Positions 1 through 64,000 of a stretch of DNA of 64,000 nt are shown here, in pieces. Position 1 is the first letter of the stretch. Every line of letters starts with the position of its first letter. Where the stretch lies: NCBI GenBank assembly GCA_015056055.1, contig SVHC01000008.1:24262-88261 (forward strand), given 5' to 3'. The stretch comes from Clostridiales bacterium (GTDB lineage Bacteria; Bacillota; Clostridia; Christensenellales; Aristaeellaceae). The position numbers and the translations under genes are program-made. The notes below the pieces were generated by a model. The model was not told the DNA's origin. It saw only the letters and a program-made list of their open reading frames with translations, and did not search any database.

Positions 1-1143
1 AAATTGAATTACTGCCATCTGCGTATGACCATTCCGGGAAAGTGGCGCGTGATTTGCTGCGATACCGAAACAGGCGAAATGCATGAAGTTTATGCTGCGC
101 AGGAAAGCGGCAAAACAGAGTACCTGTTTGAATTCAAGGAACATGATTCGCTGCTTTTAAAATTGATTCCCGGTGAAACGATTGTGCGGAAATGTGAGGA
201 GAAAAAAGGCGCTTGCCGTATGTACAGGCTGCCGGCGTTCTGTGATGTGCAGCTGCATGAGGCCAATGTGCTTTTGCTGGATATGCCCCGCTGGCGGCTG
301 GACGGCGGCAAATGGCATGAAAAAACGTACATCCTCACGGCGGACGATGAAATCCGCCGCACATTGAATCTGCCTATGCGTACAGAATCCGCCCTTCAGC
401 CGTGGCTGCAGAAGGCGGAACCGGGCGAGAGGCACAGTGTGGTTTTGCAATACGATATTTCATCCGAATATACTGTGGAGGATGCCCGCCTTGCGCTGGA
501 AGGCTCAGATTATGCGCGCATTTTTTTCAATGGGCGTGAGGTGGGCGAAAAAGTCGGCTGCTATCTGGACTCTGCCATCGAATGCGTTTCTCTGGGAAGG
601 ATTGAAGCAGGACATAATATTCTCAGTGTTGAATACAATTTCGATCGCCGCGTGAATCTGGAAAGCATGTATATTCTGGGCGATTTCGGTGTGCGTGCTT
701 TGGGTGATAAGGCCACTATCACCGCTCCGGTGAAAACGATTGCCTTTGGCGATGCGGCGGAACAAAATCTGGCTTTCTACGGCGGTTCAATTACGTATCA
801 GTGCCGGTGTATGACTAAAGAGTCCGGGCGAGCCGCTTTGCAGGTGGCGGATTATAGTGCGCCGGTTTTGGGTGTGCGCGTGGATGGGGGAGAGGAGATT
901 TTGATTTATGCCTTCCCGTACAAAGCGCAGCTTGGATATCTTTCGGCGGGCGAACACGAAATTGCTATTACGGCATACGGAAATCGCGTAAACACCTTTG
1001 GCGCGCTGCACAACTGGAATATGCAGGAGTCCGTCTGGGGACCGTACAGCTGGCGTTCCGGTGGGGTGTATTACGGGGATGCTTACAGATTGCGCTCCTT
1101 TGGTGTGACCTGCCCTCCGGTTTTGATTGTGGAAGAGGATTGA
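1..1143 (+). CDS. Glycoside-hydrolase-like protein, C-terminal fragment (5' end outside window)
   Basis: The reading frame is open from the first base and ends at TGA 1141-1143, so only about 380 C-terminal residues are visible and the start lies upstream. The second half matches the C-terminal beta-sandwich of the two large proteins at 56549-59650 and 59672-62791: all three share a segment of the type 'NxESxYxxGxFGV' followed about 40 residues later by 'NLxFYGG'. It is therefore inferred to be a third member of that family, probably a sugar-binding jelly-roll tail of a GH106-like enzyme. The catalytic part is not visible, so activity and substrate cannot be stated. The next gene starts 2 bases after the stop, suggesting cotranscription with the acetyltransferase. 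Confidence 0.7.
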   Translation, partial: KLNYCHLRMTIPGKWRVICCDTETGEMHEVYAAQESGKTEYLFEFKEHDSLLLKLIPGETIVRKCEEKKGACRMYRLPAFCDVQLHEANVLLLDMPRWRLDGGKWHEKTYILTADDEIRRTLNLPMRTESALQPWLQKAEPGERHSVVLQYDISSEYTVEDARLALEGSDYARIFFNGREVGEKVGCYLDSAIECVSLGRIEAGHNILSVEYNFDRRVNLESMYILGDFGVRALGDKATITAPVKTIAFGDAAEQNLAFYGGSITYQCRCMTKESGRAALQVADYSAPVLGVRVDGGEEILIYAFPYKAQLGYLSAGEHEIAITAYGNRVNTFGALHNWNMQESVWGPYSWRSGGVYYGDAYRLRSFGVTCPPVLIVEED

Positions 1144-1144
1144 T

Positions 1145-1693
1145 ATGGAAAAAAGAGAATTTTGCATGCAGCAGGCAAGTGGTCACCTTCAGTGGGCGAA
1201 AATTCGCTGCCTGTACCGCAAAGCGTTTCCGAGGGACGAAAGAAAACCTTTTTCCATCATTTGCAGCATGCGGAAAAAGGGAAAAACAGATGTATGGTAT
1301 TTTTCGGAAAAGGGGAAATTTGCGGGTTTTGCCACGACGATCAATTCGGATGAGTTGATTCTTTTGGATTATCTTGCTGTGCCGGAAGCACTTCAAGGCC
1401 GGGGAATAGGCGCAAAAATGCTGGAAAGCCTGAAAAAAACGTATGCCGGGCGCGGTATATTCGTCGAAATTGAAAGCACGCGTGAAGGTGCGGATAACCT
1501 GCCGGAAAAAATTCGCAGAAAACGCTTTTATGAGCGTGCGGGTTTTAGGGAACTGTGCGTTGAAGCAGTTGTGTTCGGCGTGGAGATGGAACTTCTGGGC
1601 CTGAATTGCAAATTGGATTTTGATGGATACAAGGCATTTTACCGGGATGAGTACAATCCCTGGGCTGCGGAACATATCTGCAAAGTGGAATAG
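1145..1693 (+). CDS. GNAT-family N-acetyltransferase
   Basis: A 182-residue protein with the acetyl-CoA pyrophosphate-binding loop of the GNAT fold: 'DYLAVPEALQGRGIGAK', with Q-G-R-G-I-G near residues 84-89. Downstream, 'RKRFYERAGFREL' is the usual beta5-alpha4 region of the family (FYERxGF). The chosen start is ATG 1145, preceded by GAGG about 8 bases upstream. An upstream in-frame start at 1127 would sit inside the preceding gene. The family acetylates amines of small molecules or proteins using acetyl-CoA; the substrate is not predictable here. It probably reads through from the partial gene upstream, and the operon ends at a strong hairpin at 1696-1730. Confidence 0.85.
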   Translation: MEKREFCMQQASGHLQWAKIRCLYRKAFPRDERKPFSIICSMRKKGKTDVWYFSEKGKFAGFATTINSDELILLDYLAVPEALQGRGIGAKMLESLKKTYAGRGIFVEIESTREGADNLPEKIRRKRFYERAGFRELCVEAVVFGVEMELLGLNCKLDFDGYKAFYRDEYNPWAAEHICKVE

Positions 1694-1695
1694 TG

Positions 1696-1730
1696 AAAGG
1701 CAGCGTCACGCAATTGTGGCGCTGCCTTTT
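1696..1730. terminator. Bidirectional terminator between convergent genes
   Basis: AAAGGCAGCG at 1696-1705 pairs with CGCTGCCTTTT at 1720-1730, giving a GC-rich stem with A/T runs on both sides. It lies between the acetyltransferase (+) and the secreted protein (-). Confidence 0.85.
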
Positions 1731-2322
1731 ACTGTAATGAATATTCCGGAATAATTGACAGATAGCTTTCGAGGATTTGAATAAAGATGGCATAGTCGTC
1801 TTCGGTCAGCGGACGGCAGACGGAATAGCTTTCGTCCGCATATGCGTACAGATCGAAAAAGATACCCTTTCCGGAAAACATGGTTTCTGCGCGGATGAAA
1901 GGGCCGTATTCATCGACAAGATCAAATACCGCAAAGGGGATAGTACCATCCATGGCGAAAACCGTTTCGCGGAAAATGCCGTTTAACGGTTCGTAGTCGG
2001 CGAGAGAATCGTTTATGTATTTTTGAAATGCTTCTTTATCTGCTTCGAATAGATTGAAATCTGCCAGATGCCGGAAGAATACCGTGTACATATCTAAGAC
2101 CAGTCCGTCGGGCGCAGGGTCGGTAAGGATGCCTATGGGGATGTAGTATTCCGTGGCGGCGCTGCTTTCGTAGGGGACAAATTCCCAGAATACCGGGCAA
2201 TTCAGCGTAAACACATCTTCGTATGTGAAAAGCGCCGTGGAGGAATCTTCTGCGGCAGTTTCCGCAAATGCAGGAAAGGCGCACAGAATCAGGGCGAAAA
2301 GCAGAATAAATGCACGTTTCAT
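1729..2322 (-). CDS. Secreted protein of unknown function
   Basis: A 197-residue protein with a clear type I signal peptide: MKR, a hydrophobic core to about residue 16, and a likely cleavage after A20 in 'PAFA-ETA'. The mature part is acidic, has no further membrane segment, and carries no motif I recognise. An AAGGAA ribosome-binding site lies about 8 bases before ATG. It follows the Gin-like gene on the same strand by 38 bases, so the two may be one transcript. Expression during sporulation is possible by association only. I cannot assign a function. Confidence 0.75.
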   Translation of the reverse strand: MKRAFILLFALILCAFPAFAETAAEDSSTALFTYEDVFTLNCPVFWEFVPYESSAATEYYIPIGILTDPAPDGLVLDMYTVFFRHLADFNLFEADKEAFQKYINDSLADYEPLNGIFRETVFAMDGTIPFAVFDLVDEYGPFIRAETMFSGKGIFFDLYAYADESYSVCRPLTEDDYAIFIQILESYLSIIPEYSLQ

Positions 2323-2360
2323 TTTGAACGCTTCCTTATGTGGTTTATGTGCATATTATA

Positions 2361-2537
2361 TCATGCTTTGCAGCGGAAAGAAAAGAGATTTTTCTTCATT
2401 GCGGCAACGAACCAACCGTATCTTGGGTCCGCTGCTGAAAGTGTGGAAAACGCTTTTTCACATTCGGGGCACAGCGTTATATCGGCAAATTGTAGGCAGC
2501 GGCTATGCTTTGCGCGGCAGAAGGAGCAGGTACGCAT
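2361..2537 (-). CDS. Gin/CsfB-type inhibitor of sigma-G (small zinc-binding protein)
   Basis: A 58-residue gene. It reads MRTCSFCRAKHSR, then CPECEKAF near residues 23-30, then an aromatic C-terminal helix ending at TGA 2361-2363. Two CxxC pairs (C4/C7 and C23/C26) followed by a conserved Glu are the hallmark of the Gin (CsfB) family, which in Bacillus binds and silences the forespore sigma factor sigma-G until engulfment is complete. GAGGTGAT seven bases before ATG 2537 is a strong ribosome-binding site. The following gene encodes a secreted protein. The family assignment rests on pattern and size, not on an alignment; another small zinc-ribbon protein is the alternative. Confidence 0.72.
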   Translation of the reverse strand: MRTCSFCRAKHSRCLQFADITLCPECEKAFSTLSAADPRYGWFVAAMKKNLFSFRCKA

Positions 2538-2658
2538 ACTATATCACCTCACAGAATCAATATGGGGCTGATTGCGGTATAATATTCAAATAGAAAGGAA
2601 TTTGTTACGGATTGGCACATTTATGGCAGGAAATATCATAAGAAATTGCATTTCCACG

Positions 2659-2688
2659 TTGACGGAATGGGTGGTTGTGGTGTACAAT
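2659..2688 (+). promoter_or_regulatory. Promoter for nfnAB
   Basis: TTGACG at 2659-2664 and TACAAT at 2683-2688, spacing 18. Transcription would begin near 2695, which rules out upstream in-frame starts for nfnA. A leader hairpin (TGCCGGA 2698-2704 with TCCGGCA 2745-2751) precedes the coding region. Confidence 0.7.
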
Positions 2689-2786
2689 ATATAAAAATGC
2701 CGGACAAATCCTGCCTACTCCGAAAACGGTGCGCACGTCCTTTATCCGGCAGCACAAGGAAGATGAAATTAAAGGGGCGAGCAATC

Positions 2787-3626
2787 TTGTATAAGATCCT
2801 TCGTAAAGAACGACTGAATGACACGGTTACGCTGATGGAGATCCATGCACCGCATGTTGCCAGAAAGGCACTGCCGGGTCAGTTTATTATTTTCCGCATT
2901 GATGAAAATGGTGAGCGTGTACCGCTGACCATCGCGGATTACAATCGTGAAACCGGCGGCGTAACGATTATTTTCCAGAAGGTGGGCGCAAGCACCCGTC
3001 TGCTGGACACCCTCGAAGCAGGCGACAGCATCCTCGACTTTGCCGGTCCGCTCGGCAAGCCCAGCGAGACCGAAGGCATTCGCCGCGCTGCCGTTCTGGG
3101 CGGCGGTCTGGGCGTTGCCATCGCCTATCCGCAGGCTAAGGCTCTGCATCAGGCTGGCGCAAAGGTTGACCTGTTTGTCGGCTTCCGCAATAAGGATCTG
3201 ATCATTCTGGAAGATGAGCTGAAGAATGCCTGCTCCGAACTGCACATCGTGACCGATGACGGTTCCAACGGCCGCAAGGGCTTTGTTACCACCGCACTGG
3301 CTGAGAAGCTGGAAGCAGGCGAGGAATACGATGCTGTAATCGCTATCGGCCCGCTGCCGATGATGCGCGCTGCATCCGAGCTGACTCGCCCCTACGGCAT
3401 TCGCACCATCGTTTCCATGAACTCCATCATGATCGACGGCACGGGCATGTGCGGCGGCTGCCGCCTGACCGTTGGCGGCGAAACCAAGTTCGCCTGCGTT
3501 GACGGCCCCGATTTCGACGGCCACCTGGTGGATTTTGATTCCGCTATGAAGCGCGGCGCACTGTACAAGGCAGAAGAAGCTGAGGCGAGCAAGCATGTAT
3601 GCCGCCTGACGGGAGAGGTGCACTAA
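2787..3626 (+). CDS. nfnA: NADH-dependent reduced ferredoxin:NADP+ oxidoreductase, small subunit (NfnA / SudB type)
   Basis: A 279-residue FAD- and NAD-binding protein of the ferredoxin-NADP reductase superfamily. The FAD-site motif 'RVPLTIADY' lies near residues 45-55, the Rossmann loop 'VLGGGLGVAIAYPQ' near residue 105, and C222, C225 and C237 near the C-terminus are the expected [2Fe-2S] ligands, with D217 a possible fourth. The start is taken as TTG 2787 because 'LYKILRKERL' aligns with the usual MYKIL beginning and AAAGGGG lies 9 bases upstream; ATG 2763 is possible. It is adjacent to its partner subunit. NfnAB couples NADH and reduced ferredoxin oxidation to NADP+ reduction by flavin-based electron bifurcation in the cytoplasm of fermenting anaerobes. 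Confidence 0.9.
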   Translation: MYKILRKERLNDTVTLMEIHAPHVARKALPGQFIIFRIDENGERVPLTIADYNRETGGVTIIFQKVGASTRLLDTLEAGDSILDFAGPLGKPSETEGIRRAAVLGGGLGVAIAYPQAKALHQAGAKVDLFVGFRNKDLIILEDELKNACSELHIVTDDGSNGRKGFVTTALAEKLEAGEEYDAVIAIGPLPMMRAASELTRPYGIRTIVSMNSIMIDGTGMCGGCRLTVGGETKFACVDGPDFDGHLVDFDSAMKRGALYKAEEAEASKHVCRLTGEVH

Positions 3627-3627
3627 T

Positions 3628-5013
3628 ATGGCAAATATGCAGATGCAGAAAACCCCCATGCCGGAGCAGAAGCCGGAAATCCGTCGTCACAATTTCTGCG
3701 AGGTAGCCGAGGGTTATACCGCCGAAATGGCTATGAACGAGGCAGAGCGCTGCCTGAATTGCAAAAATATGCCCTGCGTTGCCGGTTGCCCGGTTGGCGT
3801 AAAAATTCCCACCTTCATAGACTGGATAAAGAAGGGCGATTTTGCCGAAGCTTATAAGGTAATCCGCGGCACTAGCTCGCTGCCTGCAATCTGCGGCCGC
3901 GTCTGCCCGCAGGAAAACCAGTGCGAAAAGAACTGCGTACGCGGCATCAAGGGTGAGCCGGTTGCTATCGGTCGTCTGGAACGCTTTGTTGCGGACGAAG
4001 GCATGCGCAATCAGGTGGAAGTTCCTGCCATTGAAGAAAATGGCAAGAAGGTCGCTGTTATCGGCAGCGGTCCTGCAGGTCTGTCCTGCGCAGGTGCACT
4101 GCGTCAGAAAGGCTATGCAGTTGACGTATTTGAAGCCCTGCACACCCCCGGCGGCGTTCTTGTATACGGCATTCCGGAATTCCGTCTGCCCAAGGCGCTG
4201 GTAAACAAGGAAATCGATACCCTTCGTCAGATGGGCGTGAATATTCAGGTCAATCGTGTTGTGGGTCGTTTCGCTACGCTGGATGAACTCCTCGCTGACT
4301 ACGACGCAGCATTCATCGGCAGCGGCGCAGGTCTGCCCCGATTCCAGAACATTCCGGGCGAGAACCTCGGCGGCGTTTATTCTGCAAACGAGTTCCTGAC
4401 CCGCATCAACCTCATGAAGGCCTATGACTTCCCGAACCACATGACTCCGGTTCGCGTAGGCAAGCGTGCAGCCGTTATCGGCGGCGGCAACGTAGCCATG
4501 GACGCAGCCCGCTGCGCACTGCGCATGGGCGCTGAGGAAGTTACCATCGTATATCGCCGCGGCGAGGCTGAACTGCCTGCACGCGCCGAAGAAATCCATC
4601 ACGCCAAGGAAGAGGGCGTTCAGTTCCGCTTCCTGACCAATCCCACCTCTATCCAGGGCAATGAAACGGGCTATGCCTGCTCCATGACCTGCGTTGAGAT
4701 GGAACTGGGCGAACCGGATGCATCCGGCCGCAGACGCCCTGTTGTGAAGGAAAACAGCGAATTCACCATGCCGGTAGATACCATTATCATTGCAATCGGC
4801 AATTCCCCGAACCCCCTGATTCCTCAGACCACGCCCGAGCTCAAGACCCAGAAGTGGGGCGGCATCGTTGTGGAAGAGAATACCTGCAAGACCAGCATGG
4901 ACCGCGTCTATGCCGGCGGCGACGCAGTAACCGGCGCTGCAACCGTTATTCTCGCAATGGGCGCAGGTAAGCAGGGCGCAGAGGAGATCCATAAACTGCT
5001 TTCGGAGGCGTAA
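3628..5013 (+). CDS. nfnB: NfnB large subunit / NADPH-dependent glutamate synthase-like flavoprotein
   Basis: A 461-residue protein. The N-terminal GltD-like Fe-S domain has eight cysteines (42, 45, 50, 54 and 89, 93, 99, 103) for two [4Fe-4S] clusters. Next comes an FAD Rossmann site 'VIGSGPAG' (about 145-151), then an NADP site 'VIGGGNVAMDAA' (about 283-294). It starts one base after the nfnA stop, typical of the NfnAB pair. Such proteins are often annotated gltA (homotetrameric glutamate synthase), but the linked nfnA and the lack of a GltB-type large subunit favour the bifurcating transhydrogenase. Codons are strongly C-ending, which suggests high expression. Confidence 0.92.
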   Translation: MANMQMQKTPMPEQKPEIRRHNFCEVAEGYTAEMAMNEAERCLNCKNMPCVAGCPVGVKIPTFIDWIKKGDFAEAYKVIRGTSSLPAICGRVCPQENQCEKNCVRGIKGEPVAIGRLERFVADEGMRNQVEVPAIEENGKKVAVIGSGPAGLSCAGALRQKGYAVDVFEALHTPGGVLVYGIPEFRLPKALVNKEIDTLRQMGVNIQVNRVVGRFATLDELLADYDAAFIGSGAGLPRFQNIPGENLGGVYSANEFLTRINLMKAYDFPNHMTPVRVGKRAAVIGGGNVAMDAARCALRMGAEEVTIVYRRGEAELPARAEEIHHAKEEGVQFRFLTNPTSIQGNETGYACSMTCVEMELGEPDASGRRRPVVKENSEFTMPVDTIIIAIGNSPNPLIPQTTPELKTQKWGGIVVEENTCKTSMDRVYAGGDAVTGAATVILAMGAGKQGAEEIHKLLSEA

Positions 5014-5014
5014 T

Positions 5015-6196
5015 ATGCGCTATCCCCTGAAGTACGGGCTTTTTATGGCCGCGTACTACATTACCAATTCGGTATACCAGGGATTTATCACACTGTACTA
5101 CAAAAGCGCGGGCATGAACGAGGCGCAGCGCGGCATTTTGATTGCTGCGGTATCGCTGGTTTCCGTGTTCGCGCAGCCCTTCTGGGGCGGTGTGGGAGAC
5201 AGAGCCCGTTCCCGCGCCCGCGTAATCCGGCTGCTGTGTCTGGGCGCGTGCGTGATGGTCGGGCTGTTTTTTTCGGCAGGTTCATCGTTTGGCCTGCTGC
5301 TTGCGTTTACGTGTGTGTTCGCGGCGTTCTATACGTCGATTCAGCCCATGGGCGATTCGGTGATTCTGGAATCGCTGCAGGAACGTGACCAGTCCTTCGG
5401 TCCCATTCGCTGGTGCGGCTGCGTGAGCTTTGCCCTATCCTCCATGCTGTTTGGGCGCGTGGTGGACGGCGGCGGACGGGAAAACCTGATTCTTTTCACG
5501 GCTGCCGGACTTTTGATTCTGACGCTGTTTTCCACGTTTGCACTTCCGCAGACGGGCGGCGCGCAGAATTCGGGTGAAAAGCGAAGCATGCGTGAGCTGT
5601 TCAGGCAGAAAGACCTGATGATGCTTATCGGGCTTACCATGCCGCTGCAGCTGACAATGGGCTATTTTTACGGCTTTTTCTCCACGCATTTCGTGTCCCT
5701 TCCGGGTGGAAACGAAGCGCTGCTGGGCTGGTGCTATCTGATTTCAGCACTCAGCGAAACGCCGTTTTTGCTGCTTTCGGATAAACTCTTTAAGAAGTTC
5801 GGTGCAGGAAAGCTGATGACCGTTTCGGCTGTGCTTCTGACCGCGCGGTGGACGCTCCTCGCATCGACGACGAGCGTTCCGATTGCCATGCTCAGCCAGA
5901 TTCTGCACGGCGGCGGTTTTATCGTAATCACGGTTACGATGGCAAAGTATATTTCAAAAACCGTTGCGCCGGAATTGCGTTCCAGCGGGCAGATGCTGCT
6001 TGCTCTCACGGGCTTTGGCATTGCGCGCGTTGCGGGAAATTTTCTGGGCGGCCTTGCCGCGCAGACGATGGGAGAGCAGAGTGTTTTCTGGCTGTGCGCA
6101 GCGGTAACGCTTGCAGCGCTCATCGGATTCGGCCCGTATTATCTGAAGCATGCTCCGTTCAACGGCGAAAAACCGGCAGAAACTACAGAAGAATAG
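5015..6196 (+). CDS. MFS transporter (12-TM, sugar/aromatic-acid permease-like)
   Basis: A 393-residue hydrophobic protein with about twelve membrane segments in two six-helix halves, joined by a charged loop near residues 180-195 (SGEKRSMRELFRQKD). The start 'YPLKYGLFMAAYYITNSVYQGFITLYYKS' and the loop 'QPFWGGVGDRARSRARVI' resemble the LacY/nucleoside:H+ symporter-like (MFS_1_like) branch. Substrate is unknown. It starts two bases after nfnB with AGGCG upstream, so it is probably cotranscribed, but a functional link to NfnAB is not evident. A strong terminator follows. Confidence 0.85.
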   Translation: MRYPLKYGLFMAAYYITNSVYQGFITLYYKSAGMNEAQRGILIAAVSLVSVFAQPFWGGVGDRARSRARVIRLLCLGACVMVGLFFSAGSSFGLLLAFTCVFAAFYTSIQPMGDSVILESLQERDQSFGPIRWCGCVSFALSSMLFGRVVDGGGRENLILFTAAGLLILTLFSTFALPQTGGAQNSGEKRSMRELFRQKDLMMLIGLTMPLQLTMGYFYGFFSTHFVSLPGGNEALLGWCYLISALSETPFLLLSDKLFKKFGAGKLMTVSAVLLTARWTLLASTTSVPIAMLSQILHGGGFIVITVTMAKYISKTVAPELRSSGQMLLALTGFGIARVAGNFLGGLAAQTMGEQSVFWLCAAVTLAALIGFGPYYLKHAPFNGEKPAETTEE

Positions 6197-6202
6197 TGGC
6201 AA

Positions 6203-6243
6203 CCCTTCCACGCATAGTCTTATGCGATGGGAGGGATTTTTTT
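6203..6243 (+). terminator. Strong hairpin plus T7 tract abutting the next start codon
   Basis: Bases 6203-6216 pair with 6221-6235 (inner stem CGCATA/TATGCG, outer arms CCCTTCC/GGGAGGG) and are followed by ATTTTTTT. The ATG of the next gene begins immediately after the T tract, and its only plausible ribosome-binding site (GGGAGGG) is the 3' arm of the stem. Confidence 0.85.
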
Positions 6244-7107
6244 ATGCAGCCGATTCTGCTCCTGCGCTCGCTGCGTCCGGGCGCGATTTATCTGGGAGGG
6301 CGATTTGCCGGAGAGGTGGATGCGGACCGCGAACTGATTCTGCCCGTGGCGGCGCAGGGCGTGCAGATTCTGGAACTGCACCCCTATGACGATTCTGTGC
6401 CGCTTGCGCGCAGGCTTGTGTTTGCCGGCGGCGTTCCTGTGGCGGATGCATGGGGAGGGCTTTCCGGCATCCATGCGGTAGTATGGCCGGGAGGCATGGT
6501 GGAAGTTGAGATTTCTGATGCGCCTCAGATAGAGGAAATGCCTCCGCCGCGCATGCTTGGTGAACTGGAAGTATATGAAAAAGATACGGAAAACGGGCGC
6601 CTTATAATCGTACGGCGTGCGGGGCATGAGCTTTTGCGCGTGGCAGGACGCGAGGCGATGCTGCGCGCAGATGGAAGTGTGTATGTAGTGGAAGATTTGA
6701 ATGATGAGGTCGGTCATGCACGGGCGGTGGTATATATGCCGGGCGCTGAGGGGTATGAACCGGTCAGTGTGGATATGCTCTGGTCAAACGGAATGCCCAT
6801 GTGGCCCGAAACGGCGGAGGGCTGTGCAGTAGCGACTTTGCAGGCGGCGCTCCTGGGTCTGACAGGTGAGGCGGGCGGCTATCTTGCTCCGGGATATGCG
6901 CTGGAAAGCGTACCTGTGAATATCCTGATTGACGGGTACGATGCATGCACCCGCATGCGGTTTCCGGCCCCGGGCAGCGAGAGCGCGGTTGCACTTCTGA
7001 AACTGGAGGGGGAAAATCTCTTCCGCGCAACGCCGGTATTTTATCGGGCGTCGCTTTCGGGCGGCATGCAGGGCTCCTACAAAATCGAACATTTTGCGGT
7101 AAGATAG
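6244..7107 (+). CDS. Hypothetical protein
   Basis: A 287-residue protein with no signal peptide, membrane segment or motif I recognise. It begins MQPILLLRSLRPGAIYLGGRFAGEV and looks beta-rich, with many short hydrophobic strands and Gly/Pro turns. The start ATG 6244 is the first in-frame Met after the MFS gene; the frame stays open further upstream only by overlapping that gene. The ribosome-binding site is buried in the preceding terminator stem, so translation of read-through transcripts may be structure-dependent. The beginning could describe a phage-tail-like or carbohydrate-binding fold, but this is speculation. Confidence 0.7.
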   Translation: MQPILLLRSLRPGAIYLGGRFAGEVDADRELILPVAAQGVQILELHPYDDSVPLARRLVFAGGVPVADAWGGLSGIHAVVWPGGMVEVEISDAPQIEEMPPPRMLGELEVYEKDTENGRLIIVRRAGHELLRVAGREAMLRADGSVYVVEDLNDEVGHARAVVYMPGAEGYEPVSVDMLWSNGMPMWPETAEGCAVATLQAALLGLTGEAGGYLAPGYALESVPVNILIDGYDACTRMRFPAPGSESAVALLKLEGENLFRATPVFYRASLSGGMQGSYKIEHFAVR

Positions 7108-7151
7108 CGAAGATTTTATCTATAAAAACGTGAAAGCTTATATTCATTTCG

Positions 7152-7180
7152 TTGATTCTTTTATTTAGGCGTGCTACAAT
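7152..7180 (+). promoter_or_regulatory. Promoter for the oadB leader
   Basis: TTGATT at 7152-7157 and TACAAT at 7175-7180, spacing 17. The predicted start near 7187 coincides with the first paired base of the riboswitch. Confidence 0.75.
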
Positions 7181-7187
7181 GTGCGGG

Positions 7188-7276
7188 ATGAAGGGGAGTA
7201 GCTTGCGCTCGGGGTGCGTAGCCGATTCGCGTCAACACGATGAAAATCCGCGGCGGTGCAAAGCAAGACTTTCATG
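7188..7276 (+). ncRNA. Metal-ion riboswitch, yybP-ykoY (Mn2+) type by motif
   Basis: The leader has the two signature loops of the yybP-ykoY family: GGGGAGTAGC at 7193-7202 and GCAAGAC at 7263-7269. They are closed by a P1 stem ATGAAG (7188-7193) with CTTTCAT (7269-7275), and an internal hairpin lies at 7204-7220. It begins at the predicted transcription start. The downstream gene encodes a Na+-translocating decarboxylase subunit, so a sodium-sensing (DUF1646-type) riboswitch is a functionally attractive alternative that I cannot exclude. A small hairpin (CGGTA/TACCG, about 7290-7304) and AGGAGGT (7318-7324) follow and could form the expression platform. Confidence 0.6.
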
Positions 7277-7333
7277 GAAAACAGGATGCGGTACGGGATA
7301 CCGGCCGCAAATCACACAGGAGGTAGTTTTTCC

Positions 7334-8428
7334 ATGGAGGTTTTTCTCGAGAACGTTACCCTGATCAATTGGCAAATGATCGTTATGTGGTCGATCGGTG
7401 GTCTTTTGATCTTCCTCGCTATCAAGAAGGATATGGAACCTTCGCTGCTTCTGCCGATGGGATTCGGCGCGATTCTAGTCAACCTTCCAAAGGCAGGTGC
7501 AATGGAAGTTATCGGTACCCTGTTTAATGCCGGTATTTCCAACGAACTTTTTCCACTGCTTCTGTTCATTGGTATCGGTGCGATGATCGACTTTGGTCCC
7601 TTGCTTTCCAATCCGAAGATGCTTTTGTTCGGCGCGGCTGCGCAGTTTGGTATCTTCTTCACGCTGTCTATGGCATCTCTATTGGGATTTGATTTGACCG
7701 ATGCGGCATCCATTGCCATTATCGGGGCGGCGGACGGCCCGACTGCCATTGTTGTTGCGAACCATTTCAAAACACGGTACATTGGCGCGATCACTGTTGC
7801 GGCCTATTCCTATATGGCGCTTGTTCCAATCGTGCAACCGGCATGCATCCGACTGATCACCACCAGGAAAGAGCGAATGATCCGTATGCCTTACAATCCG
7901 CAGGCAATCAGCAAGACCACTCGCATCTTGTTCCCAATTATTGTTACGGTTATTGCAGGAATTGCTTCCCCGGATTCCGTTGAGCTGATAGGGTTCCTCA
8001 TGTTCGGCAACCTCCTGCGTGAATGCGGCGTTCTGAATTCTCTGTCCGAAACCGCTCAGAAGGTTCTTGCAAATCTCATTACACTGCTGCTGGGTCTTAC
8101 TGTTGCATCCAAGATGCAGGCGGCTGACTTCCTGCAGTTGAAAACGCTGATGATCCTTGCTCTGGGTCTGGTGGCATTTATCTTCGATACCTTTGGTGGC
8201 GTGCTGTTCGCTAAGTTCCTGAACTTGTTCCTGAAGCAGAAAATCAACCCGATGGTCGGTGCTGCAGGTATATCCGCATTCCCTATGTCCTCTCGCGTGG
8301 TCCATAAAATGGGTCTGCAGGAAGATCCGAATAACTTCCTGCTGATGCATGCGGCAAGCGCAAATGTTGCCGGTCAGATCGCATCCGTTATCGCAGGTGG
8401 TCTGATCATGGCTTTGATCGCAGTATAA
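7334..8428 (+). CDS. oadB: Sodium ion-translocating decarboxylase, beta subunit
   Basis: A 364-residue integral membrane protein with about 9-11 segments, matching the OadB/GcdB/MmdB family. The diagnostic 'GAADGPTAI' lies near residues 131-139; its Asp belongs to the Na+-conducting region described for Klebsiella OadB. 'GAAGISAFPMSSRVV' and the C-terminal 'LLMHAASANVAGQIASV' are also typical. The start ATG 7334 has AGGAGGT 9 bases upstream. The subunit couples decarboxylation of a biotin-bound carboxyl group to Na+ export. The cognate substrate (oxaloacetate, methylmalonyl-CoA or glutaconyl-CoA) cannot be read from beta alone, and no alpha or biotin-carrier gene is present in the window. Confidence 0.93.
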   Translation: MEVFLENVTLINWQMIVMWSIGGLLIFLAIKKDMEPSLLLPMGFGAILVNLPKAGAMEVIGTLFNAGISNELFPLLLFIGIGAMIDFGPLLSNPKMLLFGAAAQFGIFFTLSMASLLGFDLTDAASIAIIGAADGPTAIVVANHFKTRYIGAITVAAYSYMALVPIVQPACIRLITTRKERMIRMPYNPQAISKTTRILFPIIVTVIAGIASPDSVELIGFLMFGNLLRECGVLNSLSETAQKVLANLITLLLGLTVASKMQAADFLQLKTLMILALGLVAFIFDTFGGVLFAKFLNLFLKQKINPMVGAAGISAFPMSSRVVHKMGLQEDPNNFLLMHAASANVAGQIASVIAGGLIMALIAV

Positions 8429-8441
8429 GGGGGATATAGGA

Positions 8442-8624
8442 ATGAATTTTCAGGCGTTTTTGAATACTCTGCCAATCATGGGCATGGGTATGCTGGGTAT
8501 CTTTGTAGTCATGTTTGTTATTTACATGCTGATAGGCGTTTTGAATAAGTCTGGCGCGGCTTACGAGATGTTCGTCAAGGCAAAGCAGGTTTTCGTTGCA
8601 AGGAAGAACAAAAAAGAAAACTAA
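8442..8624 (+). CDS. Decarboxylase gamma-chain-like small membrane protein (OadG family)
   Basis: A 60-residue protein with one long hydrophobic segment (about residues 10-35, rich in Met and Gly) and a Lys-rich cytoplasmic tail. This is the size and layout of OadG/MmdD-type gamma chains, which anchor and assemble the decarboxylase complex. It follows oadB by 13 bases with GGGGG upstream, and a terminator comes directly after, making a two-gene unit under the riboswitch. The family call rests on size, topology and position. Confidence 0.78.
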   Translation: MNFQAFLNTLPIMGMGMLGIFVVMFVIYMLIGVLNKSGAAYEMFVKAKQVFVARKNKKEN

Positions 8625-8636
8625 ATCATTTAAGCG

Positions 8637-8675
8637 CAATTCCCGGGTGACAGCAGTGCATCCGGGAATTGTTTT
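8637..8675 (+). terminator. Terminator after the oadG-like gene
   Basis: CAATTCCCGG (8637-8646) pairs with CCGGGAATTG (8662-8671), followed by TTTT. Confidence 0.88.
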
Positions 8676-8697
8676 ATGTGCTGAAATAAAGTATAAT
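8669..8697 (+). promoter_or_regulatory. Probable promoter for the exported-protein pair
   Basis: TATAAT at 8692-8697 with a weak TTGTTT at 8669-8674 (spacing 17). The -35 overlaps the terminator's T tract. Confidence 0.5.
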
Positions 8698-8794
8698 ATA
8701 AACGTAACATAAAAACTGTCACGCAAATGTGCTGAGCGGACACTTATATATAGAAAGGCAAAACGGCAAAGATAATGCGAAGGAGGGAACTGGG

Positions 8795-10642
8795 ATGAAA
8801 AACGCAAAAATGACGGCATGGATTCTTATAGTGGTTTTACTGTTGGGATGTGCGGGTTTCCCGGCAGGCGCTCAGGAGGACATGAAGCTTCTTTCTATCG
8901 TTGCTATTGAGGGTGAAACCATCTGGGTGCATACTTCTGCCGGTCTTACCCCTTTCGATGCGAAAGGCGGGCAAATTGGCGCAGCACTGTATCCTGGAAT
9001 GGATTGCTATGCCATAGGTTCCGACGGAAATGTATTTTGCAGCATTGATGGGGATATTTTTGAATACGACCGTGAAGGAAGCGAGGTTGAAAGGTGGGAT
9101 ACGCCCGTCGACAATTTCAGGAAGATTCTGGCAAACGATACATACATCATAGTTATGGGCGATGAAGAATACGGTACCATCAGCAGAAAAGAGCACACAC
9201 TGAACATTAGCACAGCACAGCGGCTGGGAGATATCGATTTTTACAATGAGGATTCGTTCCTGCTTGTAAAGAATGCCGAACTTGTGCGGCTGGAATATGC
9301 TACGCTGATGGATACGGATGGGGAGCTTTTATCCGACGGTCAGAAGGTTGCAGGCGCTTCGGAAAACGGAATCTATCTGTACGATGAAAGAAACATATAT
9401 TTCATGGACGCATTCGGCGGAAACACAAGTGTCTACGAAGCATTCTGGGATACGAAAGGCTTGACCGATGCGCAGGCGGACGGAGAAAACATATACGTAA
9501 TTGTGGATAACCGGCTAATGTACAACCGTGCAGATGAAGAGCCTGCGGAAGAGCAGGTGCTGACAATCGTGGGCGGACTCAGCGGTTCTCATGATCCTCG
9601 TTTTGCAAAGGCTATTGAAATATTTACTGCCCGTAATCCGGAGTATACCGTTAAGCTGACGGAAAGCCAGTATGGTGCGCAGTTAAGAACCGCTGTAATG
9701 GCAAATGAACCGGGATACGATTTGTTTTTGATGGATTCGAAAACCAGCACGGATTTCAAGATTTCCGGGATACTCGTAGATTTTTCGGAGAACGAAGTGA
9801 TCACGGAAAATATTGCGCAGTACATGGACATGCCGTTTTTGTGGGAGGACGACGGGAGTTTGTATGGAATTCCGGTAAGGGTATTTACCAAGGGCTTTTC
9901 GATCACGCGTGCACTGCTGAATGAAATTGATATTGATATTGACCGCAACTGGACATGGGATGAGTTTTTTGCCCTGAAAGACGTTGCCAAAGAGTTGGGA
10001 TTGCGGCTGATAGACGATGACATGAGCTGGTGGGGGTTCAGAGAATGGTACGAATCCGCATATTGCGACTACGCTGCCGGTGAGGCGAATTATGATACGG
10101 ATGCATTCCGCAAACTTGCCGGGATATGGAAGCAGCTGAGCGAGGAGGATATGATCAATTATGATCCTGCGAAAACTGGCAATGTTCTTCTTAAGTATGG
10201 CTTTGGGTGCCCGGTTCAGGGAGAAGACAGATACGTACATCTCGGTATGCCAGCAATGGATGGGGAAATCATCACGCCCATTGATCTGCCTGCTTTTTAT
10301 GTAAATTGCTACGGGGAGCAGACTGACGCGGCGATTGAATTTCTGGAAATCTTCAGTTCGCCCGAAGTGCAGTTTGAAAGTCAGGTGGGCAGTGAGCTGT
10401 TCCTTTCCGATCTTGAAAGCTATACGGAGTATTCGCTCTGGCAAATGTTCAACTGGATACCCACGGATGAACAAATGGAACAGTGGCAGCATTTTTTGAG
10501 CACCGGAAAGCAGCGCGGTACCAATCAGGAGTTTAACAAAGGCGTGAAGGAGCTGGTTTCGGCGTACCTCGCAGATGAAATAACCGTCGATGAATTTGCT
10601 CTGGAAATGCAGGAACGAGCTGATTTGATGGTCGGAGAGTAA
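8795..10642 (+). CDS. Exported protein with C-terminal extracellular solute-binding (family 1) domain
   Basis: A 615-residue protein. The signal peptide (MKNAKMT plus hydrophobic core) contains both a possible lipobox 'LLGC' and a type I site 'PAGA-QED', so lipoprotein status is uncertain. Residues about 30-270 are beta-rich with repeated 'G..I.V......FDA.G' patterns, suggesting a propeller-like domain. From about 280 ('VLTIVGGLSGSHDPRFAKAI') the sequence follows ABC solute-binding proteins of family 1: 'YDLFLMDS', 'WTWDEFFALKDVAKELG', and 'FLEIFSSPEVQ'. Oligosaccharide binding is typical of this group. No permease genes lie nearby, so it may serve a remote transporter or act as a sensor. AGGAGGG precedes the ATG. 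Confidence 0.8.
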   Translation: MKNAKMTAWILIVVLLLGCAGFPAGAQEDMKLLSIVAIEGETIWVHTSAGLTPFDAKGGQIGAALYPGMDCYAIGSDGNVFCSIDGDIFEYDREGSEVERWDTPVDNFRKILANDTYIIVMGDEEYGTISRKEHTLNISTAQRLGDIDFYNEDSFLLVKNAELVRLEYATLMDTDGELLSDGQKVAGASENGIYLYDERNIYFMDAFGGNTSVYEAFWDTKGLTDAQADGENIYVIVDNRLMYNRADEEPAEEQVLTIVGGLSGSHDPRFAKAIEIFTARNPEYTVKLTESQYGAQLRTAVMANEPGYDLFLMDSKTSTDFKISGILVDFSENEVITENIAQYMDMPFLWEDDGSLYGIPVRVFTKGFSITRALLNEIDIDIDRNWTWDEFFALKDVAKELGLRLIDDDMSWWGFREWYESAYCDYAAGEANYDTDAFRKLAGIWKQLSEEDMINYDPAKTGNVLLKYGFGCPVQGEDRYVHLGMPAMDGEIITPIDLPAFYVNCYGEQTDAAIEFLEIFSSPEVQFESQVGSELFLSDLESYTEYSLWQMFNWIPTDEQMEQWQHFLSTGKQRGTNQEFNKGVKELVSAYLADEITVDEFALEMQERADLMVGE

Positions 10643-10659
10643 AAAAGGAGAAAGACACT

Positions 10660-11424
10660 ATGAAGATAGTTGCATGGATGCTTGTGATGCTGTTGCTGAT
10701 GGGATGCATGATTTTCCCGGCAGGCGCGGAGGGGGAAAGAATTCCGCCGCCGGAAATTGCAGGCAAGGCAGGGGCGTTTGGCAAGTACACGACTTTCGGC
10801 GCATATGAACAGGATAATAACCTTGACAACGGTCCGGAGCCGATTGAATGGCGCGTGCTGGAAATAAAGGATGGGCGAGCACTGGTGCTCAGCGTGTATG
10901 CACTGGAATATATGCCGTATCACGGAGCGATTGCGGAGGATAAATCCATAACGTGGGAAACCTGGGATTTGCGCGCATGGCTGAATGGTGAATTTATTGA
11001 AAACGCATTTACAGAAGAGGAACGGGAAAGAATTCCGGTCGTTACGGTGACTGCGGATAAAAATCCGCACAACCCGTTGAATGCAGGCAAGGATACGCAG
11101 GATCAGGTATTCCTGTTGAGCCTGACGGAAGTAGAGCAGTATCTGTCGTCAAACGGAGCGCGAAAGTGCAAAGCAACGGCCTATGCCAAGGCAAAAGTGG
11201 AGGAAAGGCTCGGACGCGAAATTGATATCGGCATCGGATATAAGCCGGCCGATAGGGAAAATTGCGCGTGGTGGCTGAGAACCCCCGGCGAGGCGGATGG
11301 AAGTGCAAGTTCTGTTTCGCCAAACGGTTCTAAGACGTGGTTGATGGCCGGCCAGACCGAGAAATATGTGGATTATTGGGAGAACGCTGTTCGCCCTGCA
11401 ATGTGGATTGATCTGGAACCCTGA
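10660..11424 (+). CDS. Exported DUF6273-like protein
   Basis: A 254-residue protein with a signal peptide similar to the preceding gene's ('LLLMGC' then 'FPAGA-EGE'). The body shows features of the DUF6273 family seen in Clostridia: 'GKYTTFGAYEQDN', 'PIEWRVLEIKDGRALVLS', 'WETWDLRAWLNGEF', 'VFLLSLTEVEQY', 'CAWWLRTPG' and a C-terminal 'VRPAMWID'. The function of this family is not established; its members are often secreted or attached to surface proteins. It starts 18 bases after the solute-binding gene with AAAAGGAG upstream, so the pair is an operon, and a strong terminator follows. The matching leader peptides suggest a recent origin from a common exported module. Confidence 0.8.
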   Translation: MKIVAWMLVMLLLMGCMIFPAGAEGERIPPPEIAGKAGAFGKYTTFGAYEQDNNLDNGPEPIEWRVLEIKDGRALVLSVYALEYMPYHGAIAEDKSITWETWDLRAWLNGEFIENAFTEEERERIPVVTVTADKNPHNPLNAGKDTQDQVFLLSLTEVEQYLSSNGARKCKATAYAKAKVEERLGREIDIGIGYKPADRENCAWWLRTPGEADGSASSVSPNGSKTWLMAGQTEKYVDYWENAVRPAMWIDLEP

Positions 11425-11442
11425 GTTCTGAATGCAGAATGA

Positions 11443-11474
11443 AAGCGGCCCGCATCGAAAGATGCGGGCCGCTT
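11443..11474. terminator. Bidirectional terminator
   Basis: A 14-bp perfect stem, 11443-11456 with 11461-11474, GAAA loop, between convergent genes. Confidence 0.9.
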
Positions 11475-11485
11475 GTACAATGCGG

Positions 11486-12370
11486 TTATTCTGCAGTCGT
11501 ATCTGCTTCGGTTGTATCTGCTTCTGCCGTAGCTACGGGCTCAGCGGGTTCTTCCGTCGGTGCGGGAGTGGTGCCCGGGGTCAGGAGAGCTTCGATTTTG
11601 CCGTCCTTGACGGTGAGGTTATAATTCGTATCGAACTTGTAGAGAACCTGCTTTTCGGAGCCTTCGTAATCGAAGAACAAGGACAGGCCGAATGCATACT
11701 TGCCATCCGGGAATGCCATGGGTTCGCCATTCACGGTGGTTACGTTGGCAACATCAAAGCGGACGGAGAATTCGGCTTCATCCAGGTTGAAGGCATTTTC
11801 ACTGGTGTTGGTAACGCCGGTGATGCCCTTTTCCTTGGTGGTTTCGTAAACGATGTAGGAATCGGAACCGCCCTTGAGGTTCTGAACAACCAGATAGATG
11901 CGGGAATTGCGGCCGTCGAAGCCGTATACATCCGCATAGCCCCAGCCTTCCATGGTGACGACGGTGCCGTCAAAGGAGAGCTGCGAGATGCCGATGTTGC
12001 CGTAGCGGGTTTCTCTGGAAAGCTTATGCGCGGAAGCGGGGATCGCCTCTGCAAGCGTGGGAACCGGAGTCGGAGCCGGAGTCGGCTTTACGGTTGCGGT
12101 CGGCACGGGAGCCTTCGTGGCTACGGGTACGGTGGGCTTGGGCGTAGCATTTACGCTGGGGAACTGTGCAAGCGCCGTCGGCGTGGGAGAAGCGGCAGGC
12201 GCATGCGTGCCGGTGTAGGGACGCGTGTCTGCATCGGCGGGCAGGAGATGCGAATAGTCAAACGACGTGAGCATATAAATTGCAACGCCGGCAATGATTG
12301 CCAGAATCAGAAGGCCAATCAGAAACTTGACAATGGAGCGACCGGAGTGTTTGCGAATCCATTTATTCAT
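11486..12370 (-). CDS. Membrane-anchored protein with Pro/Thr-rich linker and extracellular domain
   Basis: A 294-residue protein: a short basic N-terminus (MNKWIRKHSGR), one membrane segment (about residues 13-33, 'IVKFLIGLLILAIIAGVAIY'), and a Pro/Thr/Ala-rich linker (about 50-110, repeated 'PTP' and 'TPAPTP'). A beta-rich domain of about 150 residues follows, then an acidic Thr/Glu tail. This layout fits a protein projecting an extracellular domain through or beyond the wall. I do not recognise the domain; residues 115-255 ('GNIGISQLSFDGTVVTMEGWGYAD') resemble an Ig-like sandwich. GGGAGG lies about 12 bases before the ATG and a good promoter lies upstream. Confidence 0.72.
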   Translation of the reverse strand: MNKWIRKHSGRSIVKFLIGLLILAIIAGVAIYMLTSFDYSHLLPADADTRPYTGTHAPAASPTPTALAQFPSVNATPKPTVPVATKAPVPTATVKPTPAPTPVPTLAEAIPASAHKLSRETRYGNIGISQLSFDGTVVTMEGWGYADVYGFDGRNSRIYLVVQNLKGGSDSYIVYETTKEKGITGVTNTSENAFNLDEAEFSVRFDVANVTTVNGEPMAFPDGKYAFGLSLFFDYEGSEKQVLYKFDTNYNLTVKDGKIEALLTPGTTPAPTEEPAEPVATAEADTTEADTTAE

Positions 12371-12421
12371 CTTCAGGGCATCCTCCCATGATCTTCAGTA
12401 TATTTCTATATATCTATCCAT

Positions 12422-12450
12422 ATATTACACACAAATTCCCGAAATGTCAA
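12422..12450 (-). promoter_or_regulatory. Promoter, minus strand, for the membrane-anchored protein
   Basis: On the minus strand TTGACA (12450-12445) and TAATAT (12427-12422), spacing 17. Confidence 0.72.
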
Positions 12451-12487
12451 TAGAAAATCCTGTATGCAGGCTTTGCGGGGCGGAAGA

Positions 12488-12516
12488 TTGACAAAGAGGG
12501 GTATTCATTATAAAAT
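12488..12516 (+). promoter_or_regulatory. Promoter for the NYN-LOTUS gene
   Basis: TTGACA at 12488-12493 and TAAAAT at 12511-12516, spacing 17; divergent from the minus-strand promoter. Confidence 0.72.
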
Positions 12517-12549
12517 AGCAAAAGACTTTAATGAGAATTGAGGCATTGT

Positions 12550-13524
12550 ATGGGTCAAAAAAACTATGCTGTGTTTGTGGACCTGGAAAACGCGGGCGCC
12601 AAACAGAGCACATTGCAGAATATTATTGAAAAGGTAAAAATTCGCGGCGATATTCTTTTGGGCAAGGTTTACGGTTATACGGACAGATACACGGAACTGA
12701 AGGAAGTTCTTCTGTCCAATACGTTTTATGTAGTCCCCTCGCTGCGGCACGGGAAAAATCAGAAAAACAATCTGGATATTCAGCTTGTAATTGATGCGCT
12801 GGAGGTTGCCTATGTCAATCCCATGATTGACGGATTCTGCATTGTATCCGGCGACAGTGATTATACGCCGCTTGTGGGCAAACTGAAAAGCATGGGCAAG
12901 CACGTTTTGGGTATATCGCGCTCAGAAGTGGCGAGCAGCATTTTTATCAAGGCGTGCAACGAGTTTCTGTTTCTGGAAAGCGTTGCGACGGTAGCTTCCG
13001 CGCCCAAACCCGAAAAGGAGAAGGGCGGGCGCGATGAAATCAAGGAACTGGCAGAGATGATTCCGGCCATTCTGGCAGAGCAGCCGGACGAGCGCATGTA
13101 TGCCAGCGAACTGAAAGGAACGCTTGTGCGTCTGCGTCCGGATTTCAGCGAAAAAAGCTATGGCTGTGCAAGCTTTGGCAAGTTTATGGCTCTGGTTGCG
13201 CGCGAATCGCCGAAAATCCGCCTGGAAACGGTGGAATCCTCGCTGATTATTTCGCTTGGAAACGGTGAAGCTGCAGCAAAGACCATTGATAAGTCCAATT
13301 GGCTTCCGGCTTTCCGGGTTCATCTTGAACGGTTTAAGCAGGAAGGCTTTGAGCGTATCAATCCCAGCATTCTCAAGGCTGCCATTCAGGCGGAATATCC
13401 CGATTATGATGAGCATAAGATCGGGTTCAAGAAATTTTCGGATATTATGAAGCGCCTGGAACGGGAGAAACTCCTGACCATCGAGGTGGACGAAACGCAG
13501 AATATGCTGCTCAGAATCGTCTGA
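12550..13524 (+). CDS. NYN-domain (PIN-like) protein with two OST-HTH/LOTUS domains
   Basis: A 324-residue protein. Residues 1-145 form a NYN/DUF88 nuclease-like domain: 'YAVFVDLENAG' supplies D11 and N14, 'VIDALEVAYV' is the central helix, and 'IVSGDSDYTPLV' carries the second acidic cluster. Residues about 160-235 ('ELAEMIPAILAEQP...SYGCASFGKFMALV') and 250-324 ('INPSILKAAIQ...GFKKFSDIMKRLE') are two winged-helix OST-HTH/LOTUS repeats. This architecture is known in bacteria and eukaryotes and is predicted to cleave or bind RNA, with LOTUS domains binding RNA (including G-rich RNA in some cases). The acidic residues are present, so activity is plausible. It is transcribed alone from its own promoter. 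Confidence 0.88.
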   Translation: MGQKNYAVFVDLENAGAKQSTLQNIIEKVKIRGDILLGKVYGYTDRYTELKEVLLSNTFYVVPSLRHGKNQKNNLDIQLVIDALEVAYVNPMIDGFCIVSGDSDYTPLVGKLKSMGKHVLGISRSEVASSIFIKACNEFLFLESVATVASAPKPEKEKGGRDEIKELAEMIPAILAEQPDERMYASELKGTLVRLRPDFSEKSYGCASFGKFMALVARESPKIRLETVESSLIISLGNGEAAAKTIDKSNWLPAFRVHLERFKQEGFERINPSILKAAIQAEYPDYDEHKIGFKKFSDIMKRLEREKLLTIEVDETQNMLLRIV

Positions 13525-13565
13525 CCGAGAAGGCGGATTGTTTTACGGAAATAACCATAGCGTCA

Positions 13566-13594
13566 TTGTATTCTTATTGCAGATGTGCTATAAT
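13566..13594 (+). promoter_or_regulatory. Promoter for the HlyC/CorC-type gene
   Basis: TTGTAT at 13566-13571 and a perfect TATAAT at 13589-13594, spacing 17. Confidence 0.7.
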
Positions 13595-13659
13595 AAAGGT
13601 CAATTGGTGAAAATTGGTTCACACAAGGAGTATTATCGGAATTTGAGGGGGTACCGTCC

Positions 13660-15012
13660 GTGGATCCTATATGGCCACAATTACTGTTGCAGTTTGTTCT
13701 TATCGTAGTGAACGCCGTTTTTGCGGCAAGCGAAATCGCCGTCATTTCCATCAATGAAAACCGTTTGCACGTGCAGGCGGAGGATGGGGATAAAAAAGCC
13801 CGTGCCCTTTTGAAAATGATTCAGGAACCGGCAGGCTTTTTGTCCACGATTCAGGTTGGCATCACGATGGCCGGTTTTCTGGGAAGTGCGTTCGCTGCGG
13901 AAAACTTTTCCGACAGGATTGTAAGCGCAATGGTGGCCAGGGGTTTTACGGTGATCCCTGAGGCGACGCTGGATACAATAGCCGTTATACTGATTACCAT
14001 CATTCTTTCGTATTTTACGCTGATTCTGGGCGAACTTGTTCCCAAAAGGGTTGCCATGCAGAAGCCTGAGGCGGTCGGTCGTGCGGTTTGCGGCTTGCTG
14101 TCGTGCGTGGCAAAGCTGATGAAGCCGATCGTATGGCTGCTTTCGAAATCCACGAACCTGCTTCTTCGTATGATGCGCATTGATCCCGATGCCGAGGAAG
14201 AACAGGTCACCGAGGAAGAAATCCGCATGATGGTGGATATCGGTGAGGAACGCGGAACCATTGAAGCTGTCGAAAAGCAGATGATCGACAATATCTTTGA
14301 ATTCAACAATACCACGGCGGAGGAGTGCATGACGCACCGAACCGACGTGACAGCGGTTTCCCTTGAGGATACGCATGACGAAATTGTTGAAATGATCATC
14401 GAATCCGGCTATTCACGCTTCCCGGTATATGACGAGGATCTGGATGATATTATCGGCGTAATGCATACGCGTGATTATCTGCTCAATGCGCAGAAAAAGC
14501 AGCCCCTGCCCATGCGTGAACTTGTGCGCCCGGTGCGTTTTGTGCCGGAATCCGTGCGTGCGGATGTGCTTTTTCGTGATATGCAGAGGGAAAAGGTGCA
14601 CATGGCCATCGTTGTGGATGAATACGGCGGAACCAGCGGTATCGTTACACTGGAAGACCTGCTGGAGGAAATCGTCGGCAATATCTACGATGAATACGAC
14701 GAGGCGGAGCAGCCTGAAATCGCTGCCATCGCGGATAACGAATGGCGCGTGGCAGGCGGCGTAGATATCGAAACGCTGAACGAAGCGCTGGATTTGGAAT
14801 TGCCCGCCGATGAAGAATACGATACGCTGGGCGGAATGATTTTCAGCCAGCTTACCACCATCCCGGAAGACGGTTCCCGCCCGGTTGTTCAGTGCTACGG
14901 TTTGACCATTTCCGTTACGGAAATTGCAGACCGCCGCGTAGAATGGGCAATCATCAAAAAGGATGAAGTGCCGGAAGGCGAAGAATCCGAAAAGGATGAC
15001 GAAAAAGAATAA
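13660..15012 (+). CDS. CNNM/HlyC-CorC family membrane protein (DUF21, CBS pair, CorC domain)
   Basis: A 450-residue protein. Residues 1-190 are a DUF21 membrane domain of about four segments with 'FAASEIAVISINENR' and 'LGELVPKRVAMQKPE'. Residues about 205-330 are two CBS domains ('ECMTHRTDVTAVSLED', 'DIIGVMHTRDYL', 'MAIVVDEYGGTSGIVTLEDLLEE'), and 345-430 are a CorC_HlyC domain. The start is GTG 13660, with GAGGGGG 9 bases upstream. Family members are linked to Mg2+/Co2+ efflux or homeostasis; the older name hemolysin C is misleading. The acidic C-terminus (EGEESEKDDEKE) is typical. Confidence 0.92.
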   Translation: MDPIWPQLLLQFVLIVVNAVFAASEIAVISINENRLHVQAEDGDKKARALLKMIQEPAGFLSTIQVGITMAGFLGSAFAAENFSDRIVSAMVARGFTVIPEATLDTIAVILITIILSYFTLILGELVPKRVAMQKPEAVGRAVCGLLSCVAKLMKPIVWLLSKSTNLLLRMMRIDPDAEEEQVTEEEIRMMVDIGEERGTIEAVEKQMIDNIFEFNNTTAEECMTHRTDVTAVSLEDTHDEIVEMIIESGYSRFPVYDEDLDDIIGVMHTRDYLLNAQKKQPLPMRELVRPVRFVPESVRADVLFRDMQREKVHMAIVVDEYGGTSGIVTLEDLLEEIVGNIYDEYDEAEQPEIAAIADNEWRVAGGVDIETLNEALDLELPADEEYDTLGGMIFSQLTTIPEDGSRPVVQCYGLTISVTEIADRRVEWAIIKKDEVPEGEESEKDDEKE

Positions 15013-15020
15013 CTCAAATG

Positions 15021-15045
15021 AGCCCGGCATCGTGGATGCCGGGCT
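15021..15045. terminator. Terminator hairpin, copy 1 of an exact 25-bp repeat
   Basis: A stem of AGCCCGGCATC with its complement and a 3-base loop. The 25-bp sequence recurs exactly at 15293-15317. It ends the HlyC-type gene, though the T tract is weak. Confidence 0.8.
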
Positions 15046-15292
15046 CAGTCTGTCAAAAAAGTATTTTTGCCAGACTTGTAGCGGGGAAGCAAGCTCCCCC
15101 GCCACTGCCACCCTCACCAGATTTCACTGAAATCATAAAGATTTCGGGCGTGAAATCTGCAATGTAGCGATTTTTTCTTCGGTTCGCTGGCTCTCCTTCG
15201 AAAAAATTCGCTCCTCGCGCCGTACACGCCGCCGCTGCGGATTGGATTTTTCTTTTCTAGCCTAAACGATATTCGCGTTTTTTGACAATCAA
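15046..15292. repeat. Palindrome-rich intergenic segment between two identical hairpins
   Basis: No gene was found. Nested palindromes are present: AGATTTCAC (15119-15127) with GTGAAATCT (15150-15158), enclosing GAAATC (15129-15134) with GATTTC (15140-15145). A GC-rich hairpin lies at about 15081-15102. The GTGAAAT/ATTTCAC core is the same as in the hairpin array at 54926-55097. Confidence 0.6.
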
Positions 15293-15317
15293 AGCCCGGC
15301 ATCGTGGATGCCGGGCT
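15293..15317. terminator. Terminator hairpin, copy 2 of the exact 25-bp repeat
   Basis: Identical to 15021-15045. It lies 65 bases from the stop of the minus-strand BclA-like gene and probably terminates it. Confidence 0.78.
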
Positions 15318-15381
15318 TTAGTATGGGGAAAAACGAAAACGCGGGTGGAAGGGGAATGGCTGCTTTTTCGACAGACGAATG

Positions 15382-16017
15382 TTATGCAATCCTGTGAAGC
15401 GACAGGGTTGCAATGACGGAATCGCCTGTGAAGGAAACTGCCTCCGAGGAAACCAACTCCAGAAGAACGGTGCGGTCGGTGGTAATGATTGCCTGTGCAA
15501 ATGCCTGCTTTCCGCCGCCGGATTCATCCTGGGAAACGGAAATCGTCATGCCCGGCACTTCTACGCCGTCCACAAGGAAGGAAAAGGTGGTGTCTGCCGG
15601 GGTTCCGGCGGGAATGTTGAGCATGTAGCTGACTGTGTAGGTGCCGGGCTGCGAGAGAAAAATGGAATCTCCCTCTATGCGTACGCCTGTGGGAGAAATG
15701 TTGAAATCGCCGGTAAAGGGGATTGCGTCGCCCGGTTCCAATGAAAAGGGAGTAAACTGCGAAAAGTATGCATAGGTCGGGTAGAAATCGTTGCTCTGGC
15801 AGCAGCAGGGAACTTCGGTTTCCGTGCCGCAGGGACCGTCGTAGAAGGGTTCGGGTACGCGCTGGGGAACGAGCCGACATGGCGGCTGCATCTGACGCGC
15901 AATGGGGAACGGATGGAAAAATCCGGTGGAGCGCAGGGCAGCGCCGGGCGAAACGCAGGCGTCCTGCCTGCCGCAGGTGCAGCATGTGCGCCGCTTTTCT
16001 TTAATTACATATGCCAC
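15382..16017 (-). CDS. BclA C-terminal-like (TNF-like fold) surface/spore protein with Cys-rich N-terminus
   Basis: A 211-residue protein. The N-terminus is rich in cysteine ('RTCCTCGRQDAC', 'GPCGTETEVPCCCQ'). From about residue 80 it follows the C-terminal domain of BclA and related exosporium proteins: 'FSLEPGDAIPFTGDFNISPTG', 'IFLSQPGTYTVSYMLN', 'FSFLVDGVEVPGMTIS', 'QAIITTDRTVLLELV'. There is no collagen-like Gly-X-Y stretch. The start is taken as GTG 16017, because AAAGGAG lies 9 bases upstream; the longer TTG start at 16035 would overlap that site. Cysteine-rich parts suit cross-linking in the spore coat or exosporium. Sporulation-specific expression is inferred, not shown. Confidence 0.78.
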   Translation of the reverse strand: MAYVIKEKRRTCCTCGRQDACVSPGAALRSTGFFHPFPIARQMQPPCRLVPQRVPEPFYDGPCGTETEVPCCCQSNDFYPTYAYFSQFTPFSLEPGDAIPFTGDFNISPTGVRIEGDSIFLSQPGTYTVSYMLNIPAGTPADTTFSFLVDGVEVPGMTISVSQDESGGGKQAFAQAIITTDRTVLLELVSSEAVSFTGDSVIATLSLHRIA

Positions 16018-16072
16018 GGGAAATGCTCCTTTCAAAGAGATTTCCCTTCACTATATGCTATTGGTTCCGCGC

Positions 16073-16101
16073 TTGCTATTCTGTGTGATTTGCGATATAA
16101 T
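16073..16101 (+). promoter_or_regulatory. Promoter for the ftsK/spoIIIE operon
   Basis: TTGCTA at 16073-16078 and TATAAT at 16096-16101, spacing 17. Confidence 0.68.
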
Positions 16102-16167
16102 ATAATAATATGATGGGATCGTGTGCGGATTCGCAGCGCATCCCGAATGAGAATCCCGGAGGATGAG

Positions 16168-18732
16168 ATGGCTGCATCGAAATCAAAAAAGAAAGCTGCT
16201 GCCAAGAAGGAGAACCGCAGCACACAAAGGGAAGCCCTGGGCGTCTGCCTGATTGGGCTTGCCGTAATTCTTTTGTATTTTTCTTTTGCCGGTGGATCGC
16301 TGGGTTTGGGTGTATTTTTGAAGGGCCTTGCGGGGCATCTGCTGTTTGCGCTGGCTCTTGTGGTTGCCTGGGTGGGCCTTTTGATGGCGGTTGGCGGCAG
16401 CAAGCGCATTGCACCGCTGCGCGTAATGGGCATCGGGCTGTTGTTTGTGTGCCTGTTTGCGTTTGTTCACCTTTTTGTGGCAGACGGAATTGCACACCAG
16501 ATGCGGGTAAAAGGATTTTTGAACTTTGTCACGCTGTCGTTCAGGGCAGGTACCGGCGCGGGTGCAATCGGTGCGATTCTGTGCTGGCCGCTGTACAGCA
16601 TTATGGGCGTATGGGGTACGGGTATTGCGGTGGTATCCATTGTGCTGATGGATCTTGTACTGATGCGAAAAATTTCCGTTTCCCAAATCGCCGGACGGGT
16701 ACGCAATCAGGTACAGGAATATCGGTCCGCCCCGCGCGAAAGCCGCTATCCCAAGAGGGACATTCCCATCGGCAGCATGTATCTGGAGGATTTATCGCAG
16801 GGTGCCAATTCGGGCGAGCGTTCCCGTTCAAAGAATCGTTCGGCAGACACGATCCTGACCCCGGTACGGGAGGAAAAGTCGTATTCTACCGGTGCATCTG
16901 CGCCGCTGCGTGAAAGGGTAAGAACGGAAAGACCGCAGGTCGAAATGGAAATTCCCGCCGTTTCTACCGAACGCATCCACCGAACGGAAACGGCTGCACG
17001 GCCCGCTGTATTTGAAACAGTTCCCGAAAAGAAGACCGAAACAGTCAATGTCGTTCCGGAAGAAAAGCCGGTGGAGATTTTCGACGCAGACCCGGAACTG
17101 CCTTTTGAAATGCCGGAAGAAAAGCCGGTGGAAACGCCGGTATTTGAAAGCAATGCTGCCGAACCGGAAGAGGAGAAAACTGCGCCGCGCGAGCTTCCCA
17201 AGATTGAACCCGTTTCCCTTGGCGCTGCTGCCGAAACGGATGAAGAAGATACGGGAAAAGCCCTGTCCACTGCGCTTGGCGCGCCGGAGGACGACGCGGA
17301 GTATAACTATCCGCCGATTGATCTGCTTGCGCCGGTTAAAGTGGGCGCTGTGAAGGATTCGCAGGAAGCGGATGCCGAAAAGGCACAGCGGCTGGAAGAT
17401 ACGCTGAGAAGCTTCGGCGTGGAAACCCGTCTTACCGGTGTTGCACACGGACCGGCGGTAACTCGATTTGAACTGAAGCCGGCTCCGGGTATTAAGGTAA
17501 GCAGGATTACATCCCTTGCAGACGACATTGCCATGAACCTCGCTGCGGTAAGCGTGCGAATGGAAGCGCCCATTCCCGGCAAGGATGCCGTGGGCGTTGA
17601 GGTTCCCAATGACGAGCGCGAATTTGTGCAGCTGCGCGAAGTGCTCGAAAGTCCGGAGGCGCGAAAGAATCCTTCCAGAATCGCAGTGGCTCTGGGCAAG
17701 GACAATGCCGGACGGTTCGTGATTGCCGATATTGCGAAGATGCCGCACGTTCTGATTGCCGGTGCTACGGGCTCCGGTAAATCCGTTTGCATCAACTCCA
17801 TTATCTGTTCCATTTTGTACCGCGCGTCGCCTGCGGAGGTACGTCTCATCCTGATTGACCCGAAGGTCGTCGAACTGAGTGTATACAACGATATTCCGCA
17901 CCTTTTGGTCCCCGTAGTTACCGACCCGCGCAAGGCGGCAAGCGCGCTGCAATGGGCGGTTTGCGAAATGACGGACCGCTATAAGAAGTTTGCTGCTGTG
18001 GGCGCGCGCAACATTAAGGGCTACAACGCCGTATGCCCCGAAGGCGAAAAGCCCATGCCGCAGATTGTGATCATTATCGACGAGCTGGCTGACCTGATGC
18101 TGGTCGCGCCGGGCGAAGTTGAAGACAGCATTCAGCGCCTGACGCAGCTGGCGCGCGCTGCGGGTATCCACCTTGTAATCGCAACGCAGCGTCCGTCCGT
18201 CAACGTTATTACAGGTGTTATCAAGGCCAATATTCCTGTACGTATCGCATTCCAGGTTGCTTCTCAGGTTGACAGCCGAACGATTCTGGATGCTGCCGGT
18301 GCAGAAAAGCTTCTGGGTAACGGTGATATGCTTTACGCCACGTCCACCACGCACCGCGTACGCGTGCAGGGTGCATGGGTTTCGGATGACGAGGTACAGA
18401 AGATCACGCAGTATATCATTGCGCACCACGAGACGGATTACAACAACGACGTGATCGAGCACATGGAAAATGCGGATGTTCCGGATGCGGAACGTGCGGA
18501 GGCTGCCGAGGAATACGACGAGCTTTTGCCGCGTGCGATCGAAATCGTAATTGATGCAAAGCAGGCGTCCATTTCCATGCTGCAGAGAAAGATGAAAATC
18601 GGCTATGCTCGCGCGGGCAGGCTGATTGATGATATGGAAGCGCGCGGAATCATTTCGCCCAACGAGGGCGCAAAGCCGCGTGAGGTACTGATGACGCGCG
18701 AACAATTCAACCAGATGTTTGGAGAAATGTAA
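16168..18732 (+). CDS. ftsK: DNA translocase FtsK/SpoIIIE
   Basis: An 854-residue protein. Four N-terminal membrane segments lie at about residues 25-185, followed by a long Glu/Pro-rich linker (about 190-400). The RecA-like motor has Walker A 'GATGSGKS' at about 532-539 and Walker B 'IIIIDELADLM' at about 633-643. The C-terminal gamma winged helix ('ISMLQRKMKIGYARAGRLIDDMEARGIIS') reads KOPS/SRS-like sequences. It pumps chromosomal DNA through the division or sporulation septum. ATG 16168 is chosen because GGAGGATG lies just upstream. It is the first gene of the run to 24468. Whether it acts vegetatively (FtsK/SftA) or in the forespore (SpoIIIE) cannot be told from sequence; a second copy may exist elsewhere. 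Confidence 0.95.
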   Translation: MAASKSKKKAAAKKENRSTQREALGVCLIGLAVILLYFSFAGGSLGLGVFLKGLAGHLLFALALVVAWVGLLMAVGGSKRIAPLRVMGIGLLFVCLFAFVHLFVADGIAHQMRVKGFLNFVTLSFRAGTGAGAIGAILCWPLYSIMGVWGTGIAVVSIVLMDLVLMRKISVSQIAGRVRNQVQEYRSAPRESRYPKRDIPIGSMYLEDLSQGANSGERSRSKNRSADTILTPVREEKSYSTGASAPLRERVRTERPQVEMEIPAVSTERIHRTETAARPAVFETVPEKKTETVNVVPEEKPVEIFDADPELPFEMPEEKPVETPVFESNAAEPEEEKTAPRELPKIEPVSLGAAAETDEEDTGKALSTALGAPEDDAEYNYPPIDLLAPVKVGAVKDSQEADAEKAQRLEDTLRSFGVETRLTGVAHGPAVTRFELKPAPGIKVSRITSLADDIAMNLAAVSVRMEAPIPGKDAVGVEVPNDEREFVQLREVLESPEARKNPSRIAVALGKDNAGRFVIADIAKMPHVLIAGATGSGKSVCINSIICSILYRASPAEVRLILIDPKVVELSVYNDIPHLLVPVVTDPRKAASALQWAVCEMTDRYKKFAAVGARNIKGYNAVCPEGEKPMPQIVIIIDELADLMLVAPGEVEDSIQRLTQLARAAGIHLVIATQRPSVNVITGVIKANIPVRIAFQVASQVDSRTILDAAGAEKLLGNGDMLYATSTTHRVRVQGAWVSDDEVQKITQYIIAHHETDYNNDVIEHMENADVPDAERAEAAEEYDELLPRAIEIVIDAKQASISMLQRKMKIGYARAGRLIDDMEARGIISPNEGAKPREVLMTREQFNQMFGEM

Positions 18733-18734
18733 CC

Positions 18735-20027
18735 ATGAAAACTGTGGGAATCGTATCGCTGGGCTGTGCAAAAAACCGCGTGAACAGCGAAGAATTGCTG
18801 GGACTTCTGCGCGATAAGGGCTATGAAATCGTGCAGCCGGAAAAGGCACAGATCGTTTTTGTCAACACCTGTGGATTCATTGAGCCCGCAAAAGAGGAAT
18901 CCATCGGGGAAATTCTGGATCTGGCTGCGCGTAAGGGCAAGGGGCTGGAAAAGCTCTATGTCACGGGCTGCCTGGTGCAGAGGTATCCGGAAGCTCTGAA
19001 GGAAGGTTTCCCGGAGGTGGACGGATTCCTGGGAGTAAACGAATACGAGCGCGTATTTGAGATGATGGAATCCGACAACCGTCCCATGTTCTGCGGTGAG
19101 GGAAAGCGCTTTCTGGATAATGAGCGCGTGATTACCACCACGCCCGGAACTGCTTATGTCAAAATTTCCGATGGCTGCGATAACCGCTGCACCTACTGCG
19201 CGATTCCGCTGATTCGCGGAAAATACGGTTCCCGCCCGATGGAATCCATTGTTCGCGAGTGTGAGCAGCTGGCTGCGCAGGGAATCAAGGAAATCACGCT
19301 GATTGCGCAGGATACCTCGCGCTACGGCACGGATTTCGGCTCCCGCATGCTGCCGGAACTTCTGCGCCGCGTGGCAGCCATTGAAGGTCTTGTATGGGTG
19401 CGCGTGCTGTACTGCTATCCGGATACGGTGGATGACGAGCTTCTCGACACCATTGCCAATACGCCCAAAGTGGTGAAATATCTGGATCTGCCTCTGCAGC
19501 ATATAAACGCCCGTCTTCTGAAGGCCATGAATCGCCGCGGAACGCCGGAGCATATCCGCGAACTGGTGGAAAAGTGCCGTGAAAGGGACATTGTCCTGCG
19601 TACGACCTTTATCGTGGGCTTCCCGGGCGAAACGGAGGATGAATTCGAAGAGCTGCTCGATTTTGCAGCCGAGGCACAGTTTGACCGTATGGGCGCATTT
19701 GCCTATTCTCCGGAAGAAGGTACTGTGGCAGCCGAGATGGATGACCAGATCGATGAGGATATCAAGGCCGAGCGTCTGGACGAAATCATGCTGATGCAGC
19801 AGGGGATTGCCCTTGAAAAGAACGAGGAGCGCGTGGGCGAGGAAACGCTCGTTCTGTGCGAAGGACGCAAGGGAAAACGCTATTTCGGCCGTTCTGAAAA
19901 AGAAGCTCCCGAAAGCGACGGAAAGATCCTGTTTGAAAGTGTGAAGCCTGTGATGCCGGGCGACTTTGTACGTGTGCGCATTACCCGCGCCGAACCTTAC
20001 GACCTTTACGGGGAGGCAATCGAATGA
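18735..20027 (+). CDS. rimO: Ribosomal protein uS12 methylthiotransferase RimO
   Basis: A 430-residue radical-SAM methylthiotransferase. The N-terminal UPF0004 domain starts 'VGIVSLGCAKNRVNSEELLG', with the RimO-typical SLGCAKN. The radical-SAM cluster CxxxCxxC is C148, C152, C155 ('CDNRCTYCAIP'). A C-terminal TRAM domain ends at 'VRVRITRAEPYDLYGEAIE'; the YDLxGE ending is typical of RimO. It methylthiolates a conserved aspartate in ribosomal protein S12 using two [4Fe-4S] clusters. It starts 2 bases after ftsK and overlaps pgsA by 4 bases, so translation is coupled. Confidence 0.96.
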   Translation: MKTVGIVSLGCAKNRVNSEELLGLLRDKGYEIVQPEKAQIVFVNTCGFIEPAKEESIGEILDLAARKGKGLEKLYVTGCLVQRYPEALKEGFPEVDGFLGVNEYERVFEMMESDNRPMFCGEGKRFLDNERVITTTPGTAYVKISDGCDNRCTYCAIPLIRGKYGSRPMESIVRECEQLAAQGIKEITLIAQDTSRYGTDFGSRMLPELLRRVAAIEGLVWVRVLYCYPDTVDDELLDTIANTPKVVKYLDLPLQHINARLLKAMNRRGTPEHIRELVEKCRERDIVLRTTFIVGFPGETEDEFEELLDFAAEAQFDRMGAFAYSPEEGTVAAEMDDQIDEDIKAERLDEIMLMQQGIALEKNEERVGEETLVLCEGRKGKRYFGRSEKEAPESDGKILFESVKPVMPGDFVRVRITRAEPYDLYGEAIE

Positions 20028-20557
20028 ATCTGCCCAATAAGCTCACCATCCTGCGCGTACTGATGATTCCGCTGTTCTGCGTGTTCCTGGCGTTTTCGCC
20101 GGACAGCGATCTGTGGCGCTGGATTTCTCTGGCTGTTTTTGCGCTTGCCTGCCTGACCGACTGGGCGGACGGCAAGATTGCGCGTCAGAACAACCTTGTT
20201 ACCAACTTTGGCAAATTTATGGATCCTATTGCGGATAAGCTTCTGGTCATGAGCGCATTCGTTATGCTGTGCTCTCAGGGCCGCATGGAGGCATGGGCCG
20301 TGATCGTGATCATGGCGCGAGAATTCATCGTCAGTGGTTTCCGTCTTGTGGCAGCTGAGGGCGGTGTTGTGATCGCGGCAAGCACGATTGCCAAGTTCAA
20401 AACCGTTTCCCAGATGCTGGCCGTTATGCTTACGATTGTTTTTGTGCCCGGCCCGCTTGCCATTGTTGCAAAGCTTGTGCTGTATGTGGCGGTAGTGCTT
20501 ACGGCGCTCAGCGGCATCGATTATGTGTGGAAAAATCGTCAGTTCCTGAAAGGATAA
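20024..20557 (+). CDS. pgsA: CDP-diacylglycerol-glycerol-3-phosphate 3-phosphatidyltransferase
   Basis: A 177-residue membrane protein with the complete CDP-alcohol phosphotransferase signature: D46-x2-D49-G50-x2-A53-R54-x8-G63-x3-D67-x3-D71. It makes phosphatidylglycerol phosphate, the first committed step to anionic phospholipids, in the cytoplasmic membrane. The ATG overlaps the rimO stop (ATGA), with GGGGAGG upstream. The order rimO-pgsA-cinA is conserved in many Firmicutes and supports the call. A second family member occurs at 40156-40707. Confidence 0.95.
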   Translation: MNLPNKLTILRVLMIPLFCVFLAFSPDSDLWRWISLAVFALACLTDWADGKIARQNNLVTNFGKFMDPIADKLLVMSAFVMLCSQGRMEAWAVIVIMAREFIVSGFRLVAAEGGVVIAASTIAKFKTVSQMLAVMLTIVFVPGPLAIVAKLVLYVAVVLTALSGIDYVWKNRQFLKG

Positions 20558-20561
20558 GCGT

Positions 20562-21794
20562 ATGATTGCAGAAATTCTGTCCATCGGTACGGAACTTCTT
20601 ATGGGCCAGATCGCCAATACGGATGCGCAGTATATTTCGCGCCGTCTGGGTGAACTGGGCATCAATATTTATCGTCACAGCACTGTCGGCGATAATCCCG
20701 AGCGTGTTCGCGAGGCACTCGCCGAATCGATCTCCCGGTCGGATATCGTGATCACTACGGGAGGCCTTGGCCCCACGGAGGACGATCTTACCAAGGAAAT
20801 GGTTGCGGAGCATTTCGGTCTTGAGATGTATCTGCATCAGCCGAGTCTGGATGCTCTGACCGAGCGGCTCACCCGCATGGGCCGCGAAATGACCCCCAAC
20901 AACAAAAAGCAGGCCATGATGCCCGTGGGCGCACGCGTGATGCCCAATCTGTGCGGCACGGCGCCGGGCGCGATCGTGGAAGGAAACGGAAAAGCCGTTG
21001 CCATCCTGCCGGGACCGCCGCGTGAAATGCAGGATATGTTTGAACGCCAACTGGTGCCGTATCTTGAAGGCCGTGCAGGCGTGCGCATTGATTCGCGTTT
21101 TCTGCATGTGTGCGGAATTGGCGAGAGCAAGCTGGAAACGATTCTTATCGACCTGTTCCATTCCGAAAATCCGACGCTTGCCCTGTACTGCAGCGCAGGC
21201 GAGGTGACGGCGCGTCTTTCCGCGCGCGTGGCGGATGGGGAGGAAAGTGCAAAACTGCTTGATCCCCTGGAAAATGAAATCCGTGCCCGCGCGGGCAGGG
21301 CGGTTTATGGCGAGGGACGCAATCTTACGCTTGCCGCAGCTGTGGTAAATGCACTGATTGAAAAGAACATTACCATCGCCTGTGCCGAGAGCCTTACAGG
21401 TGGTATGCTTGCCTCCCGCATTGTGGATGTGCCCGGTGCGTCTGCGATTCTGAATGAAGCATATGTGACCTATTCCAATGAAGCCAAGATGCGCCTCCTG
21501 GGCGTTTCGGAGGACACGCTCCGAAATTACGGCGCGGTGAGCGCACAGTGTGCAAAAGAAATGGCAGAGGGAGCAAGGCGCGCAGCAAACTCGGACTGTG
21601 CGATTTCTACCACGGGTATCGCAGGGCCGGATGGCGGCACGCCGGAAAAGCCGGTAGGACTTGTATATGTCGGCATTGCTACGCCGGACGGATGCGAGGC
21701 TGTGGAACTGCACCTTCGCGGCGACCGCAGATGGGTTCGCGAACTTACCTGCGTGAATGCCTTTAATGAACTGAGACTGAGAATGAATTTATAA
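20562..21794 (+). CDS. cinA: CinA family protein (nicotinamide-nucleotide amidohydrolase)
   Basis: A 410-residue protein. The N-terminal MoCF-like/COG1058 domain ('AEILSIGTELLMGQIANTDAQYI', 'ITTGGLGPTEDDLT', 'LPGPPREMQDMF') spans about residues 1-170. The C-terminal CinA/PncC amidase domain ('AESLTGGMLASRIVDVPGAS', 'ISTTGIAGPDGG') spans about 255-410. The amidase deamidates nicotinamide mononucleotide for NAD recycling, and the N-terminal domain is linked to ADP-ribose pyrophosphatase activity in some members. It is 4 bases after pgsA with AAAGGATAAG upstream. Confidence 0.95.
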   Translation: MIAEILSIGTELLMGQIANTDAQYISRRLGELGINIYRHSTVGDNPERVREALAESISRSDIVITTGGLGPTEDDLTKEMVAEHFGLEMYLHQPSLDALTERLTRMGREMTPNNKKQAMMPVGARVMPNLCGTAPGAIVEGNGKAVAILPGPPREMQDMFERQLVPYLEGRAGVRIDSRFLHVCGIGESKLETILIDLFHSENPTLALYCSAGEVTARLSARVADGEESAKLLDPLENEIRARAGRAVYGEGRNLTLAAAVVNALIEKNITIACAESLTGGMLASRIVDVPGASAILNEAYVTYSNEAKMRLLGVSEDTLRNYGAVSAQCAKEMAEGARRAANSDCAISTTGIAGPDGGTPEKPVGLVYVGIATPDGCEAVELHLRGDRRWVRELTCVNAFNELRLRMNL

Positions 21795-21806
21795 GGGGTG
21801 ATACCG

Positions 21807-22727
21807 ATGAAACTGAAGGTTTGCGACGCGCATTGCGATACGCTTTCCCGCATTGCGACCAACACGCCCATGGATCAGATGTCCGTTACGCCGGAACGTC
21901 TGCGTGAGGGCGGCGTTTCCCTGCAGATGTTTGCTATGTTTGCGACCTACGGCGGGGACATTGAACCCTATGAGAAGGGCATTAAGATGCTGGAAGCATC
22001 CAAGAACTATCCGCTGAACATGTGCCGCGGCAATCTGCCCGACGAACTGCCGGACGAGCCGACGGGTGTATTCTCCATCGAAGGCGGCGAGATTCTGAAA
22101 GGCTCTCTGGAACATTTCTATGCATTCGACGAGGCTGCACGTCTGCGCATGATCGCCCTGACCTGGAACCATGAAAATGAAATTGCGCATCCCGCAAAGG
22201 ATGGTCCCGATGGCGGTCTGAAACCCTTCGGTCTTACCCTTGTGCGCGAGATGGATAAGCACGGCGTTCTGTGCGACGTTTCCCATCTGAACGAGGCGGG
22301 CTTCTGGGATGTTGCCGAACATTCTGCACTGCCGATGGTGGCAAGCCATTCGAACTTCCGCGAAAAGTGCGATCACTTCCGCAATCTCAACCGCGATCAG
22401 GTAAAGGCTGTGATCGAAAAGAAGGGCTACATCGGCATCAATTTCTTCAGCGCTTTCCTGGCGAAGGATCGCCCCGCGACGCTGGATGACGTATTCTGCC
22501 ATGTGGATGCACTGATGCAGATGGGCTGCGAGGACGTAATCGGCTTCGGCAGCGATTTCGACGGCATTGACGAGTGGCCCGAGGGACTGGCGACGCCGGC
22601 GGATTTCCCGGCGCTTCTGGATTTCCTGAAGGCACGCGGCGGCTATTCGGACGAAGCTATGGCCAAGATGGCGGGCGGCAATATGTTCCGCGTGCTCAAA
22701 ATGGCGGAGGCTGCAAGGCGCGTATAA
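21807..22727 (+). CDS. Membrane dipeptidase-family (M19) peptidase
   Basis: A 306-residue protein of the amidohydrolase fold. The metal motif 'DAHCDT' gives H9 and D11, 'SIEGGE' supplies the bridging Glu, and later histidines occur in 'CDVSHLNEAGFWDV' and 'MVASHSN'; 'GFGSDFDG' closes the site. The M19 family cleaves dipeptides with a C-terminal residue of D- or L-configuration using two zinc ions. Bacterial members are cytoplasmic here since no signal peptide is seen. ATG 21807 is preferred over GTG 21798, because AAGGGGTG lies at the usual distance only from the former. Confidence 0.92.
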   Translation: MKLKVCDAHCDTLSRIATNTPMDQMSVTPERLREGGVSLQMFAMFATYGGDIEPYEKGIKMLEASKNYPLNMCRGNLPDELPDEPTGVFSIEGGEILKGSLEHFYAFDEAARLRMIALTWNHENEIAHPAKDGPDGGLKPFGLTLVREMDKHGVLCDVSHLNEAGFWDVAEHSALPMVASHSNFREKCDHFRNLNRDQVKAVIEKKGYIGINFFSAFLAKDRPATLDDVFCHVDALMQMGCEDVIGFGSDFDGIDEWPEGLATPADFPALLDFLKARGGYSDEAMAKMAGGNMFRVLKMAEAARRV

Positions 22728-22745
22728 GGAGTACGAAGAACCATC

Positions 22746-23582
22746 ATGGCAAAGAGAAACAGAAATCAAAGGGCACTTCCGTACTTTGTGCTGGCGATCA
22801 TATTTTTCATCGTTGTGTGCGCCCTGTATGTGCATGAGGACAATGAGGACGGAAAGATCATTCGTTCCTACACTTCCTATCCGCGCATTACCACACAGGA
22901 AGAATTGATCGAGGCATTCAATGGACCGGCGGCAAACTATGCCGTCGAAGGACTTGCTCTTTCGGGAACGCCGGTAAACGACGGGCTGAAAATTCTGACC
23001 GACGAATACCTGATTCTGAATTATGACTGCCACCTTCTGACGAAGAGCCTGGTGCGTGGTTCGGATGGATACACCATCCTGCAGGGCAAATGGGTTATTA
23101 CTCCTGCCAAGTGCTGGACTTCCGTATCGGATGAAATTCTTCTGGCAGAAGGAATTGGTCTGGACAAGAACGAAGTAACATTTGAATACGGCGGCTACGG
23201 CACGATGGACGAAACCAACTGCGTGGAAACCGCGTGGGAACAGCTGGAAAACGGCTTCTATTATCCGGATGGCATGGAGCTGAACGAAGGCGACCGCCGC
23301 TATGTGATGCGTGGCGTCAAGGTGGGCGATAAGGCGACTTTTGCCGCTACCATCGGCGATGGCAAGCTGGATGTTCTGCCGGTTGCGGACAGTGATATGG
23401 TGCTGATTAACGGCACGGTAGAGCAGCTTGTGGGCTTTGTATACAACCAGAATGATGCGATGACGCGTCTTCTGATCATACTGGTGCTCTCGTTTGATCT
23501 GGTTTTCTGGGGAATGGGCATCCGTTGCTGTATCAAGAAACTGAAAAAAGGGAAAAAGCGTTCGAGTGACGCTGATGAATAA
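22746..23582 (+). CDS. Membrane protein of unknown function (two TM segments)
   Basis: A 278-residue protein with an N-terminal membrane segment (about residues 11-29), an extracytoplasmic-looking region of about 210 residues, and a C-terminal segment (about 240-262) followed by a Lys-rich tail. The topology resembles GIDE/TMEM43-like proteins ('VEGLALSGTPVN', later 'MRGVKVGDKATFAATIGDG'), but the match is loose and I would not name it on that basis. It starts 18 bases after the dipeptidase stop and precedes the epimerase-like gene by 19 bases, so it is probably the penultimate gene of the ftsK run. Confidence 0.7.
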   Translation: MAKRNRNQRALPYFVLAIIFFIVVCALYVHEDNEDGKIIRSYTSYPRITTQEELIEAFNGPAANYAVEGLALSGTPVNDGLKILTDEYLILNYDCHLLTKSLVRGSDGYTILQGKWVITPAKCWTSVSDEILLAEGIGLDKNEVTFEYGGYGTMDETNCVETAWEQLENGFYYPDGMELNEGDRRYVMRGVKVGDKATFAATIGDGKLDVLPVADSDMVLINGTVEQLVGFVYNQNDAMTRLLIILVLSFDLVFWGMGIRCCIKKLKKGKKRSSDADE

Positions 23583-23601
23583 AACATAGGAGGCAATTAT
23601 C

Positions 23602-24468
23602 ATGAGCGGATTTATTCTCAAAAGCGGCGATCTGAAGGCACGTGTTCTGGTGCCGGAAAGCTATCGTTACACCCGTACCCGTTTCAACCATTCTGCATTT
23701 GTTCAGGATGTGTGGTACAAAGGCGTTCGTTTCACCCAGTATGAGCGCAGCCAGCCGGGCGGATTCAACACCACCGAAGGCAGCGGTATCTGCTGCGAGT
23801 ACAACTGCCAGCAGATCGAACTGGATTCCCAGCCGGGCGAAATGTACCTGAAGCCGGGCATCGGCGTTCTGAAGCGTGAAGAGTACACCTGGAGCATCGT
23901 GCACCATGTCAAGTACGAGCCCCTGCCCACCCGCTATGAAATCGTGGGCGAGGATACCGCCATCTTCGAAACCGACAGCCCCAAGGTGAACGGCTACGCT
24001 TATTATGAGAAGCGCGTTGTCAAGCTCGACGGCAACAAGCTGACCAAGACCGTTACCCTGCGCAACACCGGTGACAAGCCCTTCGAAATGGAAGAGTACG
24101 GCCACAACTTCATCTCCCTGGGTGATGAAGCGGTCGACGAGAACTACAAGCTGGAAGTTCCTGCCCTGAAGGATACCGCAGGCCTGACCAACGGCGTTCT
24201 GTATCCCGTGCCCGGCGGCTTTGAACTGGAAGGCGAACCCTCCTTCTCCTTCTACGTAAAGAGCAGCGACACCGTTAAGGGTGAGCCTGCATGGCGTATG
24301 ACCCACAAGACCCTCGGCTGGAATTGCTGCGAGTACACTTCCTTCGACCCCTGCCGCGTTGCAATCTGGGGCGATTATTACGTACTGTCCTGCGAAGTAT
24401 TCCTGCCCATCAAGCTTGCTCCCGGCGAGGAAATGACCTGGAGCCGTACCTGGGAATTCAACGTATAA
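23602..24468 (+). CDS. Galactose mutarotase-like superfamily protein
   Basis: A 288-residue protein with the beta-sandwich pattern of aldose-1-epimerase-like proteins: 'YRYTRTRFNHSAFVQDV', 'YYEKRVVKLDGNKLTKTVTLRNTGDKPFEMEEYGHNF', and a C-terminal 'APGEEMTWSRTWEF'. The catalytic His/Glu pair of GalM is not clearly placed, so epimerase activity is uncertain. Codon use is extremely biased to C-ending codons, more than its neighbours, which suggests very high expression. TAGGAGG precedes the ATG. It is the last gene before a terminator. A sugar-binding or sugar-modifying cytoplasmic role is inferred. Confidence 0.72.
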   Translation: MSGFILKSGDLKARVLVPESYRYTRTRFNHSAFVQDVWYKGVRFTQYERSQPGGFNTTEGSGICCEYNCQQIELDSQPGEMYLKPGIGVLKREEYTWSIVHHVKYEPLPTRYEIVGEDTAIFETDSPKVNGYAYYEKRVVKLDGNKLTKTVTLRNTGDKPFEMEEYGHNFISLGDEAVDENYKLEVPALKDTAGLTNGVLYPVPGGFELEGEPSFSFYVKSSDTVKGEPAWRMTHKTLGWNCCEYTSFDPCRVAIWGDYYVLSCEVFLPIKLAPGEEMTWSRTWEFNV

Positions 24469-24483
24469 ACTTAAATAGTAACT

Positions 24484-24516
24484 GCGTCCTTCGGCATTTG
24501 CCGGAGGACGCTTTTG
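24484..24516 (+). terminator. Terminator of the ftsK-to-epimerase run
   Basis: GCGTCCTTCGGC (24484-24495) pairs with GCCGGAGGACGC (24500-24511), then TTTTG. Confidence 0.88.
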
Positions 24517-24720
24517 TGAGCCTGATTTGCCGGAAATGGGGCGGTGAAGGCGGCATATGTCCGGGTAGGGAATGAGTCGCAGATTTCTGCAGCTGCGGCG
24601 GTGCGGGCATTTTTGCGGCCTGTGAACGATTCGTTTGCAATGACGGTTTCAGGTAGTGCTGGTGCGCGGGAGTACATCGCAGCGCCCGAATGAGTATGTG
24701 CCGGTGTGAATAAAGAAAAT
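24517..24720. other. Intergenic region without recognised content
   Basis: No coding frame with a ribosome-binding site and no clear repeat was found between the terminator and the dapA promoter. Confidence 0.5.
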
Positions 24721-24723
24721 AAC

Positions 24724-24752
24724 TTGACAATTGAATACCTGCATAGTATCAT
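24724..24752 (+). promoter_or_regulatory. Promoter of the dapA leader
   Basis: Perfect TTGACA at 24724-24729 and TATCAT at 24747-24752, spacing 17. Confidence 0.82.
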
Positions 24753-24770
24753 AAAATCAAATCGCATATG

Positions 24771-24934
24771 AAGTGATAGAGGCGCGAAGCTGATGGGCAT
24801 GGACGAGCCGGCGGGCTGTGAAACTGTGCGAGGCATCTTCGCCGAATTGGTTCCCCGGGCGCGGGGCGCTGATGGGGTCGTGGAGAATATCCCCGGCACT
24901 GTCCACACGGGACGTGTGGTTGCGCTATCTTGTT
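24771..24934 (+). ncRNA. Lysine riboswitch (L box)
   Basis: The leader carries the conserved L-box order: GATAGAGGCGCGAAG at the start, a distal hairpin, GCCGAATTGG in the middle, GCTGATGGGGTCG, a GGCACTGTC segment, and the closing TGCGCTATC, with P1 formed by GATAG and CTATC. A terminator follows 10 bases later. In this class lysine binding stabilises P1 and favours termination, so dapA-dapB would be off when lysine is abundant. The 3' P1 strand (CTTGT, about 24929-24933) can pair with ACAAG in the terminator arm, giving a plausible antiterminator. Confidence 0.94.
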
Positions 24935-24943
24935 AGAATAATG

Positions 24944-24973
24944 ACGACAAGTATAGGCGCTTGTCGTTTTTTA
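24944..24973 (+). terminator. Riboswitch-controlled terminator
   Basis: ACGACAAG (24944-24951) pairs with CTTGTCGT (24960-24967), then a T tract. Confidence 0.9.
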
Positions 24974-25038
24974 CTGAACGGCAGGTCGGTCACAGGCGAT
25001 AGACTTACAGAAAAACACCGCACAGGAGGAAGATACAA

Positions 25039-25914
25039 ATGATCATGAAGGGAAGCTATGTTGCACTGATTACCCCTTTCCATCCGGATGGAAGCGTCAA
25101 TTTTGAAAAGCTGGCTGAGCTTTGCGAATGGCATGTTCAGAACGGTACTGACGGTATCGTTGCTCTGGGCACCACCGGCGAATCCAGCACCATGAGCCAT
25201 GAGGAGGACGATGCTGTTGTCCGCCGCGTGCTGGACGTTGTAAACGGCCGCATTCCGGTTATCGCAGGCACCGGCTCCAACTGCACCGAAACCGCTATCA
25301 TGAAGTCCAAGGCTGCCCGCGAAATGGGCGCTGACGGTATCCTCGTTATCACTCCGTACTACAACAAGGCCAACGACAAGGGCATGTACCACCACTTTGT
25401 GGACGTTGCAGATGCGGTTCAGATTCCCACCGTTCTGTACAATGTTCCCGGCCGCACCGGCTGTGCACTGTCCCCGGCATGCGTTGGCGAGCTTTCCAAG
25501 CACAAGCACATCGTTGCTCTGAAGGAAGCCAGCGGCAATATGTCCTATATGGCAAAGATTGCGCGCTACATCAACGACGATTTCCAGATTCTCTCCGGTA
25601 ACGACGATATCATCGTGCCGATGATGTCCATGGGCGGTTCCGGCGTTATTTCCGTATTTGCAAACCTCTGCCCGCAGATCTGCCATGATATGGTTCACTC
25701 TTACCTCGACGGCGACCATGAAAAGGCACGCGACATGCAGATCAAGTATCTCGATCTGATCAATGCGCTGTTCATCGAGGTCAACCCGATTCCGATCAAG
25801 GAAGCCATGAACATGATGGGTATGGGTGTTGGCGGCTATCGTCTGCCGCTGTGTGAGATGGAGGATTCCAACCGCGAAGCTCTCCGCCGCCAGCTGGCTG
25901 TTCTCAGGGGGTAA
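25039..25914 (+). CDS. dapA: 4-hydroxy-tetrahydrodipicolinate synthase
   Basis: A 291-residue TIM-barrel class I aldolase. The Schiff-base lysine is K162 in 'ALKEASGNM', with Y134 in 'LYNVPGRTG' and T45/T46 in 'ALGTTGESS'. It condenses pyruvate with aspartate semialdehyde, the first step to diaminopimelate, lysine and, in sporulators, dipicolinate. AGGAGG lies 9 bases before ATG 25039; ATG 25045 is a possible alternative. It is controlled by the lysine riboswitch upstream and is followed by dapB after 5 bases. Confidence 0.97.
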   Translation: MIMKGSYVALITPFHPDGSVNFEKLAELCEWHVQNGTDGIVALGTTGESSTMSHEEDDAVVRRVLDVVNGRIPVIAGTGSNCTETAIMKSKAAREMGADGILVITPYYNKANDKGMYHHFVDVADAVQIPTVLYNVPGRTGCALSPACVGELSKHKHIVALKEASGNMSYMAKIARYINDDFQILSGNDDIIVPMMSMGGSGVISVFANLCPQICHDMVHSYLDGDHEKARDMQIKYLDLINALFIEVNPIPIKEAMNMMGMGVGGYRLPLCEMEDSNREALRRQLAVLRG

Positions 25915-25919
25915 GAATC

Positions 25920-26633
25920 ATGCTTTCTGTTTGCATTATCGGTAACGGCCGCATGGGTCACACCGTTGCGGACGAAATTGCAGCATCCGATGACCTGACT
26001 CTTGCGGGAATGGTGGAAATGGCAAATTGCGAAGCCGATCTTCCCGAGGCGGATATTATCATTGATTTCTCCCATCCGAACAACATCCGCGCCGTATGCG
26101 AGCGTGCCGTGAAGTGCGGGACTGCTCTGGTTCTGGGCACCACCGGACTGGGTGAAGAACATCAGCAGATGATCAATGAGGCTGCCAAGGCTGCTCCCGT
26201 TGTTCAGTCTGCAAACTTCTCCACCGGCGTCGCCATCGTTGAGCGTCTTCTGCAGGAGATGCGCACGGTCAGCCATCTTTTCGATATCGAAATGACTGAG
26301 GCACACCATCGCTATAAGAAGGATGCACCCAGCGGCACTGCAAAGCTGCTTCTGAATGCTATCGACCCGAACAATGAGCGCGGACGCGTTTATGGTCGCG
26401 AGGGTATCGGCGAGCGCAAGGGCGAAATCGGCGTGCACGCTATCCGTGGCGGTACCGTTGCAGGCGACCACACCGTTCTGTTCCTCGGCGAGGATGAGAC
26501 CATCGAAATCAAGCATTCTGCAGCCAGCCGCCGCATTTTTGCCGCAGGCGCACTGACTGCTGCACGCTTTGCTGCCACTCAGCAGCCGGGTCGCTACAAT
26601 ATGCAGGACGTGCTGTGGGGCGAAAAGAAATAA
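25920..26633 (+). CDS. dapB: 4-hydroxy-tetrahydrodipicolinate reductase
   Basis: A 237-residue reductase. The N-terminal nucleotide-binding loop is 'IIGNGRMGHTVA', 'LVLGTTGLGEEH' is the cofactor/substrate junction, and the catalytic-site motif 'AHHRYKKDAPSGTA' provides the His and Lys that bind the substrate. It reduces the DapA product with NAD(P)H. It is shorter than the E. coli enzyme (about 273 residues), mainly in the Rossmann domain, as in several Firmicutes. It is the second gene of the lysine-regulated operon and is followed by a terminator. Confidence 0.96.
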   Translation: MLSVCIIGNGRMGHTVADEIAASDDLTLAGMVEMANCEADLPEADIIIDFSHPNNIRAVCERAVKCGTALVLGTTGLGEEHQQMINEAAKAAPVVQSANFSTGVAIVERLLQEMRTVSHLFDIEMTEAHHRYKKDAPSGTAKLLLNAIDPNNERGRVYGREGIGERKGEIGVHAIRGGTVAGDHTVLFLGEDETIEIKHSAASRRIFAAGALTAARFAATQQPGRYNMQDVLWGEKK

Positions 26634-26663
26634 ATATCTCTCGGACGAAAATACCAAGAAAAA

Positions 26664-26696
26664 TGACCCCGACCTATTCAATGTAGGTCGGGGTCA
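26664..26696. terminator. Bidirectional terminator between dapB and the aminotransferase
   Basis: TGACCCCGACCTA (26664-26676) pairs with TAGGTCGGGGTCA (26684-26696). Confidence 0.9.
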
Positions 26697-26710
26697 ATGT
26701 TTATACTCGC

Positions 26711-27910
26711 TTACACCAGTTCATTCACGAATTCGCGGAGACGACGCATGCCTTCCATAATGTTCGCGCGGGAAACTGCGTAGCTCAGGCGGACGTGATT
26801 ATCGGTGCCGAAGGCAAGACCGGGGACTACGGCAACCTGCTTGGAATTGATCAGTTCCTCGGCAAATGCGCTGCTGCCGTCGATGACAGTATCGCCATGC
26901 TTTTTGCCAATCAGGGCGGAGATGTTCACCATTACGTAGAATGCGCCCTTGGGCAGATTTGCGCTCAGACCCGGAATATCGTTGATGGATTCGGTCAGAA
27001 GAACTCTGCGCGCGGAGAATTCTGCAACCATTTCATGCATAACTTCGCCGCTGTCTGCCAGCGCAACCGATGCCGCATGCTGGGCAATGGAGTTGGCATT
27101 GCTGGTAGCATGGCTTTGGAAGCTGGTCATTGCCTTGGCGATGTGCGCGGGCGAGGCGGTGTAGCCGATGCGCCAGCCGGTCATAGCGAAGGACTTGGAT
27201 ACGCCGTTTACGATAATGGTCTGCTCCTTGATGGCGTCGCTCAGCTGAGCGATGGAAACATGCTGTTCACCGTCATAGATCAGCTTTTCATAAATTTCGT
27301 CGGAAATGACATAGAAGCCATGTTCAACTGCCAGACGAGCAATTCCCTCCAGAACTTCGGTGGGATATACACATCCGTTGGGATTGCTGGGAGAGTTGAC
27401 GATGATGGCCTTGGTCTTGGGAGTGATGGCCTTTTCGATATCGGAAAGCTGCGGAACGAAGTGGTTTTCCTCCGAGGTATGTACAAATACCGGTTCACCC
27501 CATGCCATGCGGACCATTTCCGGATAGCTTACCCAGCACGGAGCGGGGATGAGGACTTCTTCACCGGGATTGAGGATTGCGCTCAGCGCGTTGAAAAGAG
27601 ACTGCTTTGCACCGTTGGAAACAACGATGTTTTCAGGCTTATAGGTAAGATTGTTATCACGCTGGAATTTTCTGCAGATCTCCTCACGCAGCAAAAGCGT
27701 ACCTGCGACGGGGGTATAGCGGGTCTGCCCGCGGTCAATCGCGTCTTTACCGGCGTTGCGGATGTATTCCGGGGTGGGGAAGTCCGGCTCACCTGCGCCG
27801 AAGCCGATTACGTTCTTGCCCTCTGCGCGCAGCTGCTTTGCCTTTGCATCAATTGCCAGCGTTACAGAAGGGGCGATTGCCTTAATGCGGGTAGAAAGTT
27901 CCAAAGCCAT
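26711..27910 (-). CDS. Pyridoxal-phosphate aminotransferase (aspartate aminotransferase, class I gamma type)
   Basis: A 399-residue fold-type I aminotransferase. The PLP lysine lies in 'GVSKSFAMTGWRIGY' (about residue 234), with 'NSPSNPNGCVY' and 'ISDEIYEKLIYDG' as the other cofactor-contact motifs, and a C-terminal 'NHVRLSYAVS' with the substrate-carboxylate Arg. The start ATG at 27910 is chosen over the upstream ATG at 27922, because AAAGG then has normal spacing. It probably makes aspartate from oxaloacetate, which feeds the neighbouring dap pathway, although the genes are convergent and separately controlled. Confidence 0.9.
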   Translation of the reverse strand: MALELSTRIKAIAPSVTLAIDAKAKQLRAEGKNVIGFGAGEPDFPTPEYIRNAGKDAIDRGQTRYTPVAGTLLLREEICRKFQRDNNLTYKPENIVVSNGAKQSLFNALSAILNPGEEVLIPAPCWVSYPEMVRMAWGEPVFVHTSEENHFVPQLSDIEKAITPKTKAIIVNSPSNPNGCVYPTEVLEGIARLAVEHGFYVISDEIYEKLIYDGEQHVSIAQLSDAIKEQTIIVNGVSKSFAMTGWRIGYTASPAHIAKAMTSFQSHATSNANSIAQHAASVALADSGEVMHEMVAEFSARRVLLTESINDIPGLSANLPKGAFYVMVNISALIGKKHGDTVIDGSSAFAEELINSKQVAVVPGLAFGTDNHVRLSYAVSRANIMEGMRRLREFVNELV

Positions 27911-28000
27911 ATATATATCCATCCTTTCGGTTTTGCAAGCTGCAATATATATTCTATGCAGTTTCTTCTTCTCCTGCTTTTGCGAATGTTAAAAATGAAT

Positions 28001-28044
28001 TACGGCCTCCTTTTTCTTGCAAGTTTGCGAAAAAGGAGGCCGTA
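28001..28044. repeat. Perfect 16-bp inverted repeat in the aminotransferase leader
   Basis: TACGGCCTCCTTTTTC (28001-28016) is mirrored by GAAAAAGGAGGCCGTA (28029-28044) around a 12-base loop. It lacks an outer T tract, so a simple terminator is not certain. It lies upstream of the aminotransferase and downstream of the dus terminator. Confidence 0.75.
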
Positions 28045-28096
28045 AATGCCCGAATTTCGGCGAGAGATGCAAATGCGACTTGCTTGTTCCGTCATA

Positions 28097-28135
28097 AAAA
28101 AGATCCCTTATGCATCAATACTATGCATAAGGGAT
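28097..28135 (-). terminator. Terminator after dus
   Basis: A 13-bp stem, ATCCCTTATGCAT with its complement (28102-28134), followed on the minus strand by CTTTTTTA. Confidence 0.9.
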
Positions 28136-28155
28136 GCAAAATGAATTAATAGTAT

Positions 28156-29109
28156 TCATTCAGGCAGCGTTTTCAGGTATTCCTTCAGGCAGGAGCGAAC
28201 TTCTTCCGCCTGCGGCAGGGTGTTGATCCTTTCTCTCAGACGGGCGCTGCCCGGCATGCCGCTTACATACCATGCAACGTGCTTTCGCATTTCGCGCACG
28301 CCGCATGCTTCTCCCATCAGGGAAACCTGCATATCCAGATGTCTGAGCGCCATGTCGACTTTCTGGGAAGGAGTAGGAGCAGTATAGGGTTCACCGGCAA
28401 AGCGAGCCCGGATTTCCGAGAAAATCCAGGGGTTTCCCTGCGCGGCTCTGCCGACCATTACGCCTGCACAGCCGGTTTCCTCCATCATGCGCATGGCGGA
28501 ATCGCCGTCTACAACATCGCCGTTGCCCAGCACCGGAATGGAAACTGCCCGGCATACATCGCGGATCACATTCCAGTCTGCATGACCGGAATAAAATTGT
28601 TCCCTCGTGCGCGCATGAACGGTGAGCGCACATACGCCCACGTCCTCAAGCCTTCTGGCCAGGTCCGGTGCGGTAACACTGTTCCAGCCTGCGCGGATTT
28701 TGACAGTAACAGGAAGGTGAGTTGCCTTTACAGCTGCTTCGGCGACCTTCTGGGCAAGCTCGGGTTCCTTCATCAATGCGGAGCCCTCACCGTTTCCGGC
28801 GATTTTGGGCGCGGGGCATCCCATATTGATGTCAATGAAAGCAAATCCACGGTCGGAAAGTTCTTCTACTGCACGGGACATCAAATCGGGCTCGCGGCCG
28901 AAAAGCTGCAGCCCAAGGCGCTTTTCTCTGGGGCCGCGCCGCGTAAGCGAAATGCTCGCCCGTGCATCCCGGGGTGCGTAAAGATACCCCTTTGCTGAAA
29001 GCATCTCTGTCACGCAGAAAGTCGCGCCCATCTCCTGTGCAAGCAGACGCGCGGGCAAATCGGTTACGCCCGCCATCGGCGCAAGCGCCACAATCCATTC
29101 TTTATTCAT
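28156..29109 (-). CDS. dus: tRNA-dihydrouridine synthase
   Basis: A 317-residue FMN-dependent TIM-barrel enzyme. It starts 'VALAPMAGVTDLPARLLAQE', carries the catalytic Cys at C98 in 'DINMGCPAPKI', 'VTVKIRAGW' for FMN phosphate binding, 'LTVHARTREQFYSGHADW', and the C-terminal 'GVMVGRAAQGNPWIF'. It reduces specific uridines in the tRNA D-loop with NADPH. Its start overlaps the end of the upstream membrane-protein gene by 8 bases, so the two are cotranscribed and probably coupled. Confidence 0.95.
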   Translation of the reverse strand: MNKEWIVALAPMAGVTDLPARLLAQEMGATFCVTEMLSAKGYLYAPRDARASISLTRRGPREKRLGLQLFGREPDLMSRAVEELSDRGFAFIDINMGCPAPKIAGNGEGSALMKEPELAQKVAEAAVKATHLPVTVKIRAGWNSVTAPDLARRLEDVGVCALTVHARTREQFYSGHADWNVIRDVCRAVSIPVLGNGDVVDGDSAMRMMEETGCAGVMVGRAAQGNPWIFSEIRARFAGEPYTAPTPSQKVDMALRHLDMQVSLMGEACGVREMRKHVAWYVSGMPGSARLRERINTLPQAEEVRSCLKEYLKTLPE

Positions 29110-29653
29110 TCTCCACCTGCTCCGGCACGGGTGTGGGTTCCAGGATAACTTTTGTCTGCTTCAGTCCCACGATGCGCCACTGACCGTTTGTTTTCAAAAG
29201 AGTCACGTCGTATTCGCCACCCTGCCAGGCGGGGATATCGCCTGTGACATCATTCACGCGGCTGGAGGCAACTTTGCCTTCGATTTCGGGCACGCGTTCG
29301 GTGATCGTGCAGTATGCCGTATTCTGCCACGGCCATGCCCACAGCCACTCCAGGGTGATAGCGTGGTCAAAATCCGTGATCCGATAATCGATATACGGAG
29401 AATTTTCGGAGAATGCCGCGTTCATTACCGGGTCATTCGCCAGGAATTCTGCGCCGAAATACTTGTTCAGCTCCACTGCGTCCTCGCGGGTGAGAGCTAC
29501 TTCCACGCGTTTGTGCATACCTTCTGTCACCAGAATGTAGATATTTCCCGAGTTGAGCGCCATATAAAACGCTGTGATCAGAATCGCCACGCATACGCAG
29601 ACGATCACAAGGCGCGTGGCAATGAACCATAAGGCTCGTCGGATATATTTCAT
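29102..29653 (-). CDS. Membrane-anchored protein of unknown function
   Basis: A 183-residue protein with a basic N-terminus, one membrane segment (about residues 9-33, 'WFIATRLVIVCVCVAILITAF') and an extracytoplasmic domain ending in 'TYPVPEQVENE'-like residues. 'NGQWRIVGLKQTKVILEP' resembles the last strands of NTF2-like/DUF4878-type domains. The start is placed at Met 29653, since GAGAGG lies 11 bases upstream; the longer ORF from 29737 would start upstream of the predicted transcription start. It overlaps dus by 8 bases. Confidence 0.7.
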   Translation of the reverse strand: MKYIRRALWFIATRLVIVCVCVAILITAFYMALNSGNIYILVTEGMHKRVEVALTREDAVELNKYFGAEFLANDPVMNAAFSENSPYIDYRITDFDHAITLEWLWAWPWQNTAYCTITERVPEIEGKVASSRVNDVTGDIPAWQGGEYDVTLLKTNGQWRIVGLKQTKVILEPTPVPEQVENE

Positions 29654-29742
29654 GGATGAACTTTCCTCTCTGATATTCGATATGCATCGCTTTGACGCGC
29701 GGCATATCGTCGCAGTTGCAAACACATACTTTTTCATTCAAT

Positions 29743-29771
29743 ATTATACCGTCAATTGCGCTCCGGGTCAA
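29743..29771 (-). promoter_or_regulatory. Promoter, minus strand, for the membrane protein-dus pair
   Basis: On the minus strand TTGACC (29771-29766) and TATAAT (29748-29743), spacing 17. Confidence 0.75.
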
Positions 29772-29815
29772 TCCCATTGTAAGCATGCGAATTTTTTGCC
29801 TGATGCATTATCTTC

Positions 29816-29844
29816 TTGATTTGCAATCGTTTTTGCGGTAAAAT
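29816..29844 (+). promoter_or_regulatory. Promoter for the HAD-hprK run
   Basis: TTGATT at 29816-29821 and TAAAAT at 29839-29844, spacing 17. Confidence 0.7.
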
Positions 29845-29862
29845 GAAAGGTGAGGTGTGCTT

Positions 29863-30675
29863 ATGGTACGATTGATAGCATTGGATCTTGATAATACGCT
29901 GCTTACGCCGGAAGGAACCGTTTCCCCGCGCACGATTGTTGCGCTGCGGGAGGCCATGGCGCGCGGCGTTTGTGTGGTTCTGGCCAGCGGACGCATGGTG
30001 GAAGCCATGCGCACAATTGCGGATTCCATCCCGGTAAATGCGCCCCTGATTGCCTTTAACGGTGCGATTGCATGGGATTTGAATGAAAATCGGGCTGCCA
30101 CGCGATTCCCCCTTGCCATGGAGGATGCCAGGGACATCTGCCGCATGGCGGAGGAAAAAGGGCTGCATATTCAGGCTTATCCCGACGGTGGATATTTTTA
30201 CGAAAACACCAACGAATTTTCCCGCTATTATGAAAAAATGATTCGCTATCCCGGCACCGCAACGGGTACGAAGATGAGCGAATTTATCACCACGGACGTG
30301 AACAAGCTTCTGATCATCGCTCCGGAGGAAACCTGCCGTCAGGAACTTCCCGTGTTTCAGAAGGCGTTTGAAGGAAAGGCATCCTTTTTTCAGTCGCGGA
30401 ACATCTATATCGAATGCGTTCATCCTACGGTGGACAAGGGACGCGCACTCGAAGCACTTGCGAAGCATCTGAACATTCCCCGTGAGCAGATCATTGCTTT
30501 CGGCGATGAGGAAAACGATATTCCCATGCTCAGATATGCGCACGTTGGTTATGCCATGGAAAATGCCAAACCTTCGGTGCGCGAAATGGCCGACCGGATT
30601 GCGCCGCACTTTGCAAAGGACGGCGTTGCTCAGGTAATTGAACAACTGATCAGCGAGGGGGAGATGGATTGGTAA
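29863..30675 (+). CDS. Cof-type HAD-superfamily phosphatase
   Basis: A 270-residue protein with HAD motif I 'LDLDNTLL' (D8 nucleophile, D10 acid/base), motif II 'VVLASGR', a C2B cap, the motif III lysine in the cap-core junction ('HPTVDKGRALEAL') and motif IV 'FGDEENDIPML'. This is the Cof/YidA subgroup, which hydrolyses sugar phosphates and other small phosphoesters with low specificity. ATG 29863 follows AAAGGTGAGGTG. It overlaps hprK by 7 bases. Confidence 0.93.
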   Translation: MVRLIALDLDNTLLTPEGTVSPRTIVALREAMARGVCVVLASGRMVEAMRTIADSIPVNAPLIAFNGAIAWDLNENRAATRFPLAMEDARDICRMAEEKGLHIQAYPDGGYFYENTNEFSRYYEKMIRYPGTATGTKMSEFITTDVNKLLIIAPEETCRQELPVFQKAFEGKASFFQSRNIYIECVHPTVDKGRALEALAKHLNIPREQIIAFGDEENDIPMLRYAHVGYAMENAKPSVREMADRIAPHFAKDGVAQVIEQLISEGEMDW

Positions 30676-31592
30676 AGACTGCCGACATGGTCAAGGCGCT
30701 TGGCCTTGAAATTCTCTATCTTGGAAACGGTGACAGTCTGCATATTGAGACTTCCGAAGTCAGCCGCCCCGGTTTGCAGCTTGCCGGCTATTGGGACTAT
30801 TTCGCCCGGGAACGCACGCAGCTGATCGGCAAAGCGGAAGCCTCCTATCTGGAAACGCTGGAAGAGAAGGACCGCCGCGAACGTATCCAAAAACTCATGT
30901 CCTATGACATTCCCTGCGTGATCATCTGCCGCGGTATGGACTGTTTCCCTGAAATGATGGAAGCCGCGCAGGAACGCGGAGTTCCGATCTTCCGCAGCAA
31001 GGAAAACACCACCATGCTGCAGATTCGTCTGATTGTTTTTTTGAACAGCTATCTTGCGCCCAGGAAGACCATCCACGGCGTTCTGGTGGACATTGCCGGT
31101 ATTGGTATGCTGATTACGGGCGACAGCGGAGTGGGCAAAAGCGAAGCTGCACTGGAGCTCATCAAACGCGGACACCGCCTTGTAGCCGATGACGTTGTTG
31201 ATGTCAGCCGGGTAAACGATGAGCGCCTTGTTGGCGAAGCGCCGGAAGCCATCCGTCACTTCATGGAAATTCGCGGAATCGGCATTATTGACATTGCAAC
31301 CATGTATGGTGCGGGCGCGATCATCCGATCCAAATCCATTGATATGAATGTGCATCTGGAGCTGTGGCAGAAGGACAAGGAGTACGAAAGACTGGGTCTT
31401 GAAGAAACCAAAACTTCCATCCTTGGCGTAGAGATTCCGCAGCTTGTGATTCCCATTCACCCCGGTCGTAACCTCGCAGTTGTGCTGGAGGTTGCCGCCC
31501 GCAATCTGCGCCTGAAGCAAATGGGCTTCAATGCTGCAGAGGAAATTGAACGACGCCTGAACGAGCGCCTTATGCGCGGCTCCATGGAATAG
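30669..31592 (+). CDS. hprK: HPr kinase/phosphorylase
   Basis: A 307-residue protein. The P-loop is 'GDSGVGKSEAALELIKRGH' (about residues 151-169), followed by 'LVADDVVDV' and the family signature 'MEIRGIGIIDIATMYG'. It phosphorylates and dephosphorylates Ser46 of HPr in response to fructose-1,6-bisphosphate and phosphate, setting CcpA-dependent catabolite repression. The TTG start at 30669, behind GAGGGGGAGA, is preferred because 'VKTADMVKALGLEILY' matches the usual N-terminus; ATG 30687 is the alternative. It is coupled to the HAD gene and lies just before a glucokinase. Confidence 0.96.
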   Translation: MVKTADMVKALGLEILYLGNGDSLHIETSEVSRPGLQLAGYWDYFARERTQLIGKAEASYLETLEEKDRRERIQKLMSYDIPCVIICRGMDCFPEMMEAAQERGVPIFRSKENTTMLQIRLIVFLNSYLAPRKTIHGVLVDIAGIGMLITGDSGVGKSEAALELIKRGHRLVADDVVDVSRVNDERLVGEAPEAIRHFMEIRGIGIIDIATMYGAGAIIRSKSIDMNVHLELWQKDKEYERLGLEETKTSILGVEIPQLVIPIHPGRNLAVVLEVAARNLRLKQMGFNAAEEIERRLNERLMRGSME

Positions 31593-31617
31593 ATTTTGAA
31601 TAAAAGGAGATAAACAA

Positions 31618-32562
31618 ATGTTGTACGTAGGTATTGATCTTGGCGGCACCGGCATCAAGGCCGGTCTTATCACGGAAGACGGAACGATCCTTGCACAGGC
31701 AGATTGCCCCACCGGCGTTGAGCGCGGCCATGAAGCCGTTATCGCCGACATGGCAAAGCTCGCCCTGACCGTTATTGAAAAGGGCGGAAAGACCCTTGAT
31801 GACGTAAAGTCCATCGGTATCGGTCTGCCGGGCGTTCAGGACCCGCGCACCGGTCATGTTCCCTTCTGCACCAACCTGTACTGGCACGATGTACCCGTAA
31901 TCGAGCTGATGAACAAGTACATCGACAAGCCCATTTACTTTGATAACGATGCAACCGTAGCGGGCCTTGCAGAGTCCGTTGCAGGCGTATCCGCAGGCGT
32001 AAAGAATTCCGTATTCATTACCCTCGGTACCGGCGTCGGCGGCGCAATCATTATTGATGGCAAGCCCTACTCCGGCGCAAACGGCGTAGGCAGCGAAGTG
32101 GGCCACATGATCACCGTAATCGACGGCGAGCCCTGCACCTGCGGCAACAGCGGCTGCTGGGAGCGCTACGCCAGCGCCACTGCCATCATCCGCATGGGCC
32201 GTGAAGTGGCTGAAAAGAAGCCCGCAGGCAGCATCGCCCGCGCAGTCGGCGGCGACCTGTCCCGCATCACCGCAAAGACCATCTTTGACCTCGCCAAGGA
32301 AGGCGACCCGGATGCCACCGAGCTCTTCAACCGCTATGTATACTATCTGTGCGTCGGCATTGTGAACATCATCAACTGCGTTGACCCCGAAGTTCTGGTA
32401 ATCGGCGGCGGCGTCTCCAAGGCCGGCGATTTCCTGCTCAATGCTGTTCGCGCAAAGCTGCCGAGCATGGTATTCTACAAGGCTATGCCGTATGCACGCA
32501 TCGAGCTGGCAACCCTCGGCAACGATGCAGGAATCATCGGCGCCGCAATGCTGGGCCGCTGA
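31618..32562 (+). CDS. ROK-family glucokinase
   Basis: A 314-residue sugar kinase with the ROK phosphate-1 loop 'GIDLGGTGIKAGL', 'DNDATVAGLAESV' (catalytic Asp), the 'GSEVGHM' motif and the zinc site CxCGxxGCWE in 'CTCGNSGCWERYAS'. It phosphorylates glucose or a related hexose with ATP. AAAAGGAGA precedes the ATG, and codon use is strongly biased, suggesting high expression. Its position after hprK links sugar phosphorylation with catabolite control. Confidence 0.94.
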   Translation: MLYVGIDLGGTGIKAGLITEDGTILAQADCPTGVERGHEAVIADMAKLALTVIEKGGKTLDDVKSIGIGLPGVQDPRTGHVPFCTNLYWHDVPVIELMNKYIDKPIYFDNDATVAGLAESVAGVSAGVKNSVFITLGTGVGGAIIIDGKPYSGANGVGSEVGHMITVIDGEPCTCGNSGCWERYASATAIIRMGREVAEKKPAGSIARAVGGDLSRITAKTIFDLAKEGDPDATELFNRYVYYLCVGIVNIINCVDPEVLVIGGGVSKAGDFLLNAVRAKLPSMVFYKAMPYARIELATLGNDAGIIGAAMLGR

Positions 32563-32563
32563 T

Positions 32564-33487
32564 ATGCTGTACTATGCAACCGTTCCCGCTGGGCTTGAAT
32601 CGCTTGTGCGGGACTGTATTCCCAAGGGCAGCCGCCTGATTCGTTCTTCCGGCGGCGCTGCGCTGATCGATTGCCCTGCCCGTCCCAAGGTATGGCCGGA
32701 TCTGTTCACCAATGTGCATCTGGTTCTCTGCCAGGCGCGTACGAATGAATTTGGCCCCATCCTCCGCGTGGCGGAGGCAACGGCAAGCACGGCATTCTTT
32801 GCCTATACGCATCCGCGCCAGTCATTCCGCATTCGCTTTATGAAGGATGGTCATGCCGCCAGCGTGCCGCCTGCGGATCTGGCACGTGCAGAAGCGCTGG
32901 TCAAGCGCACGGGCCATTTCCGCCCGGACAGGGTGAAGGCCGAGCTGGAATTCTGCTATATCCTGCGTCAGGACGGAAATGCATTCTATACGATGCAGCT
33001 TTCCCGCGAGCGTACCCGCGCTGCAAAAGGAATGCTCCGTCCGGAGATCGCCTATGCTCTGCCGCTGTTTGCGGGAGTAAAGACGGGCGAAACCGTAATG
33101 GATCCGTTCAGCGCATCCGGAGCCGTTGCGCAGGCTTTGAAGGCATTCAGTGCAAAGGCCGTTCTGAGCGATCCTGAGGGTGAAAATGGCGCTCTCAAGT
33201 GCCCGGCAAACGCGCTTTCCCATGTCAAGCTGCGCACGATTGATCACGTTGTTACAGTGCTTCCGTGGCTGCTTCCCAAGGGCGAAAGCATGGATGCATT
33301 CTATGCAGCGGTATTCAGTGAATTCCGCCGCACGCTCAAGCCCGAAGGCAATGTCGTGATTCTTTCCGGTGCGCCTGCAGAGGCGGAAAAGGCCGCCTGC
33401 TCCGTAGGATTTGCAGCTGACCGTTCGCTGAGTATTTCTTTCGAAGGCAAAAAGCTTTCCATCATGAGGTTTAAATTACAGAGTTGA
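32564..33487 (+). CDS. THUMP/RlmL-like methyltransferase-related protein with degenerate catalytic motif
   Basis: A 307-residue protein resembling RNA methyltransferases of the TrmN/RlmL type. The N-terminal part ('YYATVPAGLESLVRDC', 'FRIRFMKDG') looks like a ferredoxin-like/THUMP region. 'DPFSASGAVAQAL' (about residue 183) is SAM motif I. The expected N/DPPY or NLPFG motif is replaced by 'TVLPWLLPKGE', so catalysis may be altered or lost. It starts 2 bases after the glucokinase stop and is followed by a terminator. It could be an active divergent enzyme or a pseudoenzyme that still binds RNA. Confidence 0.7.
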   Translation: MLYYATVPAGLESLVRDCIPKGSRLIRSSGGAALIDCPARPKVWPDLFTNVHLVLCQARTNEFGPILRVAEATASTAFFAYTHPRQSFRIRFMKDGHAASVPPADLARAEALVKRTGHFRPDRVKAELEFCYILRQDGNAFYTMQLSRERTRAAKGMLRPEIAYALPLFAGVKTGETVMDPFSASGAVAQALKAFSAKAVLSDPEGENGALKCPANALSHVKLRTIDHVVTVLPWLLPKGESMDAFYAAVFSEFRRTLKPEGNVVILSGAPAEAEKAACSVGFAADRSLSISFEGKKLSIMRFKLQS

Positions 33488-33545
33488 TCCCGGGAGTCTC
33501 TACTTCGCGTGATAGCTATGTTGTTCGATTGAGAATATCACAACC

Positions 33546-33578
33546 GGGCGTTGCCTTTCTGCAAGGCAGCGCCTTTTT
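33546..33578 (+). terminator. Terminator of the HAD-hprK run
   Basis: GGGCGTTGCCTT and AAGGCAGCGCC pair around TCTGC, followed by TTTTTT. Confidence 0.88.
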
Positions 33579-33602
33579 TATTGAAATGACAAGAATAGCG
33601 GA

Positions 33603-33664
33603 CAGGCGAGGGGAATCCCCTCCGTCACCTGCGGTGACACCTCCCCTTGATTCAAGGGGAGCTT
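33603..33664. repeat. Palindromic dispersed-repeat element
   Basis: Three adjacent hairpins: AGGGGAATCCCCT, GTCACCTGCGGTGAC and CTCCCCTTGATTCAAGGGGAG. The composition and layout resemble the element at 62850-62969 and the small palindromic repeats scattered through Clostridia genomes. Confidence 0.65.
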
Positions 33665-33813
33665 GACGTCGCGCGGGCCGACGGATTCCGGAGACCGAAG
33701 GCTGAAATGGCGGCAACTTCGAGCGCCGCCACGGAACACTGGGTAAACGCAGTGCAGGCCAGTGCGGAGAAAGGAATTCGTCGGTATTCTTCTCTGAATC
33801 GGTTGGAGCATAA
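33665..33813. other. Intergenic region without recognised gene
   Basis: No frame with a plausible ribosome-binding site was seen. The sequence may be the continuation of the palindromic element. Confidence 0.45.
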
Positions 33814-33845
33814 AAACAGCTCCCTCACATGAGAGAGCTGTTTGG
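33814..33845 (-). terminator. Terminator after the siroheme reductase-like gene
   Basis: AAACAGCTC with GAGCTGTTT around an inner CTC/GAG, between convergent transcription units. Confidence 0.75.
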
Positions 33846-33863
33846 ATTGGCATATTATCGAAA

Positions 33864-34796
33864 TCAGCGTTCTTTGATGTCTGCTGCAAGGATTTCATCC
33901 TTGCGTGCGAGCAGATCATCGCTCCAGAGAGCCTTTTCCAGAGCGTCCACACCGAGCCGGTCGATGGCTTTGCCGAGGCGTTCCTTTTTATAGGCATTCT
34001 CGCGGAACCAGAGCATCGTCTTTTCAACCAGCGGCTCGATTTCGTTTCCGTCCACCATGCGGGACAGGCGCGTGCCTGCGCGGGTGGATTTTCCCCAGGT
34101 ACCGCCCACATAGATGGCGTACTGAACCTTGCTTTCCGGTGCGAATGCGCCGAAGGGACATTTGCCGGTGCAAACGCCGCAAGCGAGGCATACATCCGTA
34201 TTGATCTGTGCCTTACCATCCACAACGGAAACGGCCTTCATCGGGCATGCAGCCTCAATGGCGCATTTTTTGCAGCCGCGGCACTTTTCAGCATCGAATA
34301 CCGGTGCGCGGTGACCTTCAATGCCAAAATCGTTCAGGCTAGGCTTGGCACAGCTGTTCGGGCAGCCGCCAACGCCGATTTTGAATTTGTGCGGCAGGGA
34401 AACATTGCCCCAGCCGATATAATACTTTTCGTGCAGACGCTTTGCCAGAGCCTGAGTATCATAGTTGCCGAAAACGCAGGTAGTACCCTTGCAGGCAACA
34501 ACCGGACGAACCTTTGCGCCGGTGCCGCCGAATTCCAGACCGGCATTTTCGCGAACAAAGGCGCGGGCTGCATCGATGTTTTCATAAGCGATACCGGGAA
34601 TCTCTGCGCACAGGCGGACGGTGAATGCAACCGTGCCGTTGCCGTAGCGGCGTGCGCATTCGGCAAGAATTTCAAGCTGGGCTGCGGTAAAGACGCTGCC
34701 GGGCGCGACTACGCGGCCGGAAAAACAATCGGTTCCGCGATTGCGCAGAAAACCAAGCGCCTTTACGCGGGTAATATCGTCTTTGGTGATGCTCAT
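33864..34796 (-). CDS. Siroheme-type nitrite/sulfite reductase-like protein with ferredoxin domain
   Basis: A 310-residue protein. A ferrodoxin-like nitrite/sulfite reductase half-domain is followed by a siroheme/[4Fe-4S] site ('VACKGTTCVFG' and 'GVGGCPNSCAKP'), and into the C-terminal half is inserted a 2x[4Fe-4S] ferredoxin ('CRGCKKCAIEAACP' and 'CLACGVCTGKCP'). This is the small, single-subunit form found in anaerobes, thought to reduce sulfite or nitrite in assimilation. The first cysteine pair is spaced CX4C. The start is placed at ATG 34796, because GAGGTGG precedes it; an upstream GTG overlaps that site. It stands alone with its own promoter. Confidence 0.85.
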   Translation of the reverse strand: MSITKDDITRVKALGFLRNRGTDCFSGRVVAPGSVFTAAQLEILAECARRYGNGTVAFTVRLCAEIPGIAYENIDAARAFVRENAGLEFGGTGAKVRPVVACKGTTCVFGNYDTQALAKRLHEKYYIGWGNVSLPHKFKIGVGGCPNSCAKPSLNDFGIEGHRAPVFDAEKCRGCKKCAIEAACPMKAVSVVDGKAQINTDVCLACGVCTGKCPFGAFAPESKVQYAIYVGGTWGKSTRAGTRLSRMVDGNEIEPLVEKTMLWFRENAYKKERLGKAIDRLGVDALEKALWSDDLLARKDEILAADIKER

Positions 34797-34830
34797 GTAT
34801 TCCACCTCATGGTATATAATCTATGTTTAT

Positions 34831-34859
34831 ATTTTACTGCAATCGCAGCGTTGCGTCAA
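34831..34859 (-). promoter_or_regulatory. Promoter, minus strand, for the siroheme reductase-like gene
   Basis: On the minus strand TTGACG (34859-34854) and TAAAAT (34836-34831), spacing 17. Confidence 0.75.
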
Positions 34860-34881
34860 GGCATTTTGTGTCTAAGTGCAA

Positions 34882-34925
34882 GCATCAAAAAAAGCCTCAG
34901 CTTGGCTGAAGGCTTTTTTTGATGC
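34882..34925. terminator. Bidirectional terminator
   Basis: GCATCAAAAAAAGCCT with AGGCTTTTTTTGATGC plus an inner AGC/GCT; A and T runs on both sides. Confidence 0.88.
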
Positions 34926-34931
34926 TTGAAA

Positions 34932-35414
34932 CTACTCTGTATTGCTGCTAAGTCGGCGGCGTGATATCAGAATGAACCGATCGAGCCGCGCAAACCAGTT
35001 CCAGATGGAGATCAGGGAATTCCATTCTTCCGGATATGCACTGACGCCGGAGAGGGAAATGGATTCAACGCCTGTGCGGGAGATGGTAAGACCCCATTCC
35101 GAGGGAGGATAACTGTCGGCAAAATAGCGCTTTTCCCAGCGATACACACCGATTTCATCCATGCGGTCAAGAAGCTGCGCATATGCAGGCTGACTGATTG
35201 GGAATTCAATGGAATTGACCTGCAGATCGTCGCAAGATTCTGGTGTGAGTTTGCATTGTGGCAAGATGCAGTCCTGACCGGCGACGGTGATGCGGATGCG
35301 CTTGGTGCGCCGGGTGCAGTTTAGAAGGATGTGAAAACTGACACCGTTGTAATTGCTGACATGAAAGGAAATTTGTGAAATGGCGTCGGGAAGGGAACGC
35401 AAAGGCGTATCCAT
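34932..35414 (-). CDS. Hypothetical protein
   Basis: A 160-residue soluble protein with no signal peptide. The N-terminus is 'MDTPLRSLPDAISQISFHVSNYNGVSFHILL', with 'RIRITVAGQDCILPQCKL' in the middle and an aromatic, basic C-terminus. I recognise no family. It has a strong ribosome-binding site (GGAGGT) and a near-consensus promoter upstream and is transcribed alone, so it is probably a real gene. Confidence 0.7.
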   Translation of the reverse strand: MDTPLRSLPDAISQISFHVSNYNGVSFHILLNCTRRTKRIRITVAGQDCILPQCKLTPESCDDLQVNSIEFPISQPAYAQLLDRMDEIGVYRWEKRYFADSYPPSEWGLTISRTGVESISLSGVSAYPEEWNSLISIWNWFARLDRFILISRRRLSSNTE

Positions 35415-35455
35415 GTATGACCTCCGAACGTATCACAAAAAAAGATGCAACTATT

Positions 35456-35484
35456 ATTATAGGGGTTCATAAAGGATATGTCAA
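35456..35484 (-). promoter_or_regulatory. Consensus promoter, minus strand
   Basis: On the minus strand perfect TTGACA (35484-35479) and TATAAT (35461-35456), spacing 17, for the hypothetical gene ending at 34932. Confidence 0.85.
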
Positions 35485-35513
35485 TGAAATATGCTGCAAA
35501 AGCGTACAAAAAA

Positions 35514-35760
35514 GGCCGGAGAACATTCTCCGGCCTCAGATCTCTGCCAAACCCTGCAAACGCAAAAATCCTTATGAACAGTAAAAGCGTCGTAAGGATT
35601 TTTGCTTGCTGTGTCAGCAACACTTGCAGCCAGCAGTCACTTATGTCCATGTAAGCTCCCTTGACTGCAAGTTTGCTTCCTTGCCTTGCAGGCTTTTTCA
35701 GACTCTGGCAAATCGTTGACTTTGTCAACGATTTGAGGCCGGAGAACATTCTCCGGCCTC
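35514..35760. repeat. Two identical 24-bp hairpins bracketing a palindrome-rich segment
   Basis: The 24-bp hairpin at 35514-35537 (GGCCGGAGAA / TTCTCCGGCC core) recurs exactly at 35737-35760. Between them are a 13-bp perfect stem (35562-35574 with 35593-35605) and a 12-bp perfect stem (35709-35720 with 35724-35735). No gene is present. The second copy probably ends the antiporter transcript. A related partial copy (GGAGAACATTCTC) occurs at 54690-54705. Confidence 0.8.
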
Positions 35761-35771
35761 TGAACAGGAAT

Positions 35772-37070
35772 TTATTTTGCGGCTGCCTCCATGGCTTTCT
35801 TTGCAGCGTCGCGGGCGCTGGTGCGGCCTTCCTCCTGAATATCTCCGGCTTTGGTAAGGGAGATCTTGGTGAGGTAGGGACCGACGATTTCGTAAATCAG
35901 AACAGCGAACAGGGTGATGTTGCGTACGATGGAACCATCGGCACCAAGTGCGGTAGCCTTGATGGCCATGCCCAGAGCGACACCTGCCTGCGGGAGCAGC
36001 GTGATACCCAGGTACTTGACGATATTGGGGTCGCACTTCACGAGGCTTGCACTGCTGCTTGCGCCGAAGTACTTACCGAGGGAGCGGGCGATGATGTAGA
36101 CGATACCGACAACAACAACGGTCCACTCGGAGAATACGGAAAGGTCAAGTTCTGCGCCGCTGATAACGAAGAACAGAATCAGAATCGGTGCGGTCCAGCG
36201 GTCGGCGCGCTCCATCAGTTCTTCAGAGAAGTCACAGATGTTGCAGAATACGGTGCCCAGCATCATGCATGCCAGCAGGGAAGAAAAGCCAACGTGAATA
36301 CCGCCAACCGTGAAGCTGCAGCAGGAGATACCAACCGTCAGCATTACGAAGGTAACGGACACAGCCATACGCTTGGAACGGGAGTGGAAGTACTGCTCGC
36401 ATTTGGAGAACAGCATACCCATAACGAAGCCCAGACCCAGGGAAAGGATAACCTCCAGCAGGGGTTCAAGAATGATGGACAGAACGTTGAGCTCGGAAAG
36501 GCTGATGGATTTTGCGATACCGAAAGAAATTGCAAATACGACAAGACCGACAGCGTCATCCAATGCAACTACAGGCAGCAGGATATCGGTCAGCGGACCC
36601 TTGGCCTTGTACTGACGAACAACCATCAGGGTGGCGGCAGGTGCGGTTGCGGTTGCTACTGCGCCCAGTACGATTGCGGCGGACAGGGGCAGTACGTTCG
36701 GCATGGCAAAGTGCAGAGCGATCAGAGCAACGTCAACGACAATGGTGGTTACAATAGCCTGCATGATACCGATAACGGTTGCCTGCTTACCGATCTTTTT
36801 CAGAGCGGAAAGGCGGAACTCGTCACCCATGGAGAATGCGATGAAGCCCAGAGCTACGTCGGAAATAACGCCGAAACCGGCAAGCTGATCATGCGTGATG
36901 CCAAGACCGGGAATGTCAAATGCGCCCAAAACGAACGGACCGATCAGAACGCCAGCAACGAGGTATGCGGTAACAGCGGGGAGGTTCAGCTTCTTTGCCA
37001 GTCGGGAAAGAAGAAGTCCTGCAAGCAATGCTACCGAAAGGGTGATCAGAAGAACTGCCGTGGATGACAT
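35772..37070 (-). CDS. Cation:proton antiporter, CPA2 family
   Basis: A 432-residue protein with about 12-13 membrane segments and the CPA2 (KefB/NapA-like) pattern: 'LPAVTAYLVAGVLIGP' near the start, 'VALGFIAFSMGDEF', 'GAVATATAPAATLMVV', and 'LPVVALDDAVGLVVFA' with the ion-binding Asp pair DD. The short cytoplasmic tail lacks a KTN/TrkA nucleotide-binding domain. It probably exchanges Na+ or K+ for H+. The ribosome-binding site is modest (GAAGG). Confidence 0.92.
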   Translation of the reverse strand: MSSTAVLLITLSVALLAGLLLSRLAKKLNLPAVTAYLVAGVLIGPFVLGAFDIPGLGITHDQLAGFGVISDVALGFIAFSMGDEFRLSALKKIGKQATVIGIMQAIVTTIVVDVALIALHFAMPNVLPLSAAIVLGAVATATAPAATLMVVRQYKAKGPLTDILLPVVALDDAVGLVVFAISFGIAKSISLSELNVLSIILEPLLEVILSLGLGFVMGMLFSKCEQYFHSRSKRMAVSVTFVMLTVGISCCSFTVGGIHVGFSSLLACMMLGTVFCNICDFSEELMERADRWTAPILILFFVISGAELDLSVFSEWTVVVVGIVYIIARSLGKYFGASSSASLVKCDPNIVKYLGITLLPQAGVALGMAIKATALGADGSIVRNITLFAVLIYEIVGPYLTKISLTKAGDIQEEGRTSARDAAKKAMEAAAK

Positions 37071-37200
37071 AGTTATCAGTGCCTTCTTTCATCTTTAATA
37101 AGTAGAGTTTCTTGCGCGTACGGTTCTGTATTATATCATTCATGTGTCAAAGAAGCGTGCATGCAATTGCGTCATATAGGTTGTTTCTGTGTTAAAGATA

Positions 37201-37240
37201 ACGCCCCGAATCGGAACCTACTGTTTCCGATCCGGGGCGT
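37201..37240 (-). terminator. Terminator after valS
   Basis: ACGCCCCG..ATCGGAA pairs with TTCCGAT..CGGGGCGT across 37201-37240; a short T-rich stretch follows on the minus strand. Confidence 0.75.
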
Positions 37241-37258
37241 ACATAAGGTGTATTTATT

Positions 37259-39886
37259 TTACAGTGCCTGCATTTCTGCAATGCGGGCTGCGATGGAGGT
37301 GAGGAGCTCTTCGTTCTTGGCGAGCTTTTCCTTCTCCTGTGCTACGAGAGCTTCGGGAGCCTTGGAAATGAATTTCTCATTGGTGAGCATGCCCTTGCCG
37401 CGGGCGATTTCGCCCTGAACGCGTGCGAGGTCCTTATTCAGGCGTGCAAGCTCCTTATCGAGGTCAACGAGCTCACCCAGCGGGATGAATACTGCGCATG
37501 CGTTGGTTACGCAGGAAGCGCTCTTTGCCGGGTTGGCGTCGCCCTCTGCCAGCAGCGTCATGCCGCTGGAGGAAGCCAAGCGTGCGAAATATCCGTCGGC
37601 CTGAGAAAGAACATTCTGCCAGCCGTCTGCGGGGCGTACGAACATCTGGGCACGCTTGCCGGGGGCAACGTTCATTTCGGCGCGCAGGTTGCGGATGGAG
37701 CGGATGGTTTCCATGATGCCTTCCATCTGCTCGGCTTCGGTGGTGAAATCGAACTCGGGCAGTGCAACCGGCCATTCTGCCTTGATCAGCATGCCTTCGG
37801 TGTTCGGCAGGAAGGAGTAAACTTCCTCGGTGATGAAGGGCATATAGGGGTGCATGAGCTTGAGGATGCCGGTCAGCACATAGCACAGTACGGACTGCGC
37901 GCAGGTCTTGGCGGCCTCGTCTTCGCCGTTCAGGCGGTTCTTGGCAAGCTCGATGTACCAGTCGCAGAACTGGCTCCATACGAAATCGTACAGGGCTTCT
38001 GCGGCATAACCGATATCGAGGTTTTCCAGATTCTCGGTTACGGTGCGGACAGTCTGCTGGAAGCGGGTGAGAATCCACTTATCGCACAGGTCGAGCGCAT
38101 TCACGTCGATGGGAGCGCCGTTCCAGCCTTCCAGATTCATCATGGCAAAGCGGCTGGCGTTCCAGAGCTTGTTGGCGAAATTGCGGTTGGCTTCGATCTT
38201 TTCGATGCTCATGCGCATGTCGCTGCCGGGAGCTGCGCCGAGGATGAGGGAGTAGCGCAGGGCGTCTGCGCCGTACTTTTCGATAACCTCAAGGGGATCG
38301 ATACCGTTGCCCAGGGACTTGGACATCTTGCGGCCCTGTGCATCGCGCATGAGACCGTGCAGCAGTACCTTCGGGAACGGAACTTCGCCCATCTGCTCGA
38401 TGCTGGAGAAGATCATGCGGGCGACCCAGAAGAAGATAATATCATAACCGGAAACCATCAGGCTGGTGGGGTAGAAGTATTCCAGATCTTCGGTCTTGTC
38501 CGGCCAGCCGAGCGTGGAGAACGGCCACAGTGCGGAGGAGAACCAGGTGTCCAGAACATCCTCATCCTGATGCATGGAGCCGCCGCAATCGGGGCAGGCA
38601 TCCGGAGCGGTGCGTGCTACGACCATCTTGCCGCACTTGTCGCAGTAATAGGCCGGGATGCGGTGACCCCACCAGAGCTGGCGGGAGATGCACCAGTCGC
38701 GGATGTTTTCCATCCAGTTGTAGTAGGTCTTGGAGAAGCGCTCGGGGATGAATTCGATTTCACCCTTGCGAACTGCCTCGATGGCGGGATCGGCAAGCGG
38801 CTGCATCTTTACGAACCACTGGGTGGATACCAGGGGCTCAACGGCTGTGTGGTGGCGGTAGCAGGTACCGACGTTGTGGGTCAGGGGCTCGATCTTTACG
38901 AGCAGACCCAGTGCATCCAGATCGGCAACAACGGCCTTGCGGCATTCTTCGCGGGTCATGCCTGCGTACTTGCCTGCGGCTTCGCTCATGGTGCCGTCGT
39001 CGTTGATGACGCGGATCATTTCCAGATTGTGGCGGCGGCCGACCTCGAAGTCGTTCGGGTCGTGTGCGGGAGTCATCTTAACTGCGCCGGTACCGAATTC
39101 GCGGTCAACGTATTCGTCTGCAACTACGGGGATTTCGCGGTTCATGAGGGGCAGGGTAACGGTCTTGCCAACGAGGTTGGTGTAGCGCTCGTCATCCGGA
39201 TGTACGGCAATACCGGTATCACCCAGCATGGTTTCCGGACGGGTGGTGGCAACGATTACATCGCCGTTTGCGCCCGGGTAGCGCAGATGCCACAGGTTGC
39301 CCTGCTGCTCTTCGTATTCAACCTCTGCGTCAGAAAGAGCGGACTGGCACTCGGGGCACCAGTTGATGATGCGTGCGCCGCGGTAGATGAGGCCCTTTTC
39401 ATACAGGCGTACGAATACTTCAATAACGGCCTTGTTCAGACCTTCGTCCATGGTGAAACGCTCGCGGGTCCAGTCGCAGGAGGTGCCCAACTTGCGCTGC
39501 TGGCTTACGATGCGGCGGCCGTACTGTTCGCGCCACTGCCATGCACGCTTGAGGAATTCCTCGCGGCCGAGGTCCTGCTTGGTGAGGCCCTCTTCCTTCA
39601 TGGCGTCAACGATCTTTACTTCGGTTGCGATGGAAGCATGGTCGGTGCCCGGCAGCCAGAGGGTCGGGTCACCCTTCATGCGGTGATAGCGGATGAGGAT
39701 GTCCGTCGGGATTTCGTCCATCGCGTGGCCCATGTGGAGATGGCCGGTGATGTTCGGCGGCGGCATCATTACGGTGAAGGGCTTTTTGCCCGGAACGCGC
39801 TCGGGAATGAAAGCGCCGGATTCTTCCCACATTTTATACAGTCGGTCTTCGACTGCAGTGGGGTTAAAGGTTTTTTCCATCTGCAT
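37259..39886 (-). CDS. valS: Valine-tRNA ligase
   Basis: An 875-residue class I synthetase. The ATP-binding HIGH motif is 'PPNITGHLHMGHAMDE' near residue 45, the CP1 editing domain spans about 170-350, zinc-type cysteines occur in 'YYCDKCGKMVV...CPDCGG', and KMSKS is 'GRKMSKSLGNG'. The last about 65 residues form the Leu/Glu-rich coiled-coil arm typical of ValRS. It charges tRNA-Val and edits misactivated Thr. Start ATG 39886 follows GGGAGG. Expression is controlled by the T-box leader directly upstream. Confidence 0.97.
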   Translation of the reverse strand: MQMEKTFNPTAVEDRLYKMWEESGAFIPERVPGKKPFTVMMPPPNITGHLHMGHAMDEIPTDILIRYHRMKGDPTLWLPGTDHASIATEVKIVDAMKEEGLTKQDLGREEFLKRAWQWREQYGRRIVSQQRKLGTSCDWTRERFTMDEGLNKAVIEVFVRLYEKGLIYRGARIINWCPECQSALSDAEVEYEEQQGNLWHLRYPGANGDVIVATTRPETMLGDTGIAVHPDDERYTNLVGKTVTLPLMNREIPVVADEYVDREFGTGAVKMTPAHDPNDFEVGRRHNLEMIRVINDDGTMSEAAGKYAGMTREECRKAVVADLDALGLLVKIEPLTHNVGTCYRHHTAVEPLVSTQWFVKMQPLADPAIEAVRKGEIEFIPERFSKTYYNWMENIRDWCISRQLWWGHRIPAYYCDKCGKMVVARTAPDACPDCGGSMHQDEDVLDTWFSSALWPFSTLGWPDKTEDLEYFYPTSLMVSGYDIIFFWVARMIFSSIEQMGEVPFPKVLLHGLMRDAQGRKMSKSLGNGIDPLEVIEKYGADALRYSLILGAAPGSDMRMSIEKIEANRNFANKLWNASRFAMMNLEGWNGAPIDVNALDLCDKWILTRFQQTVRTVTENLENLDIGYAAEALYDFVWSQFCDWYIELAKNRLNGEDEAAKTCAQSVLCYVLTGILKLMHPYMPFITEEVYSFLPNTEGMLIKAEWPVALPEFDFTTEAEQMEGIMETIRSIRNLRAEMNVAPGKRAQMFVRPADGWQNVLSQADGYFARLASSSGMTLLAEGDANPAKSASCVTNACAVFIPLGELVDLDKELARLNKDLARVQGEIARGKGMLTNEKFISKAPEALVAQEKEKLAKNEELLTSIAARIAEMQAL

Positions 39887-39899
39887 TGTTCTGCCTCCC

Positions 39900-40130
39900 A
39901 GAAATAAAAATAGCGATGCGTTCGCTAAGGGCGAACACACCGCGGTACCACCTTAATTTGTCCTCTCGCGCGATAAGGGGCGCACCCCGGCACAGCTAAT
40001 GATTCACCGTGCCGCCTCCGAAGCGACCTTCCCCATATCCTGACCCGAGCGATCTTTCAGCCGATGAATCGCCCTCTCTGCTGGCTGGTATACAGGTACT
40101 CCTCTCCGTCACAGGCGAGTATTGCTAACG
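39900..40130 (-). ncRNA. T-box riboswitch of valS
   Basis: On the minus strand, stem I runs from about 40120 with GAGGAGTAC (a Val GTA/GTC specifier candidate) and the AGAGA and GGCTGAAAG distal elements. The conserved T-box AAGGTGGTACCGCGG lies at 39955-39941. It overlaps a terminator whose 13-bp stem pairs 39943-39931 with 39925-39913 and is followed by TATTTTTATTT. Uncharged tRNA-Val would stabilise the antiterminator and allow valS transcription. The specifier assignment is by position and not modelled in full. Confidence 0.95.
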
Positions 40131-40159
40131 ATTATAGACCTTTCCTATCAAAGAGTCAA
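40131..40159 (-). promoter_or_regulatory. Promoter of the valS T-box, overlapping the pgsA-like stop codon
   Basis: On the minus strand TTGACT (40159-40154) and TATAAT (40136-40131), spacing 17. The -35 overlaps the end of the upstream gene, which terminates at 40156. Confidence 0.85.
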
Positions 40160-40707
40160 GACTTTGACGGAATTTTAACGGCTTCCCATGCATAGATGCC
40201 CATTGCCAAAAGCGATGCGGCAAGCGCGATATAGATCATGACATTGCCAATGGTGAAAATTGCGGTGACATTGTGCCAGGGATAGACCAGCGCAATCGCG
40301 GCGATGAAAAGGCAGGTTGCGGCTTTGCCGAAGATATTGCTCTTGACCACGACCTTTTTGCCCAGCATGCCCAGCGCGCCGATGACCAGAAATGCTTCCT
40401 TGCCGATCATCAGCCAGAATACAAGCCATGGCACATAGCCTGTATCCGCAAGACAGTAGAGAACCGTGAGCACAATCAGCTTATCGGCAAGGGGGTCAAA
40501 AAGCTTGCCGAAGGAGGTGATCTGGTTCCACTTGCGGGCGAGGTATCCGTCCAGGAAATCCGTAAAGCTGGCTGCAAGGTAAATCACCAGGGAAATCCAT
40601 CGCATATCCGGGTATTTATAATAAGTGATGTACACTGCCGGAATCATCAGAATGCGAAGGAAGGTAAGTGCGTTTGGCAGATTCAGATTTTTTTTCAGAT
40701 AGCTCAT
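40156..40707 (-). CDS. CDP-alcohol phosphatidyltransferase (PgsA-like, second copy)
   Basis: A 183-residue membrane protein with the full signature D50-x2-D53-G54-x2-A57-R58-x8-G67-x3-D71-x3-D75, nearly the same layout as pgsA at 20024. About six membrane segments. Candidate products are phosphatidylglycerol phosphate or a related phospholipid; sequence alone does not show which paralogue is the housekeeping enzyme, although the one next to rimO and cinA has the conserved context. Start ATG 40707 follows AAAGGATG; the longer ORF to 40752 lacks such a site. Confidence 0.9.
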   Translation of the reverse strand: MSYLKKNLNLPNALTFLRILMIPAVYITYYKYPDMRWISLVIYLAASFTDFLDGYLARKWNQITSFGKLFDPLADKLIVLTVLYCLADTGYVPWLVFWLMIGKEAFLVIGALGMLGKKVVVKSNIFGKAATCLFIAAIALVYPWHNVTAIFTIGNVMIYIALAASLLAMGIYAWEAVKIPSKS

Positions 40708-40965
40708 GTAACAACATCCTTTCGTTGCTATATAGGATACCGCATCAGGCAATTGTTGTCAATGGAGAAAAGATGGCCTGAAAACGAAAAATTAACGCAT
40801 TCGTAGCGACATTGGCATGAAAATATGGTCTAATGAACAAGGATGTCGTGTGTATTTTGCGGCAGAGAAGAAAGTTCCTCTGCAAGTATTATCCGCTGCA
40901 GATCGATATTATTCTTTCAAGGCATCGGTTGGGCGAAGGTTTTGATAAACAGTCGAGGTGACGAT

Positions 40966-42198
40966 ATGAAAAAATTTTTGTGTCTGTATATAGCCATGTG
41001 TCTGTTGATGGGAATTGTTCCTTCTGCAATGGCACTGCCGGAATCCATTCAGATTGTAATCGGTGAAACTTATGATTTCGGCGAGGAAGTCACGGGCGGC
41101 GGGGAAATTGTTTCGCTGGAAGGCAGTGTGCTTACAGGAAAAAAACAGGGAACAGGCGTGGTGGAATCCGGGGATGAAAAATGCTTTGTTGTCGTACGCG
41201 ATCAGAATGCGCGCGTGTTCCTGTACGGAATCAGCCGACTGATGACGCTGTACGCGGGCGAAAGCTTTGCGCTGACGGGAACTATCTATTCGCGCGATCC
41301 CATTCATACCGTGACCGTGAAGGTAGGGGATGAAATTTTCGTGACGGAGCCGGCGGACGGCGCGTTCCGCTATTCTATGTCAAAGATTGATGCGAAGGTG
41401 AAATTCGGCAGTCTTACGCCGGGTATCAAGCGCATGACCATAGACGTTGAAACCGATGCGGGCGTGACCAATGTATGGGACGTTACCTTTGTGGTAAAAG
41501 AACGTATCTGGCAGCGGGCGGAGAACAGCATGATTTATGAGCCGGAGCCGGTTGCGGCATTTTTCGGCGACGATTCCTACCTGTTCGACTATACGATGGA
41601 AGATGGGAATATTATTGTGGATCCCGAATGGGTTCGGGAAAACATCGTGAGCCTGCATTTCTTTTACGGAATGAGCTATTCCGTGAACAAAAAGGCGCTG
41701 CCGAATTTTGAAGTGGCGTTGGGCACGATTCTCAATTCGCAGGTAGAGATGCAGTATGCGGACGGCGAGGTGCGCAGATGCGATCTTGCGGATTTGGTGA
41801 TGTGCGCAATGGGGGACGGAACCTACAATGCCCGATTCACTTCCGGCGGCGAAAATCTGTCCTCGCACAGCTTTGGCACGGCGATCGATATTAATTCGGC
41901 GCTGCCTGTCAATCGAATGAAAGAGGAGAACCGTGCGATCATCGCCGATGCGATGGCAAAACTGACTTATCTGGGAGACGGATTTATCGGAAATACCGCA
42001 CTGTACCGTTTCTCCTACGATGGCAAAGCGCCCGAAACGGGAGCGGTGCCCGACGAGCTCAAAAACTGTCTGCTGTATGAAATCGCTTTTGCACCTGCCG
42101 GATTTAACTGGGGCTATTATTTCAGCGAACCGTGCGATCCGATGCATTTTACCCTGACGGAAATTCCGGCCAACGAGCGCGTTGTAATCGTCAAATAA
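40966..42198 (+). CDS. Secreted M15-family D-alanyl-D-alanine carboxypeptidase-like protein
   Basis: A 410-residue protein. The signal peptide 'MKKFLCLYIAMCLLMGIVPSAMA' is cleaved near residue 23. Residues about 25-190 are beta-rich, Ig-like. The C-terminal M15 domain has the zinc motifs 'SSHSFGTAIDI' (H301, D308) and 'DPMHFTL' (D391, H394). VanY/M15C enzymes trim D-Ala or cleave peptide cross-links in peptidoglycan outside the membrane. GAGGTGACG precedes ATG 40966. It is convergent with and overlaps the exchanger gene by 8 bases. Confidence 0.88.
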   Translation: MKKFLCLYIAMCLLMGIVPSAMALPESIQIVIGETYDFGEEVTGGGEIVSLEGSVLTGKKQGTGVVESGDEKCFVVVRDQNARVFLYGISRLMTLYAGESFALTGTIYSRDPIHTVTVKVGDEIFVTEPADGAFRYSMSKIDAKVKFGSLTPGIKRMTIDVETDAGVTNVWDVTFVVKERIWQRAENSMIYEPEPVAAFFGDDSYLFDYTMEDGNIIVDPEWVRENIVSLHFFYGMSYSVNKKALPNFEVALGTILNSQVEMQYADGEVRRCDLADLVMCAMGDGTYNARFTSGGENLSSHSFGTAIDINSALPVNRMKEENRAIIADAMAKLTYLGDGFIGNTALYRFSYDGKAPETGAVPDELKNCLLYEIAFAPAGFNWGYYFSEPCDPMHFTLTEIPANERVVIVK

Positions 42199-43138
42199 TC
42201 AGAAACGCTATGTAGGCGGAATAAACAGCCAGCAAAAGAACTCCCTGCAGACGGCAGAAGCGCTGCTTCAAAAGTGTCGGAACAACGGCAATCAGTGTAA
42301 GAATCATGCCGAAAGGAATGTCAATAAAGGCATTTTGACTGCTCAGCGGCAGATTTTCTCCTGCAATCAGGCAGCACAGCGGCAATATCAGCGTGAGATC
42401 AATGATGTTTGCGCCGATGATGTTGCCGATGGATAGTGACTCTTCTCCGCGCCGGAGCGCGGCAATCAGCGTTACAAACTCCGGCAGAGAAGTGCCGACG
42501 GCAATGAGTGTTGCACCGATTACGCCGTCCGGGACCCCGGCGAGAGATGCAAGCGCGCTGCCTTTATCCACCAGCAGCTGTGCGCCGATTGCGATGCCTG
42601 CCGCGCCGCCTGCAAACTGAAATATGCGAAACAGAATCTCGCTTTTTTTTACAGAATGGGATTCATGGGCGTCCGCTGCCGGAAGGCTGCGGGCGCTTGT
42701 TGTAATTTGATACAGGAACAGGCCCAGAACCGCCAGTAAGAGCACGCTTTGAAACGGGGAAAGAGACGCGTTTCGCGTTGTGGAAAACAGCAGTGCGGAG
42801 GAAAGCATCAGCAAAAGCCCCTTGGGCGCAAAATCCTGCAGCGAAACGGACGGGGCAGAAGCAATTATGGAAATGGCGAGAATCAGTCCGACATTTGCCG
42901 TTGCGGAACCTACGGCGTTTCCGGCGGACATATCGATTTTTCCCTGCACGGCAGCAAACAGCGAAACCAGCATTTCCGGCAGCGTGGTTGCAAGGCTCAC
43001 AAGCGTTGCGCCGATAACCATCCGGGGAATGCCTGTCCTTTCGGCAATCCAGACGGAGGCGTCCACAAAGGCGTCTCCGCCTTTTATAATCAGCAGGATA
43101 CCTGCCGCAAACAGAACGAATACCCAGATGACAGACAT
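42191..43138 (-). CDS. Calcium/sodium antiporter (CaCA, YrbG-like)
   Basis: A 315-residue protein with ten or so membrane segments in two inverted halves, each with an alpha-repeat: 'SLATTLPEMLVS...AVGSATANVGLI' in the first and 'VGTSLPEFVT...IIGANIIDLTLIL' in the second. The Glu of each repeat (TLPE, SLPE) is the ion-binding residue known for NCX-type exchangers. It probably exports Ca2+ in exchange for Na+. ATG 43138 follows AAGGAGGAG; the ORF's earlier start at 43180 is not supported. It shares its 3' end with the M15 gene. Confidence 0.93.
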   Translation of the reverse strand: MSVIWVFVLFAAGILLIIKGGDAFVDASVWIAERTGIPRMVIGATLVSLATTLPEMLVSLFAAVQGKIDMSAGNAVGSATANVGLILAISIIASAPSVSLQDFAPKGLLLMLSSALLFSTTRNASLSPFQSVLLLAVLGLFLYQITTSARSLPAADAHESHSVKKSEILFRIFQFAGGAAGIAIGAQLLVDKGSALASLAGVPDGVIGATLIAVGTSLPEFVTLIAALRRGEESLSIGNIIGANIIDLTLILPLCCLIAGENLPLSSQNAFIDIPFGMILTLIAVVPTLLKQRFCRLQGVLLLAVYSAYIAFLII

Positions 43139-43224
43139 AGGCTCCTCCTTATAAAGGGCGTTGAAAAGGGTTCGTCCCATAATATACGCAAATGCTGCCG
43201 GAAATTCCGATTGCGCGCAAACAA

Positions 43225-43276
43225 AAAAGCGCGAAGCCGGCAGAACGCAGATTGCGTTTGCAGCAGCTTCGCGCTA
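43225..43276 (-). terminator. Terminator after the zinc-ribbon/peptidoglycan-binding gene
   Basis: AGCGCGAAGC pairs with GCTTCGCGCT around an inner GCAAACGCA/TGCGTTTGC stem; TTTTTTG follows on the minus strand. Confidence 0.82.
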
Positions 43277-43288
43277 TAAAGCGATGGA

Positions 43289-44917
43289 TTATGCGGCGGG
43301 TGCGGCAGTGGGAGTGGCGGCAGGAGTCTTTCTGGGAGCATCTTCCGAGAAGAGCAGCGCCTGCAGTTCGGGGGAAGCAATACCGTCAACATCAAATCCG
43401 GCTTCCTGCTGGAAGAACTTGACAGCGGTCTGCGTCTTGGAACCGAACTTACCGTCCGCGGTATCATTCAGCCAGCCAAGCTCGATCAGACGTTCCTGCA
43501 GCGCCTTGACGGCATCGGAGGACATATCCTTTGCGAGCGAGGTGTACTGGGAAAGGTCAGGTTTGGGCTCTTCAGTGATGATGGGCTCAACCGGTTCGGT
43601 ATTGACGTTGACCTTCTGGCTGTTGATGATGTTGTTCAGAACAGAGGGCGTCGTTGCCCCCTTCAGGGCGGCGATACCGTTCTGGACAATGGTCCAGTTG
43701 TTCTGGGAAGTCTGGTTGATCTGATTCTTTTCCTCGGCGGTTGCATTTGCGAGCTTTGCGGCGTTCATACCGTCAACCGATAGGGCACTGCCGATATTTT
43801 CGCAGATGTGCAGCATTGCATTGATGAAAAGCTGATCATTTTCGCGTGCCGGGTCGGGCAGCATTGCCTTGATTTCGGCGGTCTTTTCATCGACTTTGTT
43901 GACGAAGGAAAGTGCATCGCTCTGGTACAGGGCGATCATTTCCACTTTATAGGTATCTTCCGTCAATGTGGTGAGGTACGTGGTGCCGTCCTCAAAGAGG
44001 GTACGGGAAACGCCTTCAATGGGAGAGGTGTTTCGCTGGCTGACAACGTAGTCAATCCACAGATAGCCGCCCACGAACACTGCAATCAGCACGATAACAA
44101 CGGCAGCGTACTTGGCGATAGAGGCATAATTCAGGGAAGGCATGCGGAAAGCACGGCCGTCATCCTCAAATTCAAAGCCTTCACTGTTATCGTCGTCCAA
44201 AGTGTCGTCGTCATCAGAGACGGTTTCACTGTGCGGCTCGTTGTAAACGCCGGAATTCGCGAGGTTCTCGTCATCCGCATCCTCGTCATCTTCATCCTCG
44301 GAGAAAAGCGGACGGGTATCCTTGTTGCGGCCGAAGGGAAGCTTGGCAGTCAGGTTGCTGCGCTTGGTGCGCTCATTTCGTACCGGCAGGGGTTCCTCGC
44401 CGTTTATGATGCGCTGCGCCATTTCACTGATTTCGGGTTCTTCCTCAACGACAACGGGCTCCACATGGATATCGGAAATATCAATATCCAGTGCGTCGTC
44501 TTCGGCTTCTTCCTCTGCCTTGGGTGCTTCTTCGGCAGAAGTCTGCGCGGCAGATGCATCGCCAAAGATGGATTCTACGCCGCCTTCATCGCTCTGGGAT
44601 TCAGCTTCCTGTGCATTTTCGGCGGCTTCGCTTTCGGGAGCAGCTTCTTCGGCGACGGCTTCTTCTTCAAGGACAGGCCTGTAGGTTGTGCGGCTGAGAA
44701 CATCGCCCTCATCTTCCTGCGCATCCGGACTCATGTAGGTGGTTCGGGTGTAGGGAAGGAACTGCGCGGCGATTTTGGAAGTTTCGCCGGGAGCGATTAC
44801 CGGCTGAGCTGCCGTGTACGGGTGACCGGGAAAACGATTCTCGCCCACCGGTGCACCGCAAAACGGGCAGGAAGTGGAATCGGCTTTCAGGGTTTTACCG
44901 CAATTTGCGCAAAACAT
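43289..44917 (-). CDS. Zinc-ribbon membrane protein with C-terminal peptidoglycan-binding domain
   Basis: A 542-residue protein. The N-terminal zinc ribbon has C3-x2-C6 and C17-x2-C20. A long acidic, Ala/Glu-rich cytoplasmic region (about 60-260) leads to one membrane segment (271-291). An extracytoplasmic helical region follows, and a PG_binding_1-like domain ('SSDAVKALQERLIELGWLNDTADGKFGSKTQTAVKFFQ', about 465-515) ends in a short Pro/Ala/Thr tail. The layout suggests a cytoplasmic sensor or scaffold tethered to the wall. AAGGAGGATG precedes the ATG. No signalling partner is seen nearby. Confidence 0.82.
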   Translation of the reverse strand: MFCANCGKTLKADSTSCPFCGAPVGENRFPGHPYTAAQPVIAPGETSKIAAQFLPYTRTTYMSPDAQEDEGDVLSRTTYRPVLEEEAVAEEAAPESEAAENAQEAESQSDEGGVESIFGDASAAQTSAEEAPKAEEEAEDDALDIDISDIHVEPVVVEEEPEISEMAQRIINGEEPLPVRNERTKRSNLTAKLPFGRNKDTRPLFSEDEDDEDADDENLANSGVYNEPHSETVSDDDDTLDDDNSEGFEFEDDGRAFRMPSLNYASIAKYAAVVIVLIAVFVGGYLWIDYVVSQRNTSPIEGVSRTLFEDGTTYLTTLTEDTYKVEMIALYQSDALSFVNKVDEKTAEIKAMLPDPARENDQLFINAMLHICENIGSALSVDGMNAAKLANATAEEKNQINQTSQNNWTIVQNGIAALKGATTPSVLNNIINSQKVNVNTEPVEPIITEEPKPDLSQYTSLAKDMSSDAVKALQERLIELGWLNDTADGKFGSKTQTAVKFFQQEAGFDVDGIASPELQALLFSEDAPRKTPAATPTAAPAA

Positions 44918-44987
44918 GTTTCATCCTCCTTTTCGAACGGGGCGGTTTAGCGCTTGGCGTTCAAAGGGTTGACTGTGCGCCCGCTTG

Positions 44988-45560
44988 TTATGCGGGGGGA
45001 TTGCACACCGGACAGGCGGTCAGCTCGCGCTGATGTGCCTGTTCAATGGTCAGCGCAAGTGTAAGGGGATTCCCGTCGCACAATGCGCCTGTGTGATAAT
45101 ATTCATCGCCGTCCGTGGTGTATACGACAGATGAAAAGTAACTGTTGTTTTGACCGGTGGTCTGAGAAAGCCGGTCAAAATCCGCCTGCACCGCATTGCC
45201 TTTTGAATAGGTAAACGAGGTGGGCAGATTGGGCGAAGGCGTAACGGTCTGCATGCCGCCTTCGGGCATGAGCGGAATCAGCATTGCCATCAGTATCAGA
45301 GTTGACACTGCGGTAAGCAGTATGCGCCCTCGCGTAAGAAATATCTTTTTGCGCCACAACAGCGCGATGCCGACGGGCGGAAGTATGATCAGAAGCAGGA
45401 ATGCCGTCAGAGCACGGGTGGAAAAGAAGCGCTCCTTTTCACTTTCAAGCACTACGCGCGAATAGCGCGAGGAGTGTGCATTTTTGCCGCCGGAGAGCAT
45501 ATCGCCCATGGCCTTTGCATCCTTGCGGGATACGCCACTTCGATTAAAAGGATTTGCCAT
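44988..45560 (-). CDS. Membrane protein of unknown function
   Basis: A 190-residue protein with a basic, polar N-terminus (about 45 residues), two closely spaced membrane segments (about 50-68 and 78-96) and an extracytoplasmic C-terminal region. The C-terminus 'HTGALCDGNPLTLALTIEQAHQRELTACPVCNPPA' has two Cys positions that could form a metal or disulfide site. It ends 70 bases before the zinc-ribbon gene on the same strand, so the two may be cotranscribed. Function is unknown. Confidence 0.72.
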   Translation of the reverse strand: MANPFNRSGVSRKDAKAMGDMLSGGKNAHSSRYSRVVLESEKERFFSTRALTAFLLLIILPPVGIALLWRKKIFLTRGRILLTAVSTLILMAMLIPLMPEGGMQTVTPSPNLPTSFTYSKGNAVQADFDRLSQTTGQNNSYFSSVVYTTDGDEYYHTGALCDGNPLTLALTIEQAHQRELTACPVCNPPA

Positions 45561-45704
45561 GCAAACTATCCTTCCGCATACTGTAAATTACATTATACCA
45601 AAACTTTTTGGGGATTACAAGGAAAAATCTCCCATTCCGTGCAAGAAATGCTGCGGAGTGGGAAGCAGACGGATTTTATTCCGTCTGCTTTCGGCTTTGG
45701 GGAA

Positions 45705-45953
45705 TTACTTCTGCTGTTCCTGCATTGCAATCAGTGCAAGTGCAAGCTGATCGGGGCAGCTCGTACCGCCGCGGCACTCGATGCCCTTCAGACGACGGAT
45801 TGCTTCTTCCACAGCCATACCTTCCACCAGACGTGCAACGCCCTGGGTGTTGCCGGTGCAGCCGCCGTCAAAAACAACGCGGCGGATGATGCCGTTTTCA
45901 GCGTCGATGTGGATCATGCGGGAGCAGGTGCCGGAAGTTTTGAAATCGAACAT
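45705..45953 (-). CDS. TSCPD domain protein (TIGR03905 family)
   Basis: An 82-residue protein with 'TSGTCSRMIHIDAENGIIRRVVF', 'GGCTGNTQGVARLVEG' and the eponymous 'GGTSCPDQLALAL'. This small family is conserved in Clostridia and related to the C-terminal domain of B12-dependent ribonucleotide reductases, where the Cys residues may bind metal. Its role as a separate protein is not established. GGAGGAA lies at a normal distance upstream and a consensus promoter is present. Confidence 0.9.
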   Translation of the reverse strand: MFDFKTSGTCSRMIHIDAENGIIRRVVFDGGCTGNTQGVARLVEGMAVEEAIRRLKGIECRGGTSCPDQLALALIAMQEQQK

Positions 45954-45991
45954 TGGTGTATATTCCTCCAGTTTTATGTGTATACGGAGAA

Positions 45992-46020
45992 ATTATATAG
46001 CCATGAACACGAACTGTCAA
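45992..46020 (-). promoter_or_regulatory. Consensus promoter for the TSCPD gene
   Basis: On the minus strand perfect TTGACA (46020-46015) and TATAAT (45997-45992), spacing 17. Confidence 0.85.
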
Positions 46021-46110
46021 CAGTCCTTTGTTTTCATTTGCATAAATGTTTGTGTCATTTGCATAGGTTTATGCATTTGTGTGCCCGAAAGGCGTGGCAT
46101 GAGGCGGGAT

Positions 46111-48534
46111 TTATGCATTTTTGAAAGTAAGGGAGTAGCTTTCGCCTGCTTTGGTTTCGAAGGTGGTTTCACCGCTTTCAAGGATGGTTCCTTCGGGCAG
46201 AATCAGGCGAACCGGATTTCCGCAAAGAGAGGTGACGACTGCCTTTGTAAGCACGCCGTTCTCCCAGAAAATATCCGCCGTAAATCCGCCGCGCAGAGTA
46301 AGACCGGTGAGGCTTCCGGTGGGAAGTGCAGAGGGGAGCGCAGGAAGCAGACGGATTGCACCGTCCAGATCCTGACAGAAAAGCTCTGTAAGCGCGGGAA
46401 TCAGGCCGATGTGCGCATCAATCTGGAAAAGTTTTTCCCCGCCAAACCACTGTGCGCCGCCGCGTCCGCGGAAGTCGGTGTGCGTCATCATCATATTGGG
46501 CAGCGTATGGATGTTGAAGGCCGGATAAAATTTGCCGTAGGCTTCGTCGCCGCGTCCAAGACGGGCAAGGATGTGTGCATCCCATGCGTATGAGAAGGCG
46601 GTGGAGTCCGCATTGCCAGCGGCAAAGCGCTTGTCGAGCAGTTTTTCCAGCGCATCGGTAAGAGCAGGCTGGCTTTTGCGGGTGATCGAAGTGCCGGGGC
46701 AGAAACCGACAAAGGGGGAACGATGCCTGTGACCGGGCTCGGATTCTTTGTGCGGCAGAGCCCATTCCAGCGCCGCGCCGTCTTCACCGATTCCGGGCTT
46801 GCGGAGGCTGGCGGCAAGGCTGGCGTACTTTGCCTGATCTTCTGCGTTTCCGAGAATTTCTGCGCCCTTTGCAAGATCCAGGAACAGCTCATACGCCAGT
46901 TCCAGATCGCAGGATGCGGCGGAGGCAATCCAGATATACTGCCCGTCCACGAGATGGCGCATTTCGGGAGATGCGCCGAAGGGGAAGGTAAGGGTACCGT
47001 CCTCGCAGGAAACAAGCATGGATTCGTAGAAATCGGCGATTTCGATAAGCGTGGGATACATGCGCGCGAGAAGGTTTTTATCCTGCGTATATTCGTAATA
47101 GAACCAGAGGATCGTGCCCAGCCATGCAGTGGAACCAAGGAAGCCATACCCCAGCATATCGGTGGAACCAATGATCCACGGATCGCAGCAACCGTCAAAG
47201 GCTGCGCCGCGAGCGCCGTACATATCGTTTGCCGCATGGCGACCGTCAGGCAGCAGGCGTTCCACCCATTCAAGGAAGGGCTGGAACCACTCTTTCAGTC
47301 CGGCTGCGCCCAGACCCCAGTAGCACATCTCAATATTCAGATCCAGATGATAGTCGCTGTCCCACAGCGGGCGAATGTCGCGGTTCCAGATGCCCTGCAG
47401 ATTGATGGGCGCTTTCAGGGAAGCATCCTTTTTCGGCATGCCGGAAGAAATGGCGAAATAGCGCGCAGCGTTAAAGGCAGTTTCCAAAAGGAAGGGATCG
47501 CATTTTCCGCTTTCGCAGCAGGCGTCGATGCGTTCGGATGTAGGCATAACAACATCGGAAGAGGCAATGTTCAGGCGCGTGCGGTTATATACGGAAGAAA
47601 AATGTTCGCGGTGCGCCTTGGCAATAGCGGGCAGACGGTGATAATCGCTGATGGGAGAAAGCGTTTCAAGGCAGAGTGCAGCGGGATCGGCGGTTTCGCG
47701 GTCGTCTGCAATGCTTACGATAAACCAGACCTCGTCGCAGGTGTTGAAGCGGATGGCCTGTCCGCGGTCGGGATTGTTGCCCGTATCGCGGGTAAAGCCC
47801 CAATCAAGACCGTAGGATTTGGGTTCGGTGACGGGTTCTTCGTCGTAGGTCTTCTTGGCAATGCCGAGCTTTCCGTTGCGGTGCAGAACGCGCAGCGCTC
47901 CGGCAAAACGCTTGCCCTCCTCAAAAACGCCGGAAAGGGAAATTTCGCCGAAGCGGACTTCGGAAGTGATTTCGCATTCGTCATCGGGCATGCGGGAAAT
48001 GGAAACAGTGCCCGAGAGCGCGGAGGGAGCGGATGCCGAAAGATGCATCACGAAAACGCCTGCCTCATGGGCGCAGAAGCTTTCCTGACAATAGCGGATG
48101 CCGTTCACCGTGAACTGCGCAAAGGCAACGCCGTGTTCCATATCCAGCCCGCGGCGGTAATCGGACACATCCTCCGGCGCAAAGTTCATCTGCACATACA
48201 TATCGAATGCCGGAACAAACGGGTTGACATAGATGGGTTTTCCGGATTCCGGCATGGTTTTCATCAGAAGATTGTGCGCATCAAGATATTTGCCCTCAAG
48301 GCAGAGCTTTTTGATTGCATCAATATCGTTTTTGGTGCCGTATTCGGGGTGCGGAAATGCCTTGCGCCACAGAAGGTCGTGGTTAAAGGATACCTGTGCG
48401 CATTTGGCATCGCCGTATACCATGGCACCGATTCGACCGTCGCCCAGAGGATATGCTTCCGCCCAGCTGGGTGCGGGGATATTTTCACAGAGAAAGGAGG
48501 AAGAAGCGGTGTTCCATACGGAAATTTTGTTCAT
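46111..48534 (-). CDS. Glycoside hydrolase family 95-like (alpha-L-fucosidase/galactosidase type)
   Basis: An 807-residue protein following GH95 layout: an N-terminal beta domain with 'WAEAYPLGDGRIGAMVYG', a helical barrel with 'LQGIWNRDIRPLWDSDYHLDLNIEMCYW', and the late 'FQIDAHIGLIPALTELF' region, ending in a C-terminal beta domain. GH95 enzymes remove terminal alpha-1,2-fucose (or L-galactose/galactose) from glycans by inversion. No signal peptide is present, so it acts inside the cell on imported oligosaccharides. AAGGAA precedes the ATG. It is divergent from galM, which suits fucosylated host-glycan or plant-glycan use. Confidence 0.88.
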   Translation of the reverse strand: MNKISVWNTASSSFLCENIPAPSWAEAYPLGDGRIGAMVYGDAKCAQVSFNHDLLWRKAFPHPEYGTKNDIDAIKKLCLEGKYLDAHNLLMKTMPESGKPIYVNPFVPAFDMYVQMNFAPEDVSDYRRGLDMEHGVAFAQFTVNGIRYCQESFCAHEAGVFVMHLSASAPSALSGTVSISRMPDDECEITSEVRFGEISLSGVFEEGKRFAGALRVLHRNGKLGIAKKTYDEEPVTEPKSYGLDWGFTRDTGNNPDRGQAIRFNTCDEVWFIVSIADDRETADPAALCLETLSPISDYHRLPAIAKAHREHFSSVYNRTRLNIASSDVVMPTSERIDACCESGKCDPFLLETAFNAARYFAISSGMPKKDASLKAPINLQGIWNRDIRPLWDSDYHLDLNIEMCYWGLGAAGLKEWFQPFLEWVERLLPDGRHAANDMYGARGAAFDGCCDPWIIGSTDMLGYGFLGSTAWLGTILWFYYEYTQDKNLLARMYPTLIEIADFYESMLVSCEDGTLTFPFGASPEMRHLVDGQYIWIASAASCDLELAYELFLDLAKGAEILGNAEDQAKYASLAASLRKPGIGEDGAALEWALPHKESEPGHRHRSPFVGFCPGTSITRKSQPALTDALEKLLDKRFAAGNADSTAFSYAWDAHILARLGRGDEAYGKFYPAFNIHTLPNMMMTHTDFRGRGGAQWFGGEKLFQIDAHIGLIPALTELFCQDLDGAIRLLPALPSALPTGSLTGLTLRGGFTADIFWENGVLTKAVVTSLCGNPVRLILPEGTILESGETTFETKAGESYSLTFKNA

Positions 48535-48601
48535 AAAATATGCTTCCTTTCAATAGCGATAAAGCTGCTTTGTGCCGATATGCGTTTTTTACAATAATTA
48601 A

Positions 48602-48630
48602 ATTGTACCAGATACAACTACCTCTGTCAA
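48602..48630 (-). promoter_or_regulatory. Promoter for the GH95 gene
   Basis: On the minus strand TTGACA (48630-48625) and TACAAT (48607-48602), spacing 17. Confidence 0.8.
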
Positions 48631-48650
48631 ATGTGTTTAACAAACTGCTC

Positions 48651-48679
48651 TTGAAAAATCGCCGGATTTCGTGTATGAT
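48651..48679 (+). promoter_or_regulatory. Promoter for galM
   Basis: TTGAAA at 48651-48656 and TATGAT at 48674-48679, spacing 17. The two divergent promoters are 21 bases apart, so a shared regulator site is possible. Confidence 0.7.
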
Positions 48680-48716
48680 AGGCATACAGATTTATTTATA
48701 CTATGGAGGGATTTCC

Positions 48717-49772
48717 ATGTCCATTCAGAAGAATTTGTTTGATACTCTGCCGTGCGGTAAGCAGGTAGAACGCTATACTATGACCAATGCTTCCGGCGCG
48801 AGCGTTTCCATTTTGAATTACGGCGGAATTATCCAGTCCATTATCGTTCCCAATGCCGCAGGCGAAATGGCGGACGTTACTCTGGGCTACCCCGCAATCA
48901 AGGGCTATATTGAAAATCCCGGCTATATCGGCGCTCTGATCGGCCGCGTCGGCAACCGCATCGCCGATGGACGCTTTACCCTGAACGGCATCGAATACCA
49001 GCTGGCAAAGAATGAAAACGGCGTTACCCACCTGCATGGCGGCGCTGTCGGTTTCGATAAGAAAATCTGGGACGTAACTCCCGTTGAGGGCATCAAGGCT
49101 GACCACCTGATCCTGAAGTATGTCAGCGCAGACGGCGAGGAGAATTATCCCGGCGAGCTGACCGTCATGGTTACCTACTCTTTCGATGACGATTGTGCTC
49201 TTTCCATCCGTTACGAAGCGGTTTCTACCAAGGATACCCCCGTCAGCCTCACCAACCATGCATATTTCAACCTGGCAGGCGAAGGCAGCGGCAGCATCAT
49301 CGATCACAAGATCCAGATCGCAGCGGACTGCTTCACCGTCGTGGACAGCAAGTGCATCCCCACTGGCGAAAGCCGCCCTGTCGACGGTACTCCGTTTGAC
49401 CTGCGCGCACTGCGCCGCATCGGCGACGATATCGATGCCAATGACGAGCAGATCGGCTTCGGCGCAGGCTACGACCACAACTTCGTTCTCAACGGCGAAG
49501 GAATGCGCAACTGCGTAGTTCTGCACGCAGCAGGCCGCGTGATGACCGTTTCCACCGACATGCCCTGCATCCAGTTCTATGCCGGCAATATGCTTGCAAC
49601 CGAAGAAGTAGGCAAGTGCGGCCGTCCCTATGGCAAGCGCGAAGGTCTGTGCCTTGAAACTCAGTACACCCCGGATGCAATCAACCATCCGGAATTCGGC
49701 TGCGCAGTTCTGGCTGCCGGCAAGAAGTACGAGTTCACCACGGTTTACAAGTTCAACACCTGCGAAGAATAA
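48717..49772 (+). CDS. galM: Aldose 1-epimerase (galactose mutarotase)
   Basis: A 351-residue protein with the full GalM pattern: 'NYGGIIQSIIVPNAAGEMADVTLGY', the substrate-binding 'IGRVGNRIADGRF', 'LTNHAYFNLAG' (catalytic His), 'YDHNFVLN', and the catalytic Glu in 'LETQYTPDAINH'. It interconverts the anomers of galactose and other hexoses. Start ATG 48717 follows GGAGGG; the longer ORF has no site. Strong codon bias suggests good expression. It is divergent from the GH95 gene. Confidence 0.95.
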   Translation: MSIQKNLFDTLPCGKQVERYTMTNASGASVSILNYGGIIQSIIVPNAAGEMADVTLGYPAIKGYIENPGYIGALIGRVGNRIADGRFTLNGIEYQLAKNENGVTHLHGGAVGFDKKIWDVTPVEGIKADHLILKYVSADGEENYPGELTVMVTYSFDDDCALSIRYEAVSTKDTPVSLTNHAYFNLAGEGSGSIIDHKIQIAADCFTVVDSKCIPTGESRPVDGTPFDLRALRRIGDDIDANDEQIGFGAGYDHNFVLNGEGMRNCVVLHAAGRVMTVSTDMPCIQFYAGNMLATEEVGKCGRPYGKREGLCLETQYTPDAINHPEFGCAVLAAGKKYEFTTVYKFNTCEE

Positions 49773-49878
49773 TACCGGTTTATACCTTGCGGCATGATGT
49801 AACTTTTTACGGGCAGCGCCCGTCAAATACACGGTTATGTCATAAATACAGCAATACATGCGAAGGAGGGAAACGCAC

Positions 49879-52800
49879 ATGCCAAAGTCCGGCAAGCCGC
49901 AAAACAGCGGCTTAATGAAGGTGGTTATGGCTGTTGCCATGGTGGCTGTGCTGCTGCTCGCCTATTTCGCCCAGTTTGTCTGGTTCCCGAGCGGAGTGAG
50001 CGTAACAACGCCCGACAACGAATTCGGCCAGAGCGTCGCGGCCATTGCAGCGACGAGCGAAGTAAAGATCAACGAGATTATGAGTGCGAATTCATCCGCA
50101 TTTTCGGATGAGCGCGGCGAATACGGCGACTATGTGGAATTGGTCAATTCCGGTTCCGCACCGGTGAATCTGCACGGTCTGATTCTGACGGACAAGCTGA
50201 ATTCCAAGGTGCAGTTTGTATTCCCCGAACATGTGCTGGGCGCGGGCGAAACGGTGCTCGTGTTCTGCGATGACGGGAACGCCAATGCCTACGGCAGCGT
50301 ATACCATGCGCCCTTCAAAATCTCGTCTTCCGGCGACACGGTTATGCTCTGCAACGATGCGGGCACGGTAATTGAAAGCGTGACGGTTCCTGCGCTGGAT
50401 TCGAACTGCGTATATATGCGCAATTCTTCCGATGAATGGGTAATCTCCGCGGAATACACGCCCGGCATGGCAAACACGCACATCAATTATACTTCGCTGA
50501 TTTCGAACCGCGAATTTGTGGCAAGTGATATCGAAATCACCGAAATTATGGCGGATTGTGCGACTTACGCGCCGACCGTTTCCGGTCTCGTTTACGACTA
50601 CATTGAGATTCACAACAGGGGATCTCAGGCTGTCAACCTCAAAGGATATTGCCTCTCCGATTCCGAGGCGGAGCCCACAAAGTGGCGCTTCCCGGATGTA
50701 ACGATTCAGCCGGGTGAGTACCTCATTGTTTATGCCTCCGGGCTGGAAAACCAGACGGGTTCGGAACTGCATGCGGGCTTCAAGCTCAGCGCGGAACGCG
50801 AACAGGTCGTTCTGGCAGACGGATACGGCAGACTGATTGAGATTGTCGATTTCGAAAATTTAAAGGCTGATCAGGCGTATTCAAAGATTCTGAATACCGG
50901 AGAATGGACCATTAACGTTTCTCCTACGCCGGGTCACGAAAACACATCTGCTAGCGCCGCGCTGATCGAAGGTCAGTTTGCGGCGCAAAATTCAATCGGG
51001 ATTTATATCAACGAATTTGCGGCTACCACAACAGAGCAGGAGTACGACTGGGCAGAGATTTTCAATTCGACTGCGCAGACGGTGGACATCTCCGGCTGGG
51101 GCTTTTCGGATGATCCGTCCCACCCGCGCAAGTGGCAGTTTCCGGCGGGCACAACAATCGGCCCCAATTCGTATCTGGGCGTATTCTGTTCCGGGATGGA
51201 TACCTACTCCGCCGGAACGTATCACACGAATTTTTCCATTTCGGCTACAGGCGGAGAAACGCTCGTTCTCTCCTCTCCCGAAGGGCAAATTTACAGCCGC
51301 ATGCCGGTACTGCAGCAGTACACGGACATGTCCTACGGTCGCATGTACCAGCAGGACGGCTACTTCTATTTCACCACTCCCACGCCGCGCGCGGCAAATT
51401 CCATGACGGGGTACCGCGACCGCGCAGCTTCCCCGGTGATGAGTGTTGAGGGTGGCCTGTACCGCACGGGCGACAGCTTCACCGTGACGATTTCTTCGCC
51501 GGACGGCGGCAGGATTTACTACACAACAGACTGCTCGGACCCGGATGAAAACTCCATTGTCTACACCGGGCCGATCACGGTTTCCGGCACGACGATTCTG
51601 CGTGCGGTAACGGTGAAAAACGGTTCGCTCAATTCGCTTCCGGCAACGGAAAGCTATCTGTTTGATCTGAACCATTCGCTGCAGATCGTTTCCCTGGTAT
51701 CGGATCCGGACAACCTTTTCAGCGATGAAAAGGGCATCTACGTGAAGGGTCCGAACGCCACAAGCAAATATCCTTACGGAAGCCTCGGCAGCGGTGCAAA
51801 CTTCTGGATGGACTGGGAACGCGACGCGCACGTTGAACTCTTCGGCTTTGACGGAACCACCATTCTTTCACAGGGCTGCGGTATCAAGCTGCACGGTCAG
51901 TACAGCCGCGCGGAAGACCAGAAGGCATTCAAGGTCATTGCGCGCAGCCAGTACGGCAGCAACCGCTTTGAAGCGGAACTGTTCCCTGACAGGGATTATA
52001 CGGAATATCAGTCGTTCCTCCTGCGAGCCTCCGGTCAGGATATGGCAAAGTCCTTCATGCGCGACTCGATCATCACCTCCTTTGCCGAGGATCTGGACAA
52101 GGGCAACGTGATGTATCAGGATACCGCGCTGTGCGTTGTCTATCTGAACGGCGAATACTGGGGCTGCTACAATATGCGTGAGCGCATCAATGCTTTCTCC
52201 ATTGCACAGTGGGAAGGCTGGACCAGCAACCCCGAGGAGATCGACCTTGTAAAGGCCAATAAAAATGTGATGCAGGGCTCCAATGAAACGTATGAAGAAC
52301 TGCGCGCATGGATCGCCCAGAACGGTGTCGATACCGATGAAGAGCTTGCCTACGTGGCTGAGCGCATGGATATCGAAAATTATCTGGACTATATCATTCT
52401 GCAGATGTATTTTGCCAACACAGACCTTCTGAATGTGAAGAAGTACCGCTCCGTCAATGAGGACGGAAAGTGGCGCTGGATTCTGTTTGATACCGACGGC
52501 GGCATGACCTATATTGATCAGAATTCCGTTGGCAGAATGCTGGATCCCAAGGGTGCGGGTCGTGACAATCTGACCTACAACCGCATCCTGCGCGCACTTC
52601 TGAAAAACGAGAAGGTCCGCGATTACTTCCTCACCCGGTTTGGTGAACTGCTGGTGGAGTGGAGTGCGGAAAATGTGCTTGCCCGTATTGACGAGCGGTA
52701 TCTCGAACTGAAGGGCGAGATGGGGCAGCACTATTCCAAGTGGAAGAACAGTACTACCTGGGAAAAGGAAGTTCAGGCTCTGCGTGACTGGGCTATGAAG

Positions 52801-52974
52801 CGCCAGTATATCCTGTTCAGCAAGGGATATATTCAGGGCATGGATGCAAGCGATTCTTCCGATAACCTTACTAACGAGGAAATGCAGCATTATTTCGGCG
52901 AAGCCATGGCTCTCCAGCAGGCTTTCCAGGAAGGGGTAAGCAATGGTACGATCTCAACCGACCTTCCCCACTAG
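49879..52974 (+). CDS. Surface protein with lamin-tail domains, chitobiase-C-like domain and CotH-kinase domain
   Basis: A 1031-residue protein. It has an N-terminal membrane anchor or signal segment (about residues 14-35). Three lamin-tail-type repeats follow (about 60-150, 215-310, 375-470; 'KINEIMSAN', 'EITEIMADC', 'YINEFAATT'). A CHB_HEX_C-like domain comes next (about 510-600, 'GGRIYYTTDCSDP'), then a CotH-type kinase fold (about 620-960, 'GCGIKLHGQYSRAEDQKAFKV', 'RASGQDMAKSFMRDSI', 'YLNGEYWGCYNMRER'). In Bacillus the CotH kinase phosphorylates coat proteins, but this protein is extracytoplasmic. GAAGGAGG precedes ATG 49879. It begins the operon with the VTC and DUF4956 genes and overlaps the VTC gene by 32 bases. 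Confidence 0.9.
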   Translation: MPKSGKPQNSGLMKVVMAVAMVAVLLLAYFAQFVWFPSGVSVTTPDNEFGQSVAAIAATSEVKINEIMSANSSAFSDERGEYGDYVELVNSGSAPVNLHGLILTDKLNSKVQFVFPEHVLGAGETVLVFCDDGNANAYGSVYHAPFKISSSGDTVMLCNDAGTVIESVTVPALDSNCVYMRNSSDEWVISAEYTPGMANTHINYTSLISNREFVASDIEITEIMADCATYAPTVSGLVYDYIEIHNRGSQAVNLKGYCLSDSEAEPTKWRFPDVTIQPGEYLIVYASGLENQTGSELHAGFKLSAEREQVVLADGYGRLIEIVDFENLKADQAYSKILNTGEWTINVSPTPGHENTSASAALIEGQFAAQNSIGIYINEFAATTTEQEYDWAEIFNSTAQTVDISGWGFSDDPSHPRKWQFPAGTTIGPNSYLGVFCSGMDTYSAGTYHTNFSISATGGETLVLSSPEGQIYSRMPVLQQYTDMSYGRMYQQDGYFYFTTPTPRAANSMTGYRDRAASPVMSVEGGLYRTGDSFTVTISSPDGGRIYYTTDCSDPDENSIVYTGPITVSGTTILRAVTVKNGSLNSLPATESYLFDLNHSLQIVSLVSDPDNLFSDEKGIYVKGPNATSKYPYGSLGSGANFWMDWERDAHVELFGFDGTTILSQGCGIKLHGQYSRAEDQKAFKVIARSQYGSNRFEAELFPDRDYTEYQSFLLRASGQDMAKSFMRDSIITSFAEDLDKGNVMYQDTALCVVYLNGEYWGCYNMRERINAFSIAQWEGWTSNPEEIDLVKANKNVMQGSNETYEELRAWIAQNGVDTDEELAYVAERMDIENYLDYIILQMYFANTDLLNVKKYRSVNEDGKWRWILFDTDGGMTYIDQNSVGRMLDPKGAGRDNLTYNRILRALLKNEKVRDYFLTRFGELLVEWSAENVLARIDERYLELKGEMGQHYSKWKNSTTWEKEVQALRDWAMKRQYILFSKGYIQGMDASDSSDNLTNEEMQHYFGEAMALQQAFQEGVSNGTISTDLPH

Positions 52975-53647
52975 GCATGAGCTTAAGTTCTATATCAATA
53001 ACGGAGATATGGCTGCACTGGGCGCAAGGCTGGAAAAGGTACTGTATCGCGATTCACATGCCGGAAAGAACGGGGAATATTTCATTCGTTCGGTATACTT
53101 CGATGACTATGTGAACAGTGCCTATTATGAAAAGCTGGAAGGCGGAGAAGCGCGCGATAAATACCGCATCCGCGTTTACGGAATGAATGAAAAGCAGATC
53201 TATCTGGAGCGCAAGCGAAAGATGGGCGATTCTATTTCCAAATCCAGCGTGCACATCACGCGCCGCCTCGCAGAGCAGATCATGGACGGAAACCCGAACC
53301 GGCTGGAACTTCTGAACGAGCCGCTTTTGAAGGATCTTTTCGTGTTAATGCGTACGCGCCTTCTGCGTCCGGTGGTTCGCGTGGACTACTGGCGCGAGGC
53401 ATTCATCTACCCGGTGGAAAACACGCGCGTTACTTTCGATAAACGGCTCACTACGGGTCCGTTCCCGGCAGGTTTGTTCGATACTTCGCCGGGCATCATG
53501 GCGCTGGATGACGAGCGGCAGATACTGGAAGTTAAGTACGACCACGTGCTGCCCGCGATCGTTTCCAATCTTCTTGCCGGCGTTCCTGCCGAGCGAAGCG
53601 CAATCTCCAAGTATATTCACTGCCGCAGATTCGACTTGATGAAATAG
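52943..53647 (+). CDS. VTC-domain polyphosphate polymerase-like protein
   Basis: A 234-residue protein with the VTC (vacuolar transporter chaperone) catalytic pattern: 'RHELKFYINNGDM', 'IRSVYFDDYVNSAYYEKLEG', 'KYRIRVYG', 'YLERKRKM' (basic residues lining the tunnel), 'RPVVRVDYWREAF', and 'ILEVKYDHVLP' with the metal-binding Glu. In yeast Vtc4 this fold makes inorganic polyphosphate from ATP. The start lies inside the CotH gene (32-base overlap) with AAGGGG upstream, so translation is coupled. There is no membrane segment, so it would act with the downstream membrane protein. Confidence 0.92.
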   Translation: MVRSQPTFPTRHELKFYINNGDMAALGARLEKVLYRDSHAGKNGEYFIRSVYFDDYVNSAYYEKLEGGEARDKYRIRVYGMNEKQIYLERKRKMGDSISKSSVHITRRLAEQIMDGNPNRLELLNEPLLKDLFVLMRTRLLRPVVRVDYWREAFIYPVENTRVTFDKRLTTGPFPAGLFDTSPGIMALDDERQILEVKYDHVLPAIVSNLLAGVPAERSAISKYIHCRRFDLMK

Positions 53648-53657
53648 GAGGATTCAA

Positions 53658-54323
53658 ATGAACAAGACCGATTTGACCGCTATTTGGGATTCGCAGACGA
53701 TTTCCATCAGCTCTTTCCCGACCGTACTGATTACCTTGCTGCTTGCTTTCGCCATCGGCGTGTTCATCTTCTGGGTATATAAGATGAATTTCCGCGGCGT
53801 AATGTACAGCCAGAACTATGCGCTTTCTCTGGTTCTCCTGGCCACGATCACAGCTCCCGTTGTTCTGTGCATCAAGTCGTCCGTTGCGCTTTCCATGGGC
53901 ATGGTCGGCGCTCTGTCCATTGTTCGTTTCCGTACGGCTGTCAAGGATCCCCTGGATACGGCCTACATGTTCTGGTCGCTGACGATGGGTATTCTTGTAG
54001 GCGCCGGTCAGTTCTTCCTCGCAGCTGTTACGGCTGTGGGCATTGCGGGCCTGTCGTTCCTGCTCAAGTTCATCACTTCCAAGCCGGCTGAAACCTTCCT
54101 GCTCGTTGTACGCGGCGAAAGCGGCGTTGAAAACGATGTGTCCGGCCTGCTGCGCCGCATCAAGAATTGCCGCATGAAGAGCAAGACTCTCTCCGGCGCA
54201 GGCGTTGAGCTGACCTACGAAATCCGTCTGGAGCGCCAGCAGGATGCTCTGATCAACAAGATCCTCTCCCTGCCCGGCATTCAGGATGCAACCCTCGTAA
54301 GCTACGCAAACGAAACTCTGTAA
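53658..54323 (+). CDS. DUF4956 membrane protein
   Basis: A 221-residue protein with about four membrane segments (about residues 20-45, 55-80, 85-105, 115-140) and a C-terminal cytoplasmic domain of about 80 residues. It shows DUF4956 features such as 'MVGALSIVRFRTAVKDPLDTAYMFW'. DUF4956 and VTC genes occur side by side in many bacteria. The cytoplasmic tail 'SGVENDVSGLLRRIKNCRMKSKT' is like an ACT/ferredoxin-like regulatory fold. It probably exports or anchors the product of the polymerase. It starts 10 bases after the VTC stop with AGGAGG and is followed by a terminator. Confidence 0.9.
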   Translation: MNKTDLTAIWDSQTISISSFPTVLITLLLAFAIGVFIFWVYKMNFRGVMYSQNYALSLVLLATITAPVVLCIKSSVALSMGMVGALSIVRFRTAVKDPLDTAYMFWSLTMGILVGAGQFFLAAVTAVGIAGLSFLLKFITSKPAETFLLVVRGESGVENDVSGLLRRIKNCRMKSKTLSGAGVELTYEIRLERQQDALINKILSLPGIQDATLVSYANETL

Positions 54324-54344
54324 TCCATTCGGTATTTGAAGAAG

Positions 54345-54379
54345 CGCCCGCATCAATTTTTGCTGCGGGTGCTTTTGTG
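54345..54379 (+). terminator. Terminator of the CotH-VTC-DUF4956 operon
   Basis: AAGCGCCCGCA pairs with TGCGGGTGCTT, then TTTTG. Confidence 0.82.
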
Positions 54380-54461
54380 CACATCGGCTCATCCTTCTGC
54401 ATATCATGCCATAGCTGACTGAGAAATCATTGATTTCTTAAAGCAGCGAAGGGGTGACTGT

Positions 54462-54680
54462 ATGAATATCTGGAATGCCGAAAATTGGAGATGTCGTCCG
54501 CCGAGGCCGCCGAAACCGCGACCGTGCCGGGAAGAATGGGAGATGCCCTGCTGCGAAAATCCGGAATACTCCTTTAAGGTACTTGGCATGGACTGCAACG
54601 GAAACTGGATTGTCAGCGTTCATAAAAAGCGTGTCTGCATCGTAAATGATTGCCCGACCAGCTGTACGCGATATTATTAG
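54462..54680 (+). CDS. Small cysteine-rich protein
   Basis: A 72-residue protein with eight cysteines (11, 22, 30, 31, 45, 59, 64, 68), a Pro/Arg-rich stretch (about 11-24) and an aromatic C-terminus. It has a good GAAGGGGTG ribosome-binding site. The composition resembles small coat or exosporium proteins, and the position after the CotH operon is compatible with a coat role; this is inference only. A hairpin at 54690-54712 may terminate it. Confidence 0.62.
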   Translation: MNIWNAENWRCRPPRPPKPRPCREEWEMPCCENPEYSFKVLGMDCNGNWIVSVHKKRVCIVNDCPTSCTRYY

Positions 54681-54746
54681 AATGTGCGCCGCGGAGAACA
54701 TTCTCTGCGGCAATAATATTGTATCCAGTTTTAACACATAAATGGG

Positions 54747-54775
54747 TTGACAAAATGTTCTTCCTGCGCTATAAT
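54747..54775 (+). promoter_or_regulatory. Promoter of tRNA-Arg copy 1
   Basis: Perfect TTGACA at 54747-54752 and TATAAT at 54770-54775, spacing 17. Confidence 0.85.
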
Positions 54776-54781
54776 ATGTAA

Positions 54782-54883
54782 GCACTGATGCGAGAGCACA
54801 GTTCGCGGTCCCTTAGCTCAGCTGGATAGAGCGTCTGGCTACGGACCAGAAGGTCAGGGGTTCGAATCCCTTAGGGTCCGCCA
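54782..54883 (+). repeat. 102-bp direct repeat, copy 1 (leader plus tRNA-Arg)
   Basis: Bases 54782-54883 (leader GCACTGATGCGAGAGCACAG and on, then the whole tRNA) are identical to 56108-56209. The copies are 1326 bp apart in the same orientation. Confidence 0.95.
54807..54883 (+). tRNA. tRNA-Arg(ACG), copy 1
   Basis: A 77-nt cloverleaf with encoded CCA. Anticodon stem TCTGG/CCAGA around CTACGGA gives anticodon ACG (read as inosine after deamination). D arm GCTC..GAGC and T loop TTCGAAT are standard. The acceptor stem GGTCCCT/AGGGTCC leaves a T3-T70 mismatch, and C(-1)-G73 could extend it. The second copy is identical. Confidence 0.95.
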
Positions 54884-54885
54884 TG

Positions 54886-54921
54886 AAAAAACGCCTTTGT
54901 CGAATGACAAAGGCGTTTTTT
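54886..54921 (+). terminator. Terminator of tRNA-Arg copy 1
   Basis: AAAAAACGCCTTTGTC pairs with GACAAAGGCGTTTTTT. The CTTTGTC/GACAAAG core is also in the copy-2 terminator. Confidence 0.9.
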
Positions 54922-54925
54922 CAAC

Positions 54926-55097
54926 GAAATAAATCCCTGATGGGATTTGTGAAATGCCCTGCGGGCGTGAAATATGGCTGCGCCATGTGAAATGCCAGCG
55001 GGCGTAGGTGGATTTATTTCATTTCACATTTCGCGGAACACGGAATATTTCACAATGACCGTAGGGAATTATTTCATATCGCGCAGCGATATTTCAC
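54926..55097. repeat. Hairpin array 1 (four-helix-bundle-associated type)
   Basis: An 11-bp perfect inverted repeat, GAAATAAATCC (54926-54936) with GGATTTATTTC (55010-55020), encloses small palindromes separated by three GTGAAAT units (54949, 54967, 54987). To the right, further palindromes (for example ATATCGC-GCA-GCGATAT) are separated by ATTTCAC/T units (55021, 55047, 55071, 55091). It directly precedes the four-helix-bundle gene. Confidence 0.85.
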
Positions 55098-55119
55098 TTT
55101 AATGCTGGGTGGTGCTTGT

Positions 55120-55467
55120 ATGGCAGAATCGAAACTTCGAGAACTCTCGACAGACTTTGCGGTTAAGATAATCAAATTATGCGATATGATCAAGGGGCAC
55201 TATTCGCTTGTCAATCGATTGGAACGTTCTGCAACATCCATCGGCGCAAATATCCATGAGGCAAATTATGCCCATGGAAAAGCTGACTTTATTGTCAAAC
55301 TGCAGATTGCCTTAAAAGAGTGCTATGAAACAGAGTATTGGTTAGAACTTTTTGTAAAAGCGGATATTCTAAACAGAGAAGCTGTTGTTGATCTATACAG
55401 TCAATGTGGGACAATGCGCCGAATTCTTATCGCATCCATTAACACAGCGAAGGAGAATTCAAAATGA
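55120..55467 (+). CDS. Four-helix-bundle protein (23S rRNA intervening-sequence / Avd-like family)
   Basis: A 115-residue, fully helical protein with the family signature 'RSATSIGANIHEANYA' (about residues 43-58). Related proteins are encoded in 23S rRNA intervening sequences and as Avd accessory proteins of diversity-generating retroelements; free-standing copies are common next to palindromic repeats in Clostridia. It may bind nucleic acid as a pentameric barrel, as Avd does. ATG 55120 has weak GGTGG upstream; ATG 55102 is possible. Codon use is more A/T-rich than the neighbours. It overlaps the next gene by 4 bases (ATGA). Confidence 0.9.
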   Translation: MAESKLRELSTDFAVKIIKLCDMIKGHYSLVNRLERSATSIGANIHEANYAHGKADFIVKLQIALKECYETEYWLELFVKADILNREAVVDLYSQCGTMRRILIASINTAKENSK

Positions 55468-56015
55468 AAGTCGTACTTGGTGCCGGGAATACATCCTATG
55501 ATGGGTGGATCAGCACACAGGAAACAGAGCTGAATCTTTTGAAACCTGCTGATTTTGAGAGGATGTTTTCGAAAGAAAAGCCAAAAGCATTTCTTGCTGA
55601 ACATGTTTGGGAACACATGACTCTGGAAGAAGGATATTTGGCGGCAAAGAATTGTTTTTCGTATTTGGCTGATGGTGGTTATATGCGGGTCGCCGTACCG
55701 GACAAAAATTTTCGGAATGAATGGTATCAGAATATGGTGAAAGTAGGCGGGAACGGAGATGTGAATCATCCGGCTTTTACCCACAAAATTGTATATGATT
55801 ACCGATTGCTGTCACAGGTGTTTTTATCTGCAGGATTTGAAGTGGAACTGTTGGAATGGTGCGATGAAATGGGCCGGTTTCATTACAAATACTGGAACGA
55901 AGCGGACGGAAAAATTGGCCGTTCCCTGCGCTTTGATACTCGAAACGAAAATGGAAAGCTTGGAATGGTATCCATTATTCTGGATGCGAAAAAGCCTGCT
56001 CAGATAATGTATTAA
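55464..56015 (+). CDS. SAM-dependent methyltransferase-like protein
   Basis: A 183-residue protein. 'VVLGAGNTSYDGWISTQETELNLL' is a divergent motif I plus acidic-loop equivalent, 'FLAEHVWEHMTLEEG' corresponds to the AEHVLEH segment of class I methyltransferases, and 'LADGGYMRVAVPD' to motif III. The family is common in sugar or surface-glycan clusters, but no such cluster is here. Its ATG overlaps the stop of the four-helix-bundle gene, so translation is coupled. AT-rich composition suggests acquisition together with that gene. Confidence 0.78.
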   Translation: MKVVLGAGNTSYDGWISTQETELNLLKPADFERMFSKEKPKAFLAEHVWEHMTLEEGYLAAKNCFSYLADGGYMRVAVPDKNFRNEWYQNMVKVGGNGDVNHPAFTHKIVYDYRLLSQVFLSAGFEVELLEWCDEMGRFHYKYWNEADGKIGRSLRFDTRNENGKLGMVSIILDAKKPAQIMY

Positions 56016-56072
56016 TGGCAGCTGAGATGCATATCCGGGTTGGAAATAATCTCTTTTTAACGCTGCAAATGC

Positions 56073-56101
56073 TTGACAAAATCGGGATTTTGATGCATAA
56101 T
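56073..56101 (+). promoter_or_regulatory. Promoter of tRNA-Arg copy 2
   Basis: TTGACA at 56073-56078 and CATAAT at 56096-56101, spacing 17. The TTGACAAAAT start is shared with copy 1, while the spacer differs. Confidence 0.75.
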
Positions 56102-56107
56102 ATATAG

Positions 56108-56209
56108 GCACTGATGCGAGAGCACAGTTCGCGGTCCCTTAGCTCAGCTGGATAGAGCGTCTGGCTACGGACCAGAAGGTCAGGGGTTCGAATCCCTTAG
56201 GGTCCGCCA
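56108..56209 (+). repeat. 102-bp direct repeat, copy 2 (leader plus tRNA-Arg)
   Basis: Identical to 54782-54883 over 102 bp; flanks on both sides diverge. Confidence 0.95.
56133..56209 (+). tRNA. tRNA-Arg(ACG), copy 2
   Basis: Same 77-nt sequence as copy 1, including anticodon ACG, encoded CCA and the T3-T70 mismatch. Confidence 0.95.
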
Positions 56210-56210
56210 C

Positions 56211-56252
56211 AAAAAACACTCCTTTGTCTGTTGGACAAAGGAGTGTTTTTTT
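56211..56252 (+). terminator. Terminator of tRNA-Arg copy 2
   Basis: AAAAAACACTCCTTTGTC pairs with GACAAAGGAGTGTTTTTTT. It has the same core as copy 1 with compensating stem changes. Confidence 0.92.
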
Positions 56253-56257
56253 GAACT

Positions 56258-56421
56258 AAGTGTGCCTTGCGGCACGATATGCACACCTTCGGTGCGTGAA
56301 GCGATGCTATGCATCGTGAAGTGCCTGCAGGCGTGAGAGGCACACTTGACTTCACATTGTGCAAAGCACAATACTTCACAGCGGCATCGCCGCTGCTTCA
56401 CTTGGTGAAACCAAACTTCAC
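56258..56421. repeat. Hairpin array 2, same architecture as array 1
   Basis: AAGTGTGCC (56258-56266) pairs with GGCACACTT (56339-56347). Inside are palindromes separated by GTGAAG units (56296, 56316). To the right are palindromes (for example ATTGTGC-AAA-GCACAAT, AGCGGC-ATC-GCCGCT) separated by CTTCAC units (56350, 56374, 56396, 56416). No gene of the four-helix-bundle type follows. Confidence 0.83.
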
Positions 56422-56447
56422 TAAGCAACAAAAAAATATTCCGTTTT

Positions 56448-56472
56448 GCGCAGGGATGTACCTGCGCTTTTT
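56448..56472 (+). terminator. Hairpin terminator upstream of the GH locus
   Basis: GCGCAGG (56448-56454) pairs with CCTGCGC (56461-56467), then TTTTTC. Confidence 0.75.
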
Positions 56473-56548
56473 CTGTTTCACGGGATTCCATTTTTTTATC
56501 GGACGTGATACAATAAAGTCAGCAATTTCGTTAAGGAGAGGAAAAAAT

Positions 56549-59500
56549 ATGAGCATGAAAAATACCTATGATATTTTTAAGGCTCCGGGCGTCGAATGGC
56601 GCGGCAAGCCTTTCTGGTCCTGGAACGGAGAACTCAATAAAGAAGAACTGGTTCGTCAGGTTCGTGTGATGAAGGAAATGGGTTTCGGCGGATATTTTAT
56701 GCATTCGCGCTGCGGCCTGATTACGGAATACCTCGGCGAAGAATGGTTTGAACTGACCAATGCCGTTGCGGATGCGGGCAAAGAGGAAGGCATGGAAAAC
56801 TGGCTGTACGATGAGGACCGCTGGCCCTCCGGCAGTGCAGGCGGCAAGGCAACGGTGGAAATGGAATACCGCATCAAGTCCCTTACCATCTTTGTAACAC
56901 CTCCCGAGGCTTTTGAATGGGACGATGAGATTCTGTTTGCATTTGCGGCAAAAATCGCAGAGGATGGAATCGGAATGGGCGGCTATACGGCGCTTACAAA
57001 GGACAATGCCGATGAAGTATGGGCAGCGCTGGAAGGATGCGAAGGGGAGAAAAAGGTTCTTTCCTTCAAAATGACCTACGAAAAGCCCAGCAGCAATTAC
57101 AACGGCAACACCTATCTGGATACCATGAGCGAAAAGGCCGTGCGCCATTTTATTGACCTGACGCACGAGGAATACGCGAAACATTGCGGTGACCGCATCG
57201 GAACCACCATCAACGGTATTTTTACCGATGAACCCGATCGCGGACGTGCAATGAGCAATTTCCATGAAAAGGATGGAGTGGGGATTTGCTCGATCTTCTA
57301 TACGCCGGACATTTTGGATGAATTTTTGAAGCGATACGGTTATGACGCACGTCCCATTCTGCCGGAAATTTTCTTCCGACTGAAGGGCGAGCGCGTTTCA
57401 AAAGTCCGAATTGACTACTTTGATCTGGGATGCGATCTGTTCTGCGAGCGCTTCCTCAAGCAGATCAATGATTGGTGCAATGAGCACAATCATATTCTGA
57501 CCGGACATTTGCTGCATGAGGATGATCTGTCTCCGCAGGTTGTGCCGTGCGGTTCGCTGCTGCGCGGCTATCAGTACATGGGCAATCCCGGCGTTGATAT
57601 TCTGGGAAACAACAATTACAGCTACTGGGTCGCCAAACAATGCACTTCTGTTGCAAGGCAGATGGGCAAGAAATGGATTCTGTCGGAGATGTACGGTGTT
57701 TCCGGCTGGGAATTCACGCTGCGCGGTCACAAGCGCATGGGCGACTGGCAGGCATTGTTTGGCGTGAATGTGCGCTGTCCGCACCTTTCCTGGTATACCA
57801 TGGAAGGCGAATGCAAGCGCGACTATCCGGCAAGTATTTCGTATCAGTCTCCCTACTGGAAGGATTATAACTTTGTAGAAACGTATTTTGCACGCTTTGG
57901 CGTGATGATGGCGGCAGGAAAGCCTGCCTGCGATTTGCTGGTGGTGCATCCGGTTGAAACGATCTGGGCGCTGGCGCATATCAAATGGGCACAGTGGATC
58001 TACAGCGTAAGCAAAGAAGTGCAGGATCTGGAAAAGTACTTTAGGCGGATTTTTATGCGCCTGATTGAAAAACGCGTGGATTTTGACTACGGCGAAGAGC
58101 AGATCATGGCGCGCAACTGGCGCATTGAGGATGGAAAGTTGTATATCGGCCAGGCGGAATATCGCACGGTTTTGATTGCAGGCGCTCTTACCATCCGCGA
58201 ATCGACGCTCACCATCCTGCGCGAATTCCTGAAGGCGGGCGGACGCGTGGTATTCACGGGCGAACTGCCGCAGTATGTGGGCGGCATGCCTTCGGATGCC
58301 TGCGCAAAGCTTGTGGAAGAGTTCGAAAATGCCGTTTGCGTGGAGGAAGATACTCTGGGCGACAGCATGCTGGCTATGGATACCTGCCCGGTTACCGCCG
58401 ATGCAGACGAAAAGATTCTGAATCAAGTTCGTGTAAACGGCGAGGATTATATCAGCGCATGGCTGAACATGGATGCGGATAACGCAAGCGGAGCTTTCAC
58501 CGTGACTGCAAATGTGCCTAAGGGTTACCGCGCGGAAATCTGGTCCATGGAAACGGGCGAGAGGATGGTCTATCCTTCCGAGTACAGGGACGGAAAACTC
58601 ACGCTGACCTGCGAACTTGAGGCTGCCGGAAGCATGATTCTGGTATTTACGAAATCAACGGATGAAATCGAAACCTATGCGAAGCCGGAACTGAAGGTAA
58701 CGGGCGAAATTTCCGAAGGCGAGTTTGCTTATGAACTGGAAGAACCGAACGTGATGGTGCTGGACTATGCGCGCAGCAAATTTGCAGATGACGCAGAGTT
58801 TGGCCCGCTGAAGGAAGCTTTGAAGGTCGATCAGGATCTGCGCGACAGGATCGGTATCGAGCATCGCGGCGGCGAGATGCTGCAGCCTTGGTTTGCCAGA
58901 AAGATGCATGAGGATGCTTTCGGTCCCCTTACGCTGGAATATCCCTTCAATATCGAAACCTTGCCGGAAGGAAAGGTCTATCTGGCAGGCGAACGTCCCG
59001 AACTGCAGGAATACTACTGCAACGGTGTGCGTCTGGAAGCAAAGGATATGGCCAACTGGTGGGTGGACAATGCCTTTGTCAAGATGGAAATTCCGGAAGG
59101 CGTACTGAAAACGGGCGAAAACGTTATCACCATCGCGGTAGATTTCAAGCGCACGACCAATATCGAATCCATTTATCTGATCGGTGCATTCGGCGTTGAG
59201 GCGAAGGCGGGGGCATCCGTGATGACGAAGCTGCCTGAAAAAGTGGGCCTTGACGATATGGCGGAAAGAAATCTTCCCTTCTATGGCGGCTGCGCAGCGA
59301 TTACCCTTACGGCCGAACAGTATGAGAAGTTTGTAGACAAGAATGCTGCACGCATCTGGATGCAGGTGCCGGATGGTTCCGGTACGCTGATTCGCGTAGA
59401 AGCAATGGGCAAAAAGCAAGTTATTGCATGGGAACCCTATATGGCTGATGTCACCGAAGCTGTGAAGGCGGGCGCGCCCATCCGCGTGACTCTGGTCAAT

Positions 59501-59650
59501 TCCCGCCGCAATTCCTTCGGTCCGCTTCACATCGTGCCCACCAGGCTCGGCGGCTACGGTCCGGGTGAATTCGTCACCAAGGGCGAAAAATGGCATGATG
59601 ACTATTCCCTGATCGAAGCACAGATCGGCAAAATCGTTTTCAAAAGCTGA
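56549..59650 (+). CDS. Large glycoside-hydrolase-like protein (GH106-related), paralogue 1
   Basis: A 1033-residue protein without a signal peptide. The N-terminal barrel-like part starts 'FKAPGVEWRGKPFWSWNGEL', continues 'GFGGYFMHSRCGLITEYLG' and 'WLYDEDRWPSGSAGG', and resembles putative alpha-L-rhamnosidase (GH106-like) proteins of Clostridia. A C-terminal sugar-binding beta-sandwich follows ('NIESIYLIGAFGV', 'NLPFYGG'). The family call is by pattern only, and rhamnose specificity is not shown. AAGGAGAGG precedes ATG 56549; the longer ORF from 56309 would run through the hairpin array. A probable -10 (TACAAT, 56509-56514) lies upstream. Confidence 0.78.
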   Translation: MSMKNTYDIFKAPGVEWRGKPFWSWNGELNKEELVRQVRVMKEMGFGGYFMHSRCGLITEYLGEEWFELTNAVADAGKEEGMENWLYDEDRWPSGSAGGKATVEMEYRIKSLTIFVTPPEAFEWDDEILFAFAAKIAEDGIGMGGYTALTKDNADEVWAALEGCEGEKKVLSFKMTYEKPSSNYNGNTYLDTMSEKAVRHFIDLTHEEYAKHCGDRIGTTINGIFTDEPDRGRAMSNFHEKDGVGICSIFYTPDILDEFLKRYGYDARPILPEIFFRLKGERVSKVRIDYFDLGCDLFCERFLKQINDWCNEHNHILTGHLLHEDDLSPQVVPCGSLLRGYQYMGNPGVDILGNNNYSYWVAKQCTSVARQMGKKWILSEMYGVSGWEFTLRGHKRMGDWQALFGVNVRCPHLSWYTMEGECKRDYPASISYQSPYWKDYNFVETYFARFGVMMAAGKPACDLLVVHPVETIWALAHIKWAQWIYSVSKEVQDLEKYFRRIFMRLIEKRVDFDYGEEQIMARNWRIEDGKLYIGQAEYRTVLIAGALTIRESTLTILREFLKAGGRVVFTGELPQYVGGMPSDACAKLVEEFENAVCVEEDTLGDSMLAMDTCPVTADADEKILNQVRVNGEDYISAWLNMDADNASGAFTVTANVPKGYRAEIWSMETGERMVYPSEYRDGKLTLTCELEAAGSMILVFTKSTDEIETYAKPELKVTGEISEGEFAYELEEPNVMVLDYARSKFADDAEFGPLKEALKVDQDLRDRIGIEHRGGEMLQPWFARKMHEDAFGPLTLEYPFNIETLPEGKVYLAGERPELQEYYCNGVRLEAKDMANWWVDNAFVKMEIPEGVLKTGENVITIAVDFKRTTNIESIYLIGAFGVEAKAGASVMTKLPEKVGLDDMAERNLPFYGGCAAITLTAEQYEKFVDKNAARIWMQVPDGSGTLIRVEAMGKKQVIAWEPYMADVTEAVKAGAPIRVTLVNSRRNSFGPLHIVPTRLGGYGPGEFVTKGEKWHDDYSLIEAQIGKIVFKS

Positions 59651-59671
59651 TGCCGTGTGAGGAAAAACACT

Positions 59672-62600
59672 ATGGATAAAAAAGTTTTTGATACCTTCAA
59701 ATCGCCGGGCGTTGAGTGGCGCGGCAAGCCCTTCTGGGCATGGAACGGAGATTTGAAAAAGGAAGAACTCATCCGTCAGGTTGATGTGATGAAAAAAATG
59801 GGTTTCGGCGGGTATTTCATGCATTCCCGCTGCGGCCTGCTTACCGAATACCTCGGTGATGAATGGTTCGAACTGACCAATGCGGTTGCCGATGCCGGAA
59901 CAAAGGCCGGAATGGAAAACTGGCTGTACGATGAGGACCGCTGGCCCTCCGGCAGCGCAGGCGGCAAGGCGACCGAAGAAATGGAATACCGCGAAAAGTC
60001 GCTCGTTCTGTACGAAATGAATCCGGATGCCTTCGAATGGACGGAGGACGTCGTCTTTGCCTTTGCGGCAAAAATCGGGGAAGACCGTATCTCCATGGGC
60101 GGATACCGCGAACTGACGCGCGAAAATGCCAATGCGGCATGGGCAGAGCTTGAAGACTGCGCCGGAGCGGCAAAAGTGCTTGCCTACAAAATCGAATACG
60201 ATAAGCCCAACGGCAATTATAACGATAATACCTACCTCAACACCCTTAGCAAAGAGGCTGTGCGCCACTTCCTTGATGTAACGCACGAGGAGTACGCAAA
60301 ACGCGGCGAGGGGCGCGTCGGCACCACGATTCGCGGTATCTTTACGGATGAAACGAATCGCGGTCAGGGCATGAATCTTACGCGTGAGGAGAACGGTGTT
60401 GTAATCAGTCCTATATTCTATACGGATGATATTTTCGATGAATTCAGCGCTCGATACGGATACGACATTCGCCCCTTGATGCCCGAGGTGTTCTACCGCC
60501 TGAACGGTGAATCGGTTTCAAAGGTCCGCATCGATTATTTCGATCTGGGCTGCGATCTTTTCAAAGAGCGCTTTGGCATGCAGGTCAATGAGTGGTGCGA
60601 GGAAAACAACTGCACCCTTACCGGACACTATCTCAGCGAGGATTCCCTCTGCAGCCAGACGGCGATGCTTGGTTCCCTCATGCGCATGTATCCGCACATG
60701 GGCATTCCCGGCGTTGACCTTCTGGACGGAGAACCTGAGGACTACCGCGACCGTTTTTACTGGATCATTCAGCGCTGTGCATCCGTGTGCCGCCAGCTGG
60801 GCAAAAAGTGGATGCTTTCCGAGCTGTACGGCTGCACGGGCTGGGATTTTACTCTGCGCGGTCACAAATCCGTTGGCGACTGGCAGGCGCTGTTTGGCGT
60901 AAATCTGCGCTGCCCGCATCTTTCCTGGTACACTATGGAAGGTGAATGCAAGCGCGACTATCCTGCAAGCGTGTTCTATCAGTCCTCCTACTGGAAGGAT
61001 TATGACTATGTGGAGAGCTACTTTGCCCGATTCGGCGTTGCAATGTCGCAGGGCAAGGCAGCGAGCGATGTTCTGGTGCTGGAGCCCATCGAAAGCATGT
61101 GGGCGCTTGCACACCTGCGCTGGACGGACTGGAGTGTCTGGGCAGGTACGAGCTGCGAAGACGGTCTGAAGCTGGAAGCGGATTACGTCAAAACCAATGC
61201 GCAGCTGCTTTCCAACCGTGTCCTCTTCGATTACGGCGAGGAAGCCATCATGGCGGAACACTGCCGTGTGGCAGATGGAAAGCTCTATGTCGGCGAGGCA
61301 AGCTACAATACGTTCCTTGTGTCCGGTGCGATCACCGTGCGCGAATCCACGCTGAATATCATGCGTGAAATGCTTGATGCCGGCGCGCGCGTTGTATTTG
61401 CGGGTAATGTGCCGGAGTATGTCGGCGGAGTGAAGAGCAACGCATGCCGCGAACTTCTGGATGCTTACGAGAATGCCGTTTATATGGAAATTAGCGAACT
61501 GGGCGAAAAAATGGCGGCATTTGGCACGAATCCCATTTCTTCCGATGCCTGCGAAGCCGTATTTACGCAGCTGCGCGTGGAAGGGGATACTTACATCACC
61601 GGCTGGATCAATGCGGATTATAAGAACGAAACAGGTGCATTTACCATCACGGCTTCTTTGCCCCGCGAATACCGCGCGGAAATCTGGGAGCTGGAAACGG
61701 GCGAACGCTTCGTCTATCCCAGTGAGTACAGGGATGGAAAGCATATTCTGAACTGCTCCATGCCGGGCGCGGGCAGCATGATTCTGGTATTCACGAAGTC
61801 GCAGGAGGAACTCAAACCATACTGTGCAAAGAACATGCAGATTACCGGAGAACTTACGGACGGTGCATTTGCCTATGAACTGGAAGAGCCGAACGTTATG
61901 GTGCTTGACTATGCACGCTATAAGTTTGAAGGCGATGAATTCAGCAAACTGAAGGAAGTTCTGAAGGTTGACCAGTCCATCCGCAATCAGCTGGGGCTTG
62001 AGCTTCGCGGTGCGGTCATGGTGCAGCCGTGGGTCTTGAAACTGCGCAATTTGGAACCGTACGGAATGCTTACACTGGAATACCCCTTCCGCGTGGAAAC
62101 GCTGCCCGAGGGCAAGTGCTATTTTGTAGGCGAGCGTCCCGATGAGAATGAGTATTATCTGAACGGAATCCGTCTGAATGTGCACGACGAAAACGACTGG
62201 TGGGTGGACAACGCCTTCATCAAGATGGAAATTCCGGAGGGCGCGCTCAAACAGGGTGAAAACGTGATCACGCTTGTCACGAATTTCAAGCGCATGACGA
62301 ATATCGAGGCGACCTACATCGTCGGCGATTTCGGCGTAAAGGCGAAGGCAGGAGCATCGGTCATGACGGCGAAAGCTGCGGCCATTGGCCTTAATGACAT
62401 TGAGAATGCTGACATGCCCTTCTACGCGGCGGATATTTCCATTGAACTTACGAAAGACGAATATGCCCCGCTTGTGGACAGAAATGCGGAAAGAATTTGG
62501 ATGCAGCTGCCGGAATTCGGCGGCGCGCTGACAAGCGTGGAATGCGCCGGAAAGCGTGAAATCGTTGCGTGGGAGCCCTACATGGCGGATGTGACCGAGG

Positions 62601-62791
62601 CAGTGAAAAATGATCTGCCCATTCGAATCACGCTCACCGGCACCCGCAGGAATTGCTTTGGTCCCCTGCATGTGTATCCCACAAAGCAGCGCGGTCACGG
62701 CCCGGGAACCTTCGTCACCGAGGGCGACAAGTGGACGGATGAATACGCCCGCGTTGAATGCAAAATCGGCAAAATTGTATTTGGCAAATGA
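59672..62791 (+). CDS. Large glycoside-hydrolase-like protein (GH106-related), paralogue 2
   Basis: A 1039-residue protein clearly paralogous to the preceding gene along its whole length: 'FKSPGVEWRGKPFWAWNGDL', 'WLYDEDRWPSGSAGGKAT', 'FTLRGHKSVGDWQALFGVN', 'MEGECKRDYPAS', and the tail 'GPGTFVTEGDKW'. Tandem duplication is likely. The partial gene at 1-1143 is a third relative. Start ATG 59672 follows GAGG. Both are cytoplasmic by prediction, so they would act on oligosaccharides after import. It may be cotranscribed with paralogue 1, 21 bases upstream. Confidence 0.78.
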   Translation: MDKKVFDTFKSPGVEWRGKPFWAWNGDLKKEELIRQVDVMKKMGFGGYFMHSRCGLLTEYLGDEWFELTNAVADAGTKAGMENWLYDEDRWPSGSAGGKATEEMEYREKSLVLYEMNPDAFEWTEDVVFAFAAKIGEDRISMGGYRELTRENANAAWAELEDCAGAAKVLAYKIEYDKPNGNYNDNTYLNTLSKEAVRHFLDVTHEEYAKRGEGRVGTTIRGIFTDETNRGQGMNLTREENGVVISPIFYTDDIFDEFSARYGYDIRPLMPEVFYRLNGESVSKVRIDYFDLGCDLFKERFGMQVNEWCEENNCTLTGHYLSEDSLCSQTAMLGSLMRMYPHMGIPGVDLLDGEPEDYRDRFYWIIQRCASVCRQLGKKWMLSELYGCTGWDFTLRGHKSVGDWQALFGVNLRCPHLSWYTMEGECKRDYPASVFYQSSYWKDYDYVESYFARFGVAMSQGKAASDVLVLEPIESMWALAHLRWTDWSVWAGTSCEDGLKLEADYVKTNAQLLSNRVLFDYGEEAIMAEHCRVADGKLYVGEASYNTFLVSGAITVRESTLNIMREMLDAGARVVFAGNVPEYVGGVKSNACRELLDAYENAVYMEISELGEKMAAFGTNPISSDACEAVFTQLRVEGDTYITGWINADYKNETGAFTITASLPREYRAEIWELETGERFVYPSEYRDGKHILNCSMPGAGSMILVFTKSQEELKPYCAKNMQITGELTDGAFAYELEEPNVMVLDYARYKFEGDEFSKLKEVLKVDQSIRNQLGLELRGAVMVQPWVLKLRNLEPYGMLTLEYPFRVETLPEGKCYFVGERPDENEYYLNGIRLNVHDENDWWVDNAFIKMEIPEGALKQGENVITLVTNFKRMTNIEATYIVGDFGVKAKAGASVMTAKAAAIGLNDIENADMPFYAADISIELTKDEYAPLVDRNAERIWMQLPEFGGALTSVECAGKREIVAWEPYMADVTEAVKNDLPIRITLTGTRRNCFGPLHVYPTKQRGHGPGTFVTEGDKWTDEYARVECKIGKIVFGK

Positions 62792-62849
62792 GCACAGAAT
62801 AAGATCTGCATGATGGCGTGCAGAAAAAAGGTTTACAAAAGGAAACAGG

Positions 62850-62969
62850 CACCTCATCCGCCTCCTTCGGAGGCACCTTCCCCTCGAAGGGGAAGGCTTA
62901 AAATACGTTCTTCCTTAAAGGCTTCTCCTTGAGGAGAAGCTGGCACGGCTTGCCGTGACTGATGAGGTG
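62850..62969. repeat. Complex palindromic dispersed element (MITE-like)
   Basis: Outer arms CACCTCATC (62850-62858) and GATGAGGTG (62961-62969) enclose hairpins GCCTCC/GGAGGC, CCTTCCCC/GGGGAAGG, GGCTTCTCCT/AGGAGAAGC and GCACGGC/GCCGTG. No ORF is present. It resembles repeats scattered in many Clostridia. Confidence 0.8.
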
Positions 62970-62986
62970 TTATTTGCCAAAAGAAA

Positions 62987-63017
62987 GCTCCCTGCGTCGT
63001 GTGGTGACGCAGGGAGC
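62987..63017 (-). terminator. Terminator of the GH36-like gene
   Basis: GCTCCCTGCGTC (62987-62998) pairs with GACGCAGGGAGC (63006-63017); TTTCTTTT follows on the minus strand. Confidence 0.88.
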
Positions 63018-63031
63018 AAATTTGTTTTGAC

Positions 63032-64000
63032 TTACTTTTTCTTATACAGAACCAGTTCGCTGGTCAGCGAGCCGCCAAGACGGATGAAGAGGCCTTCCTG
63101 CGCAAGCTGAATACCGGGCATTGTGCAGGTCCTGCCGCAGTTGTCAAAGGTGACTTCGTAATCGGCGGAAATGTCCACGCCGCGCAGGCGCACATGCGTT
63201 TCGGTTTCTCCGCCGGTGACGAGGGCAAATACGCCCAGCATGCCGCGGGAAGCATCCGCAGCATCAAGCTCCATGACGCACACGCCCTTTGCGCCTTCAA
63301 GATTTTTGCCCGGAAGAGCGGGAGTGTGGTGATAGAACAGGGAATCCGGATGCATGGGGCGCACGAATTCCTTATAGAGCTTCACATACTTCCTGGCTGC
63401 ATCCATTTGCTCGGGATTGGCCTGAGCGTCAATGGGGGAGAACATGTTGAAGGTCATGCGTCCGAAAAGGGCATGGCGCATCTGGCTGTCAAGATCGGCA
63501 GACAGGAAGGAATGCTGACCGCAGATAAGCCTGTCCACGCACTCGGGCGGGAGAGCCATGGTCATACCGTTGGTGATGCGCACGCTGTTGGGGCTCTTCT
63601 GATAATCTGTTACCCATGTATGAGTGAAGTTTGCCACCATGCCAAGATCGCTTCGACCGCCGCCGCCGGAGCAGTTTTCGAACACAACATGCGGATAGTC
63701 CCTGCGCAGGCGAGCGTACATAGCGTAGGCATTTTCGTAATGCCGTGTCATTGCGGTTTCGGTAAAGCCGTCTTTCTCGTGGCAGAAAAGCGAAGTGACG
63801 GGACCGGAGCCGCTGTCGCTGCCGCCATCCAAGCGGAACATTTCGATGCCGTATTCCTCAATGAGGTAGCGGATATTGTCTTCCACCCATTTGGCGGCTT
63901 CGGGAATGCTCATATTGATCAGGCCGCCGGGCTTGCCGGTTTTGCGGTTGATCCAGAACCATTCGGGATGCTCAAGCTTGACCTTTGAATTGTCTCCGCC
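63032..64000 (-). CDS. GH36-like alpha-galactosidase, C-terminal part (5' end outside window)
   Basis: The frame is open to the window edge, giving 322 C-terminal residues. 'LEHPEWFWINRKTGKPGGLINMS', 'IEEYGIEMFRLDGGSD', 'VFENCSGGGGRSDLGM' and 'TWVTDYQKSPNSVRIT' follow the melibiase/GH36 barrel; the C-terminal beta domain ends 'GGSLTSELVLYKKK'. The 'KWDxN' nucleophile motif is replaced by 'FRLDG', so the active site is divergent. It probably removes alpha-galactosyl groups from oligosaccharides, but substrate specificity is uncertain. A strong terminator follows, and it is convergent with the GH106-like pair. Confidence 0.85.
   Translation of the reverse strand, partial: GGDNSKVKLEHPEWFWINRKTGKPGGLINMSIPEAAKWVEDNIRYLIEEYGIEMFRLDGGSDSGSGPVTSLFCHEKDGFTETAMTRHYENAYAMYARLRRDYPHVVFENCSGGGGRSDLGMVANFTHTWVTDYQKSPNSVRITNGMTMALPPECVDRLICGQHSFLSADLDSQMRHALFGRMTFNMFSPIDAQANPEQMDAARKYVKLYKEFVRPMHPDSLFYHHTPALPGKNLEGAKGVCVMELDAADASRGMLGVFALVTGGETETHVRLRGVDISADYEVTFDNCGRTCTMPGIQLAQEGLFIRLGGSLTSELVLYKKK

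Follow-up and report, generated by a model that had tools for sequence, protein, structure and literature searches.

The closest described relatives of the locus considered here are the intervening sequences (IVS) of 23S rRNA, which carry an S23/IVP open reading frame of the same protein family, PF05635, have a similarly sporadic distribution, and have been proposed to derive from mobile elements in a passage of one report (PMC4990558). Gut-1 RNA (RF01706) is tabulated as "human gut only" in part of another source (PMC2864571). Period-7 intergenic arrays are, in sections of two further reports, the heptanucleotide tandem repeats of Nostoc, Xanthomonas, Beggiatoaceae, and Microcystis (PMC4679880, PMC4692102). 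We found no link of Gut-1 or heptamer repeats with four-helix or S23 proteins in the titles, abstracts, and passages of the literature consulted; the main texts of PMC4679880 and PMC4692102 contain neither "S23" nor "helix bundle," and the second also lacks "four helix." Here, the function of the 23S-IVP four-helix proteins, the nature of Gut-1 RNA, and the crowding of 7-bp intergenic repeats appear to meet in one unit. Positions 54922 to 55467 of the 64,000-nucleotide stretch of DNA that we analyzed (the window) probably form a unit that is, or once was, mobile; it combines a mirrored hairpin array with a four-helix-bundle gene and lies just beyond the 3' end of the tRNA-Arg(ACG) terminator. 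In gut bacteria, related units follow many different tRNA genes, and in other phyla similar ones are intergenic.

The unit is bracketed by two tRNA-Arg(ACG) cassettes, and the original prediction of a duplicated promoter, tRNA, terminator, and array proved real. The tRNAs with their leaders, at 54782 to 54883 and 56108 to 56209, are identical over 102 bp within a 120-nt pair of 97% identity, and ARAGORN called tRNA-Arg(acg) at 54807 to 54883 and 56133 to 56209 and no further tRNA in the whole window. Putative promoters, consensus matches on the plus strand like the tRNAs, start with TTGACA at 54747 and 56073, followed after a 17-bp spacer by TATAAT (copy 1, to 54775) or CATAAT (copy 2, to 56101), and these stretches just 5' of the leaders are 75% alike over 28 nt. 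The plus-strand terminator hairpins at 54884 to 54923 and 56211 to 56251 both have perfect 18-nt arms and share the core CTTTGTC/GACAAAG. Each is followed by an array, at 54922 to 55099 and 56253 to 56423. Between the copies lie, also on the plus strand, the four-helix gene (55120 to 55467) and a methyltransferase-like passenger gene (55464 to 56015, below the Pfam cut-off), which overlap by 4 bases as predicted, the passenger start and the four-helix stop sharing the sequence ATGA; the two genes may be coupled in translation through it. As was also predicted, the pair is AT-richer than its surroundings (GC 0.416 versus 0.530 for the whole window), but low GC is not unique to it, because positions 48250 to 48999 are likewise AT-rich (GC 0.43 to 0.45). 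Searches of Pfam and NCBIfam matched neither gene to an integrase, which bears out the predicted lack of an integrase or transposase in the cassette. No rRNA match was found between 48000 and 60000, and the unit sits behind a tRNA terminator, not in a 23S helix. Judging from profile scores, the four-helix gene belongs to the protein family of the 23S rRNA IVS (TIGR02436, 89.3 bits with a cut-off of 24; PF05635 23S_rRNA_IVP, 79.8 bits with a cut-off of 33.8), and it is a relative of the solved chain 2rld.

The arrays are mirrored and match a known Rfam motif, which goes beyond what had been predicted. Each consists of two matches to the Gut-1 covariance model in inverted orientation: array 1 has a left half at 54922 to 54998 (plus strand, linker word TGAAAT, 73.3 bits) and a right half at 55016 to 55099 (minus strand, linker ATTTCA, 36.5 bits), and array 2 has a left half at 56253 to 56327 (plus strand, linker GTGAAG, 38.2 bits) and a right half at 56344 to 56423 (minus strand, 29.4 bits). 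Only 54922 to 54998 passes the gathering score of 50, and the other three halves are Gut-1-like. The predicted arrays exist, but they are mirrored and not plain rows of hairpins. Unlike published Gut-1, the motif here makes up half of a mirrored structure and goes together with a protein gene and tRNA ends. Both arrays fold better than 200 of 200 dinucleotide shuffles (array 1, z of -4.9 as DNA and -6.9 as RNA; array 2, -6.4 as DNA). In an alignment of 22 of 24 arrays (L094, cut short, and L112 were omitted, and L109 is also absent), arm 1 covaries with near arm 2 (135 of 149 cells paired) and with far arm 3 (216 of 218), in each case with six pairs changed on both sides, and these form two competing helices. 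For neither helix were additional pair types more numerous than after shuffling (229 and 492 of 500 shuffles reached the same count), and nine sequences lack the innermost near pair. Left and right linkers, when aligned, pair at 0.90 to 0.95 at column 28 and at 0.61 to 0.66 at columns 47 and 68, where the alignment runs out of register.

Two competing helices are what a switch needs, and the array might be a resident regulatory RNA, a read-through attenuator past the tRNA terminator in which arm 1 would change between near and far arm to control the four-helix and passenger genes. The RNA fold of array 1 is consistent with this reading, as is a passage describing Gut-1 as most likely a non-coding RNA (PMC2864571). 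Moreover, no promoter fits between array and gene in the window because the gap to the start codon is only 20 nt, and the array could therefore lie in a read-through leader and share a transcript with the gene. Several relatives, however, have a TATAAT-like box between array and gene (by eye), which would place the array outside that message. One genome without the four-helix gene also has dispersed copies of mirrored Gut-1-like arrays, arrays can lie on both sides of the gene, and the 22 tRNA isoacceptors described below are not explained by regulation alone. We consider an attenuator unlikely.

The reading of a mobile unit draws on its association with tRNA ends, in which strand polarity is fixed and targets vary. 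Among 80 related genes, picked by likeness to the window's protein and mostly from metagenome bins, 44 lie no more than 800 bp downstream of a same-strand tRNA, with 22 isoacceptors represented, and the three other tRNA arrangements within 800 bp occur at 0 of 80 loci each. In the same loci, 67 tRNAs fall in 59,505 same-strand-upstream bases versus 2 in the remaining 374,720. No upstream tRNA is found at 36 of the 80 loci; where at least 800 upstream bases are present, 41 of 70 have one. The family sample holds 23 four-helix matches, of which 8, the window's own included, are tRNA associated. Among pairs of tRNA loci with protein identity of 75% or more, 107 of 110 differ in isoacceptor. For the tRNA layout, the basis for mobility is limited to differences in occupancy between genomes, and the site known both empty and filled belongs to a two-sided layout in another phylum. 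A Gemmiger relative (L257) that shares sequence starting just past the four-helix stop codon was rejected as an empty site of the tRNA type, since no tRNA was called there and another coding sequence, recombinase-like by eye, lies upstream.

The original prediction offered, as one of two origins, a small island that brought its own tRNA-Arg copy; such an island would have entered by homologous recombination at the tRNA. Indeed, identical 102-bp direct repeats bracket exactly two AT-rich genes and array 1. In this genome of 63 tRNA genes, however, the array-bearing tRNA-Ser(GGA) and tRNA-Val(GAC) are the sole copies of their isoacceptors, and identical tRNA copies are common (for example, two Thr-GGT, two Leu-GAG, and five tandem Glu-TTC), with no array flagged at the tested ends of these copies. 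The scan flagged 9 of 34 tRNA ends, of which 5 were judged to be T-runs or terminators and 4 were counted; four ends were shorter than 150 bases. A second Ser-GGA or Val-GAC copy may have been missed, because the assembly is a draft (95% complete, 80 contigs). Moreover, the tRNA and its leader are repeated whole in the window, whereas in none of 80 relatives is the gene followed by a tRNA within 800 bp, and the two arrays differ in their linkers. Because these two other array-bearing tRNAs are single copy and identical tRNA copies are common, the tRNA-Arg pair is most simply an ordinary duplication beside the insertion, and the unit probably does not include the duplicated tRNA. We conclude that gain at a tRNA 3' end stands, while an island carrying a tRNA copy is quite unlikely here and was rejected as the general form. 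A tRNA-bearing circle may be an alternative source of the pair.

The linker words follow the four-helix protein and not the tRNA, and array word and protein are inherited jointly. Mirrored linker words with at least three plus three copies occur upstream at 52 of 101 loci, compared to 6 of 2,020 dinucleotide shuffles and 0 of 74 control ORFs. At two plus two, the counts are 79 of 101, 131 of 2,020, and 8 of 74 (shuffles in 2-base blocks gave only 51 of 2,020), and we rely on the higher threshold because so many shuffles and controls pass the lower one. Left and right words chosen independently were reverse complements in 27 of 37 cases, compared to a mean of 7.9 and a maximum of 16 when re-paired. 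A 5-mer is common to the linker words in 154 of 181 pairs with protein identity of at least 75%, and in bins below 65% the shared fraction is 0.00 to 0.12. The correlation of linker word with protein, computed over locus pairs that are not independent and without L051 (same site as L159), was 0.617; the maximum of 300 permutations was 0.110. Plain linkage would also give such a correlation. Broken or cut four-helix frames (L055, L059, L060, and L062) were omitted from the flank, passenger, tree, and linker/isoacceptor analyses, and the labels of six family-sample tRNA loci and ten plasmid loci (L273 included) were set by hand in the tree. Two other measures separated the loci poorly: an upstream inverted-repeat score of 20 was reached by 4 of 97 genes and 2 of 68 controls (medians, 14.5 and 10), and in the Clostridia set the lag-7 periodicity averaged 14.8, little more than the 13.3 of the controls, with scores of at least 24 of 28 at 4 of 98 loci versus 0 of 72.

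That linker words track the protein also speaks against REP/BIME-like palindromes that owe their spread to a Y1 (RAYT) transposase, the four-helix gene being a bystander. The arrays resemble BIMEs in that their hairpins are paired in inverted orientation and have a constant 5' word, and Y1 matches occur in 10 of the 23 genomes searched. The other 13, however, have such arrays or genes and no Y1_Tnp match, and among the genomes without one is G069, despite its many dispersed copies. A resident Y1 transposase was rejected for the window's draft genome, which has 0 matches, and we regard this explanation as very improbable.

Other relatives have a two-sided layout. Arrays lie on both flanks of the four-helix gene in 14 of 98 relatives versus 1 of 73 control ORFs; the window's gene (L011) has a flank score of 8.5, like the controls, and is not enclosed by inverted repeats. 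Among plasmid relatives, mostly cyanobacterial, 9 of 10 opened are enclosed by inverted arrays (0 of 1,000 shuffles). In the genus of an Akkermansia-labelled metagenome-assembled genome, one site is seen both empty and filled: both flanks are common to filled L237 to L241 and empty L243 and L244, and the element sits within a hairpin between convergent ORFs. The comparison rests on L237 to L241, because L148 itself does not resemble the empty loci in its right flank. These two-sided relatives share with 23S IVS the inverted repeats around the gene and the place inside a pre-existing hairpin. In contrast to IVS, the units lie behind tRNA terminators and between genes, their arms consist of recurring words, often at a 7-bp period or interspersed with hairpins, and the tRNA type has its whole mirrored array on one side, often with a passenger gene. 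They differ from the described heptanucleotide repeats in that the period-7 arrays of Nostoc and other plasmids flank a four-helix gene as inverted pairs. Five of 50 pattern matches on viral contigs encode four-helix relatives, some with arrays; on that count phage was set aside as the usual vector, neither proved nor excluded. An artifact of assembly or sampling is scarcely credible, for although the majority of the 80 loci come from metagenome-assembled genomes, the plasmid records with flanking arrays are mostly complete and from named strains.

How such a unit would move can be outlined. It is probably a relative of the 23S rRNA IVS living outside rRNA, with inverted arrays and the same protein family, that settles at existing nucleic acid hairpins, such as tRNA terminators, the hairpin between convergent ORFs, and gene junctions. 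The four-helix protein would bind the array, which would serve as substrate in a folded state, whether cruciform or single-stranded DNA or read-through RNA. Cutting and joining might be left to host replication and recombination enzymes or to another enzyme; no moving enzyme was found, as the cassette has no integrase and the genome no Y1 transposase match. The methyltransferase-like gene would be a passenger, and the second tRNA-Arg an ordinary duplicate with its own array. If so, we expect the four-helix protein to bind its own array's linker word and closely related strains to differ at their tRNA ends by entire units. A hairpin-aimed unit with no recognizable recombinase would, if true, be a new way to place DNA harmlessly beside essential genes.

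Integrons also carry small, diverse passengers beside a folded hairpin site (attC). The unit resembles integron cassettes in this respect, but the cassette here contains no integrase, its site is a long mirrored array, a unit carries a single passenger, and it is anchored at a tRNA end. A more speculative idea, which we hold to be doubtful, is that a gene-capture system with no known recombinase uses the arrays as folded recombination sites, with array and four-helix gene as the platform, one passenger per unit exchanged at tRNAs, the four-helix protein as specificity factor, and the heptamers of Nostoc and other phyla as footprints of a 23S-IVS superfamily. Acetyltransferase, deaminase, immunity-like, methyltransferase-like, and other genes are the passengers named under this idea. 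The methyltransferase-like gene itself is a variable passenger. Its protein is present in 5 of 61 family genomes, the window's included, and at the four other loci no tRNA was called in the fetched sequence, no array was seen by eye, and no four-helix match was found on the contigs. A conserved two-gene unit was therefore rejected; the predicted pair comes apart, with the methyltransferase-like gene occurring away from tRNA and array, while the four-helix gene and array recur together widely among relatives. Avd of diversity-generating retroelements is reported, in a passage of one source, to resemble PF05635 (PMC10053308), but neither of the cassette's two genes encodes a reverse transcriptase. 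Finally, pN/pS was 0.07 to 0.19 in eight comparisons with pS near saturation, which we count in favor of a mobile unit.

The cassette at 54740-56440 is built around two tRNA-Arg(acg) genes (54807-54883 and 56133-56209) that start 1,326 bp apart and enclose a four-helix-bundle gene and a methyltransferase-like open reading frame (ORF; 55464-56015). As originally predicted, 102 bp of leader and tRNA are identical between the copies, a terminator hairpin and then an array follow each tRNA, and integrase and transposase genes are absent from the cassette. Beyond the 102 bp the copies diverge, with 75% identity across 28 nt of promoter sequence. Each array is an inverted pair of Gut-1 RNA matches, 54922-54998 (+) with 55016-55099 (-) and 56253-56327 (+) with 56344-56423 (-); both arrays fold better than all of their shuffles, and among the four halves only 54922-54998 passes the Gut-1 gathering score. 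The four-helix gene falls in TIGR02436/PF05635, a family that takes its name from the intervening sequences (IVSs) of 23S rRNA, and the closest solved chain to its protein is 2rld; the second ORF matches a methyltransferase under the Pfam cut-off (E 0.022). The unit of mirrored array and four-helix gene is a 23S rRNA IVS relative located downstream of tRNA genes and in intergenic positions, and Gut-1 RNA is one half of its array. The parts are already known, and what is new is the combination. Two neighboring ORFs elsewhere in the window (56549-62791), each of more than 1,000 codons, look paralogous by eye, and the first matches Glyco_hydro_106 barely above the Pfam cut-off (30.6 bits versus 29).

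Why the tRNA is present twice has a simple candidate answer. An island that carried a tRNA copy, one of two readings in the original prediction, is not borne out, as each of the two further tRNAs with an array (Ser-gga and Val-gac) is the sole copy of its isoacceptor in the draft genome, and identical copies are common among its 63 tRNA genes. On the same grounds, we take the tRNA-Arg pair to be an ordinary duplicate. The linkers, the short repeated words of an array, differ between the two copies, and arrays at both may reflect a preference of arrays for tRNA ends. By our count, 4 of 34 tRNA ends in this genome bear arrays (4 of 30 among ends with at least 150 bases). We note that contig 76 of this genome carries a tandem of six tRNA-Glu(ttc) genes at 19576-20205, five of them identical, with a spacing of approximately 110 bp.

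The arrangement recurs. The genome encodes three four-helix genes. That on contig 49 is preceded by tRNA-Val(gac), a terminator, and a repeated hairpin array, and that on contig 29 has a hairpin array upstream with no tRNA within the fetched stretch. By eye, the array behind tRNA-Val(gac) comprises three tandem repeats of approximately 150 bp each (locus L010, 1030-1450), followed by the four-helix gene. Two further Gut-1 pairs lack a four-helix gene: one immediately follows tRNA-Ser(gga), and the other comes after the terminator of a gene located downstream of tRNA-Ser(cga). A ninth Gut-1 match, on contig 3, is weak (21.4 bits). A sample of 61 genomes of the family gave 23 four-helix matches in 14 genomes, and 8 of the 23 have a same-strand tRNA just upstream (Val, Arg-acg three times, Lys, Trp twice, and Leu), 2 of the 8 being in the window's own genome.

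Beyond the family, one genome from each of 84,980 species was scanned, and at least 564 relatives were found among 589 candidates listed. Among the best 80 of these, ranked by likeness to the window's four-helix protein, 44 have a same-strand tRNA ending within 800 bp upstream, and each of the three other arrangements of position and strand has a tRNA within 800 bp in none. Where the upstream sequence reaches 800 bases or more (70 loci), a tRNA is present in 41. By length, 67 tRNAs lie in 59,505 upstream bases across the 80 loci, versus 2 in their remaining 374,720 bases. Rfam scanning of 20 of the 36 tRNA-less loci found a tmRNA approximately 400 bp upstream in one (L130) and Gut-1 above cut-off directly upstream in five (L095, L107, L108, L116, and L123). 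At the 44 loci, the nearest tRNAs represent 22 kinds, and among pairs of tRNA loci whose proteins share 75% identity or more, isoacceptors differ in 107 of 110. On a protein tree of 105 rows, in which columns are few and many forks unresolved, the tRNA label changes 15 times versus a shuffled mean of 35; thus, tRNA placement is clustered, yet it was gained or lost several times.

The arrays are mirrored, with copies of a word followed by copies of its reverse complement. Mirrored words of at least 3+3 lie upstream of the gene in 52 of 101 loci versus 6 of 2,020 dinucleotide shuffles and 0 of 74 control ORFs, and at 2+2 or more the counts are 79 of 101, 131 of 2,020, and 8 of 74 (2 of 103 loci were dropped for short upstream sequence, and L051 and L159 are one site). 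Words vary by unit (TGAAAT, TGAATT, TTCACT, GTGATG, GCGATA, GCTAAA, and others), and left and right words picked independently are reverse complements in 27 of 37 units, versus a mean of 7.9 and a maximum of 16 when halves were re-paired. In an alignment of 22 Gut-1-type arrays, the first arm covaries with both the near and the far arm. The closing helix (216 of 218 cells paired; covariation score, 0.534 versus a shuffled mean of 0.183) and the near hairpin (135 of 149; 0.698 versus 0.227) were scored against shuffles that do not control for relatedness, and the number of pair types in the helices showed no excess over shuffles. Closing helix and near hairpin are mutually exclusive, which gives the array two or more states. 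We infer that the whole array is a ladder in which left and right linkers pair with each other and the junctions carry hairpins; one alignment-based test of the ladder was out of register.

Array and protein travel together. In the 75 loci where the array is mirrored and the gene intact, linker and protein similarity correlate at 0.617 (maximum of 0.110 over 300 permutations), and a linker 5-mer is shared by 154 of 181 pairs at 75% protein identity or more versus 22 of 1,338 pairs at 45 to 55%. Array and protein are thus inherited jointly while the tRNA changes; the correlation does not show binding, because plain linkage would yield the same pattern. The four-helix protein is strongly constrained: eight comparisons against the window's gene gave pN of 0.065 to 0.156 and a nearly saturated pS of 0.76 to 0.89.

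In a second layout, seen in some relatives, the gene is bracketed by arrays that form inverted repeats. Flank scores of at least 16 were found in 14 of 98 relatives versus 1 of 73 control ORFs mechanically called in the same loci, and several such loci lie, by eye, at junctions inside operon-like gene runs. A tblastn search gave 27 plasmid records, each below 60% identity, of which 10, picked before their flanks were viewed, were opened. Nine scored at least 19 (0 of 1,000 shuffles), from Cyanobacteriota (seven: four Nostoc, Dolichospermum, Planktothrix, and Anabaena), Spirochaetota (Treponema), and Bacillota (Monoglobus); the tenth, from Chloroflexota, scored 12.5 versus a shuffle maximum of 13. 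Strong period-7 repeats lie on both flanks in 8 of the 10. Gene and inverted arrays sit between cas2 and cas1, with the gene oriented against both, in two cyanobacterial plasmid loci (L266 and L272) and between hsdS and hsdR in another plasmid (L265). Viral contigs scored 17 to 24 in 3 of 5 relatives, scores that lack a shuffle control of their own.

The strongest evidence for insertion or precise loss is an empty/filled pair, and it concerns this two-sided layout. Three of the best 80 loci are from metagenome-assembled genomes (MAGs) labeled Akkermansia, and the arms of L148 are 114 nt and 94% complementary. The 600 bp left of the L148 element is matched in 52 of 59 genomes of the genus of its MAG; 20 of these loci were fetched, and the gene is present in 6, source included, and absent from 14. 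Flanks were compared in 10 of the 20: both are common to five filled loci (L237 to L241) and three empty ones (L242 to L244), and L245 and the source locus, L236, have a different right flank. The empty site of L243 and L244 is a bare hairpin whose arms, at least 10 nt long, surround ACCA; it lies between the stop codons of the left gene and of a convergent 77-codon ORF. In filled loci, the element lies by eye inside such a hairpin, whose arms continue into its own, with the gene oriented one way in L236, L237, and L239 and reversed in L238, L240, and L241. This placement in a hairpin parallels that of the 23S rRNA IVS, which sits in helices 9, 25, and 45 according to PMC4990558. The original prediction looked to relatives with an empty site; an empty site was found for the two-sided layout, and the tRNA layout shows occupancy differences only: among the 30 tRNA-Arg(acg) loci fetched, nine were viewed, of which one carries an array with a four-helix gene and the other eight, by eye, have ordinary terminators.

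What follows the four-helix gene varies. In 65 of 99 loci, a mechanically called passenger ORF at least 80 codons long begins between -40 and +120 of the four-helix stop, with the exact 4-base overlap of the window in 17 rows (16 distinct sites). ATGA overlaps are commonplace in operons, and thus the overlap by itself proves no mechanism. Pfam matches at 0.01 were found in 11 of 20 passengers scanned (DUF4288, DUF6678 twice, WapI-like immunity twice, GNAT twice, cytidine deaminase, HAD, SfsA, and AAA). Three tRNA-Trp loci (L091, L112, and L156) have different passengers and a conserved stretch past them in common, and the array type of L156 also differs from that of the other two, which looks like turnover at one site. 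The stretch is approximately 100 bp (L091, ~3700-3840; L112, ~3950-4110; L156, ~3790-3910), also occurs by BLAST in L113, and is possibly an unnamed RNA; that of L156 has no Rfam match up to an E value of 1. A second mirrored array lies 48 to 1,159 bp past the passenger in 6 of 80 loci, and the two arrays are alike in L112 (183 of 190 aligned bases) and L123 (169 of 185).

How the unit moves may involve an agent acting in trans, given a cassette free of integrase and transposase genes, the lack of a Y1 transposase match in the window's genome, and arrays without a four-helix gene in G069, a genome of the same family. The four-helix protein would be the likely array-binding factor. Y1 matches were absent from 13 of 23 genomes searched, the window's included. 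G069 has no four-helix match and at least 10 dispersed mirrored Gut-1-like copies of approximately 190 bp, two of them partial, with a median pairwise identity of 0.84. Thus, either arrays can multiply in a genome that lacks the gene, or G069 has since lost it. Many of these copies (L166 to L174 and L177) adjoin other arrays of 7-bp repeats, such as AGGTTGG, GAGGAGT, and AGCTAAC.
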